The notes under the pieces: model-generated
What the model saw: the letters and a program-made list of their open reading frames with translations, nothing else
The model's database searches: none
What the model was told of the DNA's origin: nothing
IMG/VR virus record: IMGVR_UViG_3300027977_000055
Span: 1 to 47,940 of that record
Length of the DNA stretch: 47,940 bases
From: a virus
Direction: 5' to 3' (one strand)
Position numbers and translations under genes: made by a program
Part shown: one piece after another, positions 1 to 47,940 of the stretch
Layout: every line of letters begins with the position of its first letter
Numbering within the stretch: position 1 is the stretch's first letter

Positions 1-2
1 AA

Positions 3-3000
3 GGTATTTATGCGTGGGATGGTAGTTCATCGTATGTTCAGATTATTAACTATCTTGGAGAATGGATAGGTTCACAAGCCAATATTAAAGGAGCTCAAGG
101 AGCTCAAGGTACTCAAGGACCAACGGGTGCTCAAGGGGCTCAAGGAGGTCAAGGTCCTCAAGGGGCTCAAGGTACACAAGGTGGACAGGGAGCCCAAGGT
201 ACGCAAGGTGGACAGGGTGCCCAAGGGGCTAACACAGGGGCTCAAGGAGTTCAGGGTACACAAGGTGCTCAGGGTGCTCAGGGTGCGAACACAGGAGCTC
301 AAGGTAATACAGGAGCTCAAGGTGCTCAAGGTGCTCAAGGAACTCAAGGTGCTCAAAGTTCAGTCCAAGGTGCCCAAGGAAAAACGGGTGCACAAGGTGC
401 TCAAGGAACTCAAGGTGCTAATAGTACCACTCAAGGAGCTCAAGGTAATACAGGTGCTCAAGGTACTCAAGGAGCTCAAGGAGCTCAAGGTGCTAGCACG
501 GGTGCTCAAGGTAACACAGGTGCTCAAGGAGCACAAGGTAGTCAGGGAACTGCAAGTAATGTAATCGGACCAACAGGTGCACAAGGTTCTCAAGGACCGA
601 TAGGTGCTCAAGGTGCTCAAGGTGCAAACACAGGAGCTCAAGGTGCCCAAGGTGCTCAAGGAGCACAAGGTACTCAGGGTGGTACGGATGATACTCCTGG
701 TGCTCAAGGTGGACAAGGAGCTCAAGGTGGACAAGGGGCTCAAGGAGCACAAGGTGCTAGTACGGGTGCTCAAGGTGGACAAGGAGCTCAAGGACCTAAA
801 GGTGCTCAAGGTGCTCAGGGTGCTAACACAGGTGCACAAGGTGCTCAAGGTGCTCAGGGACCAACAGGTTCTCAAGGAGCACAAGGTGCTAACACAGGTG
901 CACAAGGTGCTCAGGGTGCCCAAGGTACTCAAGGTTCTGTGGGTGCTCAAAGTTCGGTTCAAGGTGACCAAGGAGCTACAGGCAAACAAGGTGCTCAAGG
1001 TGCTCAAGGTGCTCAAGGTGGTGTTACAGGTGCTCAAGGTAGTACGGGTGCACAAGGAGCTCAAGGATTTCAAGGAGCTCAAGGTGCTAATACAGGTGCT
1101 CAAGGAGCCGTCGGAAAACAAGGTGCTCAAGGAGCTCAAGGTGCTCAAGGTGGTGTTACGGGAGCTCAAGGAAAAACAGGTGCTCAAGGTGCTCAAGGAG
1201 CTCAAGGTGCTCAAAGTTCTGTTCAGGGTGCTCAAGGAGCTACGGGTAATACAGGTGCTCAAGGTGCTCAAGGAGCTCAAGGTGCTTCTCAAGGTGCCCA
1301 AGGTAATACAGGAGCTCAAGGAGCTCAAGGTGCTCAAGGTGCTCAAAGTTCTGTACAGGGTGCACAAGGTGCTACAGGTAATACCGGTGCCCAAGGTAAT
1401 ATAGGTGCTCAAGGAGGAACCGCAGGAGCTACGGGAGTTACAGGTGCTCAAGGAGGACAAGGTGCTCAAGGGGCTCAAGGTGGAGTCACAGGTGCTCAAG
1501 GTGCAACAGGTAATACAGGTGCTCAAGGGGCTCAAGGAGCTCAAGGTGGAACCACGGGAGCACAAGGTGCGACGGGTAATACAGGTGCTCAAGGTAGTAC
1601 AGGTGCTCAAGGTGGAACTACGGGAGCTCAAGGAGCGACAGGTGCTCAAGGTGGTCAAGGGGCACAAGGTGCTCAAGGTGCTAATACGGGAGCCCAAGGG
1701 GCTCAAGGAGCTCAAGGTACTCAAGGTAGCACAGGTGCTCAAGGTGGTAATACAGGTGCTCAAGGAGCGACAGGTAATACAGGGGCTCAAGGTACTCAGG
1801 GTCCTCAAGGAGCAATTACAGGTGCTCAAGGTGCTGTTGGTAAACAAGGTGCTCAAGGAGCACAAGGTGCTCAAGGTGGAGTTACGGGTGCTCAAGGAAA
1901 AACAGGTGCTCAGGGTTCACAAGGAAATACTGGTGCTCAAAGTAGTGTCACGGGTGCTCAGGGTTCACAAGGTGGTGGTGGTTCAACAGGTGCTCAAGGT
2001 GCCCAAGGAGCTAATACAGGGGCTCAGGGTGGACAAGGGGCTCAGGGTGGACAAGGAGCTCAAGGTGCTCAAAGTTCGGTCCAAGGTGACCAAGGAGCTA
2101 CGGGTAAACAAGGTGCTCAAGGAGCCCAAGGTGCTCAAGGAGCTAGTACCGGTGCTCAAGGTAATACAGGTGCCCAAGGTGCACAAGGTTCACAAGGAGC
2201 TCAAGGTGCTAGTACCGGTGCACAAGGTAACACAGGTGCCCAAGGGGCTCAGGGTTCACAAGGGGCTCAAGGTGCTAGTACAGGTGCACAAGGAGGTCAA
2301 GGTTCCCAAGGAGGACAAGGTGCTCAAGGAGCTCAAAGTTCTGTACAAGGTGCACAAGGAGGTCAAGGTTCTCAAGGAGGTCAAGGAGCTCAAGGTGCTC
2401 AAAGTAGTGTCACCGGTGCTCAAGGTTCACAAGGTGGTGGAGGTTCAACAGGAGCTCAAGGTGCTCAAGGTTCTACTCAAGGTGCAACAGGTGCTCAAGG
2501 TAATACAGGAGCTCAGGGAGCTAATAGCACAACTCAAGGAGCCCAAGGTGCTCAAAGTTCGGTACAAGGGGCTCAAGGAGCCCAAGGAACTCAAGGTGCT
2601 GCGTCATCCACACAAGGTGCTCAAGGAGCCGCGGGAAATACAGGAGTTGCAGGAAACCAAGGGGCTCAAGGAACTACAGGTGTTCTTGGTGCCACAGGTC
2701 CTCCAACACCAGGTGCTCAAGGTGCTCAAGGTCCAAAAGGGCCGGCAGGTGCACAAGGTTCTCAAGGTGCCACTGGTACAAAAGGACCGAGTGGTAACGG
2801 AGCTCAAGGAGCCGAGGGTTCTCAAGGCCAAAGAGGACCGCAAGGAGGTACAGGTGCTCAAGGTGGTAAAGGACCACAGGGTACTCAAGGTGCTAAAGGT
2901 GCTCAAGGACCACCATCAGATGCCAGATATAAAACAAACATTAAACCTCTTACAGACGTTAGACAAAACATTGTTAGCATGAGAGGTGTTAAATTTGATT

Positions 3001-3257
3001 GGGTTGAGGACATTCCTCAATTGTCAGATTATTTACCAGAACACAAATACCTAATTACAGGTGTAAACCTTGGATTTATTGCTCAAGAAATTGAAGAAAA
3101 ATATCCAGATTTAGTTTGGACAGATAAATATGGTTATAAGAATTTACAATATGAGCTATTGGTTTCGGTTGGCATATCGGCATTAATTGAAAACCAAAAA
3201 AGAGTTGAAGTATTGAATAATTTTCTTAAAGATTTAAGTATAAAAATAGGTGGCTAA
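3..3257 (+). CDS. Collagen-like tail fibre with C-terminal S74-type chaperone domain (5' partial)
   Basis: The frame is open from the window edge with no start codon before base 939, so the 5' end lies outside. About 1,084 residues are visible. Residues 1-29 are non-repetitive and aromatic ([18 protein letters not shown]). Residues 30 to about 970 are collagen-like Gly-X-Y triplets, mostly GAQ, GNT, GAT, almost without proline, broken repeatedly by one or four extra residues ([17 protein letters not shown]). From Asp973 a 112-residue globular end begins ([12 protein letters not shown], later [15 protein letters not shown]), matching the Peptidase S74 intramolecular chaperone that trimerises fibres and cuts itself off at a Ser-Asp bond; here Ser972-Asp973. 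Likely a host-recognition fibre. The next gene is a second fibre overlapping by 8 nt. The family assignment is firm; the receptor is unknown. Confidence 0.9.
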
Positions 3258-6200
3258 GGATATCGTTATATTACCAGGTAGTGCAACTGTTGAGTTGTAT
3301 GATACAAATAATACTAAGGCAACTTGGGTTTACTCCAGTGCTGTACTTGATTGGAAAGTTAGTACTACTGTTTATTTTAAAGTTATTAATACCTCACCTA
3401 AATTTAGGTTATTTTTTAACAATCTTTATGTTTTTAGTACTATTGCAACAACTGCAGGTACTGTAGTTAATAATGCTCTTTGGGCTGGCACAACAAATAC
3501 CGGACCAACAGGTGCTCAGGGTGCTGCGGGTGCTCAGGGAACTCAAGGAGGTCAAGGAAAACAAGGTGATTTTGGGTCTACAGGTCCACAAGGTTCGGTT
3601 GGTTCACAAGGTGCAACAGGTAATGTTGGTTCTCAAGGAGGACAAGGTGCCCAAGGTGGAAAAGGACCTCAAGGTTCACAAGGTACTCAGGGAGGGCAGG
3701 GTTCTCAAGGGACTCAAGGTTCACAAGGTGCTGTTGGTGGTGTAGGTTCACAAGGTGCTCAGGGAGGACAGGGTTCTCAAGGAGGACAAGGAGCTCAAGG
3801 TACTCAGGGAGGACAGGGTTCTCAAGGAGGACAAGGAGCTCAGGGTGTTCAAGGTTCTCAGGGTAATACAGGTTCACAAGGTTCTCAAGGAGGACAAGGT
3901 TCTCAAGGAGGACAAGGTTCTCAGGGTAATACAGGTGCTCAAGGTGCGGTAGGCGCTGATGGTGTTCAAGGTTCACAGGGTGCTGTTGGACCTGTAGGTT
4001 CTCAAGGTACTCAAGGAGGTCAAGGTTTTCAAGGAGGACAAGGAAGTCAAGGTAATGTAGGTCCTCAAGGTGCTAAAGGTGCTCAGGGTGTTCAAGGTCC
4101 TATTGGTGCTCAAGGTAATACAGGTTCACAAGGTTCTCAAGGAGGACAAGGTTCACAAGGTGCCGTTGGTTCACAAGGAGCGACAGGTAATCAAGGTGCT
4201 CAAGGGGGACAAGGTTCTCAAGGTGCCGTTGGTTCACAAGGAGCAACAGGTAATCAAGGTGCTCAAGGGGGGCAAGGTTCGCAAGGTGCCGTTGGTTCGC
4301 AAGGTGCCGTTGGTGCTCAAGGTTCTCAGGGAGGAAAAGGTGCTCAAGGTTCGCAAGGAGTACAAGGTTCCCAAGGAGCGGTTGGAGCTCAAGGAGGACA
4401 GGGTACTCAAGGAGGACAAGGTTCACAAGGTAGTCCCGGTTCAGTTGGGGCTCAAGGAGGTCAAGGTGCTCAAGGTTCACAAGGAGGTCAAGGTTCCCAA
4501 GGAGCAGTTGGGGCTCAAGGAGGACAGGGAGCTCAAGGAGGACAGGGTACTCAAGGTAATACAGGTTCACAAGGAGCTCAAGGTGGTCAAGGTGTTCAGG
4601 GAACTCAGGGAGGACAAGGTGCTCAAGGAGCAACAGGTTCTCAAGGAGGACAAGGTGCACAAGGAACTCAAGGTACTCAAGGTAATACAGGTTCACAAGG
4701 AGCTCAAGGGGGTCAAGGAGTTCAAGGTTCACAAGGAGGACAGGGTGCTCAGGGTGCTCAAGGGGCTCAAGGAGGTCAAGGAGTACAGGGAGCTCAAGGT
4801 TCCCAAGGTAACACAGGTTCACAAGGTTCACAAGGAGGACAAGGTGCTCAGGGTACCCAAGGAGGACAAGGTGCTCAAGGAGCTACAGGTTCACAAGGAG
4901 GGCAAGGCGCTCAGGGTACTCAAGGAGGACAAGGTGCTCAGGGAGGACAAGGTGCTCAGGGAGGACAAGGTACTCAAGGAGGACAAGGTTCGCAAGGAGC
5001 GGTTGGTTCACAAGGCTCACAAGGAGGACAAGGTTCTCAAGGAGCTGTCGGTTCGCAAGGAGCTACTGGTAATCAAGGGGCTCAAGGAGGACAAGGTTTC
5101 CAAGGTGCTCAGGGTGGTCAGGGTGCTCAAGGTTCGTTAGGTGCTGTTGGTAGCCAGGGTGCTCAAGGTTCACAAGGTACTCAAGGAGGACAAGGTGCTC
5201 AGGGTTCTCAAGGAGGTCAAGGAGCTCAAGGAGGACAAGGTTCACAAGGTGGTGCGGGGGCACAAGGTTCACAAGGAGGACAAGGTTCTCAGGGTGGTGG
5301 TGGTTCCACAGGTGCTCAAGGTTCACAAGGTTCACAAGGAGGACAAGGTTCGCAAGGTGGTACTGGTGGTGGAGGTGCCACAGGTTCACAAGGTTCTCAA
5401 GGTGGTAAAGGAGCTCAAGGTTCTCAAGGAGGTCAAGGAGCTCAAGGTTCTCAAGGGTCTACAGGAGGTCAGGGTTCACAAGGAGGACAAGGTTCACAAG
5501 GAGGTAAAGGTGCCACAGGTCCGACAGGAGGACAAGGTTCTCAGGGAGGACAAGGTTCTCAAGGAGGTAAAGGTGCCACAGGTCCGACAGGAGGTCAAGG
5601 TGCACAAGGTGGTACTGGTGGTGGAGGTGCCACAGGTTCACAAGGTTCTCAAGGAGGACAAGGTTCACAAGGTGGCGGTGGAGGTAAAGGTGCCACAGGT
5701 TCGCAAGGTTCTCAGGGAGGACAAGGTTCTCAGGGTGGTGGTGGTTCCACAGGTGCTCAAGGTTCACAAGGTTCACAAGGAGGACAAGGTTCGCAAGGTG
5801 GTACTGGTGGTGGAGGTGCCACAGGTTCACAAGGAGGACAAGGTGCTCAGGGTACACAAGGGGGACAAGGTTCTCAGGGTGGAGGTGGCTCAACAGGTGC
5901 TGCGGGTGGCCAAGGTTCACAAGGACCACAAGGTGCTCAAGGACCACAAGGAGGACAAGGAGCTCAAGGTGCTGTTGGTTCGCAAGGTGCTCAAGGTTTC
6001 CCTTCTGAAGGAGCTGGTGCTCAAGGAGCTCAAGGTGCTCCAAATCCGACTACAGGTTCACAAGGTGCTCAAGGTTCTCAAGGACCTGGTGCTGGAGGCG
6101 CTCAAGGTGCTACAGGGGCTCAAGGAAAGGCGGGCAGTGGTTTTGGCGCTCAAGGTGCTACAGGGGCTACAGGTTCTGCAGGACCACAAGGTGCTCAAGG

Positions 6201-6546
6201 TGCTACAGGACCTAAAGGACCATCTGATATTAGATTAAAGACAAATATCGAACCTATTGAATCTGCACTTGAAAGTTTAATTAAAATTCGTGGTGTTGAA
6301 TTCTATTATAATTGGGATGATAAAGAAAAACTTGGACACAAAAACATTGGTTTCATTGCTCAAGAAGTTTTACCATATTTCCCTGAACTTGTATTCGGTA
6401 GTGAAGAGACCAACTACACCATGAAGTACAAAGAGATGATTGCCGTGTGTATTGAGGCTTTGAAAGAGCAAGAAGTCATTATCAATTCAATTGAAGACAG
6501 AGCTCAAAAACTTGTAGTAAAGGCGAAAGAAAAAAGATTACTTTAA
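3250..6546 (+). CDS. Collagen-like tail fibre 2 with C-terminal S74-type chaperone domain
   Basis: A 1,098-residue protein. Residues 1-84 form a beta-rich non-repetitive head ([15 protein letters not shown]) that probably attaches the fibre to its base or to fibre 1. Residues 85 to about 990 are Gly-X-Y triplets dominated by GSQ, GGQ and GAQ, apparently in uninterrupted register through most of the length, unlike the preceding fibre. From Asp993 ([13 protein letters not shown], then [15 protein letters not shown]) is an S74-type chaperone domain of about 106 residues with the Ser-Asp cleavage site. The start is a GTG overlapping the stop of fibre 1, which implies coupled translation; a later start is possible but would remove part of the head. 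It ends 4 nt inside a convergent gene. Confidence 0.9.
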
Positions 6547-7532
6547 GAAATGTAATCGTTGTAAAGAGAATTGATATTTTGTTTGGTTTCAGTCCAATCT
6601 GCATATTCAGGTACTCTAACTCTTAAACACTCATGTGTATCATCAATTATATTAATAATATTACCCCAATACTCCAAGGTTCTATCTTTATATCTAAGAT
6701 TATCTTCAAGATAATCTTTTACAATTGACTCTAAATCTATAAAAGGTATTTGAAATTTTTGGGTAAATTTATTTTTATCATAAGGGGAAGGTGTTTGAGT
6801 CCATTCACCATTACCTTCAAATATAGAATCAAGTTCACTCCAAATAGATTCGTAGAGTTCATCTTCATATGCCACATTATAGGCACTCCAGTATAAACTC
6901 ACCAACTCACTTTCTAAATCATCGGGTAAGATTTCTTTAATAGATTTTTTATCATTGATTATTCTACTTAATGTTTCAGTGTCTAAAGATACATACTCAT
7001 CATGACCTTGAGACGATGCAATTTCTTTTAGTAAATCTGTTGATGGTAAGATTTCTTCATCTTTCAATTCCTCTAATAATCTTTCAATTAAAGTTTGTTT
7101 GTTTTGGTCGTTTAAATCATCAATTACGTTGTCATAGACATCTATTCCTGAATCCCAATAATCAGAACTATCATATTCACCTGACAATATAGATTCTATT
7201 GTGTTACGACCAATATCTCTATCATCACAATAAAGTTTGGATAAATCCCCTCTATCAGATGTTATAAAATACCATTTACCATCAATGTATGTTACATCGG
7301 ATAATTTATCTTCAATAAGTTTACGGAAAATTTCTGGTTTGTTATTAGAAACCCACAGAATGTAATCGTTTTCATAATCGTTATGATTATAATCATCGGC
7401 AATTATCTCTTCAAATTTACCTTTTTTATTAACATAATTAAAAAATGTGTTGACATCCCCATTAAATGCGGTTTCTAAAAGGTCATAATCACCTTCATTA
7501 AAATCTTGAATTACTAAGTCAATAAACGCCAT
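6543..7532 (-). CDS. Acidic hypothetical protein
   Basis: Not recognised. 329 residues, very acidic, rich in Asp, Glu, Asn and Tyr, no signal peptide or membrane segment. The N-terminus (MAFIDLVIQDFNEGDYD) and long helical stretches such as LIERLLEELKDEE suggest a soluble helical protein. A similar acidic style is seen in the proteins at 8417-9445 and 18240-18770, but I cannot demonstrate homology. It is convergent with the fibre gene and overlaps its end by 4 nt. A TATTTATG sequence lies just upstream of its ATG on the minus strand, resembling the putative late motif seen elsewhere. Confidence 0.75.
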   Translation of the reverse strand: MAFIDLVIQDFNEGDYDLLETAFNGDVNTFFNYVNKKGKFEEIIADDYNHNDYENDYILWVSNNKPEIFRKLIEDKLSDVTYIDGKWYFITSDRGDLSKLYCDDRDIGRNTIESILSGEYDSSDYWDSGIDVYDNVIDDLNDQNKQTLIERLLEELKDEEILPSTDLLKEIASSQGHDEYVSLDTETLSRIINDKKSIKEILPDDLESELVSLYWSAYNVAYEDELYESIWSELDSIFEGNGEWTQTPSPYDKNKFTQKFQIPFIDLESIVKDYLEDNLRYKDRTLEYWGNIINIIDDTHECLRVRVPEYADWTETKQNINSLYNDYIS

Positions 7533-7544
7533 ATTTTCATAAAT

Positions 7545-7572
7545 ATAAAAAAAGGGTAGATTTCTCTACCCT
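7545..7572 (-). terminator. Intrinsic terminator, minus strand
   Basis: Read on the minus strand, GGGTAGA, loop GAAA, TCTACCC is followed by seven T. It lies directly downstream of the small gene at 7598-7744 and upstream of the gene starting at 7532. Confidence 0.85.
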
Positions 7573-7597
7573 TCACTAAAAAACATCTCAGATTAGT

Positions 7598-7744
7598 TTA
7601 TTTCTTTACGTAATACTTTTCTACTGTTCTTTTAATGGCATCTTTGATGTTTTCATTAACAGGTTGAGCCTGGGGTTTAACCACTGGCGCTTGAATCTGA
7701 TTTGTGTTAGTGTTGTTTTTGTTTTTACAGCCGCATCCACCCAT
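7598..7744 (-). CDS. Small protein with N-terminal MGGCGC cluster
   Basis: A 48-residue protein. It starts MGGCGCKNKNNTN, continues with a Gln/Pro/Val-rich linker and ends with a predicted amphipathic helix (ENIKDAIKRTVEKYYVKK). Two closely spaced cysteines after a Met-Gly-Gly start could bind a metal or take a lipid, but nothing proves either. Short proteins with an MGGCGC-like start and a basic C-terminal helix occur in large phages, from memory; no function is known to me. ATG at 7744, TAA at 7598, followed at once by a terminator on the same strand, which supports a real transcription unit. Confidence 0.7.
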   Translation of the reverse strand: MGGCGCKNKNNTNTNQIQAPVVKPQAQPVNENIKDAIKRTVEKYYVKK

Positions 7745-7762
7745 AATTTGTTAGTTTTAAAT

Positions 7763-8350
7763 TTAGTTTATTATTTTGAATTTATGTTTATAACAAGTTT
7801 TTCTTATGGAACCGTTGTAACCATTATTAACTTTTTTCTCTCTTAATGAGTTTGAGATTTTCATTCTAACATTTCTTGGACTACCATTGGTAAATCCATT
7901 CATTATTAAATAGTTTGCGCCATCAACTAATGATTCAAAAATAAATGACTCGTTAGTTTCAATATTTGTTAATGAATATTTATCAAAATTTCCGTTTTTT
8001 TCTAAATTATATTTTGATAATTTAATTTTAACTTCATCATTGTAGGTATTTCGTCTAAACTCATTTACGATAGCTAAATTGTAACCAAAACGACTATCGT
8101 TTGAATTATAATAATTAATATAATAATTTTCTTTATCAATCAATTTAAAAGACTCACAATACTCAATAACTTCAAATTTAAAACTATCTTTACCGTGTTT
8201 AGTATATGACTTTTGAATGTAAGAATTATCATGTAAACCTTTATCCAACATCCAAAAATGTTTGTACTCCCTTTTAGATAAATTCAAACTACTACCAATA
8301 TAAACTTTATTGGTTACTACATTAGTTATTTTATAGATACCACAATTCAC
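7763..8350 (-). CDS. GIY-YIG family endonuclease, putative homing endonuclease
   Basis: 195 residues. The GIY-YIG nuclease domain occupies residues 4 to about 90: GIYKIT at 4-9, KVYIGSS around 15-21, then Arg and His of the conserved helix (KREYKHFW) and a downstream Asn. The remaining half is basic, with a segment (SLVDGANYLIMNGF) resembling the NUMOD-type DNA-binding repeats of SegA-like phage homing enzymes. The only in-frame start is GTG at 8350. It is a free-standing gene between unrelated genes and no intron is apparent, so it is probably a selfish mobile endonuclease. A TATTTATA motif lies upstream on the minus strand. Confidence 0.85.
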   Translation of the reverse strand: MNCGIYKITNVVTNKVYIGSSLNLSKREYKHFWMLDKGLHDNSYIQKSYTKHGKDSFKFEVIEYCESFKLIDKENYYINYYNSNDSRFGYNLAIVNEFRRNTYNDEVKIKLSKYNLEKNGNFDKYSLTNIETNESFIFESLVDGANYLIMNGFTNGSPRNVRMKISNSLREKKVNNGYNGSIRKTCYKHKFKIIN

Positions 8351-8416
8351 GAGTTTATCTAAATTAAAGGTTTATTGACTATAAATATAGACATCTCCGA
8401 ATATTTATCAATTGTA

Positions 8417-9445
8417 ATGAGTTCAGAAGTAAATAATATCAGTGCGGAATTAAGAAGAGACAAGGACCTTTGGAAATTGGGACCTGATTGTCCTAAAGAA
8501 GGGTTAATGGCGCACGCTTTATTTGACCATTTGGTCTATAGTAATGAGATAAATGCGTTGGATGAACAAGGTAAAGAAAGAAAAAGACAACTTGAGTTAA
8601 GAAAAAGTCAAATTGAAGATGAAATGCAAAATGACACCCAAGGGTTAAAGACTAGTTTACAACAACAGTTAGAACAAATTGATGAAGAGTTATCTGAGTT
8701 TAATGATTATTATGATGTGTATGATATCATCCCAAAAAATGAAGAATTCTATAGTAATATGGAAATTTTTGAAACTTCATGGGATAATAGCCAATATGCT
8801 ATAGGTAATGAAAAAGAAGTGAAGTGGTCTGCTGAGGAATACGCAAAAGAAATGATTGAGAGTGAAGGTATAAATTTTTTCTCAAACAATTTTCTTGAAA
8901 ATTATATTGATGATGATAGTGTTCAAAGATATGCTGAGGACATGTATAATGACTTGATTTACCAAGACCCTGAAAGTTGGTTGGACAAGTCACAAAGAGA
9001 AACTTCATATGTTCAAGATAATGAAATAAAGTATTTGAATTATCAGATTGAAAAAGTTAGGGGTGAGATTGTTAATTTACAACAATTAATGGAAAAATCG
9101 CCAAGAGAATTACGTGGGGTATTTGAAAATAAAATATCCCAATTGGAAAATAATGCCATCTATGAGTTTGAGCAAAAGATAGAAGAAATAGAAGAAAGTC
9201 CCGAAGGTGATTTTCCTGATGATTTAATTAATCAAGTGATTGATGGGAGGGTAAGTGATGCTATGGACGATACTTTAAGTTTTATTAGGGAATGGGATTT
9301 AGGACTTTCATACTTTATTTATGAAGATGATTTGATTGAAGGGTGGATTGATAGTGATGGTTATGAGATAATGTCTCTTTATGATGGTAAAGTTGATGAA
9401 CAAAAAGTAGAGGGTGTTTATTATTTTATCATAAGAGTTGAATAA
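8417..9445 (+). CDS. Acidic coiled-coil hypothetical protein
   Basis: Not recognised. 342 residues from ATG 8417; a TTG at 8375 would add 14 residues (TINIDISEYLSIV) but the ATG follows a TATTTATC motif and is preferred. Residues about 55-105 are strongly charged and heptad-like (KERKRQLELRKSQIEDEM), a likely coiled coil, and a second helical segment lies around residue 210 (QIEKVRGEIVNLQQLMEK). No signal peptide or membrane segment. The rest is Asp/Glu/Tyr-rich. It is divergent from the GIY-YIG endonuclease. Confidence 0.75.
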   Translation: MSSEVNNISAELRRDKDLWKLGPDCPKEGLMAHALFDHLVYSNEINALDEQGKERKRQLELRKSQIEDEMQNDTQGLKTSLQQQLEQIDEELSEFNDYYDVYDIIPKNEEFYSNMEIFETSWDNSQYAIGNEKEVKWSAEEYAKEMIESEGINFFSNNFLENYIDDDSVQRYAEDMYNDLIYQDPESWLDKSQRETSYVQDNEIKYLNYQIEKVRGEIVNLQQLMEKSPRELRGVFENKISQLENNAIYEFEQKIEEIEESPEGDFPDDLINQVIDGRVSDAMDDTLSFIREWDLGLSYFIYEDDLIEGWIDSDGYEIMSLYDGKVDEQKVEGVYYFIIRVE

Positions 9446-9472
9446 ATAAAATGGTGTTTTATTCTTATGTAA

Positions 9473-10258
9473 ATGGCGAGGAAGAAAAAATCATTTAAAT
9501 TAAATCCTGATTGGATGCTCTCGCAACCAATAGATTTTGAATATAACAAATATACCTTACTTAATTACATTCAAAAATGTGAGGAAAATTTTGACGAGTT
9601 TAAAATTTATCCTGATTTTGTTGAGTTGGCACTTCACTTAGCAAATGTTCAATCTTTAGTTAAAGAAAAAAGATTACTACAAACAAAAAAGAAATTTGAA
9701 TCTTGTGATGATGAGATTCTTTTGAAAGAACTTCAACCACTTAAGTTACCCGAACTACAAGACAGTGATTTTGGTGAGTTAGAAAAGACATTGGTTTTTT
9801 CTGGTAACAGATTGATGGACACCTTTAATATTGGGAAGTCCATTTGGTCCATAGTATATGAATCAACAACCATCAATCTAAAGAAAAACAAAGACAACAT
9901 GGGGGTTGGTCACGGATACATCTATTATCCCAACAAAAGTAAGAAACAAGTATTTTTGTGGGAGTATTCAATCAGAAAGATGAAAAGAACCAAATCAGAC
10001 GCCAAGATTTATTTTGATATGGTATGGAGTGGTGACCCTCAAGGTCAACGAGTTACCACGTTAGTTAAAGATGCAACATCGTGGAAGGACTTGGTGGATT
10101 TCACCAAGTTACCGATATTTGAGGTAAATACCAATGAGAATTTTCCATTTGAACAGACTTTGGTTCCGATGTTAAAGAGAAAACTATTGGCGTATATCCT
10201 TCAAAGTGTTCCAAAAGAAGATTGGGAATCGTTTGACAGTTTAAAAATTATTTCCTAA
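9473..10258 (+). CDS. Hypothetical protein
   Basis: Not recognised. 261 residues with a basic start (MARKKKSFKLNPDWML). The middle contains GVGHGYIYYPNKSKKQVFLW, which looks like beta-strands, and helical ends. No catalytic motif, signal peptide or membrane segment is visible. It heads a run of small closely spaced genes to 12566; the promoter for the next gene lies within its final codons. Confidence 0.75.
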   Translation: MARKKKSFKLNPDWMLSQPIDFEYNKYTLLNYIQKCEENFDEFKIYPDFVELALHLANVQSLVKEKRLLQTKKKFESCDDEILLKELQPLKLPELQDSDFGELEKTLVFSGNRLMDTFNIGKSIWSIVYESTTINLKKNKDNMGVGHGYIYYPNKSKKQVFLWEYSIRKMKRTKSDAKIYFDMVWSGDPQGQRVTTLVKDATSWKDLVDFTKLPIFEVNTNENFPFEQTLVPMLKRKLLAYILQSVPKEDWESFDSLKIIS

Positions 10259-10263
10259 TTTTG
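10232..10263 (+). promoter_or_regulatory. Sigma-A type promoter, leaderless architecture
   Basis: TTTG at 10232-10235 and TAATTTTG at 10256-10263, separated by 20 bp, fit the Bacteroidetes consensus TTTG/TAnnTTTG. The -7 element ends exactly 4 nt before ATG 10268, so the transcript should have almost no leader. The -33 box is inside the upstream coding region. Confidence 0.7.
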
Positions 10264-10267
10264 TTTC

Positions 10268-10477
10268 ATGGGATTCACAAAACGATTCGTAGACCAAAAG
10301 AAAGTGAAAGTTCATTTGGAAAATTCCGATTTGAAGACTTTGTTCTCTCCGAGGGTTGATGCTTTTATTTTTATGGATACCTTATCATCTGATGTTTTTA
10401 ATCTATTTCAACAGGGTCATGATGAAACCCAAATCTTTTACACACTTAAAAAACAAAACCAAAATTTATTTCTATGA
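10268..10477 (+). CDS. Small hypothetical protein
   Basis: Not recognised. 69 residues, soluble, starts MGFTKRFVDQKKVKVHLENS and ends with a Gln/Asn-rich tail. Its ATG lies 4 nt after a consensus promoter. The last 4 nt overlap the next start (ATGA), indicating coupling. Confidence 0.65.
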   Translation: MGFTKRFVDQKKVKVHLENSDLKTLFSPRVDAFIFMDTLSSDVFNLFQQGHDETQIFYTLKKQNQNLFL

Positions 10478-10707
10478 AATGTATTAAAACAACAAAACAA
10501 TTCGGAAGGTATGCTCTCGGTCATATGCTTCGTGTATCTGACAAAGATGCTGACCAAAGAGTGTCCACAGGTTATTGGACCTTCATTCCAAAATCAGAGT
10601 TCAAGGGGTCTACCGGTGAAAAGGAAGTAATTCACGAAGAAGACACCAAGAAAAAGAAATCAAAAGAAGTAGAGAAGAAATCTTATGGAAGGAAAAAAAC
10701 TAAATAG
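10474..10707 (+). CDS. Small basic phage protein
   Basis: 77 residues. The core RVSDKDADQRVSTGYWTFIP followed by KSEFK resembles a small phage-protein type in which the residue after a conserved RVSD..A..V segment leads into a PKSEWK-like end; I know no function. The C-terminal third is a Lys/Glu-rich tail (KKKKSKEVEKKSYGRKKTK), probably disordered. It overlaps the start of the next gene by 23 nt. Confidence 0.65.
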   Translation: MKCIKTTKQFGRYALGHMLRVSDKDADQRVSTGYWTFIPKSEFKGSTGEKEVIHEEDTKKKKSKEVEKKSYGRKKTK

Positions 10708-10885
10708 TTTACTCTCTAAACTACGTCAACCTCTACACATCTCCTACATTTCAAAATACATTTTGAAGGAAGATTTAGAGACAACACAAAAAGAATTGGA
10801 TGACCTTGTTGAAGAAGGTTTGATAATAGAATCTCCATTGTCGTCAAAATATTATGTCGTTCAAACTGTACAAAATCAGAGCTAA
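10685..10885 (+). CDS. Small winged-helix-like protein
   Basis: 66 residues. The pattern of helix, helix, helix and short beta-wing (ISYISKYILKEDLETTQKEL, then EEGLIIESPLSSKYYVV) resembles a winged helix-turn-helix of the type seen in small DNA-binding or phage regulatory proteins. This is a fold guess from sequence pattern only. It overlaps both neighbours (23 nt upstream, 32 nt downstream). Confidence 0.55.
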   Translation: MEGKKLNSLLSKLRQPLHISYISKYILKEDLETTQKELDDLVEEGLIIESPLSSKYYVVQTVQNQS

Positions 10886-11072
10886 GATTGCTCGTGAGAC
10901 ACATTTGAAATTTGGGGAAAAATACCTATATTCATATGTGAATGGTGAAAAGAATGGTTGGATGTCAATACTTGGATTTAAAGTAGGTTGGACAAAAGAA
11001 CCTCTTTTTTCGGTTAGACATGGTTATACTAAATCAATTAAAATTAAAGATTATTATTTTACACTAAAATGA
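10854..11072 (+). CDS. Small hypothetical protein
   Basis: Not recognised. 72 residues, basic and aromatic, with GEKNGWMSILGFKVGWTKEP in the centre suggesting a small beta-fold. The start ATG overlaps the previous gene by 32 nt; a shorter version is possible. Its stop overlaps the next ATG (ATGA). Confidence 0.55.
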   Translation: MSFKLYKIRAKIARETHLKFGEKYLYSYVNGEKNGWMSILGFKVGWTKEPLFSVRHGYTKSIKIKDYYFTLK

Positions 11073-11293
11073 GTAATGAAATGGTAAATCACCCAGCTCA
11101 TTATGGCGGTGAGGATAATGTGTATGAAGTTATCAAAGTAATTGAGGCGTGGGAACTTGACTTCCATCTTGGGAATACGGTGAAGTATATCTCAAGGGCT
11201 GGTAAGAAAGGTAGTGATAAAGAATTACAAGACTTAAAAAAGGCTCTTTGGTATCTTCAAAGAAAGATTGATAACATAGAAAATGCTGGTTGA
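11069..11293 (+). CDS. DUF3310 family protein
   Basis: 74 residues. NHPAHYGG near the N-terminus, then EVIKVIEAWELDFHLGNTVK, YISRAGKKG, and a closing helix with KALWYLQRKI are the hallmarks of DUF3310 (nucleotide-kinase-like protein family of phages), a short all-helical family common in phage early regions. The biochemical role is not established. Neighbours on both sides overlap, pointing to one operon. Confidence 0.9.
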   Translation: MSNEMVNHPAHYGGEDNVYEVIKVIEAWELDFHLGNTVKYISRAGKKGSDKELQDLKKALWYLQRKIDNIENAG

Positions 11294-11498
11294 GGCAAGA
11301 TATAATTCAAACCACAAAAACGGAGACAGACCATGGAAAGTGTTTATTGATAAACAACTCTTAAAAGTTGATTCAATAGAATTTCTGTGTCAGATAAACT
11401 CTTCTATTGGGTATAGGGATGATGGTAGAGAAACAGGTCATATTACTTGTGATGCTAAAAAAATTACCCTTGAAGATTATTGTTTGGTTATTGAATAA
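11283..11498 (+). CDS. Small hypothetical protein, paralogue of the next gene
   Basis: 71 residues. Pattern PWKVFIDKQLLKVDSIEF, then alternating strands and a final C-terminal strand LVIE. The following protein (11498-11698) has the same arrangement (GWVIQSEDKKLSINCVEFEV), so the two look like a tandem duplication of a small beta-fold. Function unknown. Overlaps DUF3310 by 11 nt. Confidence 0.6.
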   Translation: MLVEARYNSNHKNGDRPWKVFIDKQLLKVDSIEFLCQINSSIGYRDDGRETGHITCDAKKITLEDYCLVIE

Positions 11499-11698
11499 TG
11501 AAATATAAATTAGCAGCAAGAGGTTCAATTTTAGATGGTTGGGTAATACAATCCGAGGATAAAAAACTTTCCATCAACTGTGTTGAATTTGAAGTGTCGG
11601 TTAAAACAAAAACTTTTATTGATAATAATCAAGCTTGGTTGGAATTTGAAACAGAAAATCCTATTATTGTTAGGGGACATAAGGTAACAATATATTAA
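11498..11698 (+). CDS. Small hypothetical protein, paralogue of the previous gene
   Basis: 66 residues, beta-rich, no motif recognised. Shares the W-V-I .. LS .. VEF layout of the gene immediately upstream and overlaps its stop by 1 nt (TAATG). The next gene, a methyltransferase, begins 1 nt after its stop. Confidence 0.6.
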   Translation: MKYKLAARGSILDGWVIQSEDKKLSINCVEFEVSVKTKTFIDNNQAWLEFETENPIIVRGHKVTIY

Positions 11699-11699
11699 A

Positions 11700-12566
11700 A
11701 TGACAGAAAATTATTTAGGAAAAATAGTAAACGGAGATTGTATTGAAGTGATGAAGACCATGGAAGAAGGGTCTGTAGATTTGATTGTAACATCACCACC
11801 ATATGGTGTTGGGATTGATTATGATGTTCACGATGACGATATGGTTTGGGAAGAATATTCAAAATTCACACAGTCGTGGATGGAACAAGCATACCGTGTG
11901 TTGAAAGATGACGGTAGGATTGCTTTAAATATCCCGTATGAGATTAACCGACAAGCCAAGGGCGGAAGAATCTTCATGTTAAGTGAGATATGGCAAATTA
12001 TGAAACAGATTGGTTACAAGTTCTTCGGAGTTGTGGACCTTGAAGAGGAATCACCACACAGAAGTCGTACCACAGCGTGGGGGTCATGGATGAGTCCCTC
12101 GGCACCTTACATCTATAATCCAAAGGAGTGTGTTATCTTGGCATACAAGAAGAAACATATTAAGATTGTTAAAGGACAACCTGAATGGGTTGGTGAGATG
12201 GGTGAGGTTGAAGGTAAAGACGGTAACATGAGAGCCAAGATGATGTATACCGAACAACAGAAACGTGAGTTTATTGATTTGGTATTTGGACAGTGGAATT
12301 ATTTTGCCGATACTCGTTCATTGACAAAGGCGACCTTCTCAATGGACATCCCAACCAAGGCAATTAAGATTCTCACATATAAGAATGATATTGTCCTTGA
12401 CCCGTTTGCTGGTTCAGGTACAACTATGGTTGCGGCAGAAACTTTAGACCGTCGTTGGATTGGTATTGAAATCAGTTCTAACTACGCTAAAGTGGCAAAA
12501 GAAAGGGTTGGATTCTTTGTTCAACAAAAAAGACAACAGGTTTTAGAATTTCCTGAAAAATCCTAA
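11700..12566 (+). CDS. DNA methyltransferase, beta-class type (N6-adenine or N4-cytosine)
   Basis: 288 residues. The catalytic motif IV TSPPY lies at residues 31-35 and the AdoMet-binding motif I DPFAGSGTT at about 234-242, followed by RRWIGIEISSNYA. The order IV before I is that of beta-class amino-methyltransferases such as CcrM; TSPPY rather than DPPY leaves N4-cytosine methylation possible. No restriction enzyme is adjacent, so it is probably an orphan enzyme protecting phage DNA or regulating expression. It is the last gene of the run of overlapping genes from 10268. Confidence 0.9.
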   Translation: MTENYLGKIVNGDCIEVMKTMEEGSVDLIVTSPPYGVGIDYDVHDDDMVWEEYSKFTQSWMEQAYRVLKDDGRIALNIPYEINRQAKGGRIFMLSEIWQIMKQIGYKFFGVVDLEEESPHRSRTTAWGSWMSPSAPYIYNPKECVILAYKKKHIKIVKGQPEWVGEMGEVEGKDGNMRAKMMYTEQQKREFIDLVFGQWNYFADTRSLTKATFSMDIPTKAIKILTYKNDIVLDPFAGSGTTMVAAETLDRRWIGIEISSNYAKVAKERVGFFVQQKRQQVLEFPEKS

Positions 12567-12608
12567 ATAATATAAATGTCTTGTTTTTTAACAAAAAAAC
12601 TGGACATT

Positions 12609-12761
12609 TTAATCTTTCGTATATCTAAAATTACAAATTGGTTTTCCGTTCACCAATGGTAAACCATGTTGGTCAAGGGTGATAGTTTTTACTATCACCT
12701 TTTTATTTTTAAATCTACCCATCAAAATTGTGTCACCAACCTTTATATTAAGTTGTATCAT
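12609..12761 (-). CDS. Small phage protein of the VGDTILMGRFKNKKV type
   Basis: 50 residues, ATG at 12761, TAA at 12609. The core VGDTILMGRFKNKKVIVKTI and the ending GKPICNFR match a short protein type I remember from T4-like and other large phages (KVGD.(I/V)LMGKFKNKKV....NG.P....FR). It is predicted to be a small beta-barrel; function unknown. It faces away from the gene at 12793, and the 31-nt gap holds a TATTTATAA motif that both genes could share. An apparent hairpin in its coding sequence (12679-12700) reads as the VIVKTIT codons. Confidence 0.75.
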   Translation of the reverse strand: MIQLNIKVGDTILMGRFKNKKVIVKTITLDQHGLPLVNGKPICNFRYTKD

Positions 12762-12762
12762 A

Positions 12763-12775
12763 GTATTTATAATTA
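12763..12775. promoter_or_regulatory. Shared TATTTATAA motif between divergent genes
   Basis: TATTTATAA at 12764-12772 lies between the minus-strand start at 12761 and the plus-strand start at 12793. The same motif precedes many other genes in the window and is close to palindromic with the T4 late element TATAAATA, so it may act in both directions. Inference only. Confidence 0.4.
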
Positions 12776-12792
12776 GTGTTTATATTCAAAAA

Positions 12793-13785
12793 ATGGGTGA
12801 AATAGTATTAACGGAAATACAACTTAACAATCTAAAACAGAGACTAACTGAAGAGAAGTGGTACAATAATGTTTTGGATATTTTGGGTATTGTTGACCCG
12901 ACAGGAATTACTGACTTTGTAAATGCCATTTCTTATTATAGACAGGGTGATACCCTATTTGCGTTTTTGTCTTTAATATCTGCAGTACCATATATTGGTG
13001 ATGCGGTTGGTAAAACTGCTATGGGAACTATGAAAGCCGGAAGTCAAGGGACTAAGTACCTTAGAAATGCTGAAAAAGCCATTAATGCTGGTAATACTGA
13101 ATTGGCTCTTAAGAATCTTAAGATGTTAGAAAAAGTTGAAGGACCTGCAAACAAATTATTTAAAACCGCTCAGAATTGGACTTCAAGAGTTGACACAGTA
13201 ATTGATAAAATTCCGAATATGGGAGGATTATTATCAGGATTTAAAAAAGCTCTTCAGAGTTGGTCAAACTTATTTAGTAGTGCGTCAAAAAGGTCCATGG
13301 GTGTTAGACGTTTAATGGTAAACAAAACACCTCAAGAACAAATGAAATTGGTTCAAGGTTTAGAATCTGCTTTGAAAAGAGAAAAGTTTATGGACCCGGC
13401 AATATTAGGTAAACCAAACATCCTTCAAAGATTCCTTTATGGTGGTGGTCTTGGGTTTGGTAGATTCTCTGACCTGTTTGGGAAAAGTTCTCTAAGAACA
13501 AGAGTACTAATGGGTCAAACAAAATTCTATCTCGGATTTTTGGATTTTTTAGGTCTTGGTAATTTTGTTGGACCTGAAGAACTTTCAGGTATGATGAGTA
13601 AGGAACAGATGTTAGCTGCGATGAAACAGTATGAATCAACTCCTGAAGGTCAAGAAGCATTAAAAACTGAGTTGGGTGGAACTACAACAACTCAAGTATC
13701 ACCACAGAGTTTAGCTGCTACGGGTGAAAAAATATCCATGTCGCCGATTACGTCAGCATTAACAAGATTAATGAGTCCAGTATAA
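12793..13785 (+). CDS. Hydrophobic helical protein with capsid-targeting-like N-terminus
   Basis: 330 residues from ATG 12793; an upstream extension (to 12679) runs through the divergent minus gene and is rejected. The start MGEIVLTEIQLNNLKQRL matches the N-terminal motif shared by seven other proteins here. Residues 25-85 carry DILGIVDPTGITDFVNAISY and then AFLSLISAVPYIGDAVGK, a hydrophobic pair of helices with the Gly-Asp pattern seen in pre-toxin and membrane-inserting domains. The middle is basic and helical, the C-terminus Thr/Ser/Gln-rich. Similar VDPTG..D...Y.G.....P.IGD segments occur in predicted large-phage proteins, as far as I recall. A virion or ejected membrane-active protein is plausible but unproven. 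It overlaps the next gene by 1 nt. Confidence 0.7.
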   Translation: MGEIVLTEIQLNNLKQRLTEEKWYNNVLDILGIVDPTGITDFVNAISYYRQGDTLFAFLSLISAVPYIGDAVGKTAMGTMKAGSQGTKYLRNAEKAINAGNTELALKNLKMLEKVEGPANKLFKTAQNWTSRVDTVIDKIPNMGGLLSGFKKALQSWSNLFSSASKRSMGVRRLMVNKTPQEQMKLVQGLESALKREKFMDPAILGKPNILQRFLYGGGLGFGRFSDLFGKSSLRTRVLMGQTKFYLGFLDFLGLGNFVGPEELSGMMSKEQMLAAMKQYESTPEGQEALKTELGGTTTTQVSPQSLAATGEKISMSPITSALTRLMSPV

Positions 13786-14156
13786 TGAAAGAAGAATATA
13801 TTTTAAAATTAGTCCAAGTTCAAAATCAATTTAGATTTTTACATTGGCAAACTACGTTTGATGCTAAACATAAAGCATACGGAGACATTTACGAAGGTTT
13901 AGGTGTTTTGATTGATGACTTTGTTGAAGCCATGATGGGAAAATATGGGAGACCTGAGTTTCCTGCAGAATTTTCAATAATGTTTCAAGATATAAATAAA
14001 TTATCTATGCAAAATTTTATTGATGGAATATGTGAGTTTTTGTTTTCAATGACTGAAGGTCTGAACTCAAAATTTGATACTGATTTATTAAATCTTAGAG
14101 ATGAGATGTTAAGATTAGTTAACAAATTAAAATATTTATTAACTCTTAAATATTAA
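13785..14156 (+). CDS. Dps/ferritin-like small protein (DUF5856 type)
   Basis: 123 residues, all helical. QNQFRFLHWQTTFDAKHKAY followed by GDIYEGLGVLIDDFVEAMMG has the spacing of the metal-site helices of Dps proteins (LHW ... H ... D/E), and is close to the phage family DUF5856 as I remember it. Whether the ferroxidase residues are complete cannot be judged by eye. It may bind DNA or metal, or be a structural helical bundle. Overlaps the previous stop by 1 nt and sits among genes with capsid-targeting-like N-termini, though it lacks one itself. Confidence 0.6.
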   Translation: MKEEYILKLVQVQNQFRFLHWQTTFDAKHKAYGDIYEGLGVLIDDFVEAMMGKYGRPEFPAEFSIMFQDINKLSMQNFIDGICEFLFSMTEGLNSKFDTDLLNLRDEMLRLVNKLKYLLTLKY

Positions 14157-14157
14157 T

Positions 14158-14565
14158 ATGAAAAAGTTTGTAATAACAGAGGAAGAAAAGAGTAGAATTC
14201 TTGGCATGCACATTGAAGCAACCTCAAGACAATATTTGAAAGAAGATTTCAATAATGGTATGACCACTATTGAACGATACAATTACAATTGTGGAATCCA
14301 ATGTTTTTTAAATAAAAAAGGTGTTAGGGATGATGCCGGTCAACCGTTGAAAATTGACGGTTCAATCGGTAACTACCCAAAATCAAAAAGTGCTCAGGCA
14401 ATTGTCAAATACCAGTCAATGATTGATGTTTATCCTGCTGATGGTGTGTGGGGTGAAGACACTATGGATGCGATGCCTGACAAGGATAAAGTAATATTCA
14501 AACAGTGTATTTCTGATTACGGTGATTTATTTGATAAAATTGCACATTATTTTGGTTGGGATTGA
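14158..14565 (+). CDS. Peptidoglycan-binding-like protein with capsid-targeting-like N-terminus
   Basis: 135 residues. N-terminus MKKFVITEEEKSRILGMH shows the shared short motif (ITE at residues 6-8). Residues 45-110 resemble a PG_binding_1 repeat: IQCFLNKKGV, a variable loop, SAQAIVKYQS, then YPADGVWGEDTMDAM, where DG.WG..T is the typical end of that fold. Two Cys in the first part could form a disulfide. No catalytic domain is present. Together with its neighbours it may be a virion component acting on the cell wall. Its stop overlaps the next ATG (TGATG). Confidence 0.65.
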   Translation: MKKFVITEEEKSRILGMHIEATSRQYLKEDFNNGMTTIERYNYNCGIQCFLNKKGVRDDAGQPLKIDGSIGNYPKSKSAQAIVKYQSMIDVYPADGVWGEDTMDAMPDKDKVIFKQCISDYGDLFDKIAHYFGWD

Positions 14566-15977
14566 TGAAAAAAATTATTAAAGAATCGGGTTTACGTGAT
14601 ATTAATGCTTTGGCAAAAAGGTACCCAAAGGCTAAAATATATTTTCACCAAGATTTAGATGGTGTTACCACAGCAATTGCTATGAAGAAATACCTTGAGG
14701 ATAATGGTATTGATGTTGTAGATTCTGAGGTTATCCAATATGGTGAAAAAGAGTTTGCAGTAAAGAAACCTGATGCTAGTGGTGATGTAATGCCCGTGTT
14801 AGTAGATTTTGCTCACGGTAAACCGATGTTTGTTATTCATACAGACCACCACGATACTCAAGTAGGTGCTGAAAAAGATGCTTCAAAATCATTTAGACAA
14901 GCCCGTTCAAATGTTGAGACTATATCTCAAATAATTTCACCAAAAGAATTGTTCCCAAGTTCAGACATTCTGTTGATTTCTACTGTTGACTCTGCTGATT
15001 TTGCAAAATATGACTTAACAACAAAAGAAGTTGTTAACTTTTTATTTAGATTAGACAAGGAAAAAGGTTTGGCGAGAAACAAAATGTTGTTAGGGTTAGT
15101 GACTAACAAATTACTCTTGGCGTTTAAAAACAAAAAAGGTTTCTTAGAGAGTTTAGTGATGGACTCTGAGCCGTCACTTTATTCAATTCTTAATAACATA
15201 AAGACTTGGATGAGTGTGAACACTCGCGAGACACCTGAAAGACTCCAAAGAAATTCCAAAGACTATATGGACTCAATGGCAAATCACCGAAATGTGAAAG
15301 TTGAAGATGGAATCATTCTTCAATATGGTATGGGAACTTTGAAAGGTACTGGTTCTTACGACAGATATACTCCTTTTAGAAACAATCCTGAGGCGGACTT
15401 TTTGATTATCATGTGGCCTTTGGGTTTGGTACAAGCATCTTGTAATCCATTCAAAAAAGATAGAGAGCTCAAAGGTGTAAATCTTGGAGAAGTTAAAGAC
15501 GAGGTTTTGAATAAGTGGAAAGCACAACTTCAAGATAGAACAATTCCATTATCAACAATCAAATACATTGCAGAATCAGGTATGGGTACAGAATCAGTTG
15601 GATTCACATTCAAAGATTTTGATGCCATTTATGGTGGTAAGATTATGATGATGGATAATGGAGAACAAATATTAGATAGTTTAAAAACAATCATTGACAA
15701 ACCATTCTCAGAGTTAAGTGAACCTGAAATGAAATTGTTGGATAAGATTGGTGTAAATGCTTGGGATTTGATTCAAGCCAATTCAGGTGGACACAAATGT
15801 ATTACCAATATTTCGGGACTTAATTATTTGGGTAGAGCACAAAGACCACCATCAGGACCATATAGATATGACCCTGAAAGAGATGACGCACCATACATCA
15901 AATTTGTTAAGATGATTGGACAAGAGTTCTTTAAAGTCTTAAAGGAAAAAATTCAGGAAAGTAAAAAGGAAAATTAA
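14565..15977 (+). CDS. DHH-family phosphoesterase
   Basis: 470 residues from ATG 14565 (a TTG 9 nt earlier is less likely). Motifs of the DHH superfamily are complete: HQDLDG (Asp30, Asp32), VDFAHG (Asp81) and HTDHHD (Asp94-His95-His96). The family includes RecJ nucleases, oligoribonucleases and cyclic dinucleotide phosphodiesterases that use two Mn ions; which substrate applies here is unknown. A C-terminal GGHKCITNISGLNYLG is the glycine/histidine-rich DHHA1-like substrate loop. The first 18 residues (MKKIIKESGLRDINALAK) carry the motif shared with putative virion proteins, which is odd for an enzyme and raises the chance that it is packaged. Ends 4 nt inside the convergent DUF192 gene. Confidence 0.85.
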   Translation: MKKIIKESGLRDINALAKRYPKAKIYFHQDLDGVTTAIAMKKYLEDNGIDVVDSEVIQYGEKEFAVKKPDASGDVMPVLVDFAHGKPMFVIHTDHHDTQVGAEKDASKSFRQARSNVETISQIISPKELFPSSDILLISTVDSADFAKYDLTTKEVVNFLFRLDKEKGLARNKMLLGLVTNKLLLAFKNKKGFLESLVMDSEPSLYSILNNIKTWMSVNTRETPERLQRNSKDYMDSMANHRNVKVEDGIILQYGMGTLKGTGSYDRYTPFRNNPEADFLIIMWPLGLVQASCNPFKKDRELKGVNLGEVKDEVLNKWKAQLQDRTIPLSTIKYIAESGMGTESVGFTFKDFDAIYGGKIMMMDNGEQILDSLKTIIDKPFSELSEPEMKLLDKIGVNAWDLIQANSGGHKCITNISGLNYLGRAQRPPSGPYRYDPERDDAPYIKFVKMIGQEFFKVLKEKIQESKKEN

Positions 15978-16324
15978 TCAACGAGAAACTTAACAGAATC
16001 TCCTTTTTTAATATTAAAACTTTTACAAGTACCACCTTCAATTTCCAATATAATATAACCTCTACCACAGTAACTCTCACAGTCTTCATCAACACATGGT
16101 GGACAATTGTGGTGAACCTTTGATATGATTTGGTCGTCAATGTAGATAATATCTAAAGGTATTATACAATTTTTCATCCAAAAACAATTAGTATGGTCGG
16201 TCATCAGAAACAACATACCGTTAAAATATTCGTTAAAAGTTTTGTTCATCATACCCTCAGCACGTTTACGGTAATCGTCCATAACCTTTACATTAAAGGT
16301 GTTATCGTCTATTTTAACTTTCAT
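15974..16324 (-). CDS. DUF192 family protein
   Basis: 116 residues. RAEGMMNKTFNEYFNGMLFL, then FWMKNCIIPLDIIYIDD and late YIILEIEGG ... IKKGD match the DUF192 family (PF02643), a small beta-fold frequently encoded by bacteria, archaea and large phages. Biochemical function is unsettled. No signal peptide, unlike many cellular members. An extra CPPCVDEDCESYCG stretch adds four Cys in a loop, possibly a metal site. It starts 14 nt from the divergent Nudix gene; the gap holds a TATTTATAAAT motif. Confidence 0.85.
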   Translation of the reverse strand: MKVKIDDNTFNVKVMDDYRKRAEGMMNKTFNEYFNGMLFLMTDHTNCFWMKNCIIPLDIIYIDDQIISKVHHNCPPCVDEDCESYCGRGYIILEIEGGTCKSFNIKKGDSVKFLVD

Positions 16325-16338
16325 GATTATTTATAAAT
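16325..16338. promoter_or_regulatory. TATTTATAAAT motif between divergent starts
   Basis: The 14 nt between the ATG of DUF192 (minus) and the ATG of the Nudix gene (plus) consist almost entirely of TATTTATAAAT (16328-16338). The sequence is nearly palindromic, so it could serve both genes, leaving leaders of only a few nucleotides. Confidence 0.4.
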
Positions 16339-16767
16339 ATGGAAAATTATAAAAGGTTGAGTGGTGTGGTCGTTAAAGTTAACGGTGAATGTTTGTTGTG
16401 CAAAAGAAACGGCAAGTCATCTTACCCTAATATGTGGTCAATTCCTTCAGGACACATTGAAAAAGATGAATCAACTAAAGAAGCTGCATATAGAGAGTTT
16501 TACGAAGAGACCGATATTAACATAGATAACTATGATTTAGATTTTGTGGGTATACTACCAAAAAAGAAAAAGACAGACGGTAGTATAAAAGGTATGATGT
16601 ATGTTTATTTGTTGAATACTCACGAGTATATGTACCCTAACCTTGAAACTGCTCAAGATGGACATGAACATACTGAATGTGGGTATTTTGGATTGGACAA
16701 AGTCAATAATATGGATACAGGAGTGTATTTAAAAACAATTTTACAAAATATTTTTGAAAAAGATTGA
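16339..16767 (+). CDS. Nudix hydrolase
   Basis: 142 residues. The Nudix box GX5EX7REUXEE is present: Gly of GHIEKDE, then STKEAAYREFYEETDI, with the usual Gly after EE replaced by Asp. Family members hydrolyse nucleoside diphosphates linked to another group (8-oxo-dGTP, ADP-ribose, NDP-sugars, capped RNA). The upstream WSIPSGH strand fits MutT-like members; the substrate cannot be told. A GAAA-capped hairpin (16797-16816) follows the stop at a short distance. Confidence 0.9.
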   Translation: MENYKRLSGVVVKVNGECLLCKRNGKSSYPNMWSIPSGHIEKDESTKEAAYREFYEETDINIDNYDLDFVGILPKKKKTDGSIKGMMYVYLLNTHEYMYPNLETAQDGHEHTECGYFGLDKVNNMDTGVYLKTILQNIFEKD

Positions 16768-16845
16768 ACTTTTCAATAGTATAACTATATTTATAATCTC
16801 CACCGAAAGGTAGAGACACCCCACAAAAAAGTTTCACTTAGCCCC

Positions 16846-16877
16846 TTTGACAATTTGAAAAAATTGTTTTATCTTTG
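16846..16877 (+). promoter_or_regulatory. Sigma-A type promoter for a putative small RNA
   Basis: TTTG at 16846-16849 and TATCTTTG at 16870-16877 with a 20-bp spacer match the Bacteroidetes consensus exactly. The predicted start is near 16881, and no open reading frame begins there; the next gene starts at 17137 with its own promoter. Confidence 0.75.
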
Positions 16878-16881
16878 TGAG

Positions 16882-16967
16882 ACACTCGGAAGAAGAGGAG
16901 TTAAATCCTCGGTTCACAATCCCACAACGAGTGTTTGAGAAAACATAGAAAGTTGTGGGATTTTTTA
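16882..16967 (+). ncRNA. Putative structured small RNA with pseudoknot-like terminator
   Basis: Downstream of a consensus promoter. Stem 1 pairs ACACTCG (16882-16888) with CGAGTGT (16928-16934). Inside it GAGGA/TCCTC (16895-16910) forms a small hairpin. AATCCCACAAC (16918-16928), also inside stem 1, pairs perfectly over 11 bp with GTTGTGGGATT (16952-16962), which is followed by a T run. The crossing of the two stems gives an H-type pseudoknot, or two alternative states in which stem 1 hinders the terminator. It could be a stand-alone small RNA or an attenuator for the region beyond. Family not recognised. Confidence 0.55.
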
Positions 16968-16977
16968 TCGGATGTTG

Positions 16978-17065
16978 TTTAGCTCTTTAAAAATTTGATT
17001 ACACCCGCTGGTACAACCAGCGCATGACGTGGATAGGTGACCGTGGGGAAGTGGGATTGTAATCA
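16978..17065 (+). promoter_or_regulatory. BoxA-like sequence followed by an 8-bp closed structure
   Basis: AGCTCTTTAAAAATTTG at 16981-16997 resembles the boxA antitermination element of rRNA leaders (TGCTCTTTAACA). It is followed by TGATTACA (16996-17003) paired with TGTAATCA (17058-17065), enclosing a hairpin CGCTGGT-ACA-ACCAGCG (17006-17022). GTGGGATT at 17051-17058 is also complementary to AATCCCAC at 16918-16925 of the preceding RNA. A tRNA was considered, but no T-arm is present. Together with the preceding RNA this accounts for most of the 369-base gap before 17137. Confidence 0.35.
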
Positions 17066-17089
17066 TTAAAATATATTGTGAGGTATTTT

Positions 17090-17121
17090 TTTGGTTGTGT
17101 GGTGGTTTTTCGGTATATTTG
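17090..17121 (+). promoter_or_regulatory. Sigma-A type promoter upstream of the HNH gene
   Basis: TTTG at 17090-17093 and TATATTTG at 17114-17121 with a 20-bp spacer. A TATTTATAA motif follows at once (17125-17133), so this gene carries both signal types. Confidence 0.65.
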
Positions 17122-17136
17122 TGATATTTATAATAT

Positions 17137-17676
17137 ATGAACAGATACCAAAAAGCCGCTGAAATCGGAAATAAAAAAAGAAGAGAAAAATCATTAGAAG
17201 ATTATTATCAATCACCAAATATATGTAAATCTTGTGGTGAGGTAATAAGGGTTAATGATAACCAAAAAGTTTCTGAAGTAAGAAAAAAATATTTTTGTAA
17301 TAGTTCTTGTTCTGCTAAGTTTAATAATTTAGAAAGAGAGAAAAAACAAAAAGAAGAAAAAAAAGAGATTGTAAGACCCGAAAGATTTAGTTTCTTTAAT
17401 GGAATTACAAAAAAAAAGTTTTTTGAAAAGAAAGGGATTTATTATAAGTTTAGAGCCGAAATTAGAAAACATGCGCAATATGTGTATGAAAAAAATAAAG
17501 GAGATAAAACTTGTAAAGTTTGTGGTTATGATAAACACATTCAAGTTTGTCATATAAAATCTGTATCTTCGTTCAGTGATGAATCCTTGATAACAGAAAT
17601 AAACTCAAAAGATAATTTAGTAGGACTTTGTCCGAACCATCATTGGGAGTTTGACCACGGATATTTAAAGTTATAA
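17137..17676 (+). CDS. HNH endonuclease with N-terminal zinc finger
   Basis: 179 residues. An N-terminal zinc-finger-like CKSCG ... FCNSSCSAKF (residues about 30-67) is followed by a highly charged Lys/Glu linker and an HNH domain from about residue 125: CKVCGYD, then VCHIKSVSSFSD, NSKDNLVGLCPNHHWEFDHG. The two CxxC pairs and H..N..H residues of the nuclease site are all visible. Free-standing HNH genes of this build are usually homing endonucleases. It lies between a structured RNA region and a tRNA-like element, a common kind of insertion site. I see no intron core. Confidence 0.9.
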   Translation: MNRYQKAAEIGNKKRREKSLEDYYQSPNICKSCGEVIRVNDNQKVSEVRKKYFCNSSCSAKFNNLEREKKQKEEKKEIVRPERFSFFNGITKKKFFEKKGIYYKFRAEIRKHAQYVYEKNKGDKTCKVCGYDKHIQVCHIKSVSSFSDESLITEINSKDNLVGLCPNHHWEFDHGYLKL

Positions 17677-17680
17677 AATG

Positions 17681-17751
17681 GCGGGCGGGGGGCAAGGTGT
17701 TCCATGGGTCTCATAAGCCCACATAGCTTGGTTCGATTCCAAGGCATCGCA
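17681..17751 (+). tRNA. tRNA-Met-like element (anticodon CAT), atypical acceptor stem
   Basis: The anticodon arm TGGGT-CTCATAA-GCCCA (17705-17721, anticodon CAT at 17712-17714), a 5-nt variable loop and a canonical T-arm CTTGG-TTCGATT-CCAAG are clear. The D-arm GGGC-AAGGTG-TTCC pairs in only three positions but keeps A14 and the GG pair. The acceptor stem is poor: GCGGGCG against GCATCGC pairs in about four of seven positions, U8 is missing and CCA is not encoded. It may be a decayed tRNA or one that needs unusual processing. Confidence 0.5.
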
Positions 17752-17810
17752 ACTAAGAATGGGTTGACTACGGTCATAAAATCGAGGTTCCCTATTTTTT
17801 TAAAAAAAGA

Positions 17811-17842
17811 TTTGACGAATTGAAAAGTTCTTTTTATATTTG
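17811..17842 (+). promoter_or_regulatory. Sigma-A type promoter
   Basis: TTTG at 17811-17814, 20-bp spacer, TATATTTG at 17835-17842. Predicted leader of about 14 nt before ATG 17861. Confidence 0.75.
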
Positions 17843-17860
17843 TAGTGTTAAATAACAGAT

Positions 17861-18154
17861 ATGAAAATAAATTTCACATACAATATTCGGATTGAGAACG
17901 AGAAGTTCGGAACCCTCTTGAATGAAACTTTTGTTGATGGTGTTCAGTTTAAGTTATTTTTGAAAATGGTTCACGGTTGTTTGGAACTCAAAGGAGATTT
18001 AGATTTCTTCAATGGTACCGACTTCTTGGTTCACATTCCTTACAAGTATTTGGTTGACTCTATTGTTTTGACTTCCTTGGTTACACCAACAGTTGGTGAA
18101 CTTAGTTTGTCAGAACATATGAAATCTAAGGTGGAAGCTTTAGTTACCAAATAA
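17861..18154 (+). CDS. Hypothetical protein
   Basis: Not recognised. 97 residues, beta-rich N-terminus (MKINFTYNIRIENEKFG) and mixed C-terminus, no membrane segment. It is a monocistronic unit with a consensus promoter upstream and a terminator downstream. The 85-base 3' untranslated region carries three hairpins: CCTGACA-TAA-TGTCAGG (18158-18174), GACTG/CAGTC (18188-18206) and the terminator. Confidence 0.7.
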   Translation: MKINFTYNIRIENEKFGTLLNETFVDGVQFKLFLKMVHGCLELKGDLDFFNGTDFLVHIPYKYLVDSIVLTSLVTPTVGELSLSEHMKSKVEALVTK

Positions 18155-18213
18155 TTTCCTGACATAATGTCAGGTGGTGGAGTGATTGACTGTCATTCGG
18201 TCAGTCCCAAAAG

Positions 18214-18244
18214 AAAAGGTCAGTTTCGGCTGACCTTTTTTATT
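18214..18244 (+). terminator. Intrinsic terminator
   Basis: AAAAGGTCAG, loop TTTCGG, CTGACCTTTT with a continuing T run. It ends the transcription unit 17861-18154 and abuts the convergent minus gene ending at 18240. Confidence 0.85.
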
Positions 18245-18770
18245 TTTTTACTCTATCAGATAATCCTATTGGGATTCCCATATATGAACTGATTTGTTTT
18301 GTAAGAAATGATATCCATTCATTTAATGCATCGGAGTAGTCGTACGGGTTTTCATCCCATAAAAAATCTAATAAACCATCAATATCAAAATGTTTTATCT
18401 CTTCTTCCCCATCGTCATTTATATGTGAGTAGATTATATTTGAATTTGGTATGTCCCAATTTTCTATTATGGCTGTTACATATCTTTCATCATTAATTTC
18501 TTCAACATAAACGGATGAATTTGTAAAATCCAACTCAACGTATGACCCAGGTTCTAAACTATCAATATTAAACCTAAATGGTCCGTCTTTAGTTAATTTT
18601 TTGATTGACTTATTTAATAATGTTTTGGTACCTTCTTCACCTAAAGACTCGTTCATAGACATGAGAAATTCTGATTGAGTCATGTCAAACATCTCCAAAT
18701 ATAAATTCATATTTGGGTTAGGGTATCCACCGCGGGATTTTAAAAATTTTACTATGCCGTTAAAATCCAT
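18240..18770 (-). CDS. Acidic hypothetical protein
   Basis: Not recognised. 176 residues, acidic, soluble. N-terminal helix MDFNGIVKFLKSRGGYPNPN, a middle beta-region (PGSYVELDFTNSSVYVEEI) and an Asp/Glu-rich end. Second gene of a minus-strand pair; it overlaps the zinc-finger gene by 19 nt, so the two are probably co-translated. Confidence 0.7.
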   Translation of the reverse strand: MDFNGIVKFLKSRGGYPNPNMNLYLEMFDMTQSEFLMSMNESLGEEGTKTLLNKSIKKLTKDGPFRFNIDSLEPGSYVELDFTNSSVYVEEINDERYVTAIIENWDIPNSNIIYSHINDDGEEEIKHFDIDGLLDFLWDENPYDYSDALNEWISFLTKQISSYMGIPIGLSDRVKK

Positions 18771-19528
18771 AAGTATTTTTTTTCAATTTCGGCAGTTGCG
18801 TCCGAAATTAGTTCAGTTAATTCCTCAGGGTCTGAAGTTACCTCAATAACATAATTGGACACCTTTTTATAATCGTTTAATAATTCAACTTCAAAATCAC
18901 TTTCATCTAATTTATGTAAGTCATTGTAAATTGAGTTTGAAATTTCGGGAACAACACCATTTAAATTTTCTCTAAAATAGTTGGCAATCACAGGATTGAA
19001 GGTTAGATAAGTTATTGTTGTAAACATAGTTTTGTCGGGGTTTTCGACTACACCGTCTCCATCACATTCATGACATTGATTATAACCATCTCCATCGCAT
19101 TCACCACAATCAAGTTCACCTCCACCCTGACACGAGGAGCAAGGCTCACCATCCACTTCTCCTGTTCCATCACAGTCATCACATTCAACTGTTGAACTAC
19201 CATCACACATTGAGCAATCATAACGACCATCTCCACCGCATTCATCACAAGTATCTGAAATTTGGGCTTCGTTTTCGGAACCAAGGATTATTGCGGTAGT
19301 ATTTTTAACTTTATTAATAATTTGGTCATAAGAATATCCTTCTCTATGTAGAAATAACATAATTGCAAATTTGGAATCATCATCATTTGTAAATTTCCTA
19401 AATCTTCCACCATACTCCCATTCCCACAATTTATTAATTTGTACGGTAATAAGGTCAAGTATGTTTGGTATTTGGTCAAACACATAAGAGTATTTCAAAA
19501 CGTATTGATAAATTTTCTCGTTGGTCAC
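18752..19528 (-). CDS. DnaJ-type cysteine-rich zinc-finger protein without J domain
   Basis: 258 residues from GTG 19528. Between about residues 90 and 160 there are six CxxC units, several as the chaperone-type CxxCxGxG: CDECGGDG, CSMCDGSS, CDDCDGTG, CSSCQGGG, CGECDGDG, CHECDGDG. DnaJ/Hsp40 has four such units binding two zinc ions. There is no HPD-containing J domain, so it cannot stimulate DnaK the usual way. The flanks are helical and acidic. It may be a phage folding helper or a zinc-dependent scaffold. A TATTTATA motif lies about 15 nt upstream of the start on the minus strand. Confidence 0.75.
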   Translation of the reverse strand: MTNEKIYQYVLKYSYVFDQIPNILDLITVQINKLWEWEYGGRFRKFTNDDDSKFAIMLFLHREGYSYDQIINKVKNTTAIILGSENEAQISDTCDECGGDGRYDCSMCDGSSTVECDDCDGTGEVDGEPCSSCQGGGELDCGECDGDGYNQCHECDGDGVVENPDKTMFTTITYLTFNPVIANYFRENLNGVVPEISNSIYNDLHKLDESDFEVELLNDYKKVSNYVIEVTSDPEELTELISDATAEIEKKYLWILTA

Positions 19529-19610
19529 AGTCTGACTTTTAATATAAATACAGTAAAAGTGAATTGATAGTATTTTTTTTCAATATTTGGTATGTATTAT
19601 TAAAATAAAA

Positions 19611-19916
19611 ATGGAAATAAAAATTACAAACCTTGAAATTTTGGAAAGACCAAATGATTTGGAACTCGGAAAATACGTTAGAGAAAAGTATTGGAATGAG
19701 CGTGATAACCGTTTGAAAAATTATGACGAACATGTCAAGTTAGTTACTGATGATTACGGACATGTCGTTGGTATTGAAGAACGTTCTGATGATGAGTATG
19801 AAAGTTGTGTTATTTGTGGTAGAAAAACAAGTTATACCAAAAACACACACGTTGATATGAGAAGGGGTTTTATTGATGGCGTTGGACAAGCTTGTGACGG
19901 TTCTTGTAGAATTTAA
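19611..19916 (+). CDS. Small zinc-binding protein
   Basis: 101 residues from ATG 19611; an upstream TTG would add eight residues and is not favoured. The C-terminal half has CVICGRKTSYTKNTHVDMRR and then ACDGSC, i.e. two CxxC-type pairs framing a conserved-looking loop, likely a zinc ribbon. The N-terminal half is charged and helical (YVREKYWNERDNRLKN). Function unknown. Confidence 0.7.
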   Translation: MEIKITNLEILERPNDLELGKYVREKYWNERDNRLKNYDEHVKLVTDDYGHVVGIEERSDDEYESCVICGRKTSYTKNTHVDMRRGFIDGVGQACDGSCRI

Positions 19917-19924
19917 AAAAAAAG

Positions 19925-19955
19925 TTTGGCGGTTCGGATTTTGTGCGTATCTTTG
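19925..19955 (+). promoter_or_regulatory. Sigma-A type promoter
   Basis: TTTG at 19925-19928, 19-bp spacer, TATCTTTG at 19948-19955, followed by a leader of about 20 nt to ATG 19979. The bases after the -7 element (TAGTGTTAAA) repeat those at the 17861 promoter. Confidence 0.8.
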
Positions 19956-19978
19956 TAGTGTTAAAAACAACCACTACT

Positions 19979-20446
19979 ATGACAAACACAATCTCTACCC
20001 CGACCAAATCAATCATCAAAGTAACTGAAGGCGTAATGTCAGGAGACGTATTCTACGGCTCATTTGACACCATCATAGACGGCAAACGTCTGTCGGTTAC
20101 GGTCTCTAACTTCCTTAAAGACACAGACAAGGAATACGAATTCCGTGTGGCAGGAAAATGTCAGGCAGGATTCATCACTATCCACGACACCAAAGGAACT
20201 CCTCACTCAGTTATTGCTGGTTACAAGAAAGATGCTTTGATTAACATTCAGGTGAAGGGCGAAAGTGGACATTGGTTCAACGTATTCACTACCAAAGGTG
20301 GTAAGTGGAACGGTATTGACAAAGGGTTCTTGGAAGTTATGACAGTTGGTGATATGAGAAGTTCTCACCCCAAAATGTGTGATATGAACATTTGGGATTT
20401 CATGGGAGCCAAAACTTGGGCAGACAAAGCCTTCACTCAAAACTAA
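19979..20446 (+). CDS. Hypothetical protein
   Basis: Not recognised. 155 residues. The start at ATG 19979 is chosen because an earlier in-frame start lies inside the promoter. Beta-rich (SGDVFYGSFDTIIDGKRLSV) with a Trp/Gly C-terminal part (GESGHWFNVFTTKGGKW). Flanked by a consensus promoter and a perfect terminator, hence a single-gene unit. The region is noticeably richer in C-ending codons than most neighbours. Confidence 0.75.
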   Translation: MTNTISTPTKSIIKVTEGVMSGDVFYGSFDTIIDGKRLSVTVSNFLKDTDKEYEFRVAGKCQAGFITIHDTKGTPHSVIAGYKKDALINIQVKGESGHWFNVFTTKGGKWNGIDKGFLEVMTVGDMRSSHPKMCDMNIWDFMGAKTWADKAFTQN

Positions 20447-20453
20447 GAGTGAG

Positions 20454-20486
20454 AATCCCCTCTGAAAAAAAGAGGGGATTTTTTTC
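20454..20486 (+). terminator. Intrinsic terminator
   Basis: AATCCCCTCT, loop GAAAAAA, AGAGGGGATT: a perfect 10-bp stem followed by a T run. Confidence 0.9.
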
Positions 20487-20489
20487 TTT

Positions 20490-20524
20490 TTTGCTTGTGG
20501 GGATGAAGTTTATTTGTATCTTTG
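20490..20524 (+). promoter_or_regulatory. Sigma-A type promoter
   Basis: TATCTTTG at 20517-20524 with TTTG at 20490-20493, a 23-bp spacer, longer than at the other sites. A leader of about 17 nt precedes ATG 20545. Confidence 0.6.
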
Positions 20525-20544
20525 TATAACAAATAACAAACACC

Positions 20545-21288
20545 ATGACAGACACCATCAAAATCACCGAGAAAGTTCGTAACTACCAAGGAAACAACAG
20601 TTTTATCAACAAAATGAAAGATTCCCTTGACCAATGGGGACGTTTAACACCAAAACAAATGGAAGCCGCAGAAAAATGTCTTAACAGTCAACCAACCAAG
20701 ATTACTGTAGATGAGCGTCCCGAACTCAAACGTATCGTAGAATACACAGGGGAAAGTAAGTTCGTAAAGGACATCGCCGAGAAGTTCCAAAAGTGGGGAA
20801 CTTTGACTGACAAACAAATCACAGCAGCAATTGCTCAGATTGACAAGGAGGAATACAAAGACAAGGTTCTTAAACTACGTATTCCGACTCCTGGTGAGAC
20901 TATCTTGATTGGTCGTAAGATTGGTCAACAACTCAAAGAGACTTACGGTCTTGAGTTTAACCCAACCTTAATTGATATCACCAAGATGTTGGGTATATCA
21001 CCAAAGGCTGTGAAGTTCCAAGGTAAGATGACGGTAAAACGTAGTAAGGTTTGTATGTGTTGTGCTAAAACTTTGACTGATGAGTTCTCAATGTTGACTG
21101 GTATGGGTAAGATTTGTTCTAAACACATGAGGGTCCCATACATCACCGACAGGTCTCAGGCGGAACAATACCGTGAGGACTACCTCAAAAGAGTGGAAGA
21201 GATTGGTTTGATGGAGTTTTGGATTCCAAGGTCACAAATCAAAAAGTGGGAGGGTGACAGGAGTATCATGTTGGAAATGTTGTCCTAA
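20545..21288 (+). CDS. Zinc-binding protein with duplicated WG.LT.KQ segment (DUF6011-like end)
   Basis: 247 residues. Two internal repeats in the first half: FINKMKDSLDQWGRLTPKQM (about residue 20) and FVKDIAEKFQKWGTLTDKQI (about residue 73), each ending in an Ala-rich helix. The second half has CMCCAKTLTDEFSMLTGMGK followed by CSKHM, which resembles the DUF6011-type zinc site (Cxx C ... LTD..S...GIG..C). Proteins of this layout occur in phages and plasmids; the role is unknown. Own promoter and own terminator. Confidence 0.75.
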   Translation: MTDTIKITEKVRNYQGNNSFINKMKDSLDQWGRLTPKQMEAAEKCLNSQPTKITVDERPELKRIVEYTGESKFVKDIAEKFQKWGTLTDKQITAAIAQIDKEEYKDKVLKLRIPTPGETILIGRKIGQQLKETYGLEFNPTLIDITKMLGISPKAVKFQGKMTVKRSKVCMCCAKTLTDEFSMLTGMGKICSKHMRVPYITDRSQAEQYREDYLKRVEEIGLMEFWIPRSQIKKWEGDRSIMLEMLS

Positions 21289-21293
21289 AGTGT

Positions 21294-21328
21294 AAGGGTC
21301 TCTGTAAAAGGAGACCCTTCATTTTTTA
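21294..21328 (+). terminator. Intrinsic terminator
   Basis: AAGGGTCTC, 8-nt loop, GAGACCCTT, then CATTTTTT. It also covers the stop of the small minus-strand gene at 21319. Confidence 0.85.
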
Positions 21329-21399
21329 TTACGAACTGCAACACTGAGCATCCCAAGGAGTAGAAAAACCAATATCAGTGGTAATAGTTCCTGTAACAT
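21319..21399 (-). CDS. Small single-span membrane peptide
   Basis: 26 residues, ATG 21399 to TGA 21319. MLQELLPLILVFLLLGMLSV is one hydrophobic helix, followed by a positively charged end (RNKK), giving a likely N-out orientation. ATATTTATTTGA lies immediately before the ATG on the minus strand, matching the TATTTAT motif seen before other genes, which is the main support for such a short reading frame. Could be a holin-like or regulatory peptide; it could also be chance. Confidence 0.45.
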   Translation of the reverse strand: MLQELLPLILVFLLLGMLSVAVRNKK

Positions 21400-21466
21400 T
21401 CAAATAAATATTTTTCTTGAAAAAACTCAATTGACTCGTAGAGTTGTTTACCTATAATTTTATTGT

Positions 21467-22714
21467 ATGCAAACAAAAAAACCATCGGCAATCGTTTACG
21501 GTTGGCACACTTTGGGGGAGATTATATTACATTCAGACATTTACTGGGAGGAACACCTTCATGATGAGGTTGTGATTTATTCTTTACCCTATGAGAATAC
21601 AGTCATTGAAGATTATACACAGTATAAACCTGACCTAATTATTTCTTTTGATGAGAACATTGAAATACCACATTTTCATCTAACGAGATTTCACATTCAT
21701 TATGATGAACCGTTACCTGATATGGTTTTGGCAAATGTGATTGTATGTCAGTCTGTTTTCAGAAACACCGAATACATACGTCCACGGTTCTCAGTATTCA
21801 CTCCAACGTATAAGACAAACGAAAGGATTTACAGAACCTATGAGAGTATGAAAAAACAAACATTCACCAATTGGGAATGGATTGTGTTGGATGATTCCCC
21901 TGATGATGTTACGTGGAATATCCTCAAGAAAATTGCTGAGAAGGACTACAGGGTAAAACCTCACAAGTTGTATCCAATTACAGGTGGTAACGTTGGTTTG
22001 GCAAAACACAGAGCGGCAACACTTGGTGATGGGGATTGGTTGGTTGAGTTGGACCATGATGATGCATTAACTTCAGAGTGTTTACAAATCTCTCATGATG
22101 CCATCCTTCAATACCCCGATGCTGGTTTCCTATACACAGACGTGACCGAGTGTTACGAGGATGGTGAATTCAAATACTATGACCACGATTGGTCAGGTGA
22201 TTGGTATGCGAGACACGACAATTACTTTGACTTTGGATATGCAGGTCATACCAAAGTTATGGTTGATGGTGTGGAGAGATTGGCACATTGGTACCCTGAT
22301 ATCAACCCATTGTCCATACGGTTTAACATATCAATGCCAAACCATGTAAGAATGTGGGAGAGAAAACTATATCATGAGATTGGTGGACACAACAAGTTGA
22401 CACCTGTTGCTGATGACTTTGAACTTATTGTTCATACATTTCTACATACACGAATGATTCACGTCAAAAAAATGTTATACATCCAATATAACAATAAAAA
22501 TTCAACGGTTGATAACAATGCGACAGACATCAATCGTAGAGCAAGATTAATCCGAGACCACTATGACAAACGAATTCATGAGAGAATCATTGAGTTGGGT
22601 TTTGAAGATTGGAATTGGGATGAAGAACTGGGTCACTCTCAGAAGTTTCAAAACCGTGGGGGAGTGAGAAAGTATCATAATGAAGAACAAGTAATGAATT
22701 ACATCTATGAATAA
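21467..22714 (+). CDS. Glycosyltransferase, GT2 family
   Basis: 415 residues. After about 100 N-terminal residues of unassigned fold, a GT-A domain begins with RFSVFTPTYKTNERIYRTYE and QTFTNWEWIVLDDSPDD, the usual nucleotide-sugar-binding start, followed by VGLAKHRAATLGDGDWLVEL and the metal-binding DHDD (DxD). The acceptor is unknown. It overlaps the next glycosyltransferase by 8 nt, and the two precede a UDP-galactopyranose mutase, so the three probably build or modify a galactofuranose-containing glycan on the virion or host surface. A TAATTTTA element 4 nt before the ATG is a one-mismatch version of the leaderless promoter. Confidence 0.85.
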   Translation: MQTKKPSAIVYGWHTLGEIILHSDIYWEEHLHDEVVIYSLPYENTVIEDYTQYKPDLIISFDENIEIPHFHLTRFHIHYDEPLPDMVLANVIVCQSVFRNTEYIRPRFSVFTPTYKTNERIYRTYESMKKQTFTNWEWIVLDDSPDDVTWNILKKIAEKDYRVKPHKLYPITGGNVGLAKHRAATLGDGDWLVELDHDDALTSECLQISHDAILQYPDAGFLYTDVTECYEDGEFKYYDHDWSGDWYARHDNYFDFGYAGHTKVMVDGVERLAHWYPDINPLSIRFNISMPNHVRMWERKLYHEIGGHNKLTPVADDFELIVHTFLHTRMIHVKKMLYIQYNNKNSTVDNNATDINRRARLIRDHYDKRIHERIIELGFEDWNWDEELGHSQKFQNRGGVRKYHNEEQVMNYIYE

Positions 22715-23870
22715 TAACAAGAAAATTAAATTGTGTTTAAACGCAATGGTTGCCAACGAGGCACCAACAATAACCCGAATGTTAGAAACAGTGTGGAGAC
22801 ACATTGACTATTGGGTTATCCAAGATAACGGTTCAAAAGACGGAACTCAGGACATTATCCGTAACTTCTTTGCGGAAAAAGGAATCCCTGGTTTACTCTA
22901 TGAGATTGAATGGCAATATCCAGGTTGGAACCGAGACCATACCTTGAAGACATGTCTCCAAACAGACCACGGATGTCAATGGATTTTGAGGATGGACGCT
23001 GATGAGATTCTTGAGATTGATGAAGATTTTGATTGGTCCGTATTGGATGACTTGAGTGTGGATTCTTATAACGTAATTGCACATGCAAACGGTATGAGAT
23101 ACTACCGAACTTGGTTGTGGAATGCTGACCGACCATGGTTCTTCCAACACGATAAAAGACACGAAACAATCCACTTACCTGAAATCGGTGAAGGGTTTGT
23201 TAGAGTTACTCTCCCTGAAGGATTCAGACATGTGGTTCACAGTGACGGACAGACTTGGAATGTTCCAAGAAAGTTCTTGAAAGACGCGTTGGAACTTGAG
23301 ATTGACAAAGTGGTTGGTAATACCGTTAAAGAAGATTTGTATCACCTTTGGTATGTTGCAAAATCATACTCTGATTGTTGGGGTAAGTCTGACGAACTTC
23401 CATTTGGTTTAGACCACTCAAAAGAATTTGCTAGAAGATGTATTTTCTACTACGAAAAGTTCATGGAGTATTCTCACAACTATTATGTTACTGGTAGACC
23501 TGCAAGAATTGATGAGATGGCTTACTTCGCATTTATCTTGATGGGTCAGGCTTGGGAAGTAATTGGTGACTTGGAAAAAGCTGAAAAGTGTTTTCATCAG
23601 GCAGAGGCGTTCGCTCCAATAAGAAACGAACACTTACTCTACCTGTGTTTCTTCTTGGAAACTCAAAGAAGATACGATGAAATCTATGGATACTTACAAA
23701 TTATGATGGGACAAGAAAGAGTGAATCCATTCCCTCAGATGTGTTTCTTGATTGAAGACCGTTGTTACCATAACACATCAAATTTCTTACAAGAGTGGTC
23801 AGATAAACTCAAACGTAGAATTGAGGAACCAGTATTAAGTTCTGACGGTGTTGAATTTGATTTCGAATAG
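22707..23870 (+). CDS. Glycosyltransferase, GT2 family with TPR-like C-terminus
   Basis: 387 residues. N-terminal GT-A domain: LCLNAMVANEAPTITRMLET, VIQDNGSKDGTQDIIRNFF, and DxD site RMDADE near residue 95. The C-terminal 110 residues contain helical hairpins (AWEVIGDLEKAEKCFHQAEA) like tetratricopeptide repeats, a common extension in enzymes that modify protein or peptide-linked glycans. It sits between overlapping genes for another GT2 and UDP-galactopyranose mutase. Confidence 0.85.
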   Translation: MNNNKKIKLCLNAMVANEAPTITRMLETVWRHIDYWVIQDNGSKDGTQDIIRNFFAEKGIPGLLYEIEWQYPGWNRDHTLKTCLQTDHGCQWILRMDADEILEIDEDFDWSVLDDLSVDSYNVIAHANGMRYYRTWLWNADRPWFFQHDKRHETIHLPEIGEGFVRVTLPEGFRHVVHSDGQTWNVPRKFLKDALELEIDKVVGNTVKEDLYHLWYVAKSYSDCWGKSDELPFGLDHSKEFARRCIFYYEKFMEYSHNYYVTGRPARIDEMAYFAFILMGQAWEVIGDLEKAEKCFHQAEAFAPIRNEHLLYLCFFLETQRRYDEIYGYLQIMMGQERVNPFPQMCFLIEDRCYHNTSNFLQEWSDKLKRRIEEPVLSSDGVEFDFE

Positions 23871-24960
23871 CAAATATGATTACCTAATCGTAGGCGCAGG
23901 ACTCTTCGGAGCAACCTGTGCCTACGAGTTGGGTAAAAATCATAGAGTACTTGTAATAGATAAAAGAAGTCACATTGGGGGTAACTGTTATACCGAAGAT
24001 GTTGACGGAATTCATGTTCACCGATACGGTGCACACATCTTTCATACAGACAGTAAAAAGATATGGGATTGGGTAAATCAATTTGCAGATTTTAAACAGT
24101 TTGTTAATTCACCCATAGCAAACTACAAAGAAGAGTTATACACCCTCCCATTTAATATGTGGACATTCTACCAACTGTGGGGTGTGAAGACAGAAGAACA
24201 AGCAAAGGCGAAGATAGAGGAACAAAGGTATAAGGGTCCTGTAACTAACTTAGAACAACAAGCCTTGTCTATGGTTGGTACCGACATATATGAGAAGTTT
24301 ATTAAGGGATATACCGAGAAACAATGGGGGAAGAAATGTGCGGAACTACCTGCGTCAATCATCAAAAGAATACCTGTAAGGTTTACATGGGACAATAATT
24401 ACTTCAATGATAGATACCAAGGTATTCCTGTTGGCGGGTACACACAGATATTTGAAAAGTTATTGGACAATGTTGATGTGTTCTTGAACCAAGACTTCTT
24501 TGAAAACAAAAGAATGTGGGAAGAGGCTGCGGATAAGATAATCTACACAGGACCAATTGATAAGTTTTTTGATTACGAACATGGTAGATTAGAATACCGT
24601 AGTTTGAGGTGGGAGAACGTCCATATTACTTCACACAGTTTTCAAGGACATCCCGTGGTTAATTATACTGACAGTGATACACCATTCACAAGGATTTTAG
24701 AACATAAGTTCTTTGACTATCAAAATCAAAAAACAAGTTATGTTAGTAAAGAATATCCCTGTGACTATACAGGTGATAATGAACCGTATTACCCAATCAA
24801 GGATGATACAAATGGTGAGATTTACACCAAATATAAAATACAAGGTGATAAACTTGAGAAGTATATGTTCGGCGGTAGGTTAGGAACTTATCAATACTAT
24901 GACATGCACCAAGTTATTGCTCAGGCACTTCATCTTTGTCAGAAAATAAAAATGGGTTAA
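23848..24960 (+). CDS. glf: UDP-galactopyranose mutase
   Basis: 370 residues, the normal length for the bacterial enzyme, which interconverts UDP-galactopyranose and UDP-galactofuranose using reduced FAD. The FAD-binding Rossmann start YLIVGAGLFGATCAYELGKN is followed by the family signature IGGNCYTEDVDGIHVHRYG and AHIFHT; KGYTEKQWG, PVGGYTQIFE and the closing GRLGTYQYYDM are also typical. The apparent start is TTG 23848, overlapping the upstream glycosyltransferase by 23 nt; no in-frame ATG exists near the N-terminus. It supplies the sugar donor for the two adjacent glycosyltransferases (inference). Confidence 0.93.
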   Translation: MLNLISNSKYDYLIVGAGLFGATCAYELGKNHRVLVIDKRSHIGGNCYTEDVDGIHVHRYGAHIFHTDSKKIWDWVNQFADFKQFVNSPIANYKEELYTLPFNMWTFYQLWGVKTEEQAKAKIEEQRYKGPVTNLEQQALSMVGTDIYEKFIKGYTEKQWGKKCAELPASIIKRIPVRFTWDNNYFNDRYQGIPVGGYTQIFEKLLDNVDVFLNQDFFENKRMWEEAADKIIYTGPIDKFFDYEHGRLEYRSLRWENVHITSHSFQGHPVVNYTDSDTPFTRILEHKFFDYQNQKTSYVSKEYPCDYTGDNEPYYPIKDDTNGEIYTKYKIQGDKLEKYMFGGRLGTYQYYDMHQVIAQALHLCQKIKMG

Positions 24961-24963
24961 GTT

Positions 24964-25251
24964 TTACTCAAATGAAACATCTGTACAACAGAATGAATCG
25001 TTAGATACTTGAGAGATGATGTTGGTTATTTTTGACTTGAGTCTATTGGCGATTGCAATTCTATCAACAAACTCAGAATCTGTATAGATTTTTAATCCAT
25101 AAACCCAATCACACATTGCTGACATAACAGGTGATTTAAATAAAAATGTTATGTCAACACGGTATACATCAGATAAAATAGGGTCTTTCTTGATTGCCGA
25201 CTTGACAATCTTTTGTAGAGACCTTTTTAATATGAGATTTTTATCCGGCAT
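24964..25251 (-). CDS. Small hypothetical protein
   Basis: Not recognised. 95 residues, basic N-terminus (MPDKNLILKRSLQKIVKSAI), mixed alpha/beta, four Cys of which two are adjacent near the end (FCCTD). Convergent with glf. GTATTTATG lies about 25 nt upstream on the minus strand. Confidence 0.65.
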   Translation of the reverse strand: MPDKNLILKRSLQKIVKSAIKKDPILSDVYRVDITFLFKSPVMSAMCDWVYGLKIYTDSEFVDRIAIANRLKSKITNIISQVSNDSFCCTDVSFE

Positions 25252-25353
25252 GTTTTGGTAAGTATAAACATAAATACTTAAATATCCTCAATTATGTTTC
25301 AATAAACGAGGTATTTCTTATATTATAGGTATTTATTTTTTAAAGGTCACCCA

Positions 25354-26088
25354 ATGAAAAGACGATTAGTAGAAGATATTAAGAGACAACAGAAATTAAT
25401 GAATATTGAAGAACAATCATTCTCTTCAGAAAAACGACCTTCATTTTTTGATGTTGAGAAATTCATGAAAGGTAGTTCTACACCACAAGACGCAACATAT
25501 GTTGACACAAATATTATAACTCCTCAAACATCTCCAAGTTCTTTTGAAGAGATTACAAACAAAGTTATTGATAATATAGAAGGTGGTTATTATCACCCTA
25601 AGATGAATCAAAGTGCAATGGGAAAATCAGGTGAAACTATGATGGGTATTGATAGAAGACATGGTGGTGACATTAATACTTCACCTGAGGGAAGAGAATT
25701 TTGGAAGTTAATTGATGATGCCGATGCTAGTTCAAAGTGGAAACACAAATATATGGGTGGTAGTTTAGAACCAAAATTGAAAAGTTTGGTTGCTAAAATG
25801 ATGAAACCATTCTTTTTGAAGAACATGAATAATTATCTTTCACCTGAGGCGAGAAAAATAGTAGAATCAAATCCTAATTTAATGTTTCACTTTGTCTATG
25901 GTACGTGGAACGGACCAGGTTGGTTTAGAAAGTTTGCTATAAAAATAAATGATGCTGTGAAGAAAGGTATTACTGACCCGAACAAGTTAACAGAAATTGC
26001 AATACGTTCAAGAATAGACTCGGGGAATAGTGTAATTGCTCAAAGCGCTAAAAAAATTAACAATATATTAGGTACCAACGTAGCCTAA
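25354..26088 (+). CDS. Lysozyme-like (GH108-type) protein with capsid-targeting-like N-terminus
   Basis: 244 residues. MKRRLVEDIKRQQKLMN at the start shows the shared motif in a divergent form (LVE). From about residue 70: KVIDNIEGGYYHPKM, SGETMMGIDRRHGGDIN, and near 185 FHFVYGTWNGPGWFRKFAIK. This order (E-G-G-Y, then S-G-E-T-x-x-G-I-D, then N-G-P-G) resembles GH108-like N-acetylmuramidases, in which the Glu of EGG is catalytic. Proteins of this exact type are often labelled structural in large phages, as I recall. A virion-borne cell-wall enzyme is the best guess. TATTTATT precedes the start. Confidence 0.65.
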   Translation: MKRRLVEDIKRQQKLMNIEEQSFSSEKRPSFFDVEKFMKGSSTPQDATYVDTNIITPQTSPSSFEEITNKVIDNIEGGYYHPKMNQSAMGKSGETMMGIDRRHGGDINTSPEGREFWKLIDDADASSKWKHKYMGGSLEPKLKSLVAKMMKPFFLKNMNNYLSPEARKIVESNPNLMFHFVYGTWNGPGWFRKFAIKINDAVKKGITDPNKLTEIAIRSRIDSGNSVIAQSAKKINNILGTNVA

Positions 26089-26112
26089 AAAAAAGAAGGG
26101 GACAAAGTCCCC
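26086..26112 (-). terminator. Intrinsic terminator, minus strand, without an assigned gene
   Basis: On the minus strand GGGGAC, loop TTT, GTCCCC is followed by TTC and a run of eight T. On the plus strand the T run is missing, so it does not serve the lysozyme-like gene. Upstream on the minus strand (26113-26200) no clear reading frame exists; CTGGTT/AACCAG can form a stem there, so a small RNA is possible. Confidence 0.6.
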
Positions 26113-26211
26113 CTCAAAAAGTCTGGTTAAACACTAATCAACACTCTTGGACAACCAGCCAACCCTCAAATGATACTACAATCATAAGGGTGGAAATATT
26201 TTTATCAAGTC

Positions 26212-26242
26212 TTTGTAATGTGAAATATTGAAGTTACTTTTG
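26212..26242 (+). promoter_or_regulatory. Sigma-A type promoter, leaderless architecture
   Basis: TTTG at 26212-26215, 19-bp spacer, TACTTTTG at 26235-26242, then 4 nt to ATG 26247. Confidence 0.7.
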
Positions 26243-26246
26243 TGGT

Positions 26247-26336
26247 ATGAAAGTTCACAAAAATTATTGGGGTCTCATCGGATGGTGTGTCTTATTTGTA
26301 TTCATATTCATCGTATCATTAATAGTTCACTCATGA
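26247..26336 (+). CDS. Small single-span membrane protein
   Basis: 29 residues: a short basic/aromatic start (MKVHKNYWGLIGWC) followed by the hydrophobic helix VLFVFIFIVSLIV. Its ATG lies 4 nt after a consensus promoter and its stop overlaps the next start (ATGA), so it is the first gene of a coupled pair with the phosphoesterase. Function unknown. Confidence 0.65.
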   Translation: MKVHKNYWGLIGWCVLFVFIFIVSLIVHS

Positions 26337-26986
26337 AAATCGTTTTAGAAAAAGGTCAGGGTTTGTTTTTTACATCTGACACTCACTATAATCACAATAA
26401 CATTTGTAAGGCAACTACAAATTGGAACGGTGCAGATAACTTGACAAGGGATTTTAAATCACTTGAACATATGAATAGCACGTTGGCTAACAGAATCAAC
26501 GAGATGGTTGGTGAAGATGATATTCTAATTCACTTGGGTGATTGGTCGTTTGGTGGTTTTGAATCTATTGAGGAGTTCCGTAGCCGTATTCTTTGTAAGA
26601 ATGTTCACTTGGTCTTTGGAAACCACGACCACCACATTCGTAGAAACAAGGGTGATATCCAAAGAATATTTTCATCATGTCAAGATTATCTTCACTTGGA
26701 TATTCGCAAACCTGAAGGTAAGGAAGTTATGAAATACTCTATGGTGTGTATGCACTACCCAATAGCTTCTTGGGATGGTATGAACGATGGTGTGGTTCAC
26801 TTACACGGACACGTTCACTTACCACCTAACTTGAGAGTTAACGAAGGTAAAGCAATGGACGTGGGGGTTGATGGTAATGATTTATATCCAATCTCATTTG
26901 AAGAGATTAGGAATATTATGAAAGATAGACCTCGTAAAAAATTGGTGTTACCTAAAGACCACCATGAAAAAAGATTAGAAGTGTAA
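26333..26986 (+). CDS. Calcineurin-like metallophosphoesterase
   Basis: 217 residues from ATG 26333; a longer frame exists but its extra N-terminus covers the small membrane gene. The metal ligands are complete: SDTHYNHNN (D-x-H), GDWSFGG, GNHDHH, MHYP and HGHVH. Small phosphoesterases of this layout are common in phages and act on nucleotides, nucleic-acid ends or phosphoproteins; the substrate is not predictable. The C-terminus is basic. It overlaps the end of a convergent small gene. Confidence 0.9.
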   Translation: MKIVLEKGQGLFFTSDTHYNHNNICKATTNWNGADNLTRDFKSLEHMNSTLANRINEMVGEDDILIHLGDWSFGGFESIEEFRSRILCKNVHLVFGNHDHHIRRNKGDIQRIFSSCQDYLHLDIRKPEGKEVMKYSMVCMHYPIASWDGMNDGVVHLHGHVHLPPNLRVNEGKAMDVGVDGNDLYPISFEEIRNIMKDRPRKKLVLPKDHHEKRLEV

Positions 26987-27148
26987 TTTTATCTTTCTTA
27001 CTTTGTTCTTGAACCAGCGTTTTAGGTAATACCAAAACCTTTTTCTTGGGTTGTTAAAATCTATAAACTCCTTTTCAATCTCAGAATTTTTACCTTTAAC
27101 TTTGTAATAAATTTCGGGATTAATAATTGATTGTTCTTTTTGTTTCAT
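26975..27148 (-). CDS. Small basic hypothetical protein
   Basis: 57 residues, ATG 27148 to TAA 26975. Starts MKQKEQSIINPEIYYKVKG; the C-terminal half is strongly basic and aromatic (NPRKRFWYYLKRWFKNKVRK), like nucleic-acid- or membrane-binding peptides. Overlaps the end of the phosphoesterase gene by 12 nt and is divergent from the kinase gene. No function recognised. Confidence 0.55.
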   Translation of the reverse strand: MKQKEQSIINPEIYYKVKGKNSEIEKEFIDFNNPRKRFWYYLKRWFKNKVRKIKLHF

Positions 27149-27170
27149 ATACTATTATAATATATCTTTG
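27139..27170 (+). promoter_or_regulatory. Sigma-A type promoter, leaderless architecture
   Basis: TTTG at 27139-27142, 20-bp spacer, TATCTTTG at 27163-27170, then 4 nt to ATG 27175. Confidence 0.75.
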
Positions 27171-27174
27171 TTAA

Positions 27175-27582
27175 ATGAAAAATCTATACTTAGTTCGTGG
27201 ATTACCTGGGTCAGGTAAGTCTACATTAGCCCGTGAAATATCAACAGCATTTGTTGAGGCGGATATGTTCTTCTTAAATCATGAAGGGGAATATGTGTTT
27301 GATGGTTCCAAAATTAAAGAAGCTCATGCTTGGTGTAAGGCAACGGTTCGTGAGTGGATGGAAATGAATAACGATACCTACGGGTTAGAATATTCTGATA
27401 TTGCGGTGTCAAACACTTTCACTCAAGAATGGGAGATGGAGGATTATTATCAGTTGGCTAAAGAATATGGTTACCGAGTGTTTTCTTTGGTTGTTGAGAA
27501 CCGACATGGTGGTGTGAATACTCATGGTGTTCCTGAAGAAAAGTTGGAACAGATGAAAAATCGTTTTGAGTTTAAGATTTGA
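27175..27582 (+). CDS. P-loop kinase (AAA_33 / N4BP2-like, possible polynucleotide kinase)
   Basis: 135 residues. Walker A LVRGLPGSGKSTLA at residues 5-18, then EADMFF (Asp contacting Mg) and IKEAHAWCKATVREWM, the order found in small AAA_33 kinases related to N4BP2-like proteins and polynucleotide kinase. The protein is short and has no phosphatase half, although a metallophosphoesterase lies just upstream; the two could act together in nucleic-acid end repair (inference). The following gene starts 1 nt after its stop. Confidence 0.8.
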   Translation: MKNLYLVRGLPGSGKSTLAREISTAFVEADMFFLNHEGEYVFDGSKIKEAHAWCKATVREWMEMNNDTYGLEYSDIAVSNTFTQEWEMEDYYQLAKEYGYRVFSLVVENRHGGVNTHGVPEEKLEQMKNRFEFKI

Positions 27583-27583
27583 T

Positions 27584-28027
27584 ATGGATTGGAAAGAATA
27601 TTTTTTAAACATTGCCGAGTCGGTTAAGTTAAAGTCAAAAGACCAACGAACACAGATTGGTGCGGTTATAGTTGGACAGGACAAAGAGATTGTCTCAACG
27701 GGATTTAATTCATTCCCTCGTGGGATTGATGACAATGTTCAAGAGAGACAGGAACGTCCTGAAAAATATTTTTGGATGGAACATGCCGAAAGAAACGCTC
27801 TTTACAACGCAGCTCGTATTGGTGTATCAACTAAGGGTACTACAATGTATTTGACCTGTGGTATACCTTGTACGGATTGCGCTAAGGGTATTATATCTTC
27901 AGGTGTTAAGTCAATCTATTGTAAAAGAGAAGACACAACTAAGAATAGAGAGTATTGGGATGAACATGCAAAACGTAGTTTGGTGATGTTTCAAGAGGCT
28001 GGTGTTGAAATATTCTACTACGACTAG
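27584..28027 (+). CDS. Deoxycytidylate (dCMP) deaminase family
   Basis: 147 residues from ATG 27584. Zinc site HAERNAL (His, catalytic Glu) and CGIPCTDCA (two Cys) are complete, preceded by RTQIGAVIVGQDKEIVSTGF. The enzyme makes dUMP from dCMP for thymidylate synthesis, a typical phage nucleotide-pool gene. Allosteric residues cannot be assessed. Co-transcribed with the kinase. Confidence 0.92.
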   Translation: MDWKEYFLNIAESVKLKSKDQRTQIGAVIVGQDKEIVSTGFNSFPRGIDDNVQERQERPEKYFWMEHAERNALYNAARIGVSTKGTTMYLTCGIPCTDCAKGIISSGVKSIYCKREDTTKNREYWDEHAKRSLVMFQEAGVEIFYYD

Positions 28028-28063
28028 TTTGATTATTTAAAAAAACTTGATTAACATTGAATT

Positions 28064-28348
28064 ATGAATATGACATTAAATTTAGTTGGATGGTTATTTT
28101 ATCTCATTGGGATGATATGGGGAACCATTCGTGAAAAAAAAGAAAATCAAAAAATTAAGGACGCAACTTCATTTCTTGGTGAAGCAATTAAAACGGGTGA
28201 TACTGAAATTTACGAAGACGCTACGTTTCAATTAAAGAAGGCTCAACTTGACCAAATTGGTCCTTACAGTTCTTACAGTATCAAAACTCATTTCTTTACC
28301 TTAGGTTTAGGTATTTTTATTTCAAATCTTATTCTTATATTTTTATAA
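28064..28348 (+). CDS. Small two-span membrane protein
   Basis: 94 residues. Hydrophobic helices at about residues 5-20 (LNLVGWLFYLIGMIWG) and 76-94 (FTLGLGIFISNLILIFL), joined by a soluble charged loop of about 50 residues (KKENQKIKDATSFLGEAIKT). Not recognised. The following gene starts 2 nt after its stop. Confidence 0.7.
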   Translation: MNMTLNLVGWLFYLIGMIWGTIREKKENQKIKDATSFLGEAIKTGDTEIYEDATFQLKKAQLDQIGPYSSYSIKTHFFTLGLGIFISNLILIFL

Positions 28349-28350
28349 CT

Positions 28351-28788
28351 ATGAACATCAAACAAGCACTAAAACAAAAAAATAAGTTGGTGAAGAAAAC
28401 ATCAGACTTATACAACCGTCTAAATGAGAATAACTCAGTTGAAGAAGGTGCAATCCGTCACTATGACGTTGAAGAAACTCTTACCGAATTGTTAAACAAT
28501 GTTGACGATTTGGTTGAATTAAAAACTAAAATCCACATGGCAAACATGGAGGTTTATAATAAAATTTTTAAGATGTCAGAACTTAAAAGTTTGTTGAAGA
28601 ACCTTCGTGGTTTAGATTGTGGTGAAGGTACGGTAAGAAAAATGCACCGATACAGTGATGAAAGCCCAATGGTAAAAACCACTATTATTGATGTGGTTCG
28701 TCGTAATAACTTGATTGAACTTCTTGAAAGTAATATTGAAAGACTTCAAGATGAATTGGATGTTCACAACGCAACCAAAACAATCTAA
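28351..28788 (+). CDS. DIP1984-like (septicolysin-related) helical protein
   Basis: 145 residues, helical throughout. MNIKQALKQKNKLVKKTSDL, EETLTELLNNVDDLVELKTK and the C-terminal helix LLESNIERLQDELDVHNATK follow the pattern of the DIP1984/septicolysin family, whose function is not settled. Coiled-coil character is strong. The assignment rests on overall pattern, not on a diagnostic site. Confidence 0.6.
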   Translation: MNIKQALKQKNKLVKKTSDLYNRLNENNSVEEGAIRHYDVEETLTELLNNVDDLVELKTKIHMANMEVYNKIFKMSELKSLLKNLRGLDCGEGTVRKMHRYSDESPMVKTTIIDVVRRNNLIELLESNIERLQDELDVHNATKTI

Positions 28789-28961
28789 AGATAGTTGAGT
28801 CCGTCAGAGATTAAATTTTCATCCAGGCTTCGGCTTTACACTAGAAACCATGATATCAGGATTTGATTTTGCTTTTAAAATTCAACCGTCAAGAGATTCA
28901 ACAAGCAAACTTTAACATTTAAAACTCTTTCTGATATTTTTTTTCTGTACGAGACTCACTA

Positions 28962-28990
28962 CCCTCACTCTTTACGAGTGGGGGTTTTTT
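28962..28990 (+). terminator. Intrinsic terminator of the recurrent CCCTCACT family
   Basis: CCCTCACTC, loop TTTAC, GAGTGGGGG, T run: 9-bp stem. First of seven similar terminators in the window. The 173 bases before it (28789-28961) hold no convincing gene; a UUCG-capped 4-bp hairpin near 28826 is the only structure seen. Confidence 0.85.
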
Positions 28991-29004
28991 ATTATGATTA
29001 AAGT

Positions 29005-29160
29005 ATGATATACTTCTTTTACTTGATATTGTTATGTTTTGTTTTGTGTGCAGGACTAATACTTGGTGAGATTATTACCAACAAGATACCAAATAGCTCA
29101 TTTGCTAAATGGTGGAGAAAATATGTTGTATGTGATGATGACTTGGAAGGGTTAGATTAA
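29005..29160 (+). CDS. Small membrane-anchored protein
   Basis: 51 residues. One N-terminal membrane helix (YFFYLILLCFVLCAGLILG), then a conserved-looking juxtamembrane part TNKIPNSSFAKWWRKYVV and an acidic tail. Small phage proteins with a P-N-S-x-F-x-K-W-W-R-K segment occur in T4-like phages, as I remember. It starts right after a terminator and stops exactly where the convergent gene ends. Confidence 0.65.
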   Translation: MIYFFYLILLCFVLCAGLILGEIITNKIPNSSFAKWWRKYVVCDDDLEGLD

Positions 29161-29667
29161 TTAAACCCTTGCGTGAAAATTAATATCGTCATAGACACTT
29201 GGTATTGACCTCATCAACAATTTTTGTTTGTCGGGGTGTAAATCTTTGGGAAATTTTATATTGTAAACTAGTTCGGGTCTAAAATCTTGAAGATAAGGAC
29301 CTGTAATTATAACATTAAGATTTCTACCATTAACAATTCTTCTGAGTCTATCTGTCATAATACCCTGAAGTTCCAAAATTTTATCTTCCATGAATTTGTA
29401 ATTAACGTGTTTGAATATGATTTTATCAAAATCTTCTTCTAAACCAACTAACTCCAATGATTCTATAATTTCGTCTTCAACTTCTTCAAAAAATTTATAA
29501 TAATTAGAATCATAGTTTGGACCCAACATATGAAATTTAGAACTATCAACCTTAAGAGTTAGGTTCAAATTACCCGAAGGTCCTGATTCTCTTATTGAAA
29601 ATGGTATTGAATAGATACTAAAAAAATCTTTCAACACTTTAGTTGCAACTTTAATTTTACTACTCAT
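29161..29667 (-). CDS. Hypothetical protein
   Basis: Not recognised. 168 residues, mixed alpha/beta, no signal peptide. Helical acidic centre (YYKFFEEVEDEIIESLEL) and a C-terminal half with LHPDKQKLLMRS. Its start overlaps the stop of the secreted gene upstream (TAATG), so both are one minus-strand operon. Confidence 0.7.
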   Translation of the reverse strand: MSSKIKVATKVLKDFFSIYSIPFSIRESGPSGNLNLTLKVDSSKFHMLGPNYDSNYYKFFEEVEDEIIESLELVGLEEDFDKIIFKHVNYKFMEDKILELQGIMTDRLRRIVNGRNLNVIITGPYLQDFRPELVYNIKFPKDLHPDKQKLLMRSIPSVYDDINFHARV

Positions 29668-30125
29668 TATTTTAAATACTTTTCACAATCATAATAATTC
29701 AACTTTCTTTGAATGTTATCTATTAAAAATAGGTCAACATCTTTTAGTTTTATTAAAAACTCAAGTTCATAAAGATAACAAACACACTCCTCTTCTTTGC
29801 TATCTAAGGATAATTTTGATAGTTCAATATGTTTTGATTCGTGAACTATTACACAAGCCAAATTTTGGATGTTACCATATCTAACTTCAATGGTTGTGAT
29901 ATAAATTTCATTACCTTCGGTGGTTGAATAGTTACCATTCCAAAAACCAATATGAGTACAATTTTTTATTACTGTGTTGTATACCGTTGTGTCGGTATTT
30001 TTAATTAGTGTTAGTGCCTTATGAACATTATGTTCCCAATTATCGCCAACAACATCTATTTTTATCTGTGCATTAAGAGTTATACAAAAAATTGTAAGTA
30101 GTGTAAAAACAAGTGATTTAATCAT
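29667..30125 (-). CDS. Secreted protein with HExxH motif, putative metallopeptidase
   Basis: 152 residues from ATG 30125; an earlier start exists but would run into the divergent gene and hide the signal peptide. Signal peptide MIKSLVFTLLTIFCITLNAQ with a cleavage site after the Ala-Gln type end usual in flavobacteria. Residues around 105 read CVIVHESKHIEL, a zinc-metallopeptidase HExxH-type motif, with a later cluster EEECVCYLYELEF as a possible third ligand region. Catalysis is unproven. It shares the promoter gap with the divergent T9SS cargo gene. Confidence 0.7.
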   Translation of the reverse strand: MIKSLVFTLLTIFCITLNAQIKIDVVGDNWEHNVHKALTLIKNTDTTVYNTVIKNCTHIGFWNGNYSTTEGNEIYITTIEVRYGNIQNLACVIVHESKHIELSKLSLDSKEEECVCYLYELEFLIKLKDVDLFLIDNIQRKLNYYDCEKYLK

Positions 30126-30134
30126 ATTTATAAT
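30125..30134. promoter_or_regulatory. TATTTATAA motif between divergent secreted-protein genes
   Basis: TATTTATAA at 30125-30133 overlaps the first base of the minus-strand ATG and lies 20 nt before the plus-strand ATG 30154. Same motif and arrangement as at 12763 and 16325. Confidence 0.35.
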
Positions 30135-30153
30135 TACACTAATTAACACTCTT

Positions 30154-32049
30154 ATGAGAAAACTTATGATTGCGATTTTATCGCTAACCATGTTGGTCAC
30201 TGCAAAGGCTCAAACCTGTCCCACACCGACAACAACAGGAGTTCACATCACATTAGACTCGACCTATCAAACAGGTAAATACAGTGATGGTTTCACAAAC
30301 GTAGGGCTCTGTTTCTACAACAGTTCATCAGAGAACATAACAGCGGTTCAATTTAGAATGTTTTACGACAAACAGGCCTTCAGTGGTGTGGATACCGTAA
30401 CATCAACTAACACGAGCTTCTCACAATATCTTCAGTATGTAGACAATCCAACATCTGGTTATGTAACTATTACAATGACCTACACTGGTACTGTTTCAAC
30501 TTTTGATATTCCTGACGGTTCGTTGTTTAATGTTAAATTGAATCACACAACTGCACTTGCAACAACTTACTTTACAATTTCAGATTTGACATTTGTTGGT
30601 TCAAGTAGTTTTTCACAAACAGCGACAAAACAATCAGGTGATGATTACAGTTTGAATCTAACAAACTTTGGTGGTGAATTATTACCTCAAGTATTCTCAT
30701 TCAAAGGGAAGTTTGTGAATGTTACAGGTACGGCAGCAAAGAACATTACGGTAGCTCTTGAAAAGAAACTTAAGACATCTTCAACATGGTCTCAAGTAAC
30801 TTCTCAAGCATCGGGTCTTGATGGTAAATTTGCATTCAATAATGTTGAGGTAGATACCTCAGCTTGGAATGTTAGAATCAAAATCCAAGGTGATACTATG
30901 TCAGTTGGAAATGTTGTAACAACCGCAGATGCTCAGAGAATTAACCAATCTGTTTTGGGTACAAATACAATGACAGGTTTTGATTTCTATTCATCAGATG
31001 TTAACGGTGACAATAAAGTTACAATTTCTGACGTTTATGGTGTTTATGCGAGAGTTGCAGGTAGATTCACCACTTGGGCGAATTCAGTACCTGATGTTAA
31101 GTTCTTCACTCAAAGTGAATACTCATCAATTAATGGTACAACAACCTCTCAACAAACAACATATGCAGGTGTAACTAATTTTACATTTAATATTGTTGCG
31201 GGTCAACCTGACTCAGTTACATACTATGTGTTGGTACCAGGTGACGCTAACGGAACAGGATTCAAAAGAGCTCGTTTGATTCCAATTGAAATTGTTAACC
31301 CAAACAACGCTAACAAACGTATCATTGATGTTACAACTCAATACGACAATAATCTAAAAACCATTGAAGTAAACTTCCCAACCCTTGGTGTTGATGAAGG
31401 TAACTTGGTAAGAGTTCCTGTAAAATTAAAAACATCAGGAATTGACTTAGGAGCGTTACAACTTTCAATGAAATATGACTCTGATTTGTTAGAGTTTGTA
31501 TCACTTCAAAATGAATTGAAATCTTCTTATTGGATTTCTTTCATTAATGTAAACGATAACGAAGTTGAGTGGGGTGGATACGACCCAACAAATAATAGAA
31601 ATTTGGTTAAAGACGGTGAGACTTTATTCACATTAGAATTCCGTTCTAAAATGACTCAGAGTGAATGGAACAAAAGTCCTTTATATGTTACAAGAAAATT
31701 TGCTGGTGACAATGTTGCAACTGATTTAATTATCACACCAACAGATGGTATCTTACAAGTCTTCAAAAGAAACCCTACCGAGTTATCGGGTTTTGAAAAG
31801 ATGAGAGTTTACCCAAACCCAACCATGGGTGAAACCATGATTACATTCAAGATATACGAGAAAGGTTTTGTTACCTTAGGTGTTTACGATATGGGTGGTA
31901 AAAAATGTATTGAAGTATTAAACGGAACATACTCTGTTGGTCAATACTCTACAACTGTAAACTTAGGAATGTTAAGTGCTGGTGAATACATCGCTATTCT
32001 CAGAAAAGACGATGAGTTGTATTCAGAGAGAACTTCAGTAGTTAAGTAA
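30154..32049 (+). CDS. Secreted T9SS cargo with cohesin/dockerin-like modules
   Basis: 631 residues. A signal peptide (MRKLMIAILSLTMLVTAKAQ) is followed by a cohesin-like beta-domain (about 30-175), a beta module (180-270), a dockerin-like calcium loop DVNGDNKVTISDVYGVYARV (about 282-301), a second cohesin-like domain (about 415-540) and a C-terminal sorting domain starting VYPNPTMGETMITF and ending in SAGEYIAILRKDD, the T9SS type A sorting signal (TIGR04183). Such proteins cross the outer membrane through the Por/Spr machinery and are anchored or released. A phage gene with this signal is unusual and implies use of the host T9SS. First gene of the plus-strand secretion island. Confidence 0.85.
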   Translation: MRKLMIAILSLTMLVTAKAQTCPTPTTTGVHITLDSTYQTGKYSDGFTNVGLCFYNSSSENITAVQFRMFYDKQAFSGVDTVTSTNTSFSQYLQYVDNPTSGYVTITMTYTGTVSTFDIPDGSLFNVKLNHTTALATTYFTISDLTFVGSSSFSQTATKQSGDDYSLNLTNFGGELLPQVFSFKGKFVNVTGTAAKNITVALEKKLKTSSTWSQVTSQASGLDGKFAFNNVEVDTSAWNVRIKIQGDTMSVGNVVTTADAQRINQSVLGTNTMTGFDFYSSDVNGDNKVTISDVYGVYARVAGRFTTWANSVPDVKFFTQSEYSSINGTTTSQQTTYAGVTNFTFNIVAGQPDSVTYYVLVPGDANGTGFKRARLIPIEIVNPNNANKRIIDVTTQYDNNLKTIEVNFPTLGVDEGNLVRVPVKLKTSGIDLGALQLSMKYDSDLLEFVSLQNELKSSYWISFINVNDNEVEWGGYDPTNNRNLVKDGETLFTLEFRSKMTQSEWNKSPLYVTRKFAGDNVATDLIITPTDGILQVFKRNPTELSGFEKMRVYPNPTMGETMITFKIYEKGFVTLGVYDMGGKKCIEVLNGTYSVGQYSTTVNLGMLSAGEYIAILRKDDELYSERTSVVK

Positions 32050-32122
32050 AAACTTGGGGTCACAATTTGTGACCTCAATAGCCAAAAAAATTCAAATAAA
32101 CCCTAAATTAAATTTAAATAAA

Positions 32123-32437
32123 ATGTCAGAAGAACAAGAAAATGACGGAACATGGAGTGGTCTTAAGAAGACTATTATCGGGACGATTGCAACAGCAGTC
32201 ACAGCTGGTGGAGCTTATTTCACCACAACACTTTTTGGTGGTGATGAAGAAGAGTCACCAAAAACAGAGCAAGTTGCACCTGCGGCACCTGTGATTAATT
32301 TAAATGTTGACAATTCATCTAAGAACACGAATTCTGGTGGTGGAACAACAACAGTTATCAAAGAAAAGACAGTTGAAAAACCAGCGGCACCTGCTCCTAA
32401 ACAAGAGAAAAGTGAGTCTGAAGATGCACCTTGGTAA
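32123..32437 (+). CDS. Small single-span membrane protein
   Basis: 104 residues from ATG 32123 (an earlier frame start lacks support). MSEEQENDGTWSGLKK is followed by one hydrophobic helix, TIIGTIATAVTAGGAYFTTT, then a long disordered Pro/Ala/Lys/Glu tail (KTVEKPAAPAPKQEKSESED). Overlaps the CsgG-like gene by 14 nt. Role unknown; it may tether or support the exported complex. Confidence 0.65.
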   Translation: MSEEQENDGTWSGLKKTIIGTIATAVTAGGAYFTTTLFGGDEEESPKTEQVAPAAPVINLNVDNSSKNTNSGGGTTTVIKEKTVEKPAAPAPKQEKSESEDAPW

Positions 32438-33152
32438 ACTAATTGTTTTGGGATTAGTATTAGTTGGGTGTGGTACTCCAAAAGAGTGCCATGGTCAACA
32501 AATCGGTTCTGTTAAAACTGAGGAGTATACCGCAAATTTTGAAAAGAAAAAGTCTTTGGAATCACTTCCACCTTATACAGATACAATACAAATCCCAATT
32601 CAAATCTTAAAGATTGGTATTAATGATGAAGTGTATGAAATGTACCCTGAATTAAAAGATGCTCGTGTTGGGATGGGTGTTACAAACATTGTATTGGAAT
32701 ACTTGGAGGAAACAGGAAGATTTGTATTCACAGAAGACAAATTGGAAATCAAAGAAAGAATGGTTCAACAATTCAAAGCTTCCAATAAAGGATTTACCGA
32801 AAACAAAATTGATGGAAAAGGTAAAATCAAATTGGCAAAATACTTTGTTTACATTGAAGTCTATGATTTTTCTGTAGGTGAAGATGAAGTTGTTGAAACA
32901 AGTGGTGTTACAATAAAACAAGTAACTCAGTTAGGACTACAGGTTAGATTTGTGGATGCTGAAACGGGAGAAATTATTACAGGGTCAGGTCAAGGTAGAG
33001 CAATCACAACCAAGACTTCAACGACTTTAGGTGATATTGAAGGACCAACATTTAACAAATCAACTGTGGGTGTATCTACAAAAAAGGCTCTTGAGACTTC
33101 AACTGTAAGAGTAGTTGAAAAACTCATTAAAAAAGGAATGTTAAAAAGTTAA
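32424..33152 (+). CDS. CsgG-like outer-membrane lipoprotein
   Basis: 242 residues from ATG 32424. Lipoprotein signal MHLGKLIVLGLVLVGC with Cys16 as the lipidation site. The body follows CsgG: GMGVTNIVLEYLEETGRFVF, then KLAKYFVYIEVYDFS, LQVRFVDAETGEIITGSGQG and a final helix VRVVEKLIKKGML. CsgG forms a nonameric outer-membrane channel that secretes curli subunits in an unfolded state. Transmembrane strands cannot be verified by eye. With the neighbouring secreted genes it suggests a phage-borne export channel. Confidence 0.75.
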   Translation: MHLGKLIVLGLVLVGCGTPKECHGQQIGSVKTEEYTANFEKKKSLESLPPYTDTIQIPIQILKIGINDEVYEMYPELKDARVGMGVTNIVLEYLEETGRFVFTEDKLEIKERMVQQFKASNKGFTENKIDGKGKIKLAKYFVYIEVYDFSVGEDEVVETSGVTIKQVTQLGLQVRFVDAETGEIITGSGQGRAITTKTSTTLGDIEGPTFNKSTVGVSTKKALETSTVRVVEKLIKKGMLKS

Positions 33153-33153
33153 A

Positions 33154-33495
33154 ATGAAAAAATTATTTAGTACAAGTGATTACGTTAAGGTAGATGATAA
33201 AAACAGATTCTACTACATGTTACAACAAATGCAATCAAACAGATGGAGAATTACTATCGTTGTGTTGTTTTTGTTTTTCTTTATCATTTTAGGTATCAAC
33301 GTTGCAACATTTGCGGGTATTCAAATTCAAGAGAGTTGGAAGGAAATGTTATTAATCTTATTGGGTGCTTTCGTTGGTAATCTAAATAAGGTTGTTGACT
33401 ATTGGTTTAACTCTGAAGATAGAGATAAGATGTTAATTCAGAAAGTGGACGAGGAAGATGGTCAAGTATTATCGGATGTGACGAGTGTTGATTAA
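33154..33495 (+). CDS. Two-span membrane protein
   Basis: 113 residues. Helices at about 32-54 (ITIVVLFLFFFIILGINVAT) and 66-82 (LLILLGAFVGNLNKVVDYWF), then an acidic tail. The second helix with G-A-F-x-G-x-x-x-K-V-x-D-Y-W-F is a pattern I associate with small phage inner-membrane or holin-like proteins. 1-nt gap from the CsgG-like gene and 1-nt overlap with the next. Confidence 0.65.
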   Translation: MKKLFSTSDYVKVDDKNRFYYMLQQMQSNRWRITIVVLFLFFFIILGINVATFAGIQIQESWKEMLLILLGAFVGNLNKVVDYWFNSEDRDKMLIQKVDEEDGQVLSDVTSVD

Positions 33496-34985
33496 TGAAA
33501 AAAATATTAATCATATTATCACTATTATTTTCCTCTAATTTATTTGGACAGGGGTTCACGTATTCGTATGTGGACCCTTGTTCCAAAAAACAAAAAGTAA
33601 TTAATATTACGGGTAACCAAAATGTTACCGTGAACTACCTTGGTTTTATTGGTAGTTTTAGCCAAACAGATTTTGTTAATGGTACTTTTGATAATTGGAT
33701 AACAAGTGTTCAAGTTCAAGGTGCAAATCAACCATGTGATGAGATGATGACACAAACTCAGACAACTCAAAATATGATTATTACTCAAAACATAATAGCA
33801 ACATTGACTTCTATTACTGCGGCATCTACTATGAGTGTATCATCGGTTGGTAACTCAATTAGTAATAGTGTAGATAATGCTTCGTCAAATAACTCTTCGT
33901 CCTCAAGAAGAGGTTCTTCAAACAAACAAAACAATGGAACAAATCAATCAAATAATACATCTTCAGGAACTGTATCGAATGGTTCTACAACTCAAAACGG
34001 AACACCTAACACAACAGGAAACTCAGGAGGTGGTTCAACTAATGGTGGAGGAAATTCGCAACAAGGAGAAACAACTAACCAAAATGGAGGAAACACATCA
34101 AGTTCGGGTAACTCAACTCAAGGTGGAAGTGGACAGACTCAGCCATCTGTAAACAATCCTTCAAATAATAATTCAAGTCAAGGTAATACCCAATCGGGTA
34201 CAAATACAGGTCAAAGTGGGGGTGGTAATACCCAATCGGGTACAAATCCAACTGATAAACCTAAACAAGAGACTACGGGTGGAGGTGTTGGTGGAACAAC
34301 AAACTCTGTTGCAAACGCTGCAGAATCATCATCAGGTAATGGTGGTGGTTCCAAAGTTAGAGTGGGTTCAGTAATTGGTACGGGTGATATCGTTGCGTTA
34401 AGAAGTAATGAAGACGGTTCAAATCAGTTTAAAGGGACTATGTCGGTTACCAAGTCAAATACAAACAATACAAAGGCAAAAGGATTTCTTTTGAACTTCA
34501 CAACAACAATTAATAATACAAACCTTACATTTTACGGGGCGTTTTCTAATAAGAAAAAAACAAACACTTTGATTGTTGCGAACTCATCTATGATTGATTT
34601 TGAAAAAAACCTGTTCAACACATCAACTGCAATGAATTCAAAGAGATTTGGTAAATTAACTATGATGGGTGGACTGAACATGACTGTGGGTGTTTTAGCC
34701 GGTGAAGGGTTTTCAAACTTGTCAGCAATTGGTGGAGGGTTTATGCCATTCAAAGCATCTAAAAAACTTTCAGGGAATATATTAATGTTGGGGGTTTATT
34801 CACCCTTTACAAAGTTCTATGATGGTAAGTGGTGGGATTCAGGAATCTTATTGGTACCGTTCAGTTCTTGGGATTATACAATATCAAAATCATTCAAGTA
34901 CAACGTGAGTATTTCTAGTACTTACCAAGTAAAAGGTAATGTATTAAACTATCAAATATTAACAGGGGCAAAAATTTTATTATGA
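33495..34985 (+). CDS. Secreted protein with Asn/Ser/Gly-rich linker and beta-rich C-terminus
   Basis: 496 residues. Signal peptide MKKILIILSLLFSSNLFGQ. Residues 20-125 are a small beta/helical domain with two Cys. Residues about 125-285 are low-complexity Asn/Ser/Gly/Thr/Gln (NNSSSSRRGSSNKQNNG), which includes repeats of NTQSGTN. The last 210 residues alternate short strands (VGSVIGTGDIVALRS, GFLLNFTTTINNTNLTFYG) and end KGNVLNYQILTGAKILL, like an outer-membrane beta-barrel with a C-terminal hydrophobic strand. Could be a surface amyloid-like or barrel-anchored fibre served by the adjacent CsgG-like channel. Not assigned to a family. Confidence 0.7.
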   Translation: MKKILIILSLLFSSNLFGQGFTYSYVDPCSKKQKVINITGNQNVTVNYLGFIGSFSQTDFVNGTFDNWITSVQVQGANQPCDEMMTQTQTTQNMIITQNIIATLTSITAASTMSVSSVGNSISNSVDNASSNNSSSSRRGSSNKQNNGTNQSNNTSSGTVSNGSTTQNGTPNTTGNSGGGSTNGGGNSQQGETTNQNGGNTSSSGNSTQGGSGQTQPSVNNPSNNNSSQGNTQSGTNTGQSGGGNTQSGTNPTDKPKQETTGGGVGGTTNSVANAAESSSGNGGGSKVRVGSVIGTGDIVALRSNEDGSNQFKGTMSVTKSNTNNTKAKGFLLNFTTTINNTNLTFYGAFSNKKKTNTLIVANSSMIDFEKNLFNTSTAMNSKRFGKLTMMGGLNMTVGVLAGEGFSNLSAIGGGFMPFKASKKLSGNILMLGVYSPFTKFYDGKWWDSGILLVPFSSWDYTISKSFKYNVSISSTYQVKGNVLNYQILTGAKILL

Positions 34986-35434
34986 GAAAACTAATTATAA
35001 CAATAGGTATTATACTAAGTGGTATAAATCTAAACGCACAAGATTGTTACACTGTAACTAAAGTAGAAAATAAAACAGACAATCCTGATTTATCTTCAAA
35101 GAGATTCACCTTTGGTGTTAAACAAATTACCGAAGAATTAGTAAGTCAAAAATATTCATTATGTGAAGATGGTGCACCAATAACTGTTGATATAGTTTCT
35201 ATTGAAGCACCTTCAATTGGTTTTAACATCGGACCATTCATGATTAAAAAGAAAATAACTATCGTAAAGACTAAAATGATTATTGATTCTGTGGTTTACG
35301 AGGGTGAGGGTGATGCTAAATTATCCGTAAAAGCTGGTTTTGCCGAATTAAGAGATGAGAACTTACCTTTCGAGAAATCAGTCTTTGCTACAGCTGTAAA
35401 AAAATCTATTGAAGATGCTTTGAGTAAATTCTAA
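34982..35434 (+). CDS. Small secreted protein of the CsgG cluster
   Basis: 150 residues. Signal peptide MRKLIITIGIILSGINLNAQ, then a compact alpha/beta body (RFTFGVKQITEELVSQKYSL, PSIGFNIGPFMIKKKITIVK, ending in an amphipathic helix FATAVKKSIEDALSKF). The layout resembles small periplasmic assembly factors and it overlaps both neighbours by 4 and 1 nt, so a role as partner of the CsgG-like channel (CsgE/CsgF-like) is possible but not shown by sequence. Confidence 0.65.
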   Translation: MRKLIITIGIILSGINLNAQDCYTVTKVENKTDNPDLSSKRFTFGVKQITEELVSQKYSLCEDGAPITVDIVSIEAPSIGFNIGPFMIKKKITIVKTKMIIDSVVYEGEGDAKLSVKAGFAELRDENLPFEKSVFATAVKKSIEDALSKF

Positions 35435-36594
35435 TGAGAATTTTGTTGTTCATAATGAGTTACTTTATTTTTGGTGATTTGGTATCCCAAAATTTTACTT
35501 ATTCAGGAACAATATACAATGCTGATGAAACAGGTGCAAATAATGTACCTGTCAAATTATACAAAAGGAGCGTCAGTACTACTGGAAACAACAGTACGTC
35601 TGTAAAAGTATATCGGACTCACTTCGGAACAGGTAATACATCTCAATACCAAGCATATCCATCCACAAGAACTGAAATGGATAGGTGTTTCAACACTTCT
35701 TATAGTGCAACTAATCTTTGGTGGAGTGGGACCATGTCAGGGAACGTATCATTGAATTTTGGGCAATATACAAGTCTTACATCTGCCGGAGCAACCGTTC
35801 CGACAAGTGGTGAGTATTATGCTGTTGAGGTAACATTCACTTTTACTCCCCAAGAAACAGGAAGTTATTCTTTTGGAATAACCTCTGATGATGGTTCAGA
35901 TTTATTGTTGGTTAACACTGGTAATATAGTCGAGTGGTACGGTGGTAAAGGATATGGTGTCTACAGATACGGTACCGTTAATTTGACAAAAGGAAATTCA
36001 TATACTTTTATCGCAAGAATGCAAGAGTATGGTGGTGGGGATGGTTTATATTTAGTGTGGAGAAGACCCTCCCAAACAACTCACTCATATCAATCATCAG
36101 AGATTGGTACTCAATCTACTACAACAACAACTTGGGCTTTGGAAGCAACTTCTAATACAAATTCTACCGGTTATTATAGTTTTAACAGAACGAGTGACCC
36201 ATCAAAACAATACTATATTGAAGTTGTCTCACAAACTCCTGTTACAAGTTTGAATAATTCTGACGGGTTAATAATTGGTAATTATGTCTTGAAAAACAAA
36301 TCTGTAAATGGTATTATCTTTCAAACCTACGATTTGAACAATGATGGTAAATTAACAGTTTCGGACCAATTTTTACTTTTTGCTAAAAAATCAGGTCTTA
36401 AATCTACGTGGGGGTCTTTACCTATCTCAAGATTTTTCATTCAGAGTGAATTTGATTCATTGAAAGTGGCAAATTCCAATTTAAGAAATACTTATTCAGG
36501 TGTTGCGACTTATACATCTTCAACCCTAACAAGTGGTGGAAGTTTGAATTTATATTTGATTGCTACAGGATATTATAAACAAGTTACCTATTAA
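35434..36594 (+). CDS. Secreted PA14-domain protein with dockerin-like repeat
   Basis: 386 residues. Short signal peptide (MRILLFIMSYFIFGDLVSQ). A PA14-type beta domain spans about 45-215: PQETGSYSFGITSDDGSDLL and GNSYTFIARMQEYGGGDGLY are its characteristic strands; it usually binds sugars. From about residue 300 DLNNDGKLTVSDQFLLFAKK is a dockerin-like calcium loop, and the last 85 residues are homologous to the middle of the T9SS cargo at 30154 (same W...P...FF.QSE ... TY.GV order). It stops before any sorting domain, so it may not use T9SS itself, or may be a truncated copy. Confidence 0.75.
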   Translation: MRILLFIMSYFIFGDLVSQNFTYSGTIYNADETGANNVPVKLYKRSVSTTGNNSTSVKVYRTHFGTGNTSQYQAYPSTRTEMDRCFNTSYSATNLWWSGTMSGNVSLNFGQYTSLTSAGATVPTSGEYYAVEVTFTFTPQETGSYSFGITSDDGSDLLLVNTGNIVEWYGGKGYGVYRYGTVNLTKGNSYTFIARMQEYGGGDGLYLVWRRPSQTTHSYQSSEIGTQSTTTTTWALEATSNTNSTGYYSFNRTSDPSKQYYIEVVSQTPVTSLNNSDGLIIGNYVLKNKSVNGIIFQTYDLNNDGKLTVSDQFLLFAKKSGLKSTWGSLPISRFFIQSEFDSLKVANSNLRNTYSGVATYTSSTLTSGGSLNLYLIATGYYKQVTY

Positions 36595-36597
36595 AAA

Positions 36598-37185
36598 ATG
36601 AAGAAATTATTTTTATTAATCCCAATATTATTTTTTACATCCTCAATAAATTTAGATGATGTAACATTACAGAAAACAATCTATAAAGTACGATATTCAC
36701 AAGTTTTCGAACAACCTTTGGAATTGACTTATGAGTCATCAAACCGACCTACCAATGTTAACAGAGGGTCTATGGATTTCTACTTAGAACCAAATGTTAA
36801 AACTTCAGACGGCGCAGACTACGTTAATAACATTTATGATAAAGGACATCTTGCACCTGCAGCAACTTTTTCAGATAATGAACAGAACCTTAAAACAACT
36901 TTTTCATATCTTAATTGTGCATTACAAAATCAATACCTCAACAGAGGGGAATGGAGATTACTTGAGGAACAAGAAAGAAAATGGGATGATGCTGAGAAGT
37001 TAACCATCAAGATAAGTGTTGAATTCAAAAATAAAAACACTGTCTTACCAACAGGTGCTACAGTACCAACAGGATTTACCAAACACATATACTTTAACAA
37101 TCAAAGATTTTGGAAATGTTATTACTTCCCAAATGTAAAACCAACTAAAAAGTGGGGTGAACATCAAATTTCTTGTAGTCACTAA
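36598..37185 (+). CDS. Secreted DNA/RNA non-specific endonuclease (NUC1 family)
   Basis: 195 residues. Signal peptide MKKLFLLIPILFFTSSINLD. Catalytic motif YDKGHLAPAATF around residue 80 corresponds to DRGH of the NUC1/Serratia nuclease family (His general base), followed by the metal Asn helix SYLNCALQNQYLNRGEWRLL and EEQERKW. Shorter than typical (about 240-280), and the C-terminal third is reduced. Exported nuclease could degrade extracellular DNA, salvage nucleotides or exclude competing phages. It closes the secretion island. Confidence 0.8.
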   Translation: MKKLFLLIPILFFTSSINLDDVTLQKTIYKVRYSQVFEQPLELTYESSNRPTNVNRGSMDFYLEPNVKTSDGADYVNNIYDKGHLAPAATFSDNEQNLKTTFSYLNCALQNQYLNRGEWRLLEEQERKWDDAEKLTIKISVEFKNKNTVLPTGATVPTGFTKHIYFNNQRFWKCYYFPNVKPTKKWGEHQISCSH

Positions 37186-37196
37186 TATTTAATAGT

Positions 37197-37457
37197 ATGA
37201 AAGTTCGGTTAACGGAATCACAACTTATTGATTTAATTAAGGAGATTGCGGTAAAATCCCCTGAACTCCCACAATCATTTGAATTTAATATGGATATTGA
37301 AAAAAAACCAAACAAACAAATCAAAGTAAATTACATATCAGATAGAATGATTTCTAAGTTCAGAGAGATTAATGGTGTGTATGGTGAGGACTTTACCTTA
37401 GAAGTTCTTGATAGAGTATATGAAATTTTGAGTTCAGAGTTGGGCGGAGAAGAATAG
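37197..37457 (+). CDS. Small protein with capsid-targeting-like N-terminus
   Basis: 86 residues. Starts MKVRLTESQLIDLIKEI, the clearest example of the N-terminal motif shared by eight proteins here (LTE at residues 5-7). The rest is charged and helical (MISKFREINGVYGEDFTLEV). If the T4 analogy holds, cleavage would follow Glu7 and the remaining ~80 residues would be packaged. No known domain. Confidence 0.65.
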   Translation: MKVRLTESQLIDLIKEIAVKSPELPQSFEFNMDIEKKPNKQIKVNYISDRMISKFREINGVYGEDFTLEVLDRVYEILSSELGGEE

Positions 37458-37485
37458 TTTACTATATTTTTAAAAAATATAACCA

Positions 37486-37713
37486 ATGAAAGTTCTGCGA
37501 AAAAAAATTAAGGTATTTGATGGTAAACCCACAAAAAGCGGTGGACACTCCCAATGGTTATCCAAAATTACAAAATTAGATTATCTTACATTGGAATTTG
37601 GTTTGTGGAGGTTTCATTACGACCACTTTTATTATGATGGACAACATCATGCTCTCTATTTGGGATTGGTTAGAATCTTTTGGGGTGGATTCCCATTTAA
37701 AGATGAAGAATAA
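37486..37713 (+). CDS. Small hypothetical protein
   Basis: Not recognised. 75 residues, basic N-terminus (MKVLRKKIKVFDGKPTKSGG) and an aromatic, glycine-rich second half (RFHYDHFYYDGQHHALYLGL). No Cys pairs, no membrane helix of normal length. Followed by a terminator. Confidence 0.6.
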   Translation: MKVLRKKIKVFDGKPTKSGGHSQWLSKITKLDYLTLEFGLWRFHYDHFYYDGQHHALYLGLVRIFWGGFPFKDEE

Positions 37714-37720
37714 TTTGAAC

Positions 37721-37748
37721 ACTCACTTGTAAGTGGGGTTTTTTTATT
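37721..37748 (+). terminator. Intrinsic terminator of the recurrent family
   Basis: CTCACTT, 2-nt loop, AAGTGGG, then seven T. It overlaps the -33 region of the promoter for 37762. Confidence 0.75.
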
Positions 37749-37757
37749 TTAAATTTG
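37726..37757 (+). promoter_or_regulatory. Sigma-A type promoter, leaderless architecture (weak -33)
   Basis: TAAATTTG at 37750-37757 lies 4 nt before ATG 37762. CTTG at 37726-37729 is the nearest -33 match (one mismatch, 20-bp spacer) and lies within the terminator stem. Confidence 0.5.
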
Positions 37758-37761
37758 TTGT

Positions 37762-37995
37762 ATGGAAAAACGTTCAACCAAAACCCTTGATGTGAATACA
37801 TGGATAAAAAAAGTAATTCGTAGTTGTGAGACTATACAACAACTTCATACTGCCAGACAACTTAAGAATAATTTTTTGAGAAGTTTGGATACCGATAAAA
37901 GTACTGATAGAGAATTATACCGTTTGGTTGATAATGACTTGACAGTTACCTTCCATACCAAATTTCGTGAATTGGTTGATGGTCAATCCAAATAA
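37762..37995 (+). CDS. Small hypothetical protein
   Basis: Not recognised. 77 residues, basic and helical (TIQQLHTARQLKNNFLRSL). Its last 13 nt overlap the sigma-factor-like remnant on the opposite strand. Leaderless-type promoter upstream. Confidence 0.6.
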   Translation: MEKRSTKTLDVNTWIKKVIRSCETIQQLHTARQLKNNFLRSLDTDKSTDRELYRLVDNDLTVTFHTKFRELVDGQSK

Positions 37996-38096
37996 CCCTC
38001 AAGTGATTTTTTCAAAGCAGATTTTGCTTTACTGATTTGTGAACGAGATGTTCCTGGGTCAATCCCTAAGACACTGGCAACTTCACTTATTGGTAA
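37983..38096 (-). pseudogene. Sigma-70 region 4-like remnant (no start codon)
   Basis: On the minus strand a 37-codon frame ending in TGA at 37983 reads LPISEVASVLGIDPGTSRSQ then ISKAKSALKKSLEGYLD. This is a helix-turn-helix like region 4 of ECF-type sigma factors (xEIAxxLGIxxGTSxSxLxxAxxxLxxxL). No ATG/GTG/TTG precedes it in frame before it runs into a terminator sequence, and no region 2 is present. Probably the tail of a lost regulator captured from the host. Confidence 0.5.
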
Positions 38097-38100
38097 AAAT

Positions 38101-38130
38101 AAAAGGGGAGTAGCGAATTCCCCTTTTTTT
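38101..38130 (+). terminator. Intrinsic terminator
   Basis: AAAAGGGGAG, loop TAGCGAA, TTCCCCTTTT with three more T. The stem is nearly symmetric, so it could also act on the minus strand. Confidence 0.75.
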
Positions 38131-38159
38131 GTTACCGAAAACGATAACGGTCCTAATTG

Positions 38160-38195
38160 CCCTGAAACAGGGGGCTTGAAACAACATTTGTTTCA
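38160..38195 (+). other. Two adjacent hairpins upstream of 38224
   Basis: CCCTG-AAA-CAGGG at 38160-38172 and TGAAACAA-CAT-TTGTTTCA at 38177-38195. Neither is followed by a T run. They lie in the leader region of the gene at 38224 and may stabilise or regulate its mRNA. Confidence 0.45.
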
Positions 38196-38223
38196 TAATA
38201 TAAATATCACGATATTTAAAGTT

Positions 38224-38589
38224 ATGAAGTATGTTATCACTCAAAGTCAATTTCATAAGTTAGTTTATGGTTACCTGAACAAATTGGTTAAGTCTGCCGA
38301 AGTTGTTAGAGAAGAAAGTAGATATGTAGAAGGTGGTTTTAGTGTGACTGTAGATACCAATGGTCAACGACGATTCACTTATCAATTCACACCTGAAGGT
38401 GAAAGCTGGGATGACCCTACGGACAAAATTTATCCTGATAACGGTACACTTATAATTAAAAATGGTATTACTGACGATATGAAAGATTTGTTTGGACTTA
38501 GAAAAAGTAAGTTATTTGATTTAATTGCGGATTGGTTTACGGAGACATACAAAGTTGATGTGGACAGTGTATCGGAAAGCTCATATTAA
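38224..38589 (+). CDS. Protein with capsid-targeting-like N-terminus
   Basis: 121 residues from ATG 38224; an upstream frame start crosses the hairpins and is not used. N-terminus MKYVITQSQFHKLVYGYL is the shared motif with Gln in place of Glu (ITQ). It is similar at the start to the minus-strand protein at 42793-43197 (MKYIITESSLDKVIFRYL). The rest is acidic alpha/beta. The start is preceded by TATAAATATCACGATATTTAAAG-like A+T-rich sequence. No known domain. Confidence 0.65.
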   Translation: MKYVITQSQFHKLVYGYLNKLVKSAEVVREESRYVEGGFSVTVDTNGQRRFTYQFTPEGESWDDPTDKIYPDNGTLIIKNGITDDMKDLFGLRKSKLFDLIADWFTETYKVDVDSVSESSY

Positions 38590-38597
38590 ATTTAAAA

Positions 38598-38623
38598 CCC
38601 TCAATGAAAATTGGGGGTTTTTT
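38598..38623 (+). terminator. Intrinsic terminator of the recurrent family
   Basis: CCCTCAAT, loop GAAA, ATTGGGGG, six T. Confidence 0.85.
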
Positions 38624-38672
38624 GTTGTAAGTAATTATTTAAATGTAAAAATTTATTTTTATATTTAAAAAT

Positions 38673-39404
38673 ATGTTGAGCGATAGTTTTTATAATAATT
38701 TTGAATCCTATAAAAATATTTACAATAATCAGAGTCCCTATCCTCATGTTGTTATTGATAATTTTCTAAGAGATGATGTTTATAATGCGTTGATGAACGA
38801 GGTTAATCAATTATCAAAAAAACCTGATTCATTTTTTATTAACAATGTTTATGGTATTATAGATGAGCATGATAGTCAAAGGGGTAAAAGACAAGTTGAT
38901 GGAATAGAAAAAATGGATTTAAAAATGGTTGAGGTGATTAAATTTCTTAATTCTAAATATTTTTTGGGTTTGGTAAAAGATATGACAGGATTTAAAGAAT
39001 TACAATCAATTGAAAATTATAGTAACTCAGGATACCATCAAACTCACCGTGGAGGTTTTTTGGATGTTCATCATGATTTTAATTTATCTCATCATGATTC
39101 TACTTTGTTTCGTCAAATCAATTTTTTACTTTACCTTAATAAAAATTGGGAATCTGAATGGGGTGGTGATTTAGAATTATGGGACAAAGACATGTCAGGA
39201 CCTGTCAAATTAATATCTCCAATTGGTAATCGTGTTGTAATGTTTAACATTGATAGGGCGCCTCACGGACATCCTAACCCACTAAACTGTCCTGAAAATG
39301 AGTACAGAAAAAGTTTTGCATTATATTATTATAATAGGGAAAACCCAAAATATAATCTTGTTAACAGGGCCATTTGGAAAAATGAAATTGATACATTAAC
39401 ATAA
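38673..39404 (+). CDS. 2OG-Fe(II) oxygenase
   Basis: 243 residues. Double-stranded beta-helix of the prolyl-hydroxylase-like class: FLDVHHDF supplies the HxD iron ligands (about residues 132-136), GNRVVMFNIDRAPHGHPNPL the distal His, and YRKSFALYYYNRE the 2-oxoglutarate-binding Arg region. Phage members may hydroxylate proteins, nucleotides or sugars; none is indicated here. The N-terminal PYPHVVIDNFLRDDVYNALM is the usual lid. Single gene between two A+T-rich gaps. Confidence 0.85.
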   Translation: MLSDSFYNNFESYKNIYNNQSPYPHVVIDNFLRDDVYNALMNEVNQLSKKPDSFFINNVYGIIDEHDSQRGKRQVDGIEKMDLKMVEVIKFLNSKYFLGLVKDMTGFKELQSIENYSNSGYHQTHRGGFLDVHHDFNLSHHDSTLFRQINFLLYLNKNWESEWGGDLELWDKDMSGPVKLISPIGNRVVMFNIDRAPHGHPNPLNCPENEYRKSFALYYYNRENPKYNLVNRAIWKNEIDTLT

Positions 39405-39431
39405 ATCTCATGAATATAATATTTAAATGTC

Positions 39432-39605
39432 ATGAGAGACGCGTATTCAATAATCGGGAAAGAAGTTTACTACAAAGAAAAAACTTGGACGGTGAAAGAT
39501 TTTTTCTATGTTCCAAATAATGCAAACATTTACGTTGGGTTAAGAAGTGGGGGTATTACCCTCAATGTTATTCTTGATGATGTGATGAGTTTGCTAATTC
39601 AGTAA
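39432..39605 (+). CDS. Small hypothetical protein
   Basis: 57 residues, ATG 39432 to TAA 39605. MRDAYSIIGKEVYYKEKTWT continues with a beta-like middle and a helical end (ITLNVILDDVMSLLIQ). Compact SH3-like pattern, not recognised. TATTTAAATG lies just upstream. Confidence 0.5.
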   Translation: MRDAYSIIGKEVYYKEKTWTVKDFFYVPNNANIYVGLRSGGITLNVILDDVMSLLIQ

Positions 39606-39620
39606 TTTGGATTTATTAAA

Positions 39621-39752
39621 GTGAAAGTATTTTTTGATATAGTAATTGCGGTCCTCTTAACTTTGGGGACCGTTCAGTTTATTGGGTGGTTATTCTCATT
39701 ACCCGAAAAGATTGTTGAATGGTATTACAACAACAAGTACAAACCAAAATAA
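39621..39752 (+). CDS. Small single-span membrane protein
   Basis: 43 residues from GTG 39621. Hydrophobic helix FDIVIAVLLTLGTVQFIGWL followed by a basic juxtamembrane tail (PEKIVEWYYNNKYKPK). 15 nt after the preceding small gene, so probably co-transcribed. Function unknown. Confidence 0.5.
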   Translation: MKVFFDIVIAVLLTLGTVQFIGWLFSLPEKIVEWYYNNKYKPK

Positions 39753-39769
39753 TTTTTTTATTTAAAGTT

Positions 39770-39803
39770 TTTGTTGTACATAAGATAAATGTGATTACCT
39801 TCG
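39770..39803 (+). promoter_or_regulatory. Possible sigma-A type promoter (one mismatch)
   Basis: TTTG at 39770-39773, 22-bp spacer, TACCTTCG at 39796-39803, about 28 nt before ATG 39832. Confidence 0.4.
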
Positions 39804-39831
39804 TATTGTTATTTAAAAACTACTTATAGTT

Positions 39832-41325
39832 ATGATGTCAGAAACCCTTAGCCGAGCAATCAACGAGAAAGACGTTGAAAATACTTACCGTCAGTACTTC
39901 CACAAGAAGTTTGGTAAAGACTTCCAAGTTACGTCACCTTTTGGGTGTGATGGTTTTGGGGTTTCTAAAACTAACAAAGTTCGTGTCTTGATGGAATTTA
40001 AAGATGATGTAAATCTTTCAAACAAATCAGACCTTGTTAAGGTTCTTGCTCAATCCGTATTTTACATTAAACGTTTTTACGATAAAGGTATGATACCACC
40101 CTCAACAGTTTTTGTTGGAGACCGTAATGAGTGTGTTGCACTTCACGTGAATGACCTTTTGAAGTATTTGGAAATGGATGTCAATTGGAATATCGCACCA
40201 TCTTCAGCACACACTGTCAGTGAATTAATGATGACTATGATGAAAGACGAAAAAATTTGTCCTTTTGTGTATAGCTCAAATGACTTTGCGGATTGTGTTC
40301 AAAAAATCAAAGAATTGACAGACAACGTACAACGTAAGGTTTTGGTTACTGACAAAAACATAACAGAAGTCTTTCGTTACTTTGATGAGAAAGTTTTGGG
40401 TAAAAATAAATTGTCAACTAACGAACGAGCTAATTTGTTTGTCCAACTTTTGGTGAACAACGAAGACAACTACCTTCACCCTGTATTAAAGCGTAAAACA
40501 GTTGTAACTAAATCTATGGGTGAAGTTTCTATTGTTTCTCGTGATGGTTTCATATCCTTCTTCAATCACTTTTCCTCTTCATACACTCCAAGCCAAAAAC
40601 ACAAGTTGGCGGCAGTTGTTGACCGTATTGTTGAAGACACAACTCGTCGTCGTCAGGGAGAGTTCTTTACCCCTGCTATTTGGGTTGACAAGGCTCACGA
40701 GTACATCGCTTCGGTTTACGGAGAAGATTGGAAGGAAAAGTATGTTGTTTGGGACCCAGCTTGGGGCACAGGAAACTTGACCCGTGACTATAAATTCAAA
40801 GAGTTGTACGTTTCAACTCTTAACCAATCAGATATTGATACGGCCAACCAGATGGGCTACAATCCCGAGTCAATCAAGTTTCAATATGATTTCTTGAACG
40901 ATGATTATGCGAAACTCCCATTAGGTCTTCGTACTGCAATTGAATCAGGTCGTGAAATTATTGTATTGATGAACCCCCCCTACGCGACTTCAAACGATTT
41001 GGATAACACTAAGTCTGATACTACACTATCAAAAAAAGGGGTTTCAATCACTAAAGTTGGTGAGAAAATGAAAACTTTGAATTTGGGCGGTTGCACTGAC
41101 CAATTATATGCTCAATTTCTTTTCCGATTTTTTCAAGACTTCCCGAAAATTCATGTTTGTTTGTTTTCACCTCCTTTATTCTACACAGGTCATTCTTACA
41201 AAAAATTCAGGGAAATGACTTCTGTTGAGCAAAAATTCCGTAAAGGGTTTCTTATGGATTCTAAAAACTTTGCGGATGTAAGTTCTTGGGGTTTATCATT
41301 TTCTATTTTGTCAAGTCAAATTTAA
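39832..41325 (+). CDS. N6-adenine DNA methyltransferase (gamma-class type), catalytic part
   Basis: 497 residues. N-terminal 100 residues resemble a PD-(D/E)xK-like or recognition fold (VRVLMEFKDD). Before the methylase domain is the signature RRRQGEFFTPAIWVDKAHEY; motif I is WDPAWGTGNLTRDY and motif IV is IVLMNPPYAT (NPPY), the order I before IV of gamma-class N6-adenine enzymes related to HsdM and type IIG proteins. It ends soon after the catalytic core; the target-recognition part is missing and may be the next gene, 16 nt away in another frame. The VLMEFKD acidic site hints at a possible nuclease half, unverified. Confidence 0.85.
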   Translation: MMSETLSRAINEKDVENTYRQYFHKKFGKDFQVTSPFGCDGFGVSKTNKVRVLMEFKDDVNLSNKSDLVKVLAQSVFYIKRFYDKGMIPPSTVFVGDRNECVALHVNDLLKYLEMDVNWNIAPSSAHTVSELMMTMMKDEKICPFVYSSNDFADCVQKIKELTDNVQRKVLVTDKNITEVFRYFDEKVLGKNKLSTNERANLFVQLLVNNEDNYLHPVLKRKTVVTKSMGEVSIVSRDGFISFFNHFSSSYTPSQKHKLAAVVDRIVEDTTRRRQGEFFTPAIWVDKAHEYIASVYGEDWKEKYVVWDPAWGTGNLTRDYKFKELYVSTLNQSDIDTANQMGYNPESIKFQYDFLNDDYAKLPLGLRTAIESGREIIVLMNPPYATSNDLDNTKSDTTLSKKGVSITKVGEKMKTLNLGGCTDQLYAQFLFRFFQDFPKIHVCLFSPPLFYTGHSYKKFREMTSVEQKFRKGFLMDSKNFADVSSWGLSFSILSSQI

Positions 41326-41337
41326 TTTTTACCTTTG
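41307..41337 (+). promoter_or_regulatory. Sigma-A type promoter, leaderless architecture, inside the methylase end
   Basis: TTTG at 41307-41310, 19-bp spacer, TACCTTTG at 41330-41337, then 4 nt to ATG 41342. Confidence 0.65.
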
Positions 41338-41341
41338 AGTT

Positions 41342-42253
41342 ATGGTACAACTAGACATACTTGAAATGGACAGTGATTTAATGATTGTCCAAACTGGAAA
41401 AAAAACCATTTACAATGTTGATGGTAAAATCTCACTCAATGAATGGGTTAAAGTCAAACCGAAAAACAAAGTTACTTTCCCCAATTTTAAATCAGCTTTC
41501 AACGTTGGGGGTAAAAATAGGCTTTATGATACAGAAGCATTCGGTTATCTCGTAACAAATGGAAACAGTGTTGAAAAAAATACTTCAAACTGTTATATCA
41601 TAAGTGGTCCGCCCAATAGTAATAAATCAGGTACAAATGTCTATTCAGATAACTTTCTAAAAACTACTGCGGTTTTGAGTTCATCAATCTTGGTTAAATC
41701 TGATTGGACCAATTCTAAAGATGAATATTTAGTACCAAACGAAAATCATCCTCTATATGAAAATTACCAACACGATTCAATTGTTCTAAGTTTGTTTGAT
41801 AACTCTTTCGGATTAGTTTCTTTTCGAGGATTGGAACATATGGAACAAACTTTCAACATCAAGAATGAGTTCTTTTGGATTTCTGCTGACCGGATGAAAA
41901 CTTTGGCTGACAACATGGGTTACGACGAACTTTACAACGACGCTCGTACTTCACCTGACCGTCATGTTTACAAACTACTGTTTGGAACTGAAAACATCTA
42001 CGAGAAACTCTCACCTGATGCGAAAGCAGTCCTTGATAAAGCAACGGAACTTGTGGAACTATCCATGGAAATGCGTCAAGTGATGGCAAACGATGAGAAT
42101 CATCTTAACTCATGGGATGCGGGTTATGCTCAACTCAAATTAGTATGGAAAGAATACTTCCCTGAGCAGTTCAAAGAGTTCCGACAGTTATACAAGAACA
42201 TGGAGGACCGAATGCGTCCACTTGTTTACGAGTTAGGATTTCTGATGAAGTAA
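41342..42253 (+). CDS. Putative partner or recognition subunit of the preceding methyltransferase
   Basis: 303 residues, no family motif recognised. N-terminal half is beta-rich with Gly/Asn (AFNVGGKNRLYDTEAFGYLV), the C-terminal half long-helical (ATELVELSMEMRQVMANDEN, KEYFPEQFKEFRQLYKNMED), an arrangement like the target-recognition and helical parts that follow the catalytic domain in single-chain type IIG-like enzymes. Direct juxtaposition suggests a split enzyme. It has its own leaderless-type promoter, allowing separate control. Followed by a terminator. Confidence 0.6.
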   Translation: MVQLDILEMDSDLMIVQTGKKTIYNVDGKISLNEWVKVKPKNKVTFPNFKSAFNVGGKNRLYDTEAFGYLVTNGNSVEKNTSNCYIISGPPNSNKSGTNVYSDNFLKTTAVLSSSILVKSDWTNSKDEYLVPNENHPLYENYQHDSIVLSLFDNSFGLVSFRGLEHMEQTFNIKNEFFWISADRMKTLADNMGYDELYNDARTSPDRHVYKLLFGTENIYEKLSPDAKAVLDKATELVELSMEMRQVMANDENHLNSWDAGYAQLKLVWKEYFPEQFKEFRQLYKNMEDRMRPLVYELGFLMK

Positions 42254-42258
42254 AAAAG

Positions 42259-42287
42259 AACCCTCACCAAAAGGTGGGGGTTTCTTT
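42259..42287 (+). terminator. Intrinsic terminator of the recurrent family
   Basis: AACCCTCACC, loop AAAA, GGTGGGGGTT, followed by TCTTTTT. Confidence 0.85.
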
Positions 42288-42323
42288 TTACATTCAAGTT
42301 TCTTATACTTTCAAAAAAACATT

Positions 42324-42755
42324 ATGAGTAAAGTAAAAATTTCAACAGACAGAGGTGATATGATTGCCGAGTTGTATGATGAGGCAACGCCCATCACGGT
42401 AAAGAACTTCACAGATTTAATTGGTAAAGGGTTTTACAATGGACTAAACTTCCACAGAGTACTTCCAAACTTCGTTGTTCAGGGTGGATGTCCTGAAGGA
42501 ACGGGTAGAGGAGGTCCTGGTTACAACATTCAATGTGAGGTGACAGCACCAAACCAATATCACGACAAAGGTGTTTTATCAATGGCACACGCTGGTAGAA
42601 ACACAGGTGGTTCACAGTTCTTCATTTGTCACAACCGTCAGGGAACACAACACTTAGATGGAAACCACACATGTTTCGGAAGAGTTGTGGAAGGTCTTGA
42701 TGTGATTGATATGATTAGACAAGGAGATAAGATTAACTCCATGGAGATTATCTAA
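42324..42755 (+). CDS. Cyclophilin-type peptidyl-prolyl cis-trans isomerase
   Basis: 143 residues, the short bacterial/archaeal cyclophilin length. NFHRVLPNFVVQGGCPEGTG, SMAHAGRNTGGSQFFI and HLDGNHTCFGRVVEGLDVI contain the catalytic Arg and substrate-pocket residues (FHRV, Q-F-F-I, H-L-D-G). No signal peptide, so cytoplasmic. Likely helps fold phage proteins. Flanked on both sides by terminators of the same family, so it is an independent unit. Confidence 0.92.
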   Translation: MSKVKISTDRGDMIAELYDEATPITVKNFTDLIGKGFYNGLNFHRVLPNFVVQGGCPEGTGRGGPGYNIQCEVTAPNQYHDKGVLSMAHAGRNTGGSQFFICHNRQGTQHLDGNHTCFGRVVEGLDVIDMIRQGDKINSMEII

Positions 42756-42761
42756 AAAAAG

Positions 42762-42790
42762 AACCCTCACTCAAAAGGTGGAGGTTTTTT
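42762..42790 (+). terminator. Intrinsic terminator of the recurrent family
   Basis: AACCCTCAC with GTGGAGGTT (one mismatch), then six T. Adjacent to the end of the convergent minus gene. Confidence 0.75.
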
Positions 42791-42792
42791 AT

Positions 42793-43197
42793 TTAATTAC
42801 GTCTTCTACTCCAATAAACGGTGGTTACAGGTAAATCAAATTTGTTCATAATCCATTTTTTGAATGGTTCTTGCCAAGAATATTCACCAAAAGTGTCAGA
42901 TAAGTCATCATCATAAGGATGGTTTACCACCATGATAGGACAGGTTTGATTTTGTCTTTGTGGTGCATCTTCATAAAAAAAATCACAACCGTACCAACTA
43001 AACAATTCGTTATTGTTTTCATTATAATCTTCAGGTCCCTCATAAAATATAATGTAAGATTCATCATCATATTCCTCACCTGTTTCATAGTCAAAATCAA
43101 TAGTTACGTAAGTTCTTATATTATCTGTAGGGAAGATTTTATCCAAATATCTGAAAATAACTTTGTCCAAAGATGATTCGGTGATGATGTATTTCAT
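42793..43197 (-). CDS. Acidic protein with capsid-targeting-like N-terminus
   Basis: 134 residues from ATG 43197; an upstream extension is unlikely because TATATTTATT lies just before this ATG. Starts MKYIITESSLDKVIFRYL, the shared motif (ITE at 5-7), and then is strongly acidic and Tyr-rich (DFDYETGEEYDDESYIIFYE). Three motif-bearing small genes of this kind (37197, 38224, 42793) share the start but not the body, which argues that the N-terminus is a portable signal. Confidence 0.65.
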   Translation of the reverse strand: MKYIITESSLDKVIFRYLDKIFPTDNIRTYVTIDFDYETGEEYDDESYIIFYEGPEDYNENNNELFSWYGCDFFYEDAPQRQNQTCPIMVVNHPYDDDLSDTFGEYSWQEPFKKWIMNKFDLPVTTVYWSRRRN

Positions 43198-43221
43198 ATA
43201 GAATAAATATAAAGTGGTTGG

Positions 43222-43252
43222 TTTGTTTTTAAACCAAAAAATATTATCTTTG
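43222..43252 (+). promoter_or_regulatory. Sigma-A type promoter, leaderless architecture
   Basis: TTTG at 43222-43225, 19-bp spacer, TATCTTTG at 43245-43252, then 4 nt to ATG 43257. Confidence 0.75.
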
Positions 43253-43256
43253 TGGT

Positions 43257-43502
43257 ATGGGAAAGATAATTTTAGAATTTGACAGTATTGAGGAATCTGT
43301 GGAGGCGAAAAATGCACTTGACGGAACTAAATGGAAGATTGCCATGTGGGATTTGGACCAAAAACTACGTTCTATGGTAAAACACGGATATGCTATGTAT
43401 GGTAATCGTGAACTAACTGATGATGAACAGAAGATGGCTTTGGAAATCAGAGATGAACTATACAAGATTTTGAACCAAGCCAATCTTGATTTGGAGGATT
43501 AA
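43257..43502 (+). CDS. Small conserved-type phage protein
   Basis: 81 residues: a beta-strand start (MGKIILEFDSIEESVEAKNA), then KIAMWDLDQKLRSMVKHGYA and a helical end. The WDLDQ.LR...KHG segment resembles a small protein type I recall from large phages; no function known. Leaderless-type promoter; the next gene begins 3 nt after its stop. Confidence 0.65.
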   Translation: MGKIILEFDSIEESVEAKNALDGTKWKIAMWDLDQKLRSMVKHGYAMYGNRELTDDEQKMALEIRDELYKILNQANLDLED

Positions 43503-43505
43503 TTT

Positions 43506-43760
43506 ATGGAAAAGAAATTAGCGAAATTAGAGGAAGAACGTGAGAACTATGAGAGTGTAAGATACCGAATGGGTGATGAAGGTATGGATTATTGTTTTGA
43601 ACACTACAGTCAATTTGAGGAGATAGAGGATGAGGAGTTCCACAAGTTAAGGACGGAGTTCTTAGAGAGTACTTTAAAGCTCCGTAGTTATGTGGAGAAC
43701 AAACTGAGTGAACTGTCCTCACAAATAGAAGATTTGGAGTGGGGGGATTACTCTAATTAG
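43506..43760 (+). CDS. Small coiled-coil protein
   Basis: 84 residues, acidic, almost entirely helical with heptad spacing (EKKLAKLEEERENYESVR, STLKLRSYVENKLSELSS). Not recognised. Co-transcribed with the gene at 43257. Confidence 0.65.
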   Translation: MEKKLAKLEEERENYESVRYRMGDEGMDYCFEHYSQFEEIEDEEFHKLRTEFLESTLKLRSYVENKLSELSSQIEDLEWGDYSN

Positions 43761-43803
43761 ATTTATCCTTTACAGAATACGTTATTGTATTACTTTTTAT
43801 TGA

Positions 43804-44772
43804 ATGGAAAACTTAGTGGTGATAACCGCACATTGCCCATCAGAAGAACAAGAAAGGGCTCTTGAGAGGTGTATTGATTCTGTTTCAAAAAGTGGATATC
43901 ACATTGCCTTATTATCTCACACTCATATTTCTTTTCATATTCAAAAAAAATGTAATTTTTATTTCTACGACTATTTGAATGATACTTCTGAGGACGTAGA
44001 TTTGTTACCTCCTGGTTTCTTTTTTTCTTTTGATGACAAAATCATAAAATCCATTTTTTTCATAAAAAACTTTTATGGATTTGCTATCTACAGAATGTTT
44101 TCAATGGCGTCACAAATTGCAATCAATTTTGGATATAAAAATATACATCACATTGAGTATGATGGTGAGGTCCTTGATTTAGAAATTTTAAAACAACACA
44201 ATGAGTTATTAGAAAATTATGACTCAATTCTTTACACAACAACTGGTGATAGTGATGGGTTTATGTTTGGGTCTTTAAAGTCTGCGAGGGTTGACAAATT
44301 ACCACGATTGTTCACCGATTATAATCGTGATGAGATTGAAAAAAGGATTAGAGATTTTGGGCAAAATGTAAATTTGGAATATATTACCAAAACAGAGTTC
44401 AACAATCACACAAATGTTTTGTTTAGAAAAGAATCTGAACTCAATGGTTTTTTCAAAAAGGGAGGGCATTTTTACGAGAGAAATTTACATTATACTCTTT
44501 TTTATGATAAAAAAGACAACAAAATCAAACTTTTCTACAATTCACAAAAAAATGAAGAGGAAACTATAATTGTTATTATAAATAATTCCGAAGTACATAC
44601 CTTGAATGTAAAACCTAACCATTGGTATATTGAAACTTTGTATACTATGGATGAAGTAAAAACAATCAGAATTGATAATTCAGAAAAAATAATATACGAA
44701 AAACATTTTGATGATACTTTCAAAGAGATTTTTAAATTAAAATCTCACGTAATTTATGAAGAAAATAATTAA
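43804..44772 (+). CDS. Glycosyltransferase-like protein
   Basis: 322 residues. The start NLVVITAHCPSEEQERALER and CIDSVSKSGYHIALLSHTHI looks like the first beta-alpha-beta unit of a GT-A fold, and HIEYDGEV near residue 120 could be the metal-binding acidic site, but a clean DxD is absent. The C-terminal 80 residues form a beta-rich module (EETIIVIINNSEVHTLNVKP). First gene of an overlapping four-gene sugar-modification operon (overlap 17 nt with the next). Confidence 0.6.
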   Translation: MENLVVITAHCPSEEQERALERCIDSVSKSGYHIALLSHTHISFHIQKKCNFYFYDYLNDTSEDVDLLPPGFFFSFDDKIIKSIFFIKNFYGFAIYRMFSMASQIAINFGYKNIHHIEYDGEVLDLEILKQHNELLENYDSILYTTTGDSDGFMFGSLKSARVDKLPRLFTDYNRDEIEKRIRDFGQNVNLEYITKTEFNNHTNVLFRKESELNGFFKKGGHFYERNLHYTLFYDKKDNKIKLFYNSQKNEEETIIVIINNSEVHTLNVKPNHWYIETLYTMDEVKTIRIDNSEKIIYEKHFDDTFKEIFKLKSHVIYEENN

Positions 44773-45583
44773 TTTTACTCCAACAGGTACTCAGACAACG
44801 AGGATTAATTCGTTCGCACCATTGACTTCAAGTGAGATTGTGGATGAGGTAATAGGTGCGAATGAGGTTGGTGTATCCATTGTTCATCTTCATGCAAGGG
44901 ATGAGGTTACGTTAGAAAACACATACAAGAAGGAAGTATATCAGAAGATAATAGAGGGGATAAAGAAGTATTGTCCTGAGTTATTGATTTGCGTTTCATT
45001 AACAGGTAGGAATTTCCCTGAACTATCACAAAGAGCGGAGGTTCTACAGTTATATCCTGACATGGGTTCACTAACAATGTCATCATTAAACTTCCCATCA
45101 GGAACATCGGTTAACCAACCTGAGATGATATTGTCTTTAATTAATGAGATGGACAAATACGGGGTACAACCTGAGATAGAATGTTTTGATACGGGTATGT
45201 TAAACTATACAAACTATCTTATTTCAAAGAACATATTAAAGTCTCCACACCACATCAATATAATTTTGGGGAATATCTACAATGGTCAATGTGACTTTGG
45301 TACGTTATCAACAATTAAAAATAACTTACCAACGAACTCATTTACGTGTTTGGGTGGAATAGGTTCACAACAGTTAAAGAGTATGACCTATGGGTTATTG
45401 GATTTTGATGGAATTAGAATAGGTTTGGAAGATAATTTATATTATAGGGGTAAGGAAAAGACCACCAACATGCAGTTATTAAAAAGAGCCCACAGATTGA
45501 TGGATGAATTTGACATGGAACATTATACATCTGAGGAATTAAGAGAAAAGGGATATGGAAACAAAATTATTAATTCTCGGTAA
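44756..45583 (+). CDS. BKACE family (DUF849) beta-keto acid cleavage enzyme
   Basis: 275 residues, a complete TIM-barrel-length BKACE protein. Zinc ligands VHLHARD (His44, His46), SLTGRN, MGSLTMSSLNFPSG, the active-site region EIECFDTGML and a late GG.GSQ segment follow the family. BKACE enzymes such as 3-keto-5-aminohexanoate cleavage enzyme condense a beta-keto acid with acetyl-CoA, giving acetoacetate and a new acyl-CoA. In this operon it overlaps an acyltransferase by 29 nt, which suggests that it makes the acyl-CoA used to acylate a sugar (inference). Very unusual for a phage as far as I know. Confidence 0.85.
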   Translation: MKKIINFTPTGTQTTRINSFAPLTSSEIVDEVIGANEVGVSIVHLHARDEVTLENTYKKEVYQKIIEGIKKYCPELLICVSLTGRNFPELSQRAEVLQLYPDMGSLTMSSLNFPSGTSVNQPEMILSLINEMDKYGVQPEIECFDTGMLNYTNYLISKNILKSPHHINIILGNIYNGQCDFGTLSTIKNNLPTNSFTCLGGIGSQQLKSMTYGLLDFDGIRIGLEDNLYYRGKEKTTNMQLLKRAHRLMDEFDMEHYTSEELREKGYGNKIINSR

Positions 45584-46196
45584 GGGGGATAATATAATAA
45601 CAATGATATTGGATAATTTATATTCAATAGGCAGAAGAACTCCTGACATTCACATATACAATAATTTGGGTTTACCAATTATTAATACATTCACACATGA
45701 TGGTTTCAATATAGAATTGTTTGATGATGTGGATTTAAATAACTACAATAAGATTGTTCTTGGAGTATACCAACCTCAACATAAGATAAAGATTATAGAG
45801 ACAATAAATCCTGACATTGATAAGTTCATTAATGTGATACATCATGGTTTGGACATATCACACATGAGTGAACTCGGACGTGGGGTTCTAATCAACTCAA
45901 AGGTTTCAATTGCTGCACATACCACAGTGGGGGATTTTGTATCAATCAACAGACATGTATCTATTGGTCATCATACAATCATAGGTGACTATTGTTCCAT
46001 TAATCCTGGCACCAACATTGCGGGAAACGTAACCATAGGAGAAGGTACAACAATAGGGATGGGGACAAACATATTACATACGGTTAAAATAGGTAAGAAC
46101 TCCATTATAGGAGCGGGTTCGGTTGTCACTAAAGATATCCCTGACAATGTGGTGGCATATGGTAACCCGTGTAAAATAATTAGAGAGAATGTATAA
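45555..46196 (+). CDS. Hexapeptide-repeat sugar acyltransferase (NeuD/PglD type)
   Basis: 213 residues. N-terminal small Rossmann-like half (LLILGKGDNI, VLGVYQPQHKIK) and a left-handed beta-helix of hexapeptide repeats from about residue 100 (VSIAAHTTVGDFVSINRHVS, GTTIGMGTNILHTVKIG), ending VVTKDIPDNVVAYGNPCKII, the usual end of PglD/NeuD-like acetyltransferases. HHTIIGDYC may include the catalytic His. The donor need not be acetyl-CoA, given the BKACE partner. Overlaps both neighbours (29 nt and 8 nt). Confidence 0.88.
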   Translation: METKLLILGKGDNIITMILDNLYSIGRRTPDIHIYNNLGLPIINTFTHDGFNIELFDDVDLNNYNKIVLGVYQPQHKIKIIETINPDIDKFINVIHHGLDISHMSELGRGVLINSKVSIAAHTTVGDFVSINRHVSIGHHTIIGDYCSINPGTNIAGNVTIGEGTTIGMGTNILHTVKIGKNSIIGAGSVVTKDIPDNVVAYGNPCKIIRENV

Positions 46197-46764
46197 GATA
46201 TTTTGTATAGGGCAAAATAAGACAGGGACCACTTCATTAACAAGGGCTCTATCTATTTTAGAATATAGATTATGTCCTGAAGATATAATGTATAATTTTG
46301 GTTCGGTTCATTTTAAAGACTTTCAAGATGGTAAGTTTGATGGGATATTAAACTTGGTTAACCAATACGATGCGTTTGAAGACAGACCGTGGAATCACAC
46401 TGATTTTTATAAAGTATTAGATAAAACCTACGAGGGTTCAAAGTTCATACTCACCACACGGGATGTGGAACAATGGTGGGATTCTTACATTAGATGGAAT
46501 AATAATATAGGTCTAAAAGAATCGTGGCACTACAGAATAAACAGTGAGGTGTGTTATGGTGTGAATAGTTTCTTAGATAATCCTGAGTTATCCAAACAAA
46601 CTTATTTAGATAGGAACAATAAGATTAAAGATTACTTCTCAGGTAATCCCAATTTTTTGGTATTAGATATTAATGATGATAACAAGTTTGAGAAACTGTG
46701 TTGGTTCTTAAATAAAGAAGTTCCAAATACACCATATCCGTATATGAACTATAACGGGAATTAA
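46189..46764 (+). CDS. Sulfotransferase family protein
   Basis: 191 residues. IFCIGQNKTGTTSLTRALSI at the N-terminus is the PAPS 5'-phosphosulfate-binding loop (K-T-G-T-T-S), and KFILTTRDVEQWWDSYIRW holds the 3'-phosphate-binding Arg and Ser. Resembles the small Sulfotransfer_4-like family seen in marine phages and bacteria. Would transfer sulfate from PAPS to a sugar hydroxyl. Last gene of the operon; no PAPS synthesis gene is visible, so the donor must come from the host. Confidence 0.85.
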   Translation: MYKIFCIGQNKTGTTSLTRALSILEYRLCPEDIMYNFGSVHFKDFQDGKFDGILNLVNQYDAFEDRPWNHTDFYKVLDKTYEGSKFILTTRDVEQWWDSYIRWNNNIGLKESWHYRINSEVCYGVNSFLDNPELSKQTYLDRNNKIKDYFSGNPNFLVLDINDDNKFEKLCWFLNKEVPNTPYPYMNYNGN

Positions 46765-46805
46765 AAAGGGGTGGGGGATAATCAGTTCCCGGCATCAGAG
46801 ATATA

Positions 46806-46837
46806 TTTGGAATCGTAAAACAGTTGATGTATATTTG
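46806..46837 (+). promoter_or_regulatory. Sigma-A type promoter
   Basis: TTTG at 46806-46809, 20-bp spacer, TATATTTG at 46830-46837. The first TTTG is itself the end of another TATATTTG (46802-46809). An ATG at 46845 opens a 23-codon Lys/Asn-rich frame of doubtful reality; the next convincing gene starts at 46949. Confidence 0.6.
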
Positions 46838-46948
46838 TTGTGTTATGGGAAAATTGTTAAAAACAAATCAAAGTAAAACCAAAAATAATTTAACCGAAAA
46901 ACTTTACATAATATAATAATTTTATATTTTAATAAAAAACATTATATT

Positions 46949-47527
46949 ATGACAAAAAATTTAGTACAATTAATCGAAAAAGTTCAGATGAATATCGGTG
47001 AAGATTCATTTGAGATTACCAATTACGCGTTGACTGCTGTTCTTGGTAATACTAAACAAATCAAAGTTTCATACAACGAGGGGGATTTAACAAAAAATTA
47101 TGTTAAGTACGCAACAGACTTACTTTCAGGTATGTATGGTGAAGAGTTTATGGAAGACATTATAGATGGATTCGGGGAAACTCTAAAAACAAATCTAAAT
47201 AACTTCAAAGAGTCTTATAGAAACAAAAAGTCTGCAATCAAAGAGATTCTACCAAGTGTTTTTATTCACACCTCAATGAGTAAAGTTTTGATGGAGTCTA
47301 TGATTGTTAGTCTTACATTTAAAGCTAAACTCCATATCAAATTTCATGATAAGATTAAAAACGAAAAAAAATGGGATAATAAAACTTTGATTGTATTTGC
47401 ATCAAAGTACAAGAATATGTCAGAATTTTCTAAATCAGAACCTGAGGCATATAGAGAGGTGGTAAGGACAGGATTAAAAGAAAACATTTCAAATTTCTAT
47501 AAGAAGAAAAAATTTAGTGAAAAATAA
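46949..47527 (+). CDS. Hypothetical protein
   Basis: Not recognised. 192 residues, basic, mostly helical, no signal peptide. Residues 25-85 (KYATDLLSGMYGEEFMEDII) and a Lys-rich C-terminus (NISNFYKKKKFSEK) suggest a soluble nucleic-acid- or protein-binding role, but there is no diagnostic motif. Ends at a terminator. Confidence 0.7.
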   Translation: MTKNLVQLIEKVQMNIGEDSFEITNYALTAVLGNTKQIKVSYNEGDLTKNYVKYATDLLSGMYGEEFMEDIIDGFGETLKTNLNNFKESYRNKKSAIKEILPSVFIHTSMSKVLMESMIVSLTFKAKLHIKFHDKIKNEKKWDNKTLIVFASKYKNMSEFSKSEPEAYREVVRTGLKENISNFYKKKKFSEK

Positions 47528-47538
47528 GTAGACAATAG

Positions 47539-47570
47539 AACCCTCACTCAAAAAGTAGGGGTTTATTATT
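47539..47570 (+). terminator. Intrinsic terminator of the recurrent family
   Basis: AACCCTCACT with AGTAGGGGTT (one mismatch) and a short interrupted T run. It runs into the -33 box of the next promoter. Confidence 0.7.
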
Positions 47571-47600
47571 TGGTAATATCAATTATTTATTGTTACTTTG
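47569..47600 (+). promoter_or_regulatory. Sigma-A type promoter, leaderless architecture (one mismatch)
   Basis: TTTG at 47569-47572, 20-bp spacer, TTACTTTG at 47593-47600, then 4 nt to ATG 47605. Confidence 0.5.
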
Positions 47601-47604
47601 TGAT

Positions 47605-47784
47605 ATGATGAATACAACTACTGAAATTTTGGAAGACAATATAAACGAGACACACTCTTTAACTCCTGAAGAAAGGTATGAAATAGAGATAAAGGCATCT
47701 GAAAGTCTCCATAACTATATTATGGGGGATGGTGATTCACGACATCTATACAATTACTATGATTGTATGGAGAAATTAAAGTAG
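47605..47784 (+). CDS. Small acidic hypothetical protein
   Basis: 59 residues from ATG 47605 (a second ATG follows at once). Acidic and helical (SLTPEERYEIEIKASESLHN) with a Tyr-rich end. Not recognised. Enclosed between terminators. Confidence 0.6.
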   Translation: MMNTTTEILEDNINETHSLTPEERYEIEIKASESLHNYIMGDGDSRHLYNYYDCMEKLK

Positions 47785-47791
47785 ATTAAAA

Positions 47792-47818
47792 GACCCTCAC
47801 TCAAAAAGTGGGTGTTTT
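47792..47818 (+). terminator. Intrinsic terminator of the recurrent family
   Basis: ACCCTCACT with AGTGGGTGT (one mismatch), followed by TTTTA. Confidence 0.75.
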
Positions 47819-47831
47819 TATATTTATAATT

Positions 47832-47940
47832 ATGAAATTAGTTATTAAAGAATCACAGTTATACAGATTGAATTCAATCGTTCAAGAACAATTAGATAAT
47901 AACAACATTGTGCCAGAACTTGAATATGAAATACCCGACT
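47832..47940 (+). CDS. Protein with capsid-targeting-like N-terminus (3' partial)
   Basis: Only the first 36 residues are in the window. MKLVIKESQLYRLNSIV is a clear copy of the shared N-terminal motif (IKE at 5-7). TATTTATAA (47821-47829) lies immediately before the ATG, as for several other motif-bearing genes. The body cannot be assessed. Confidence 0.65.
   Translation, partial: MKLVIKESQLYRLNSIVQEQLDNNNIVPELEYEIPD

Follow-up and report, generated by a model that had tools for sequence, protein, structure and literature searches.

Among described phage systems, the nearest precedent for the locus analysed here is Cryophage, in which Bacteroidetes phage genes carry T9SS type A tails and for which superinfection exclusion was proposed; its cargo comprises three separate variable genes coding for an endoglucanase, a GH39 protein and a PA14 protein (PMC7468147). 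Cryophage is the only case of phage T9SS cargo in the literature that we searched. The present locus resembles this cargo in having a T9SS type A tail, in its PA14 domain and its variation between relatives, and differs in having a cohesin scaffold, a CsgG-like protein, a barrel, a holin slot and an endolysin-linked operon, none of which is described for Cryophage (PMC7468147). The first-pass annotation of this DNA knew of no described phage system of such composition; we likewise found no paper with this composition, although phage T9SS cargo itself has its precedent in Cryophage (PMC7468147). In the literature searched, which covered few subscription journals, we met neither the module as a whole, nor its confinement to phages, nor its connection with lysis genes.

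One protein of the locus (e, below) shares the CsgG fold of the curli channel, as judged by structure comparison, but unlike curli CsgG it comes without a conserved lipoprotein signal or recognised curli partners, and with a second family member (h) alongside. As in the lambda Rz/Rz1 spanin cassette, a holin-slot gene and an endolysin occur beside inner-membrane and outer-envelope genes; however, there is no Rz-family match, and the outer part is a multi-gene set of CsgG-like, barrel and T9SS scaffold genes. Cohesin and dockerin-like domains, together with a dockerin-like end that stays constant while its carbohydrate-binding modules are exchanged, recall the scaffoldins and dockerins of the cellulosome, in contrast to which the module is phage-borne and has few cohesins, a T9SS tail, no cellulases and a pairing that is predicted. 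Phage T5 makes Llp, a single lipoprotein masking the receptor on infected cells and debris; a similar masking role is one of two proposed here, whereas Llp has no secretion system and no known sequence relation to these proteins. The parts of the locus are new members of known folds, and the assembled system fits no known kind.

The window, by which we mean the whole stretch of DNA analysed, is a 47,940-base IMG/VR virus record and a piece of a larger phage genome, with collagen-like tail fibres of the S74 type encoded at one end and, among other phage-type genes, a DNA methyltransferase and glycosyltransferases. Two very long ORFs at 3-6546 have a G+C content of 53%, against 34% elsewhere, and the second of them (3250-6546) encodes a tail fibre of collagen repeats that ends in an S74 chaperone. 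At 21467-24960, a UDP-galactopyranose mutase (phrog_9677) and two glycosyltransferases possibly serve phage-made sugar decoration; at 44756-45583 the phage encodes a beta-keto acid cleavage enzyme (BKACE), which is uncommon for a phage, and on the minus strand at 18752-19528 a protein with a DnaJ-type CXXCXGXG zinc domain, just under the cut-off. The island itself spans 29667-37185 and consists of genes b to j, where the ORFs, signal peptides and tight packing noticed in the first-pass annotation were all recovered:

b, 29667..30125, minus strand: secreted zincin-like protein of 152 aa with HExxH and a downstream E, from an alignment of 25 homologues
c, 30154..32049, plus strand: T9SS-type scaffold with signal peptide, cohesin-like and dockerin-like domains and a C-terminal type A sorting tail
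d, 32123..32437, plus strand: inner-membrane protein of ~104 aa with a weak single TM segment
e, 32424..33152, plus strand: CsgG-fold periplasmic or outer-membrane protein, from AlphaFold and Foldseek
f, 33154..33495, plus strand: membrane protein of 113 aa in the holin slot
g, 33495..34985, plus strand: signal peptide, N-terminal domain, linker and a predicted C-terminal 12-strand outer-membrane beta-barrel
h, 34982..35434, plus strand: secreted protein of 150 aa, a relative of e by hhalign
i, 35434..36594, plus strand: secreted, glycan-binding-type protein with a PA14 tip and a dockerin-like C-terminal domain
j, 36598..37185, plus strand: secreted DNA/RNA non-specific endonuclease (NUC1), accessory

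Most of these genes overlap their neighbours, the gaps being about 73 nt (c-d), -14 (d-e), 1 (e-f), -1 (f-g), -4 (g-h), -1 (h-i) and 3 nt (i-j), while b and c are divergently oriented with 28 nt between them. The true starts are probably 32424 for e and 32123 for d. A promoter scan was uninformative, as its count equalled that of shuffled sequences.

A neighbourhood search in other Bacteroidetes phages, suggested in the first-pass annotation, revealed that hundreds of large phage contigs, the largest of 373 kb, share a block of about eight genes. IMG/VR stretches encoding relatives number at least 487 for e, 329 for c and 318 for f. Among 50,697 phage records, e, h and c occur only in the group of Flavobacterium phage immuto, a cultured phage (NC_055915, source of loci L082 and L083) whose single block contains the three alongside NUC1 and a gene for a C-type lectin; f had no match in this group. 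Among 84,980 cellular species, only two loci were found, L084 and L085, both on phage-like contigs of metagenome bins. The two contigs come from public MAGs that bear the labels Bacteroidetes and Sphingomonadaceae; they carry the island together with phage genes and are probably misbinned. The distribution across phage records, IMG/VR and cellular species is indicative that the module belongs to phages. It also bears on the concern, raised at the outset, that host T9SS genes had been fused to phage DNA at about 29-37 kb. The domains are indeed those typical of Bacteroidetes secreted proteins; nevertheless, two independent assemblies match the window at 99.7-99.8% identity over 26001-39500, the block recurs in the complete genome of a cultured phage and in hundreds of contigs, and the only cellular matches are the two phage-like contigs. 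We therefore rejected a chimera with host DNA, the probability of which we regard as negligible.

Conservation was estimated in 79 non-redundant loci (<95% identity in e, which served as the anchor). Genes e and g were present in all 79, c and d in 78, h in 72, f in 59, b in 56 and j in 18; i was counted in 63, with long i variants having been labelled c and some contigs ending early. The core is likewise kept in 31 representatives. Almost always, the genes overlap on a single strand in the order c-d-(f)-e-g-i/h. When the window was compared with locus L006, the surface-facing proteins proved to be the fastest evolving (identity of 38% in i, 68% in b and 88% in c) and d, e and f the slowest (96-99%).

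The T9SS type A sorting domain claimed for c was borne out, since Por_Secre_tail scored over the Pfam cut-off in the window (30154-32049; E 2e-6) and in 28/28 homologues. The cohesin and dockerin HMMs that had been suggested for searching matched c homologues (Cohesin 24/28, Dockerin_1 11/28) but not the window's own c, in which Cohesin was unmatched and Dockerin_1 fell below the Pfam cut-off; the c profile matches solved cohesin, dockerin and T9SS-tail chains. Its N-terminus, as read in the sequence, has a hydrophobic core and an AQ site and qualifies as a Sec signal peptide, and with few exceptions its homologues are about 630-640 aa long. A single T9SS tail, that of c, is encoded in all 17 phage records examined, the longest of 271 kb; in the L084 contig, which is part of a bacterial MAG, another such tail occurs in addition to that of c. 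Because the tail is conserved, the host T9SS likely exports c to the cell surface.

In i, the PA14 domain named in the first-pass annotation was also over the Pfam cut-off (35434-36594; E 1e-5). It is one of several front domains, which among 30 i proteins were C-type lectin in 21, LamG in 10 (some having both), PA14 in 2 and GEVED in 1. The dockerin-like C-terminal end is constant and shares homology with the central part of c (hhalign probability 99.9), and the Dockerin_1 HMM matches 5/30 i proteins. Between the window and L006, both flanks are 82-88% identical and identity is lost over the i tip, with the break near 35406-36331; by sequence comparison, the tip is a cleanly exchanged binding part on a constant dockerin-like end. 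Protein i starts with a signal peptide and lacks a T9SS tail. It probably docks on c and may cross the outer membrane either riding with c or via g/e, even though cohesin/dockerin-like domains are common in Bacteroidetes proteins and the c-i pairing need not follow. Diversification of the i lectin by a DGR was rejected, as reverse transcriptase (PF00078) was found in 0/18 records, and so was a lectin shared with tail fibres, Lectin_C occurring at most once per record and at the island where checked. In immuto (NC_055915, 139892-142416), three LamG domains lie in or near annotated structural genes, LamG being also found in i elsewhere.

The secreted NUC1 nuclease was confirmed as well, with Endonuclease_NS over the Pfam cut-off in j (36598-37185; E 8e-20). 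Its presence in just 18/79 loci is indicative that DNA scavenging, as first suggested, is not a core role, and a nuclease as core effector was rejected on the same count. In b, H95, E96, H99 and E113 (HExxH plus the downstream E) are invariant across 25 homologues; Pfam and solved-structure profile searches gave no support.

On the envelope side, d has a cytoplasmic N-terminus, a weak single TM segment and a Pro/Glu/Lys-rich arm, and ends in a Trp that is invariant in 27/27 homologues. Against Pfam CsgG, e (as the 32304-33152 ORF) scored 19.1 bits, just below the cut-off of 20.8 (E 8.5e-4). Its AlphaFold model (pLDDT 72), a monomer with long strands at 140-158, 161-178 and 184-199 and polar tips, found CsgG as the best PDB match in Foldseek (E 9.5e-9, probability 1.00, with a TM-score of only 0.4-0.5), followed by PelC, GNA1162 and other outer-membrane-associated proteins of the same fold. 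A CsgG fold of e is thus supported by modelling. A lipobox in e is not conserved, a simple pattern search finding a lipobox-like motif in 5/31 homologues, and CsgA, CsgB, CsgE and CsgF were not among the Pfam, PHROG and NCBIfam matches of the island genes; of the proposed CsgG-like channel, the fold is supported and the pore is putative. Reciprocal HMM matches and hhalign with e (probability 97.2, E 3e-11) identify h as a second, shorter CsgG-like protein; a weak match of the h profile to ribosomal protein S1 was taken as chance. The structure prediction for g (33495-34985) agrees with its earlier description as barrel-like: a long, disordered Ser/Asn/Gly-rich linker of about 170 residues precedes a barrel whose 12 strands span 292-494; its Foldseek matches to NanC, KdgM, NalP and FapF are weak and generic to small barrels. 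Searches of solved structures with the e, g and b profiles returned nothing useful.

Many holins belong to no family. Protein f, which is 70-80% identical across most homologues, has one strong TM segment and a second, weaker hydrophobic segment; neither f nor its replacement falls in an annotated holin family, the PHROG and Pfam matches of f being weak or to unknowns. In 11 loci the f slot is held by an unrelated two-TM (two-helix) family, in the orders e-x-g and d-x-e, the swap requiring 6 changes on the e tree, and the same two-TM family stands 2-23 nt before the GH19 endolysin described below in 23 loci, near-copies counted. Outside the module, 7 loci (L174-L176, L180, L182, L184 and L188) have f immediately downstream of a YkuD-motif gene, conceivably as a minimal lysis pair. 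Owing to the slot replacement, the endolysin pairing of the replacing family and the lone f behind a YkuD-motif gene, f reads as a holin or holin-like protein. In L196 and L209 (about 8850-10525), from other phages, the genes preceding f code for a response-regulator receiver-like protein and a coiled-coil protein.

When neighbouring genes were clustered, the commonest was a GH19 endolysin, assigned to the PHROG lysis family phrog_181 (E 3.5e-69). In 42/79 loci a peptidoglycan-hydrolase gene lies at most 700 nt away in the same orientation (9 upstream and 33 downstream), a class that is mostly GH19 plus an M15-like or YkuD-motif protein, the YkuD and M15 calls being sequence motifs read by eye and YkuD having no Pfam support. 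At L077/L064 the M15-like peptidase takes the endolysin position. Adjacency changes state 18 times on the tree of e, which is indicative of an association that has repeatedly arisen, shifted position or disappeared. As GH19-bearing records have one match each, in genomes of 100-370 kb, we estimate chance adjacency at about one percent, for loci that are not independent. In the window and its near relatives the island has no recognised endolysin next to it, and the GH19 gene of immuto is about 27 kb from the island; physical linkage is therefore common but not needed. The Rz-type spanin family Phage_lysis (PF03245) was found in 0/19 records in a search confined to the Rz family.

Gene content, conservation, domains, linkage and slot replacement were all observed, and we give roughly even credence to the reading that the block is a late, lysis-coupled outer-envelope module of large Bacteroidetes phages, its action being placed at lysis by the linkage to holin-like and endolysin genes. 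What we infer concerns its export, assembly, timing and function. The host T9SS would carry c, the cohesin/dockerin scaffold, to the cell surface, where i would bind it through the dockerin-like domain that bears an exchangeable lectin or PA14 tip. The CsgG-fold proteins e and h, the outer-membrane barrel g and the inner-membrane protein d would make up the envelope side, with f in the holin slot and a peptidoglycan-degrading enzyme often encoded beside the module. Holin and endolysin would handle the inner membrane and wall, and the remaining parts would act at release on the outer membrane and surface coat, either opening them, as spanins do elsewhere, or hiding surface glycans and thereby keeping progeny from re-binding debris. 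The stronger proposal of a third kind of machinery for leaving through the outer membrane, distinct from both spanins and disruptins, in which a phage-encoded CsgG-like ring, the barrel and the host-T9SS-exported scaffold breach the coated outer membrane of Bacteroidetes at lysis, is rather unlikely in our view.

The endolysin adjacency may, however, be merely shared late transcription. A lysis-independent surface display for superinfection exclusion or adhesion, in which T9SS-borne c carries i, i covers receptors or binds particles, e, g and h aid export and the endolysin is incidental, is a doubtful but serious candidate. It would account for the universal T9SS tail of c, the hypervariable i tip swapped whole between otherwise similar relatives, the lectin domains of most i proteins and the greater divergence of c, b and i than of d, e and f; yet the repeated, independently placed endolysin linkage and the holin-type slot within the operon argue against it, and four or five membrane or periplasmic genes exceed the needs of display by the host T9SS. 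Improbable in our estimation is a Curli- or Fap-like fibre secretion system, with e/h as a CsgG-like channel, g as a FapF-like barrel and i or another small substrate as cargo. CsgG is the best match of the e model, g combines a barrel with a disordered linker and has FapF among its weak matches, and i has a signal peptide without a T9SS tail, whereas the lipobox is poorly conserved, no CsgE/CsgF partner or amyloid subunit was recognised and the similarity of g is generic. The wider suggestion of the first-pass annotation, that the phage directs the infected cell to display or release proteins, is upheld insofar as the phage encodes an envelope/secretion module with a T9SS tail, a CsgG fold and a predicted outer-membrane barrel, but not for the nuclease, which is accessory.

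To our knowledge, little has been described of how Bacteroidetes phages exit through a T9SS-decorated outer membrane. Given a widespread module that borrows the host T9SS and accompanies the endolysin, the question becomes testable in a cultured pair, immuto and Flavobacterium sp. LMO8. We know of no earlier phage-encoded cohesin/dockerin display with swappable sugar-binding tips and, if the proposed pairing is true, the module would be the first.
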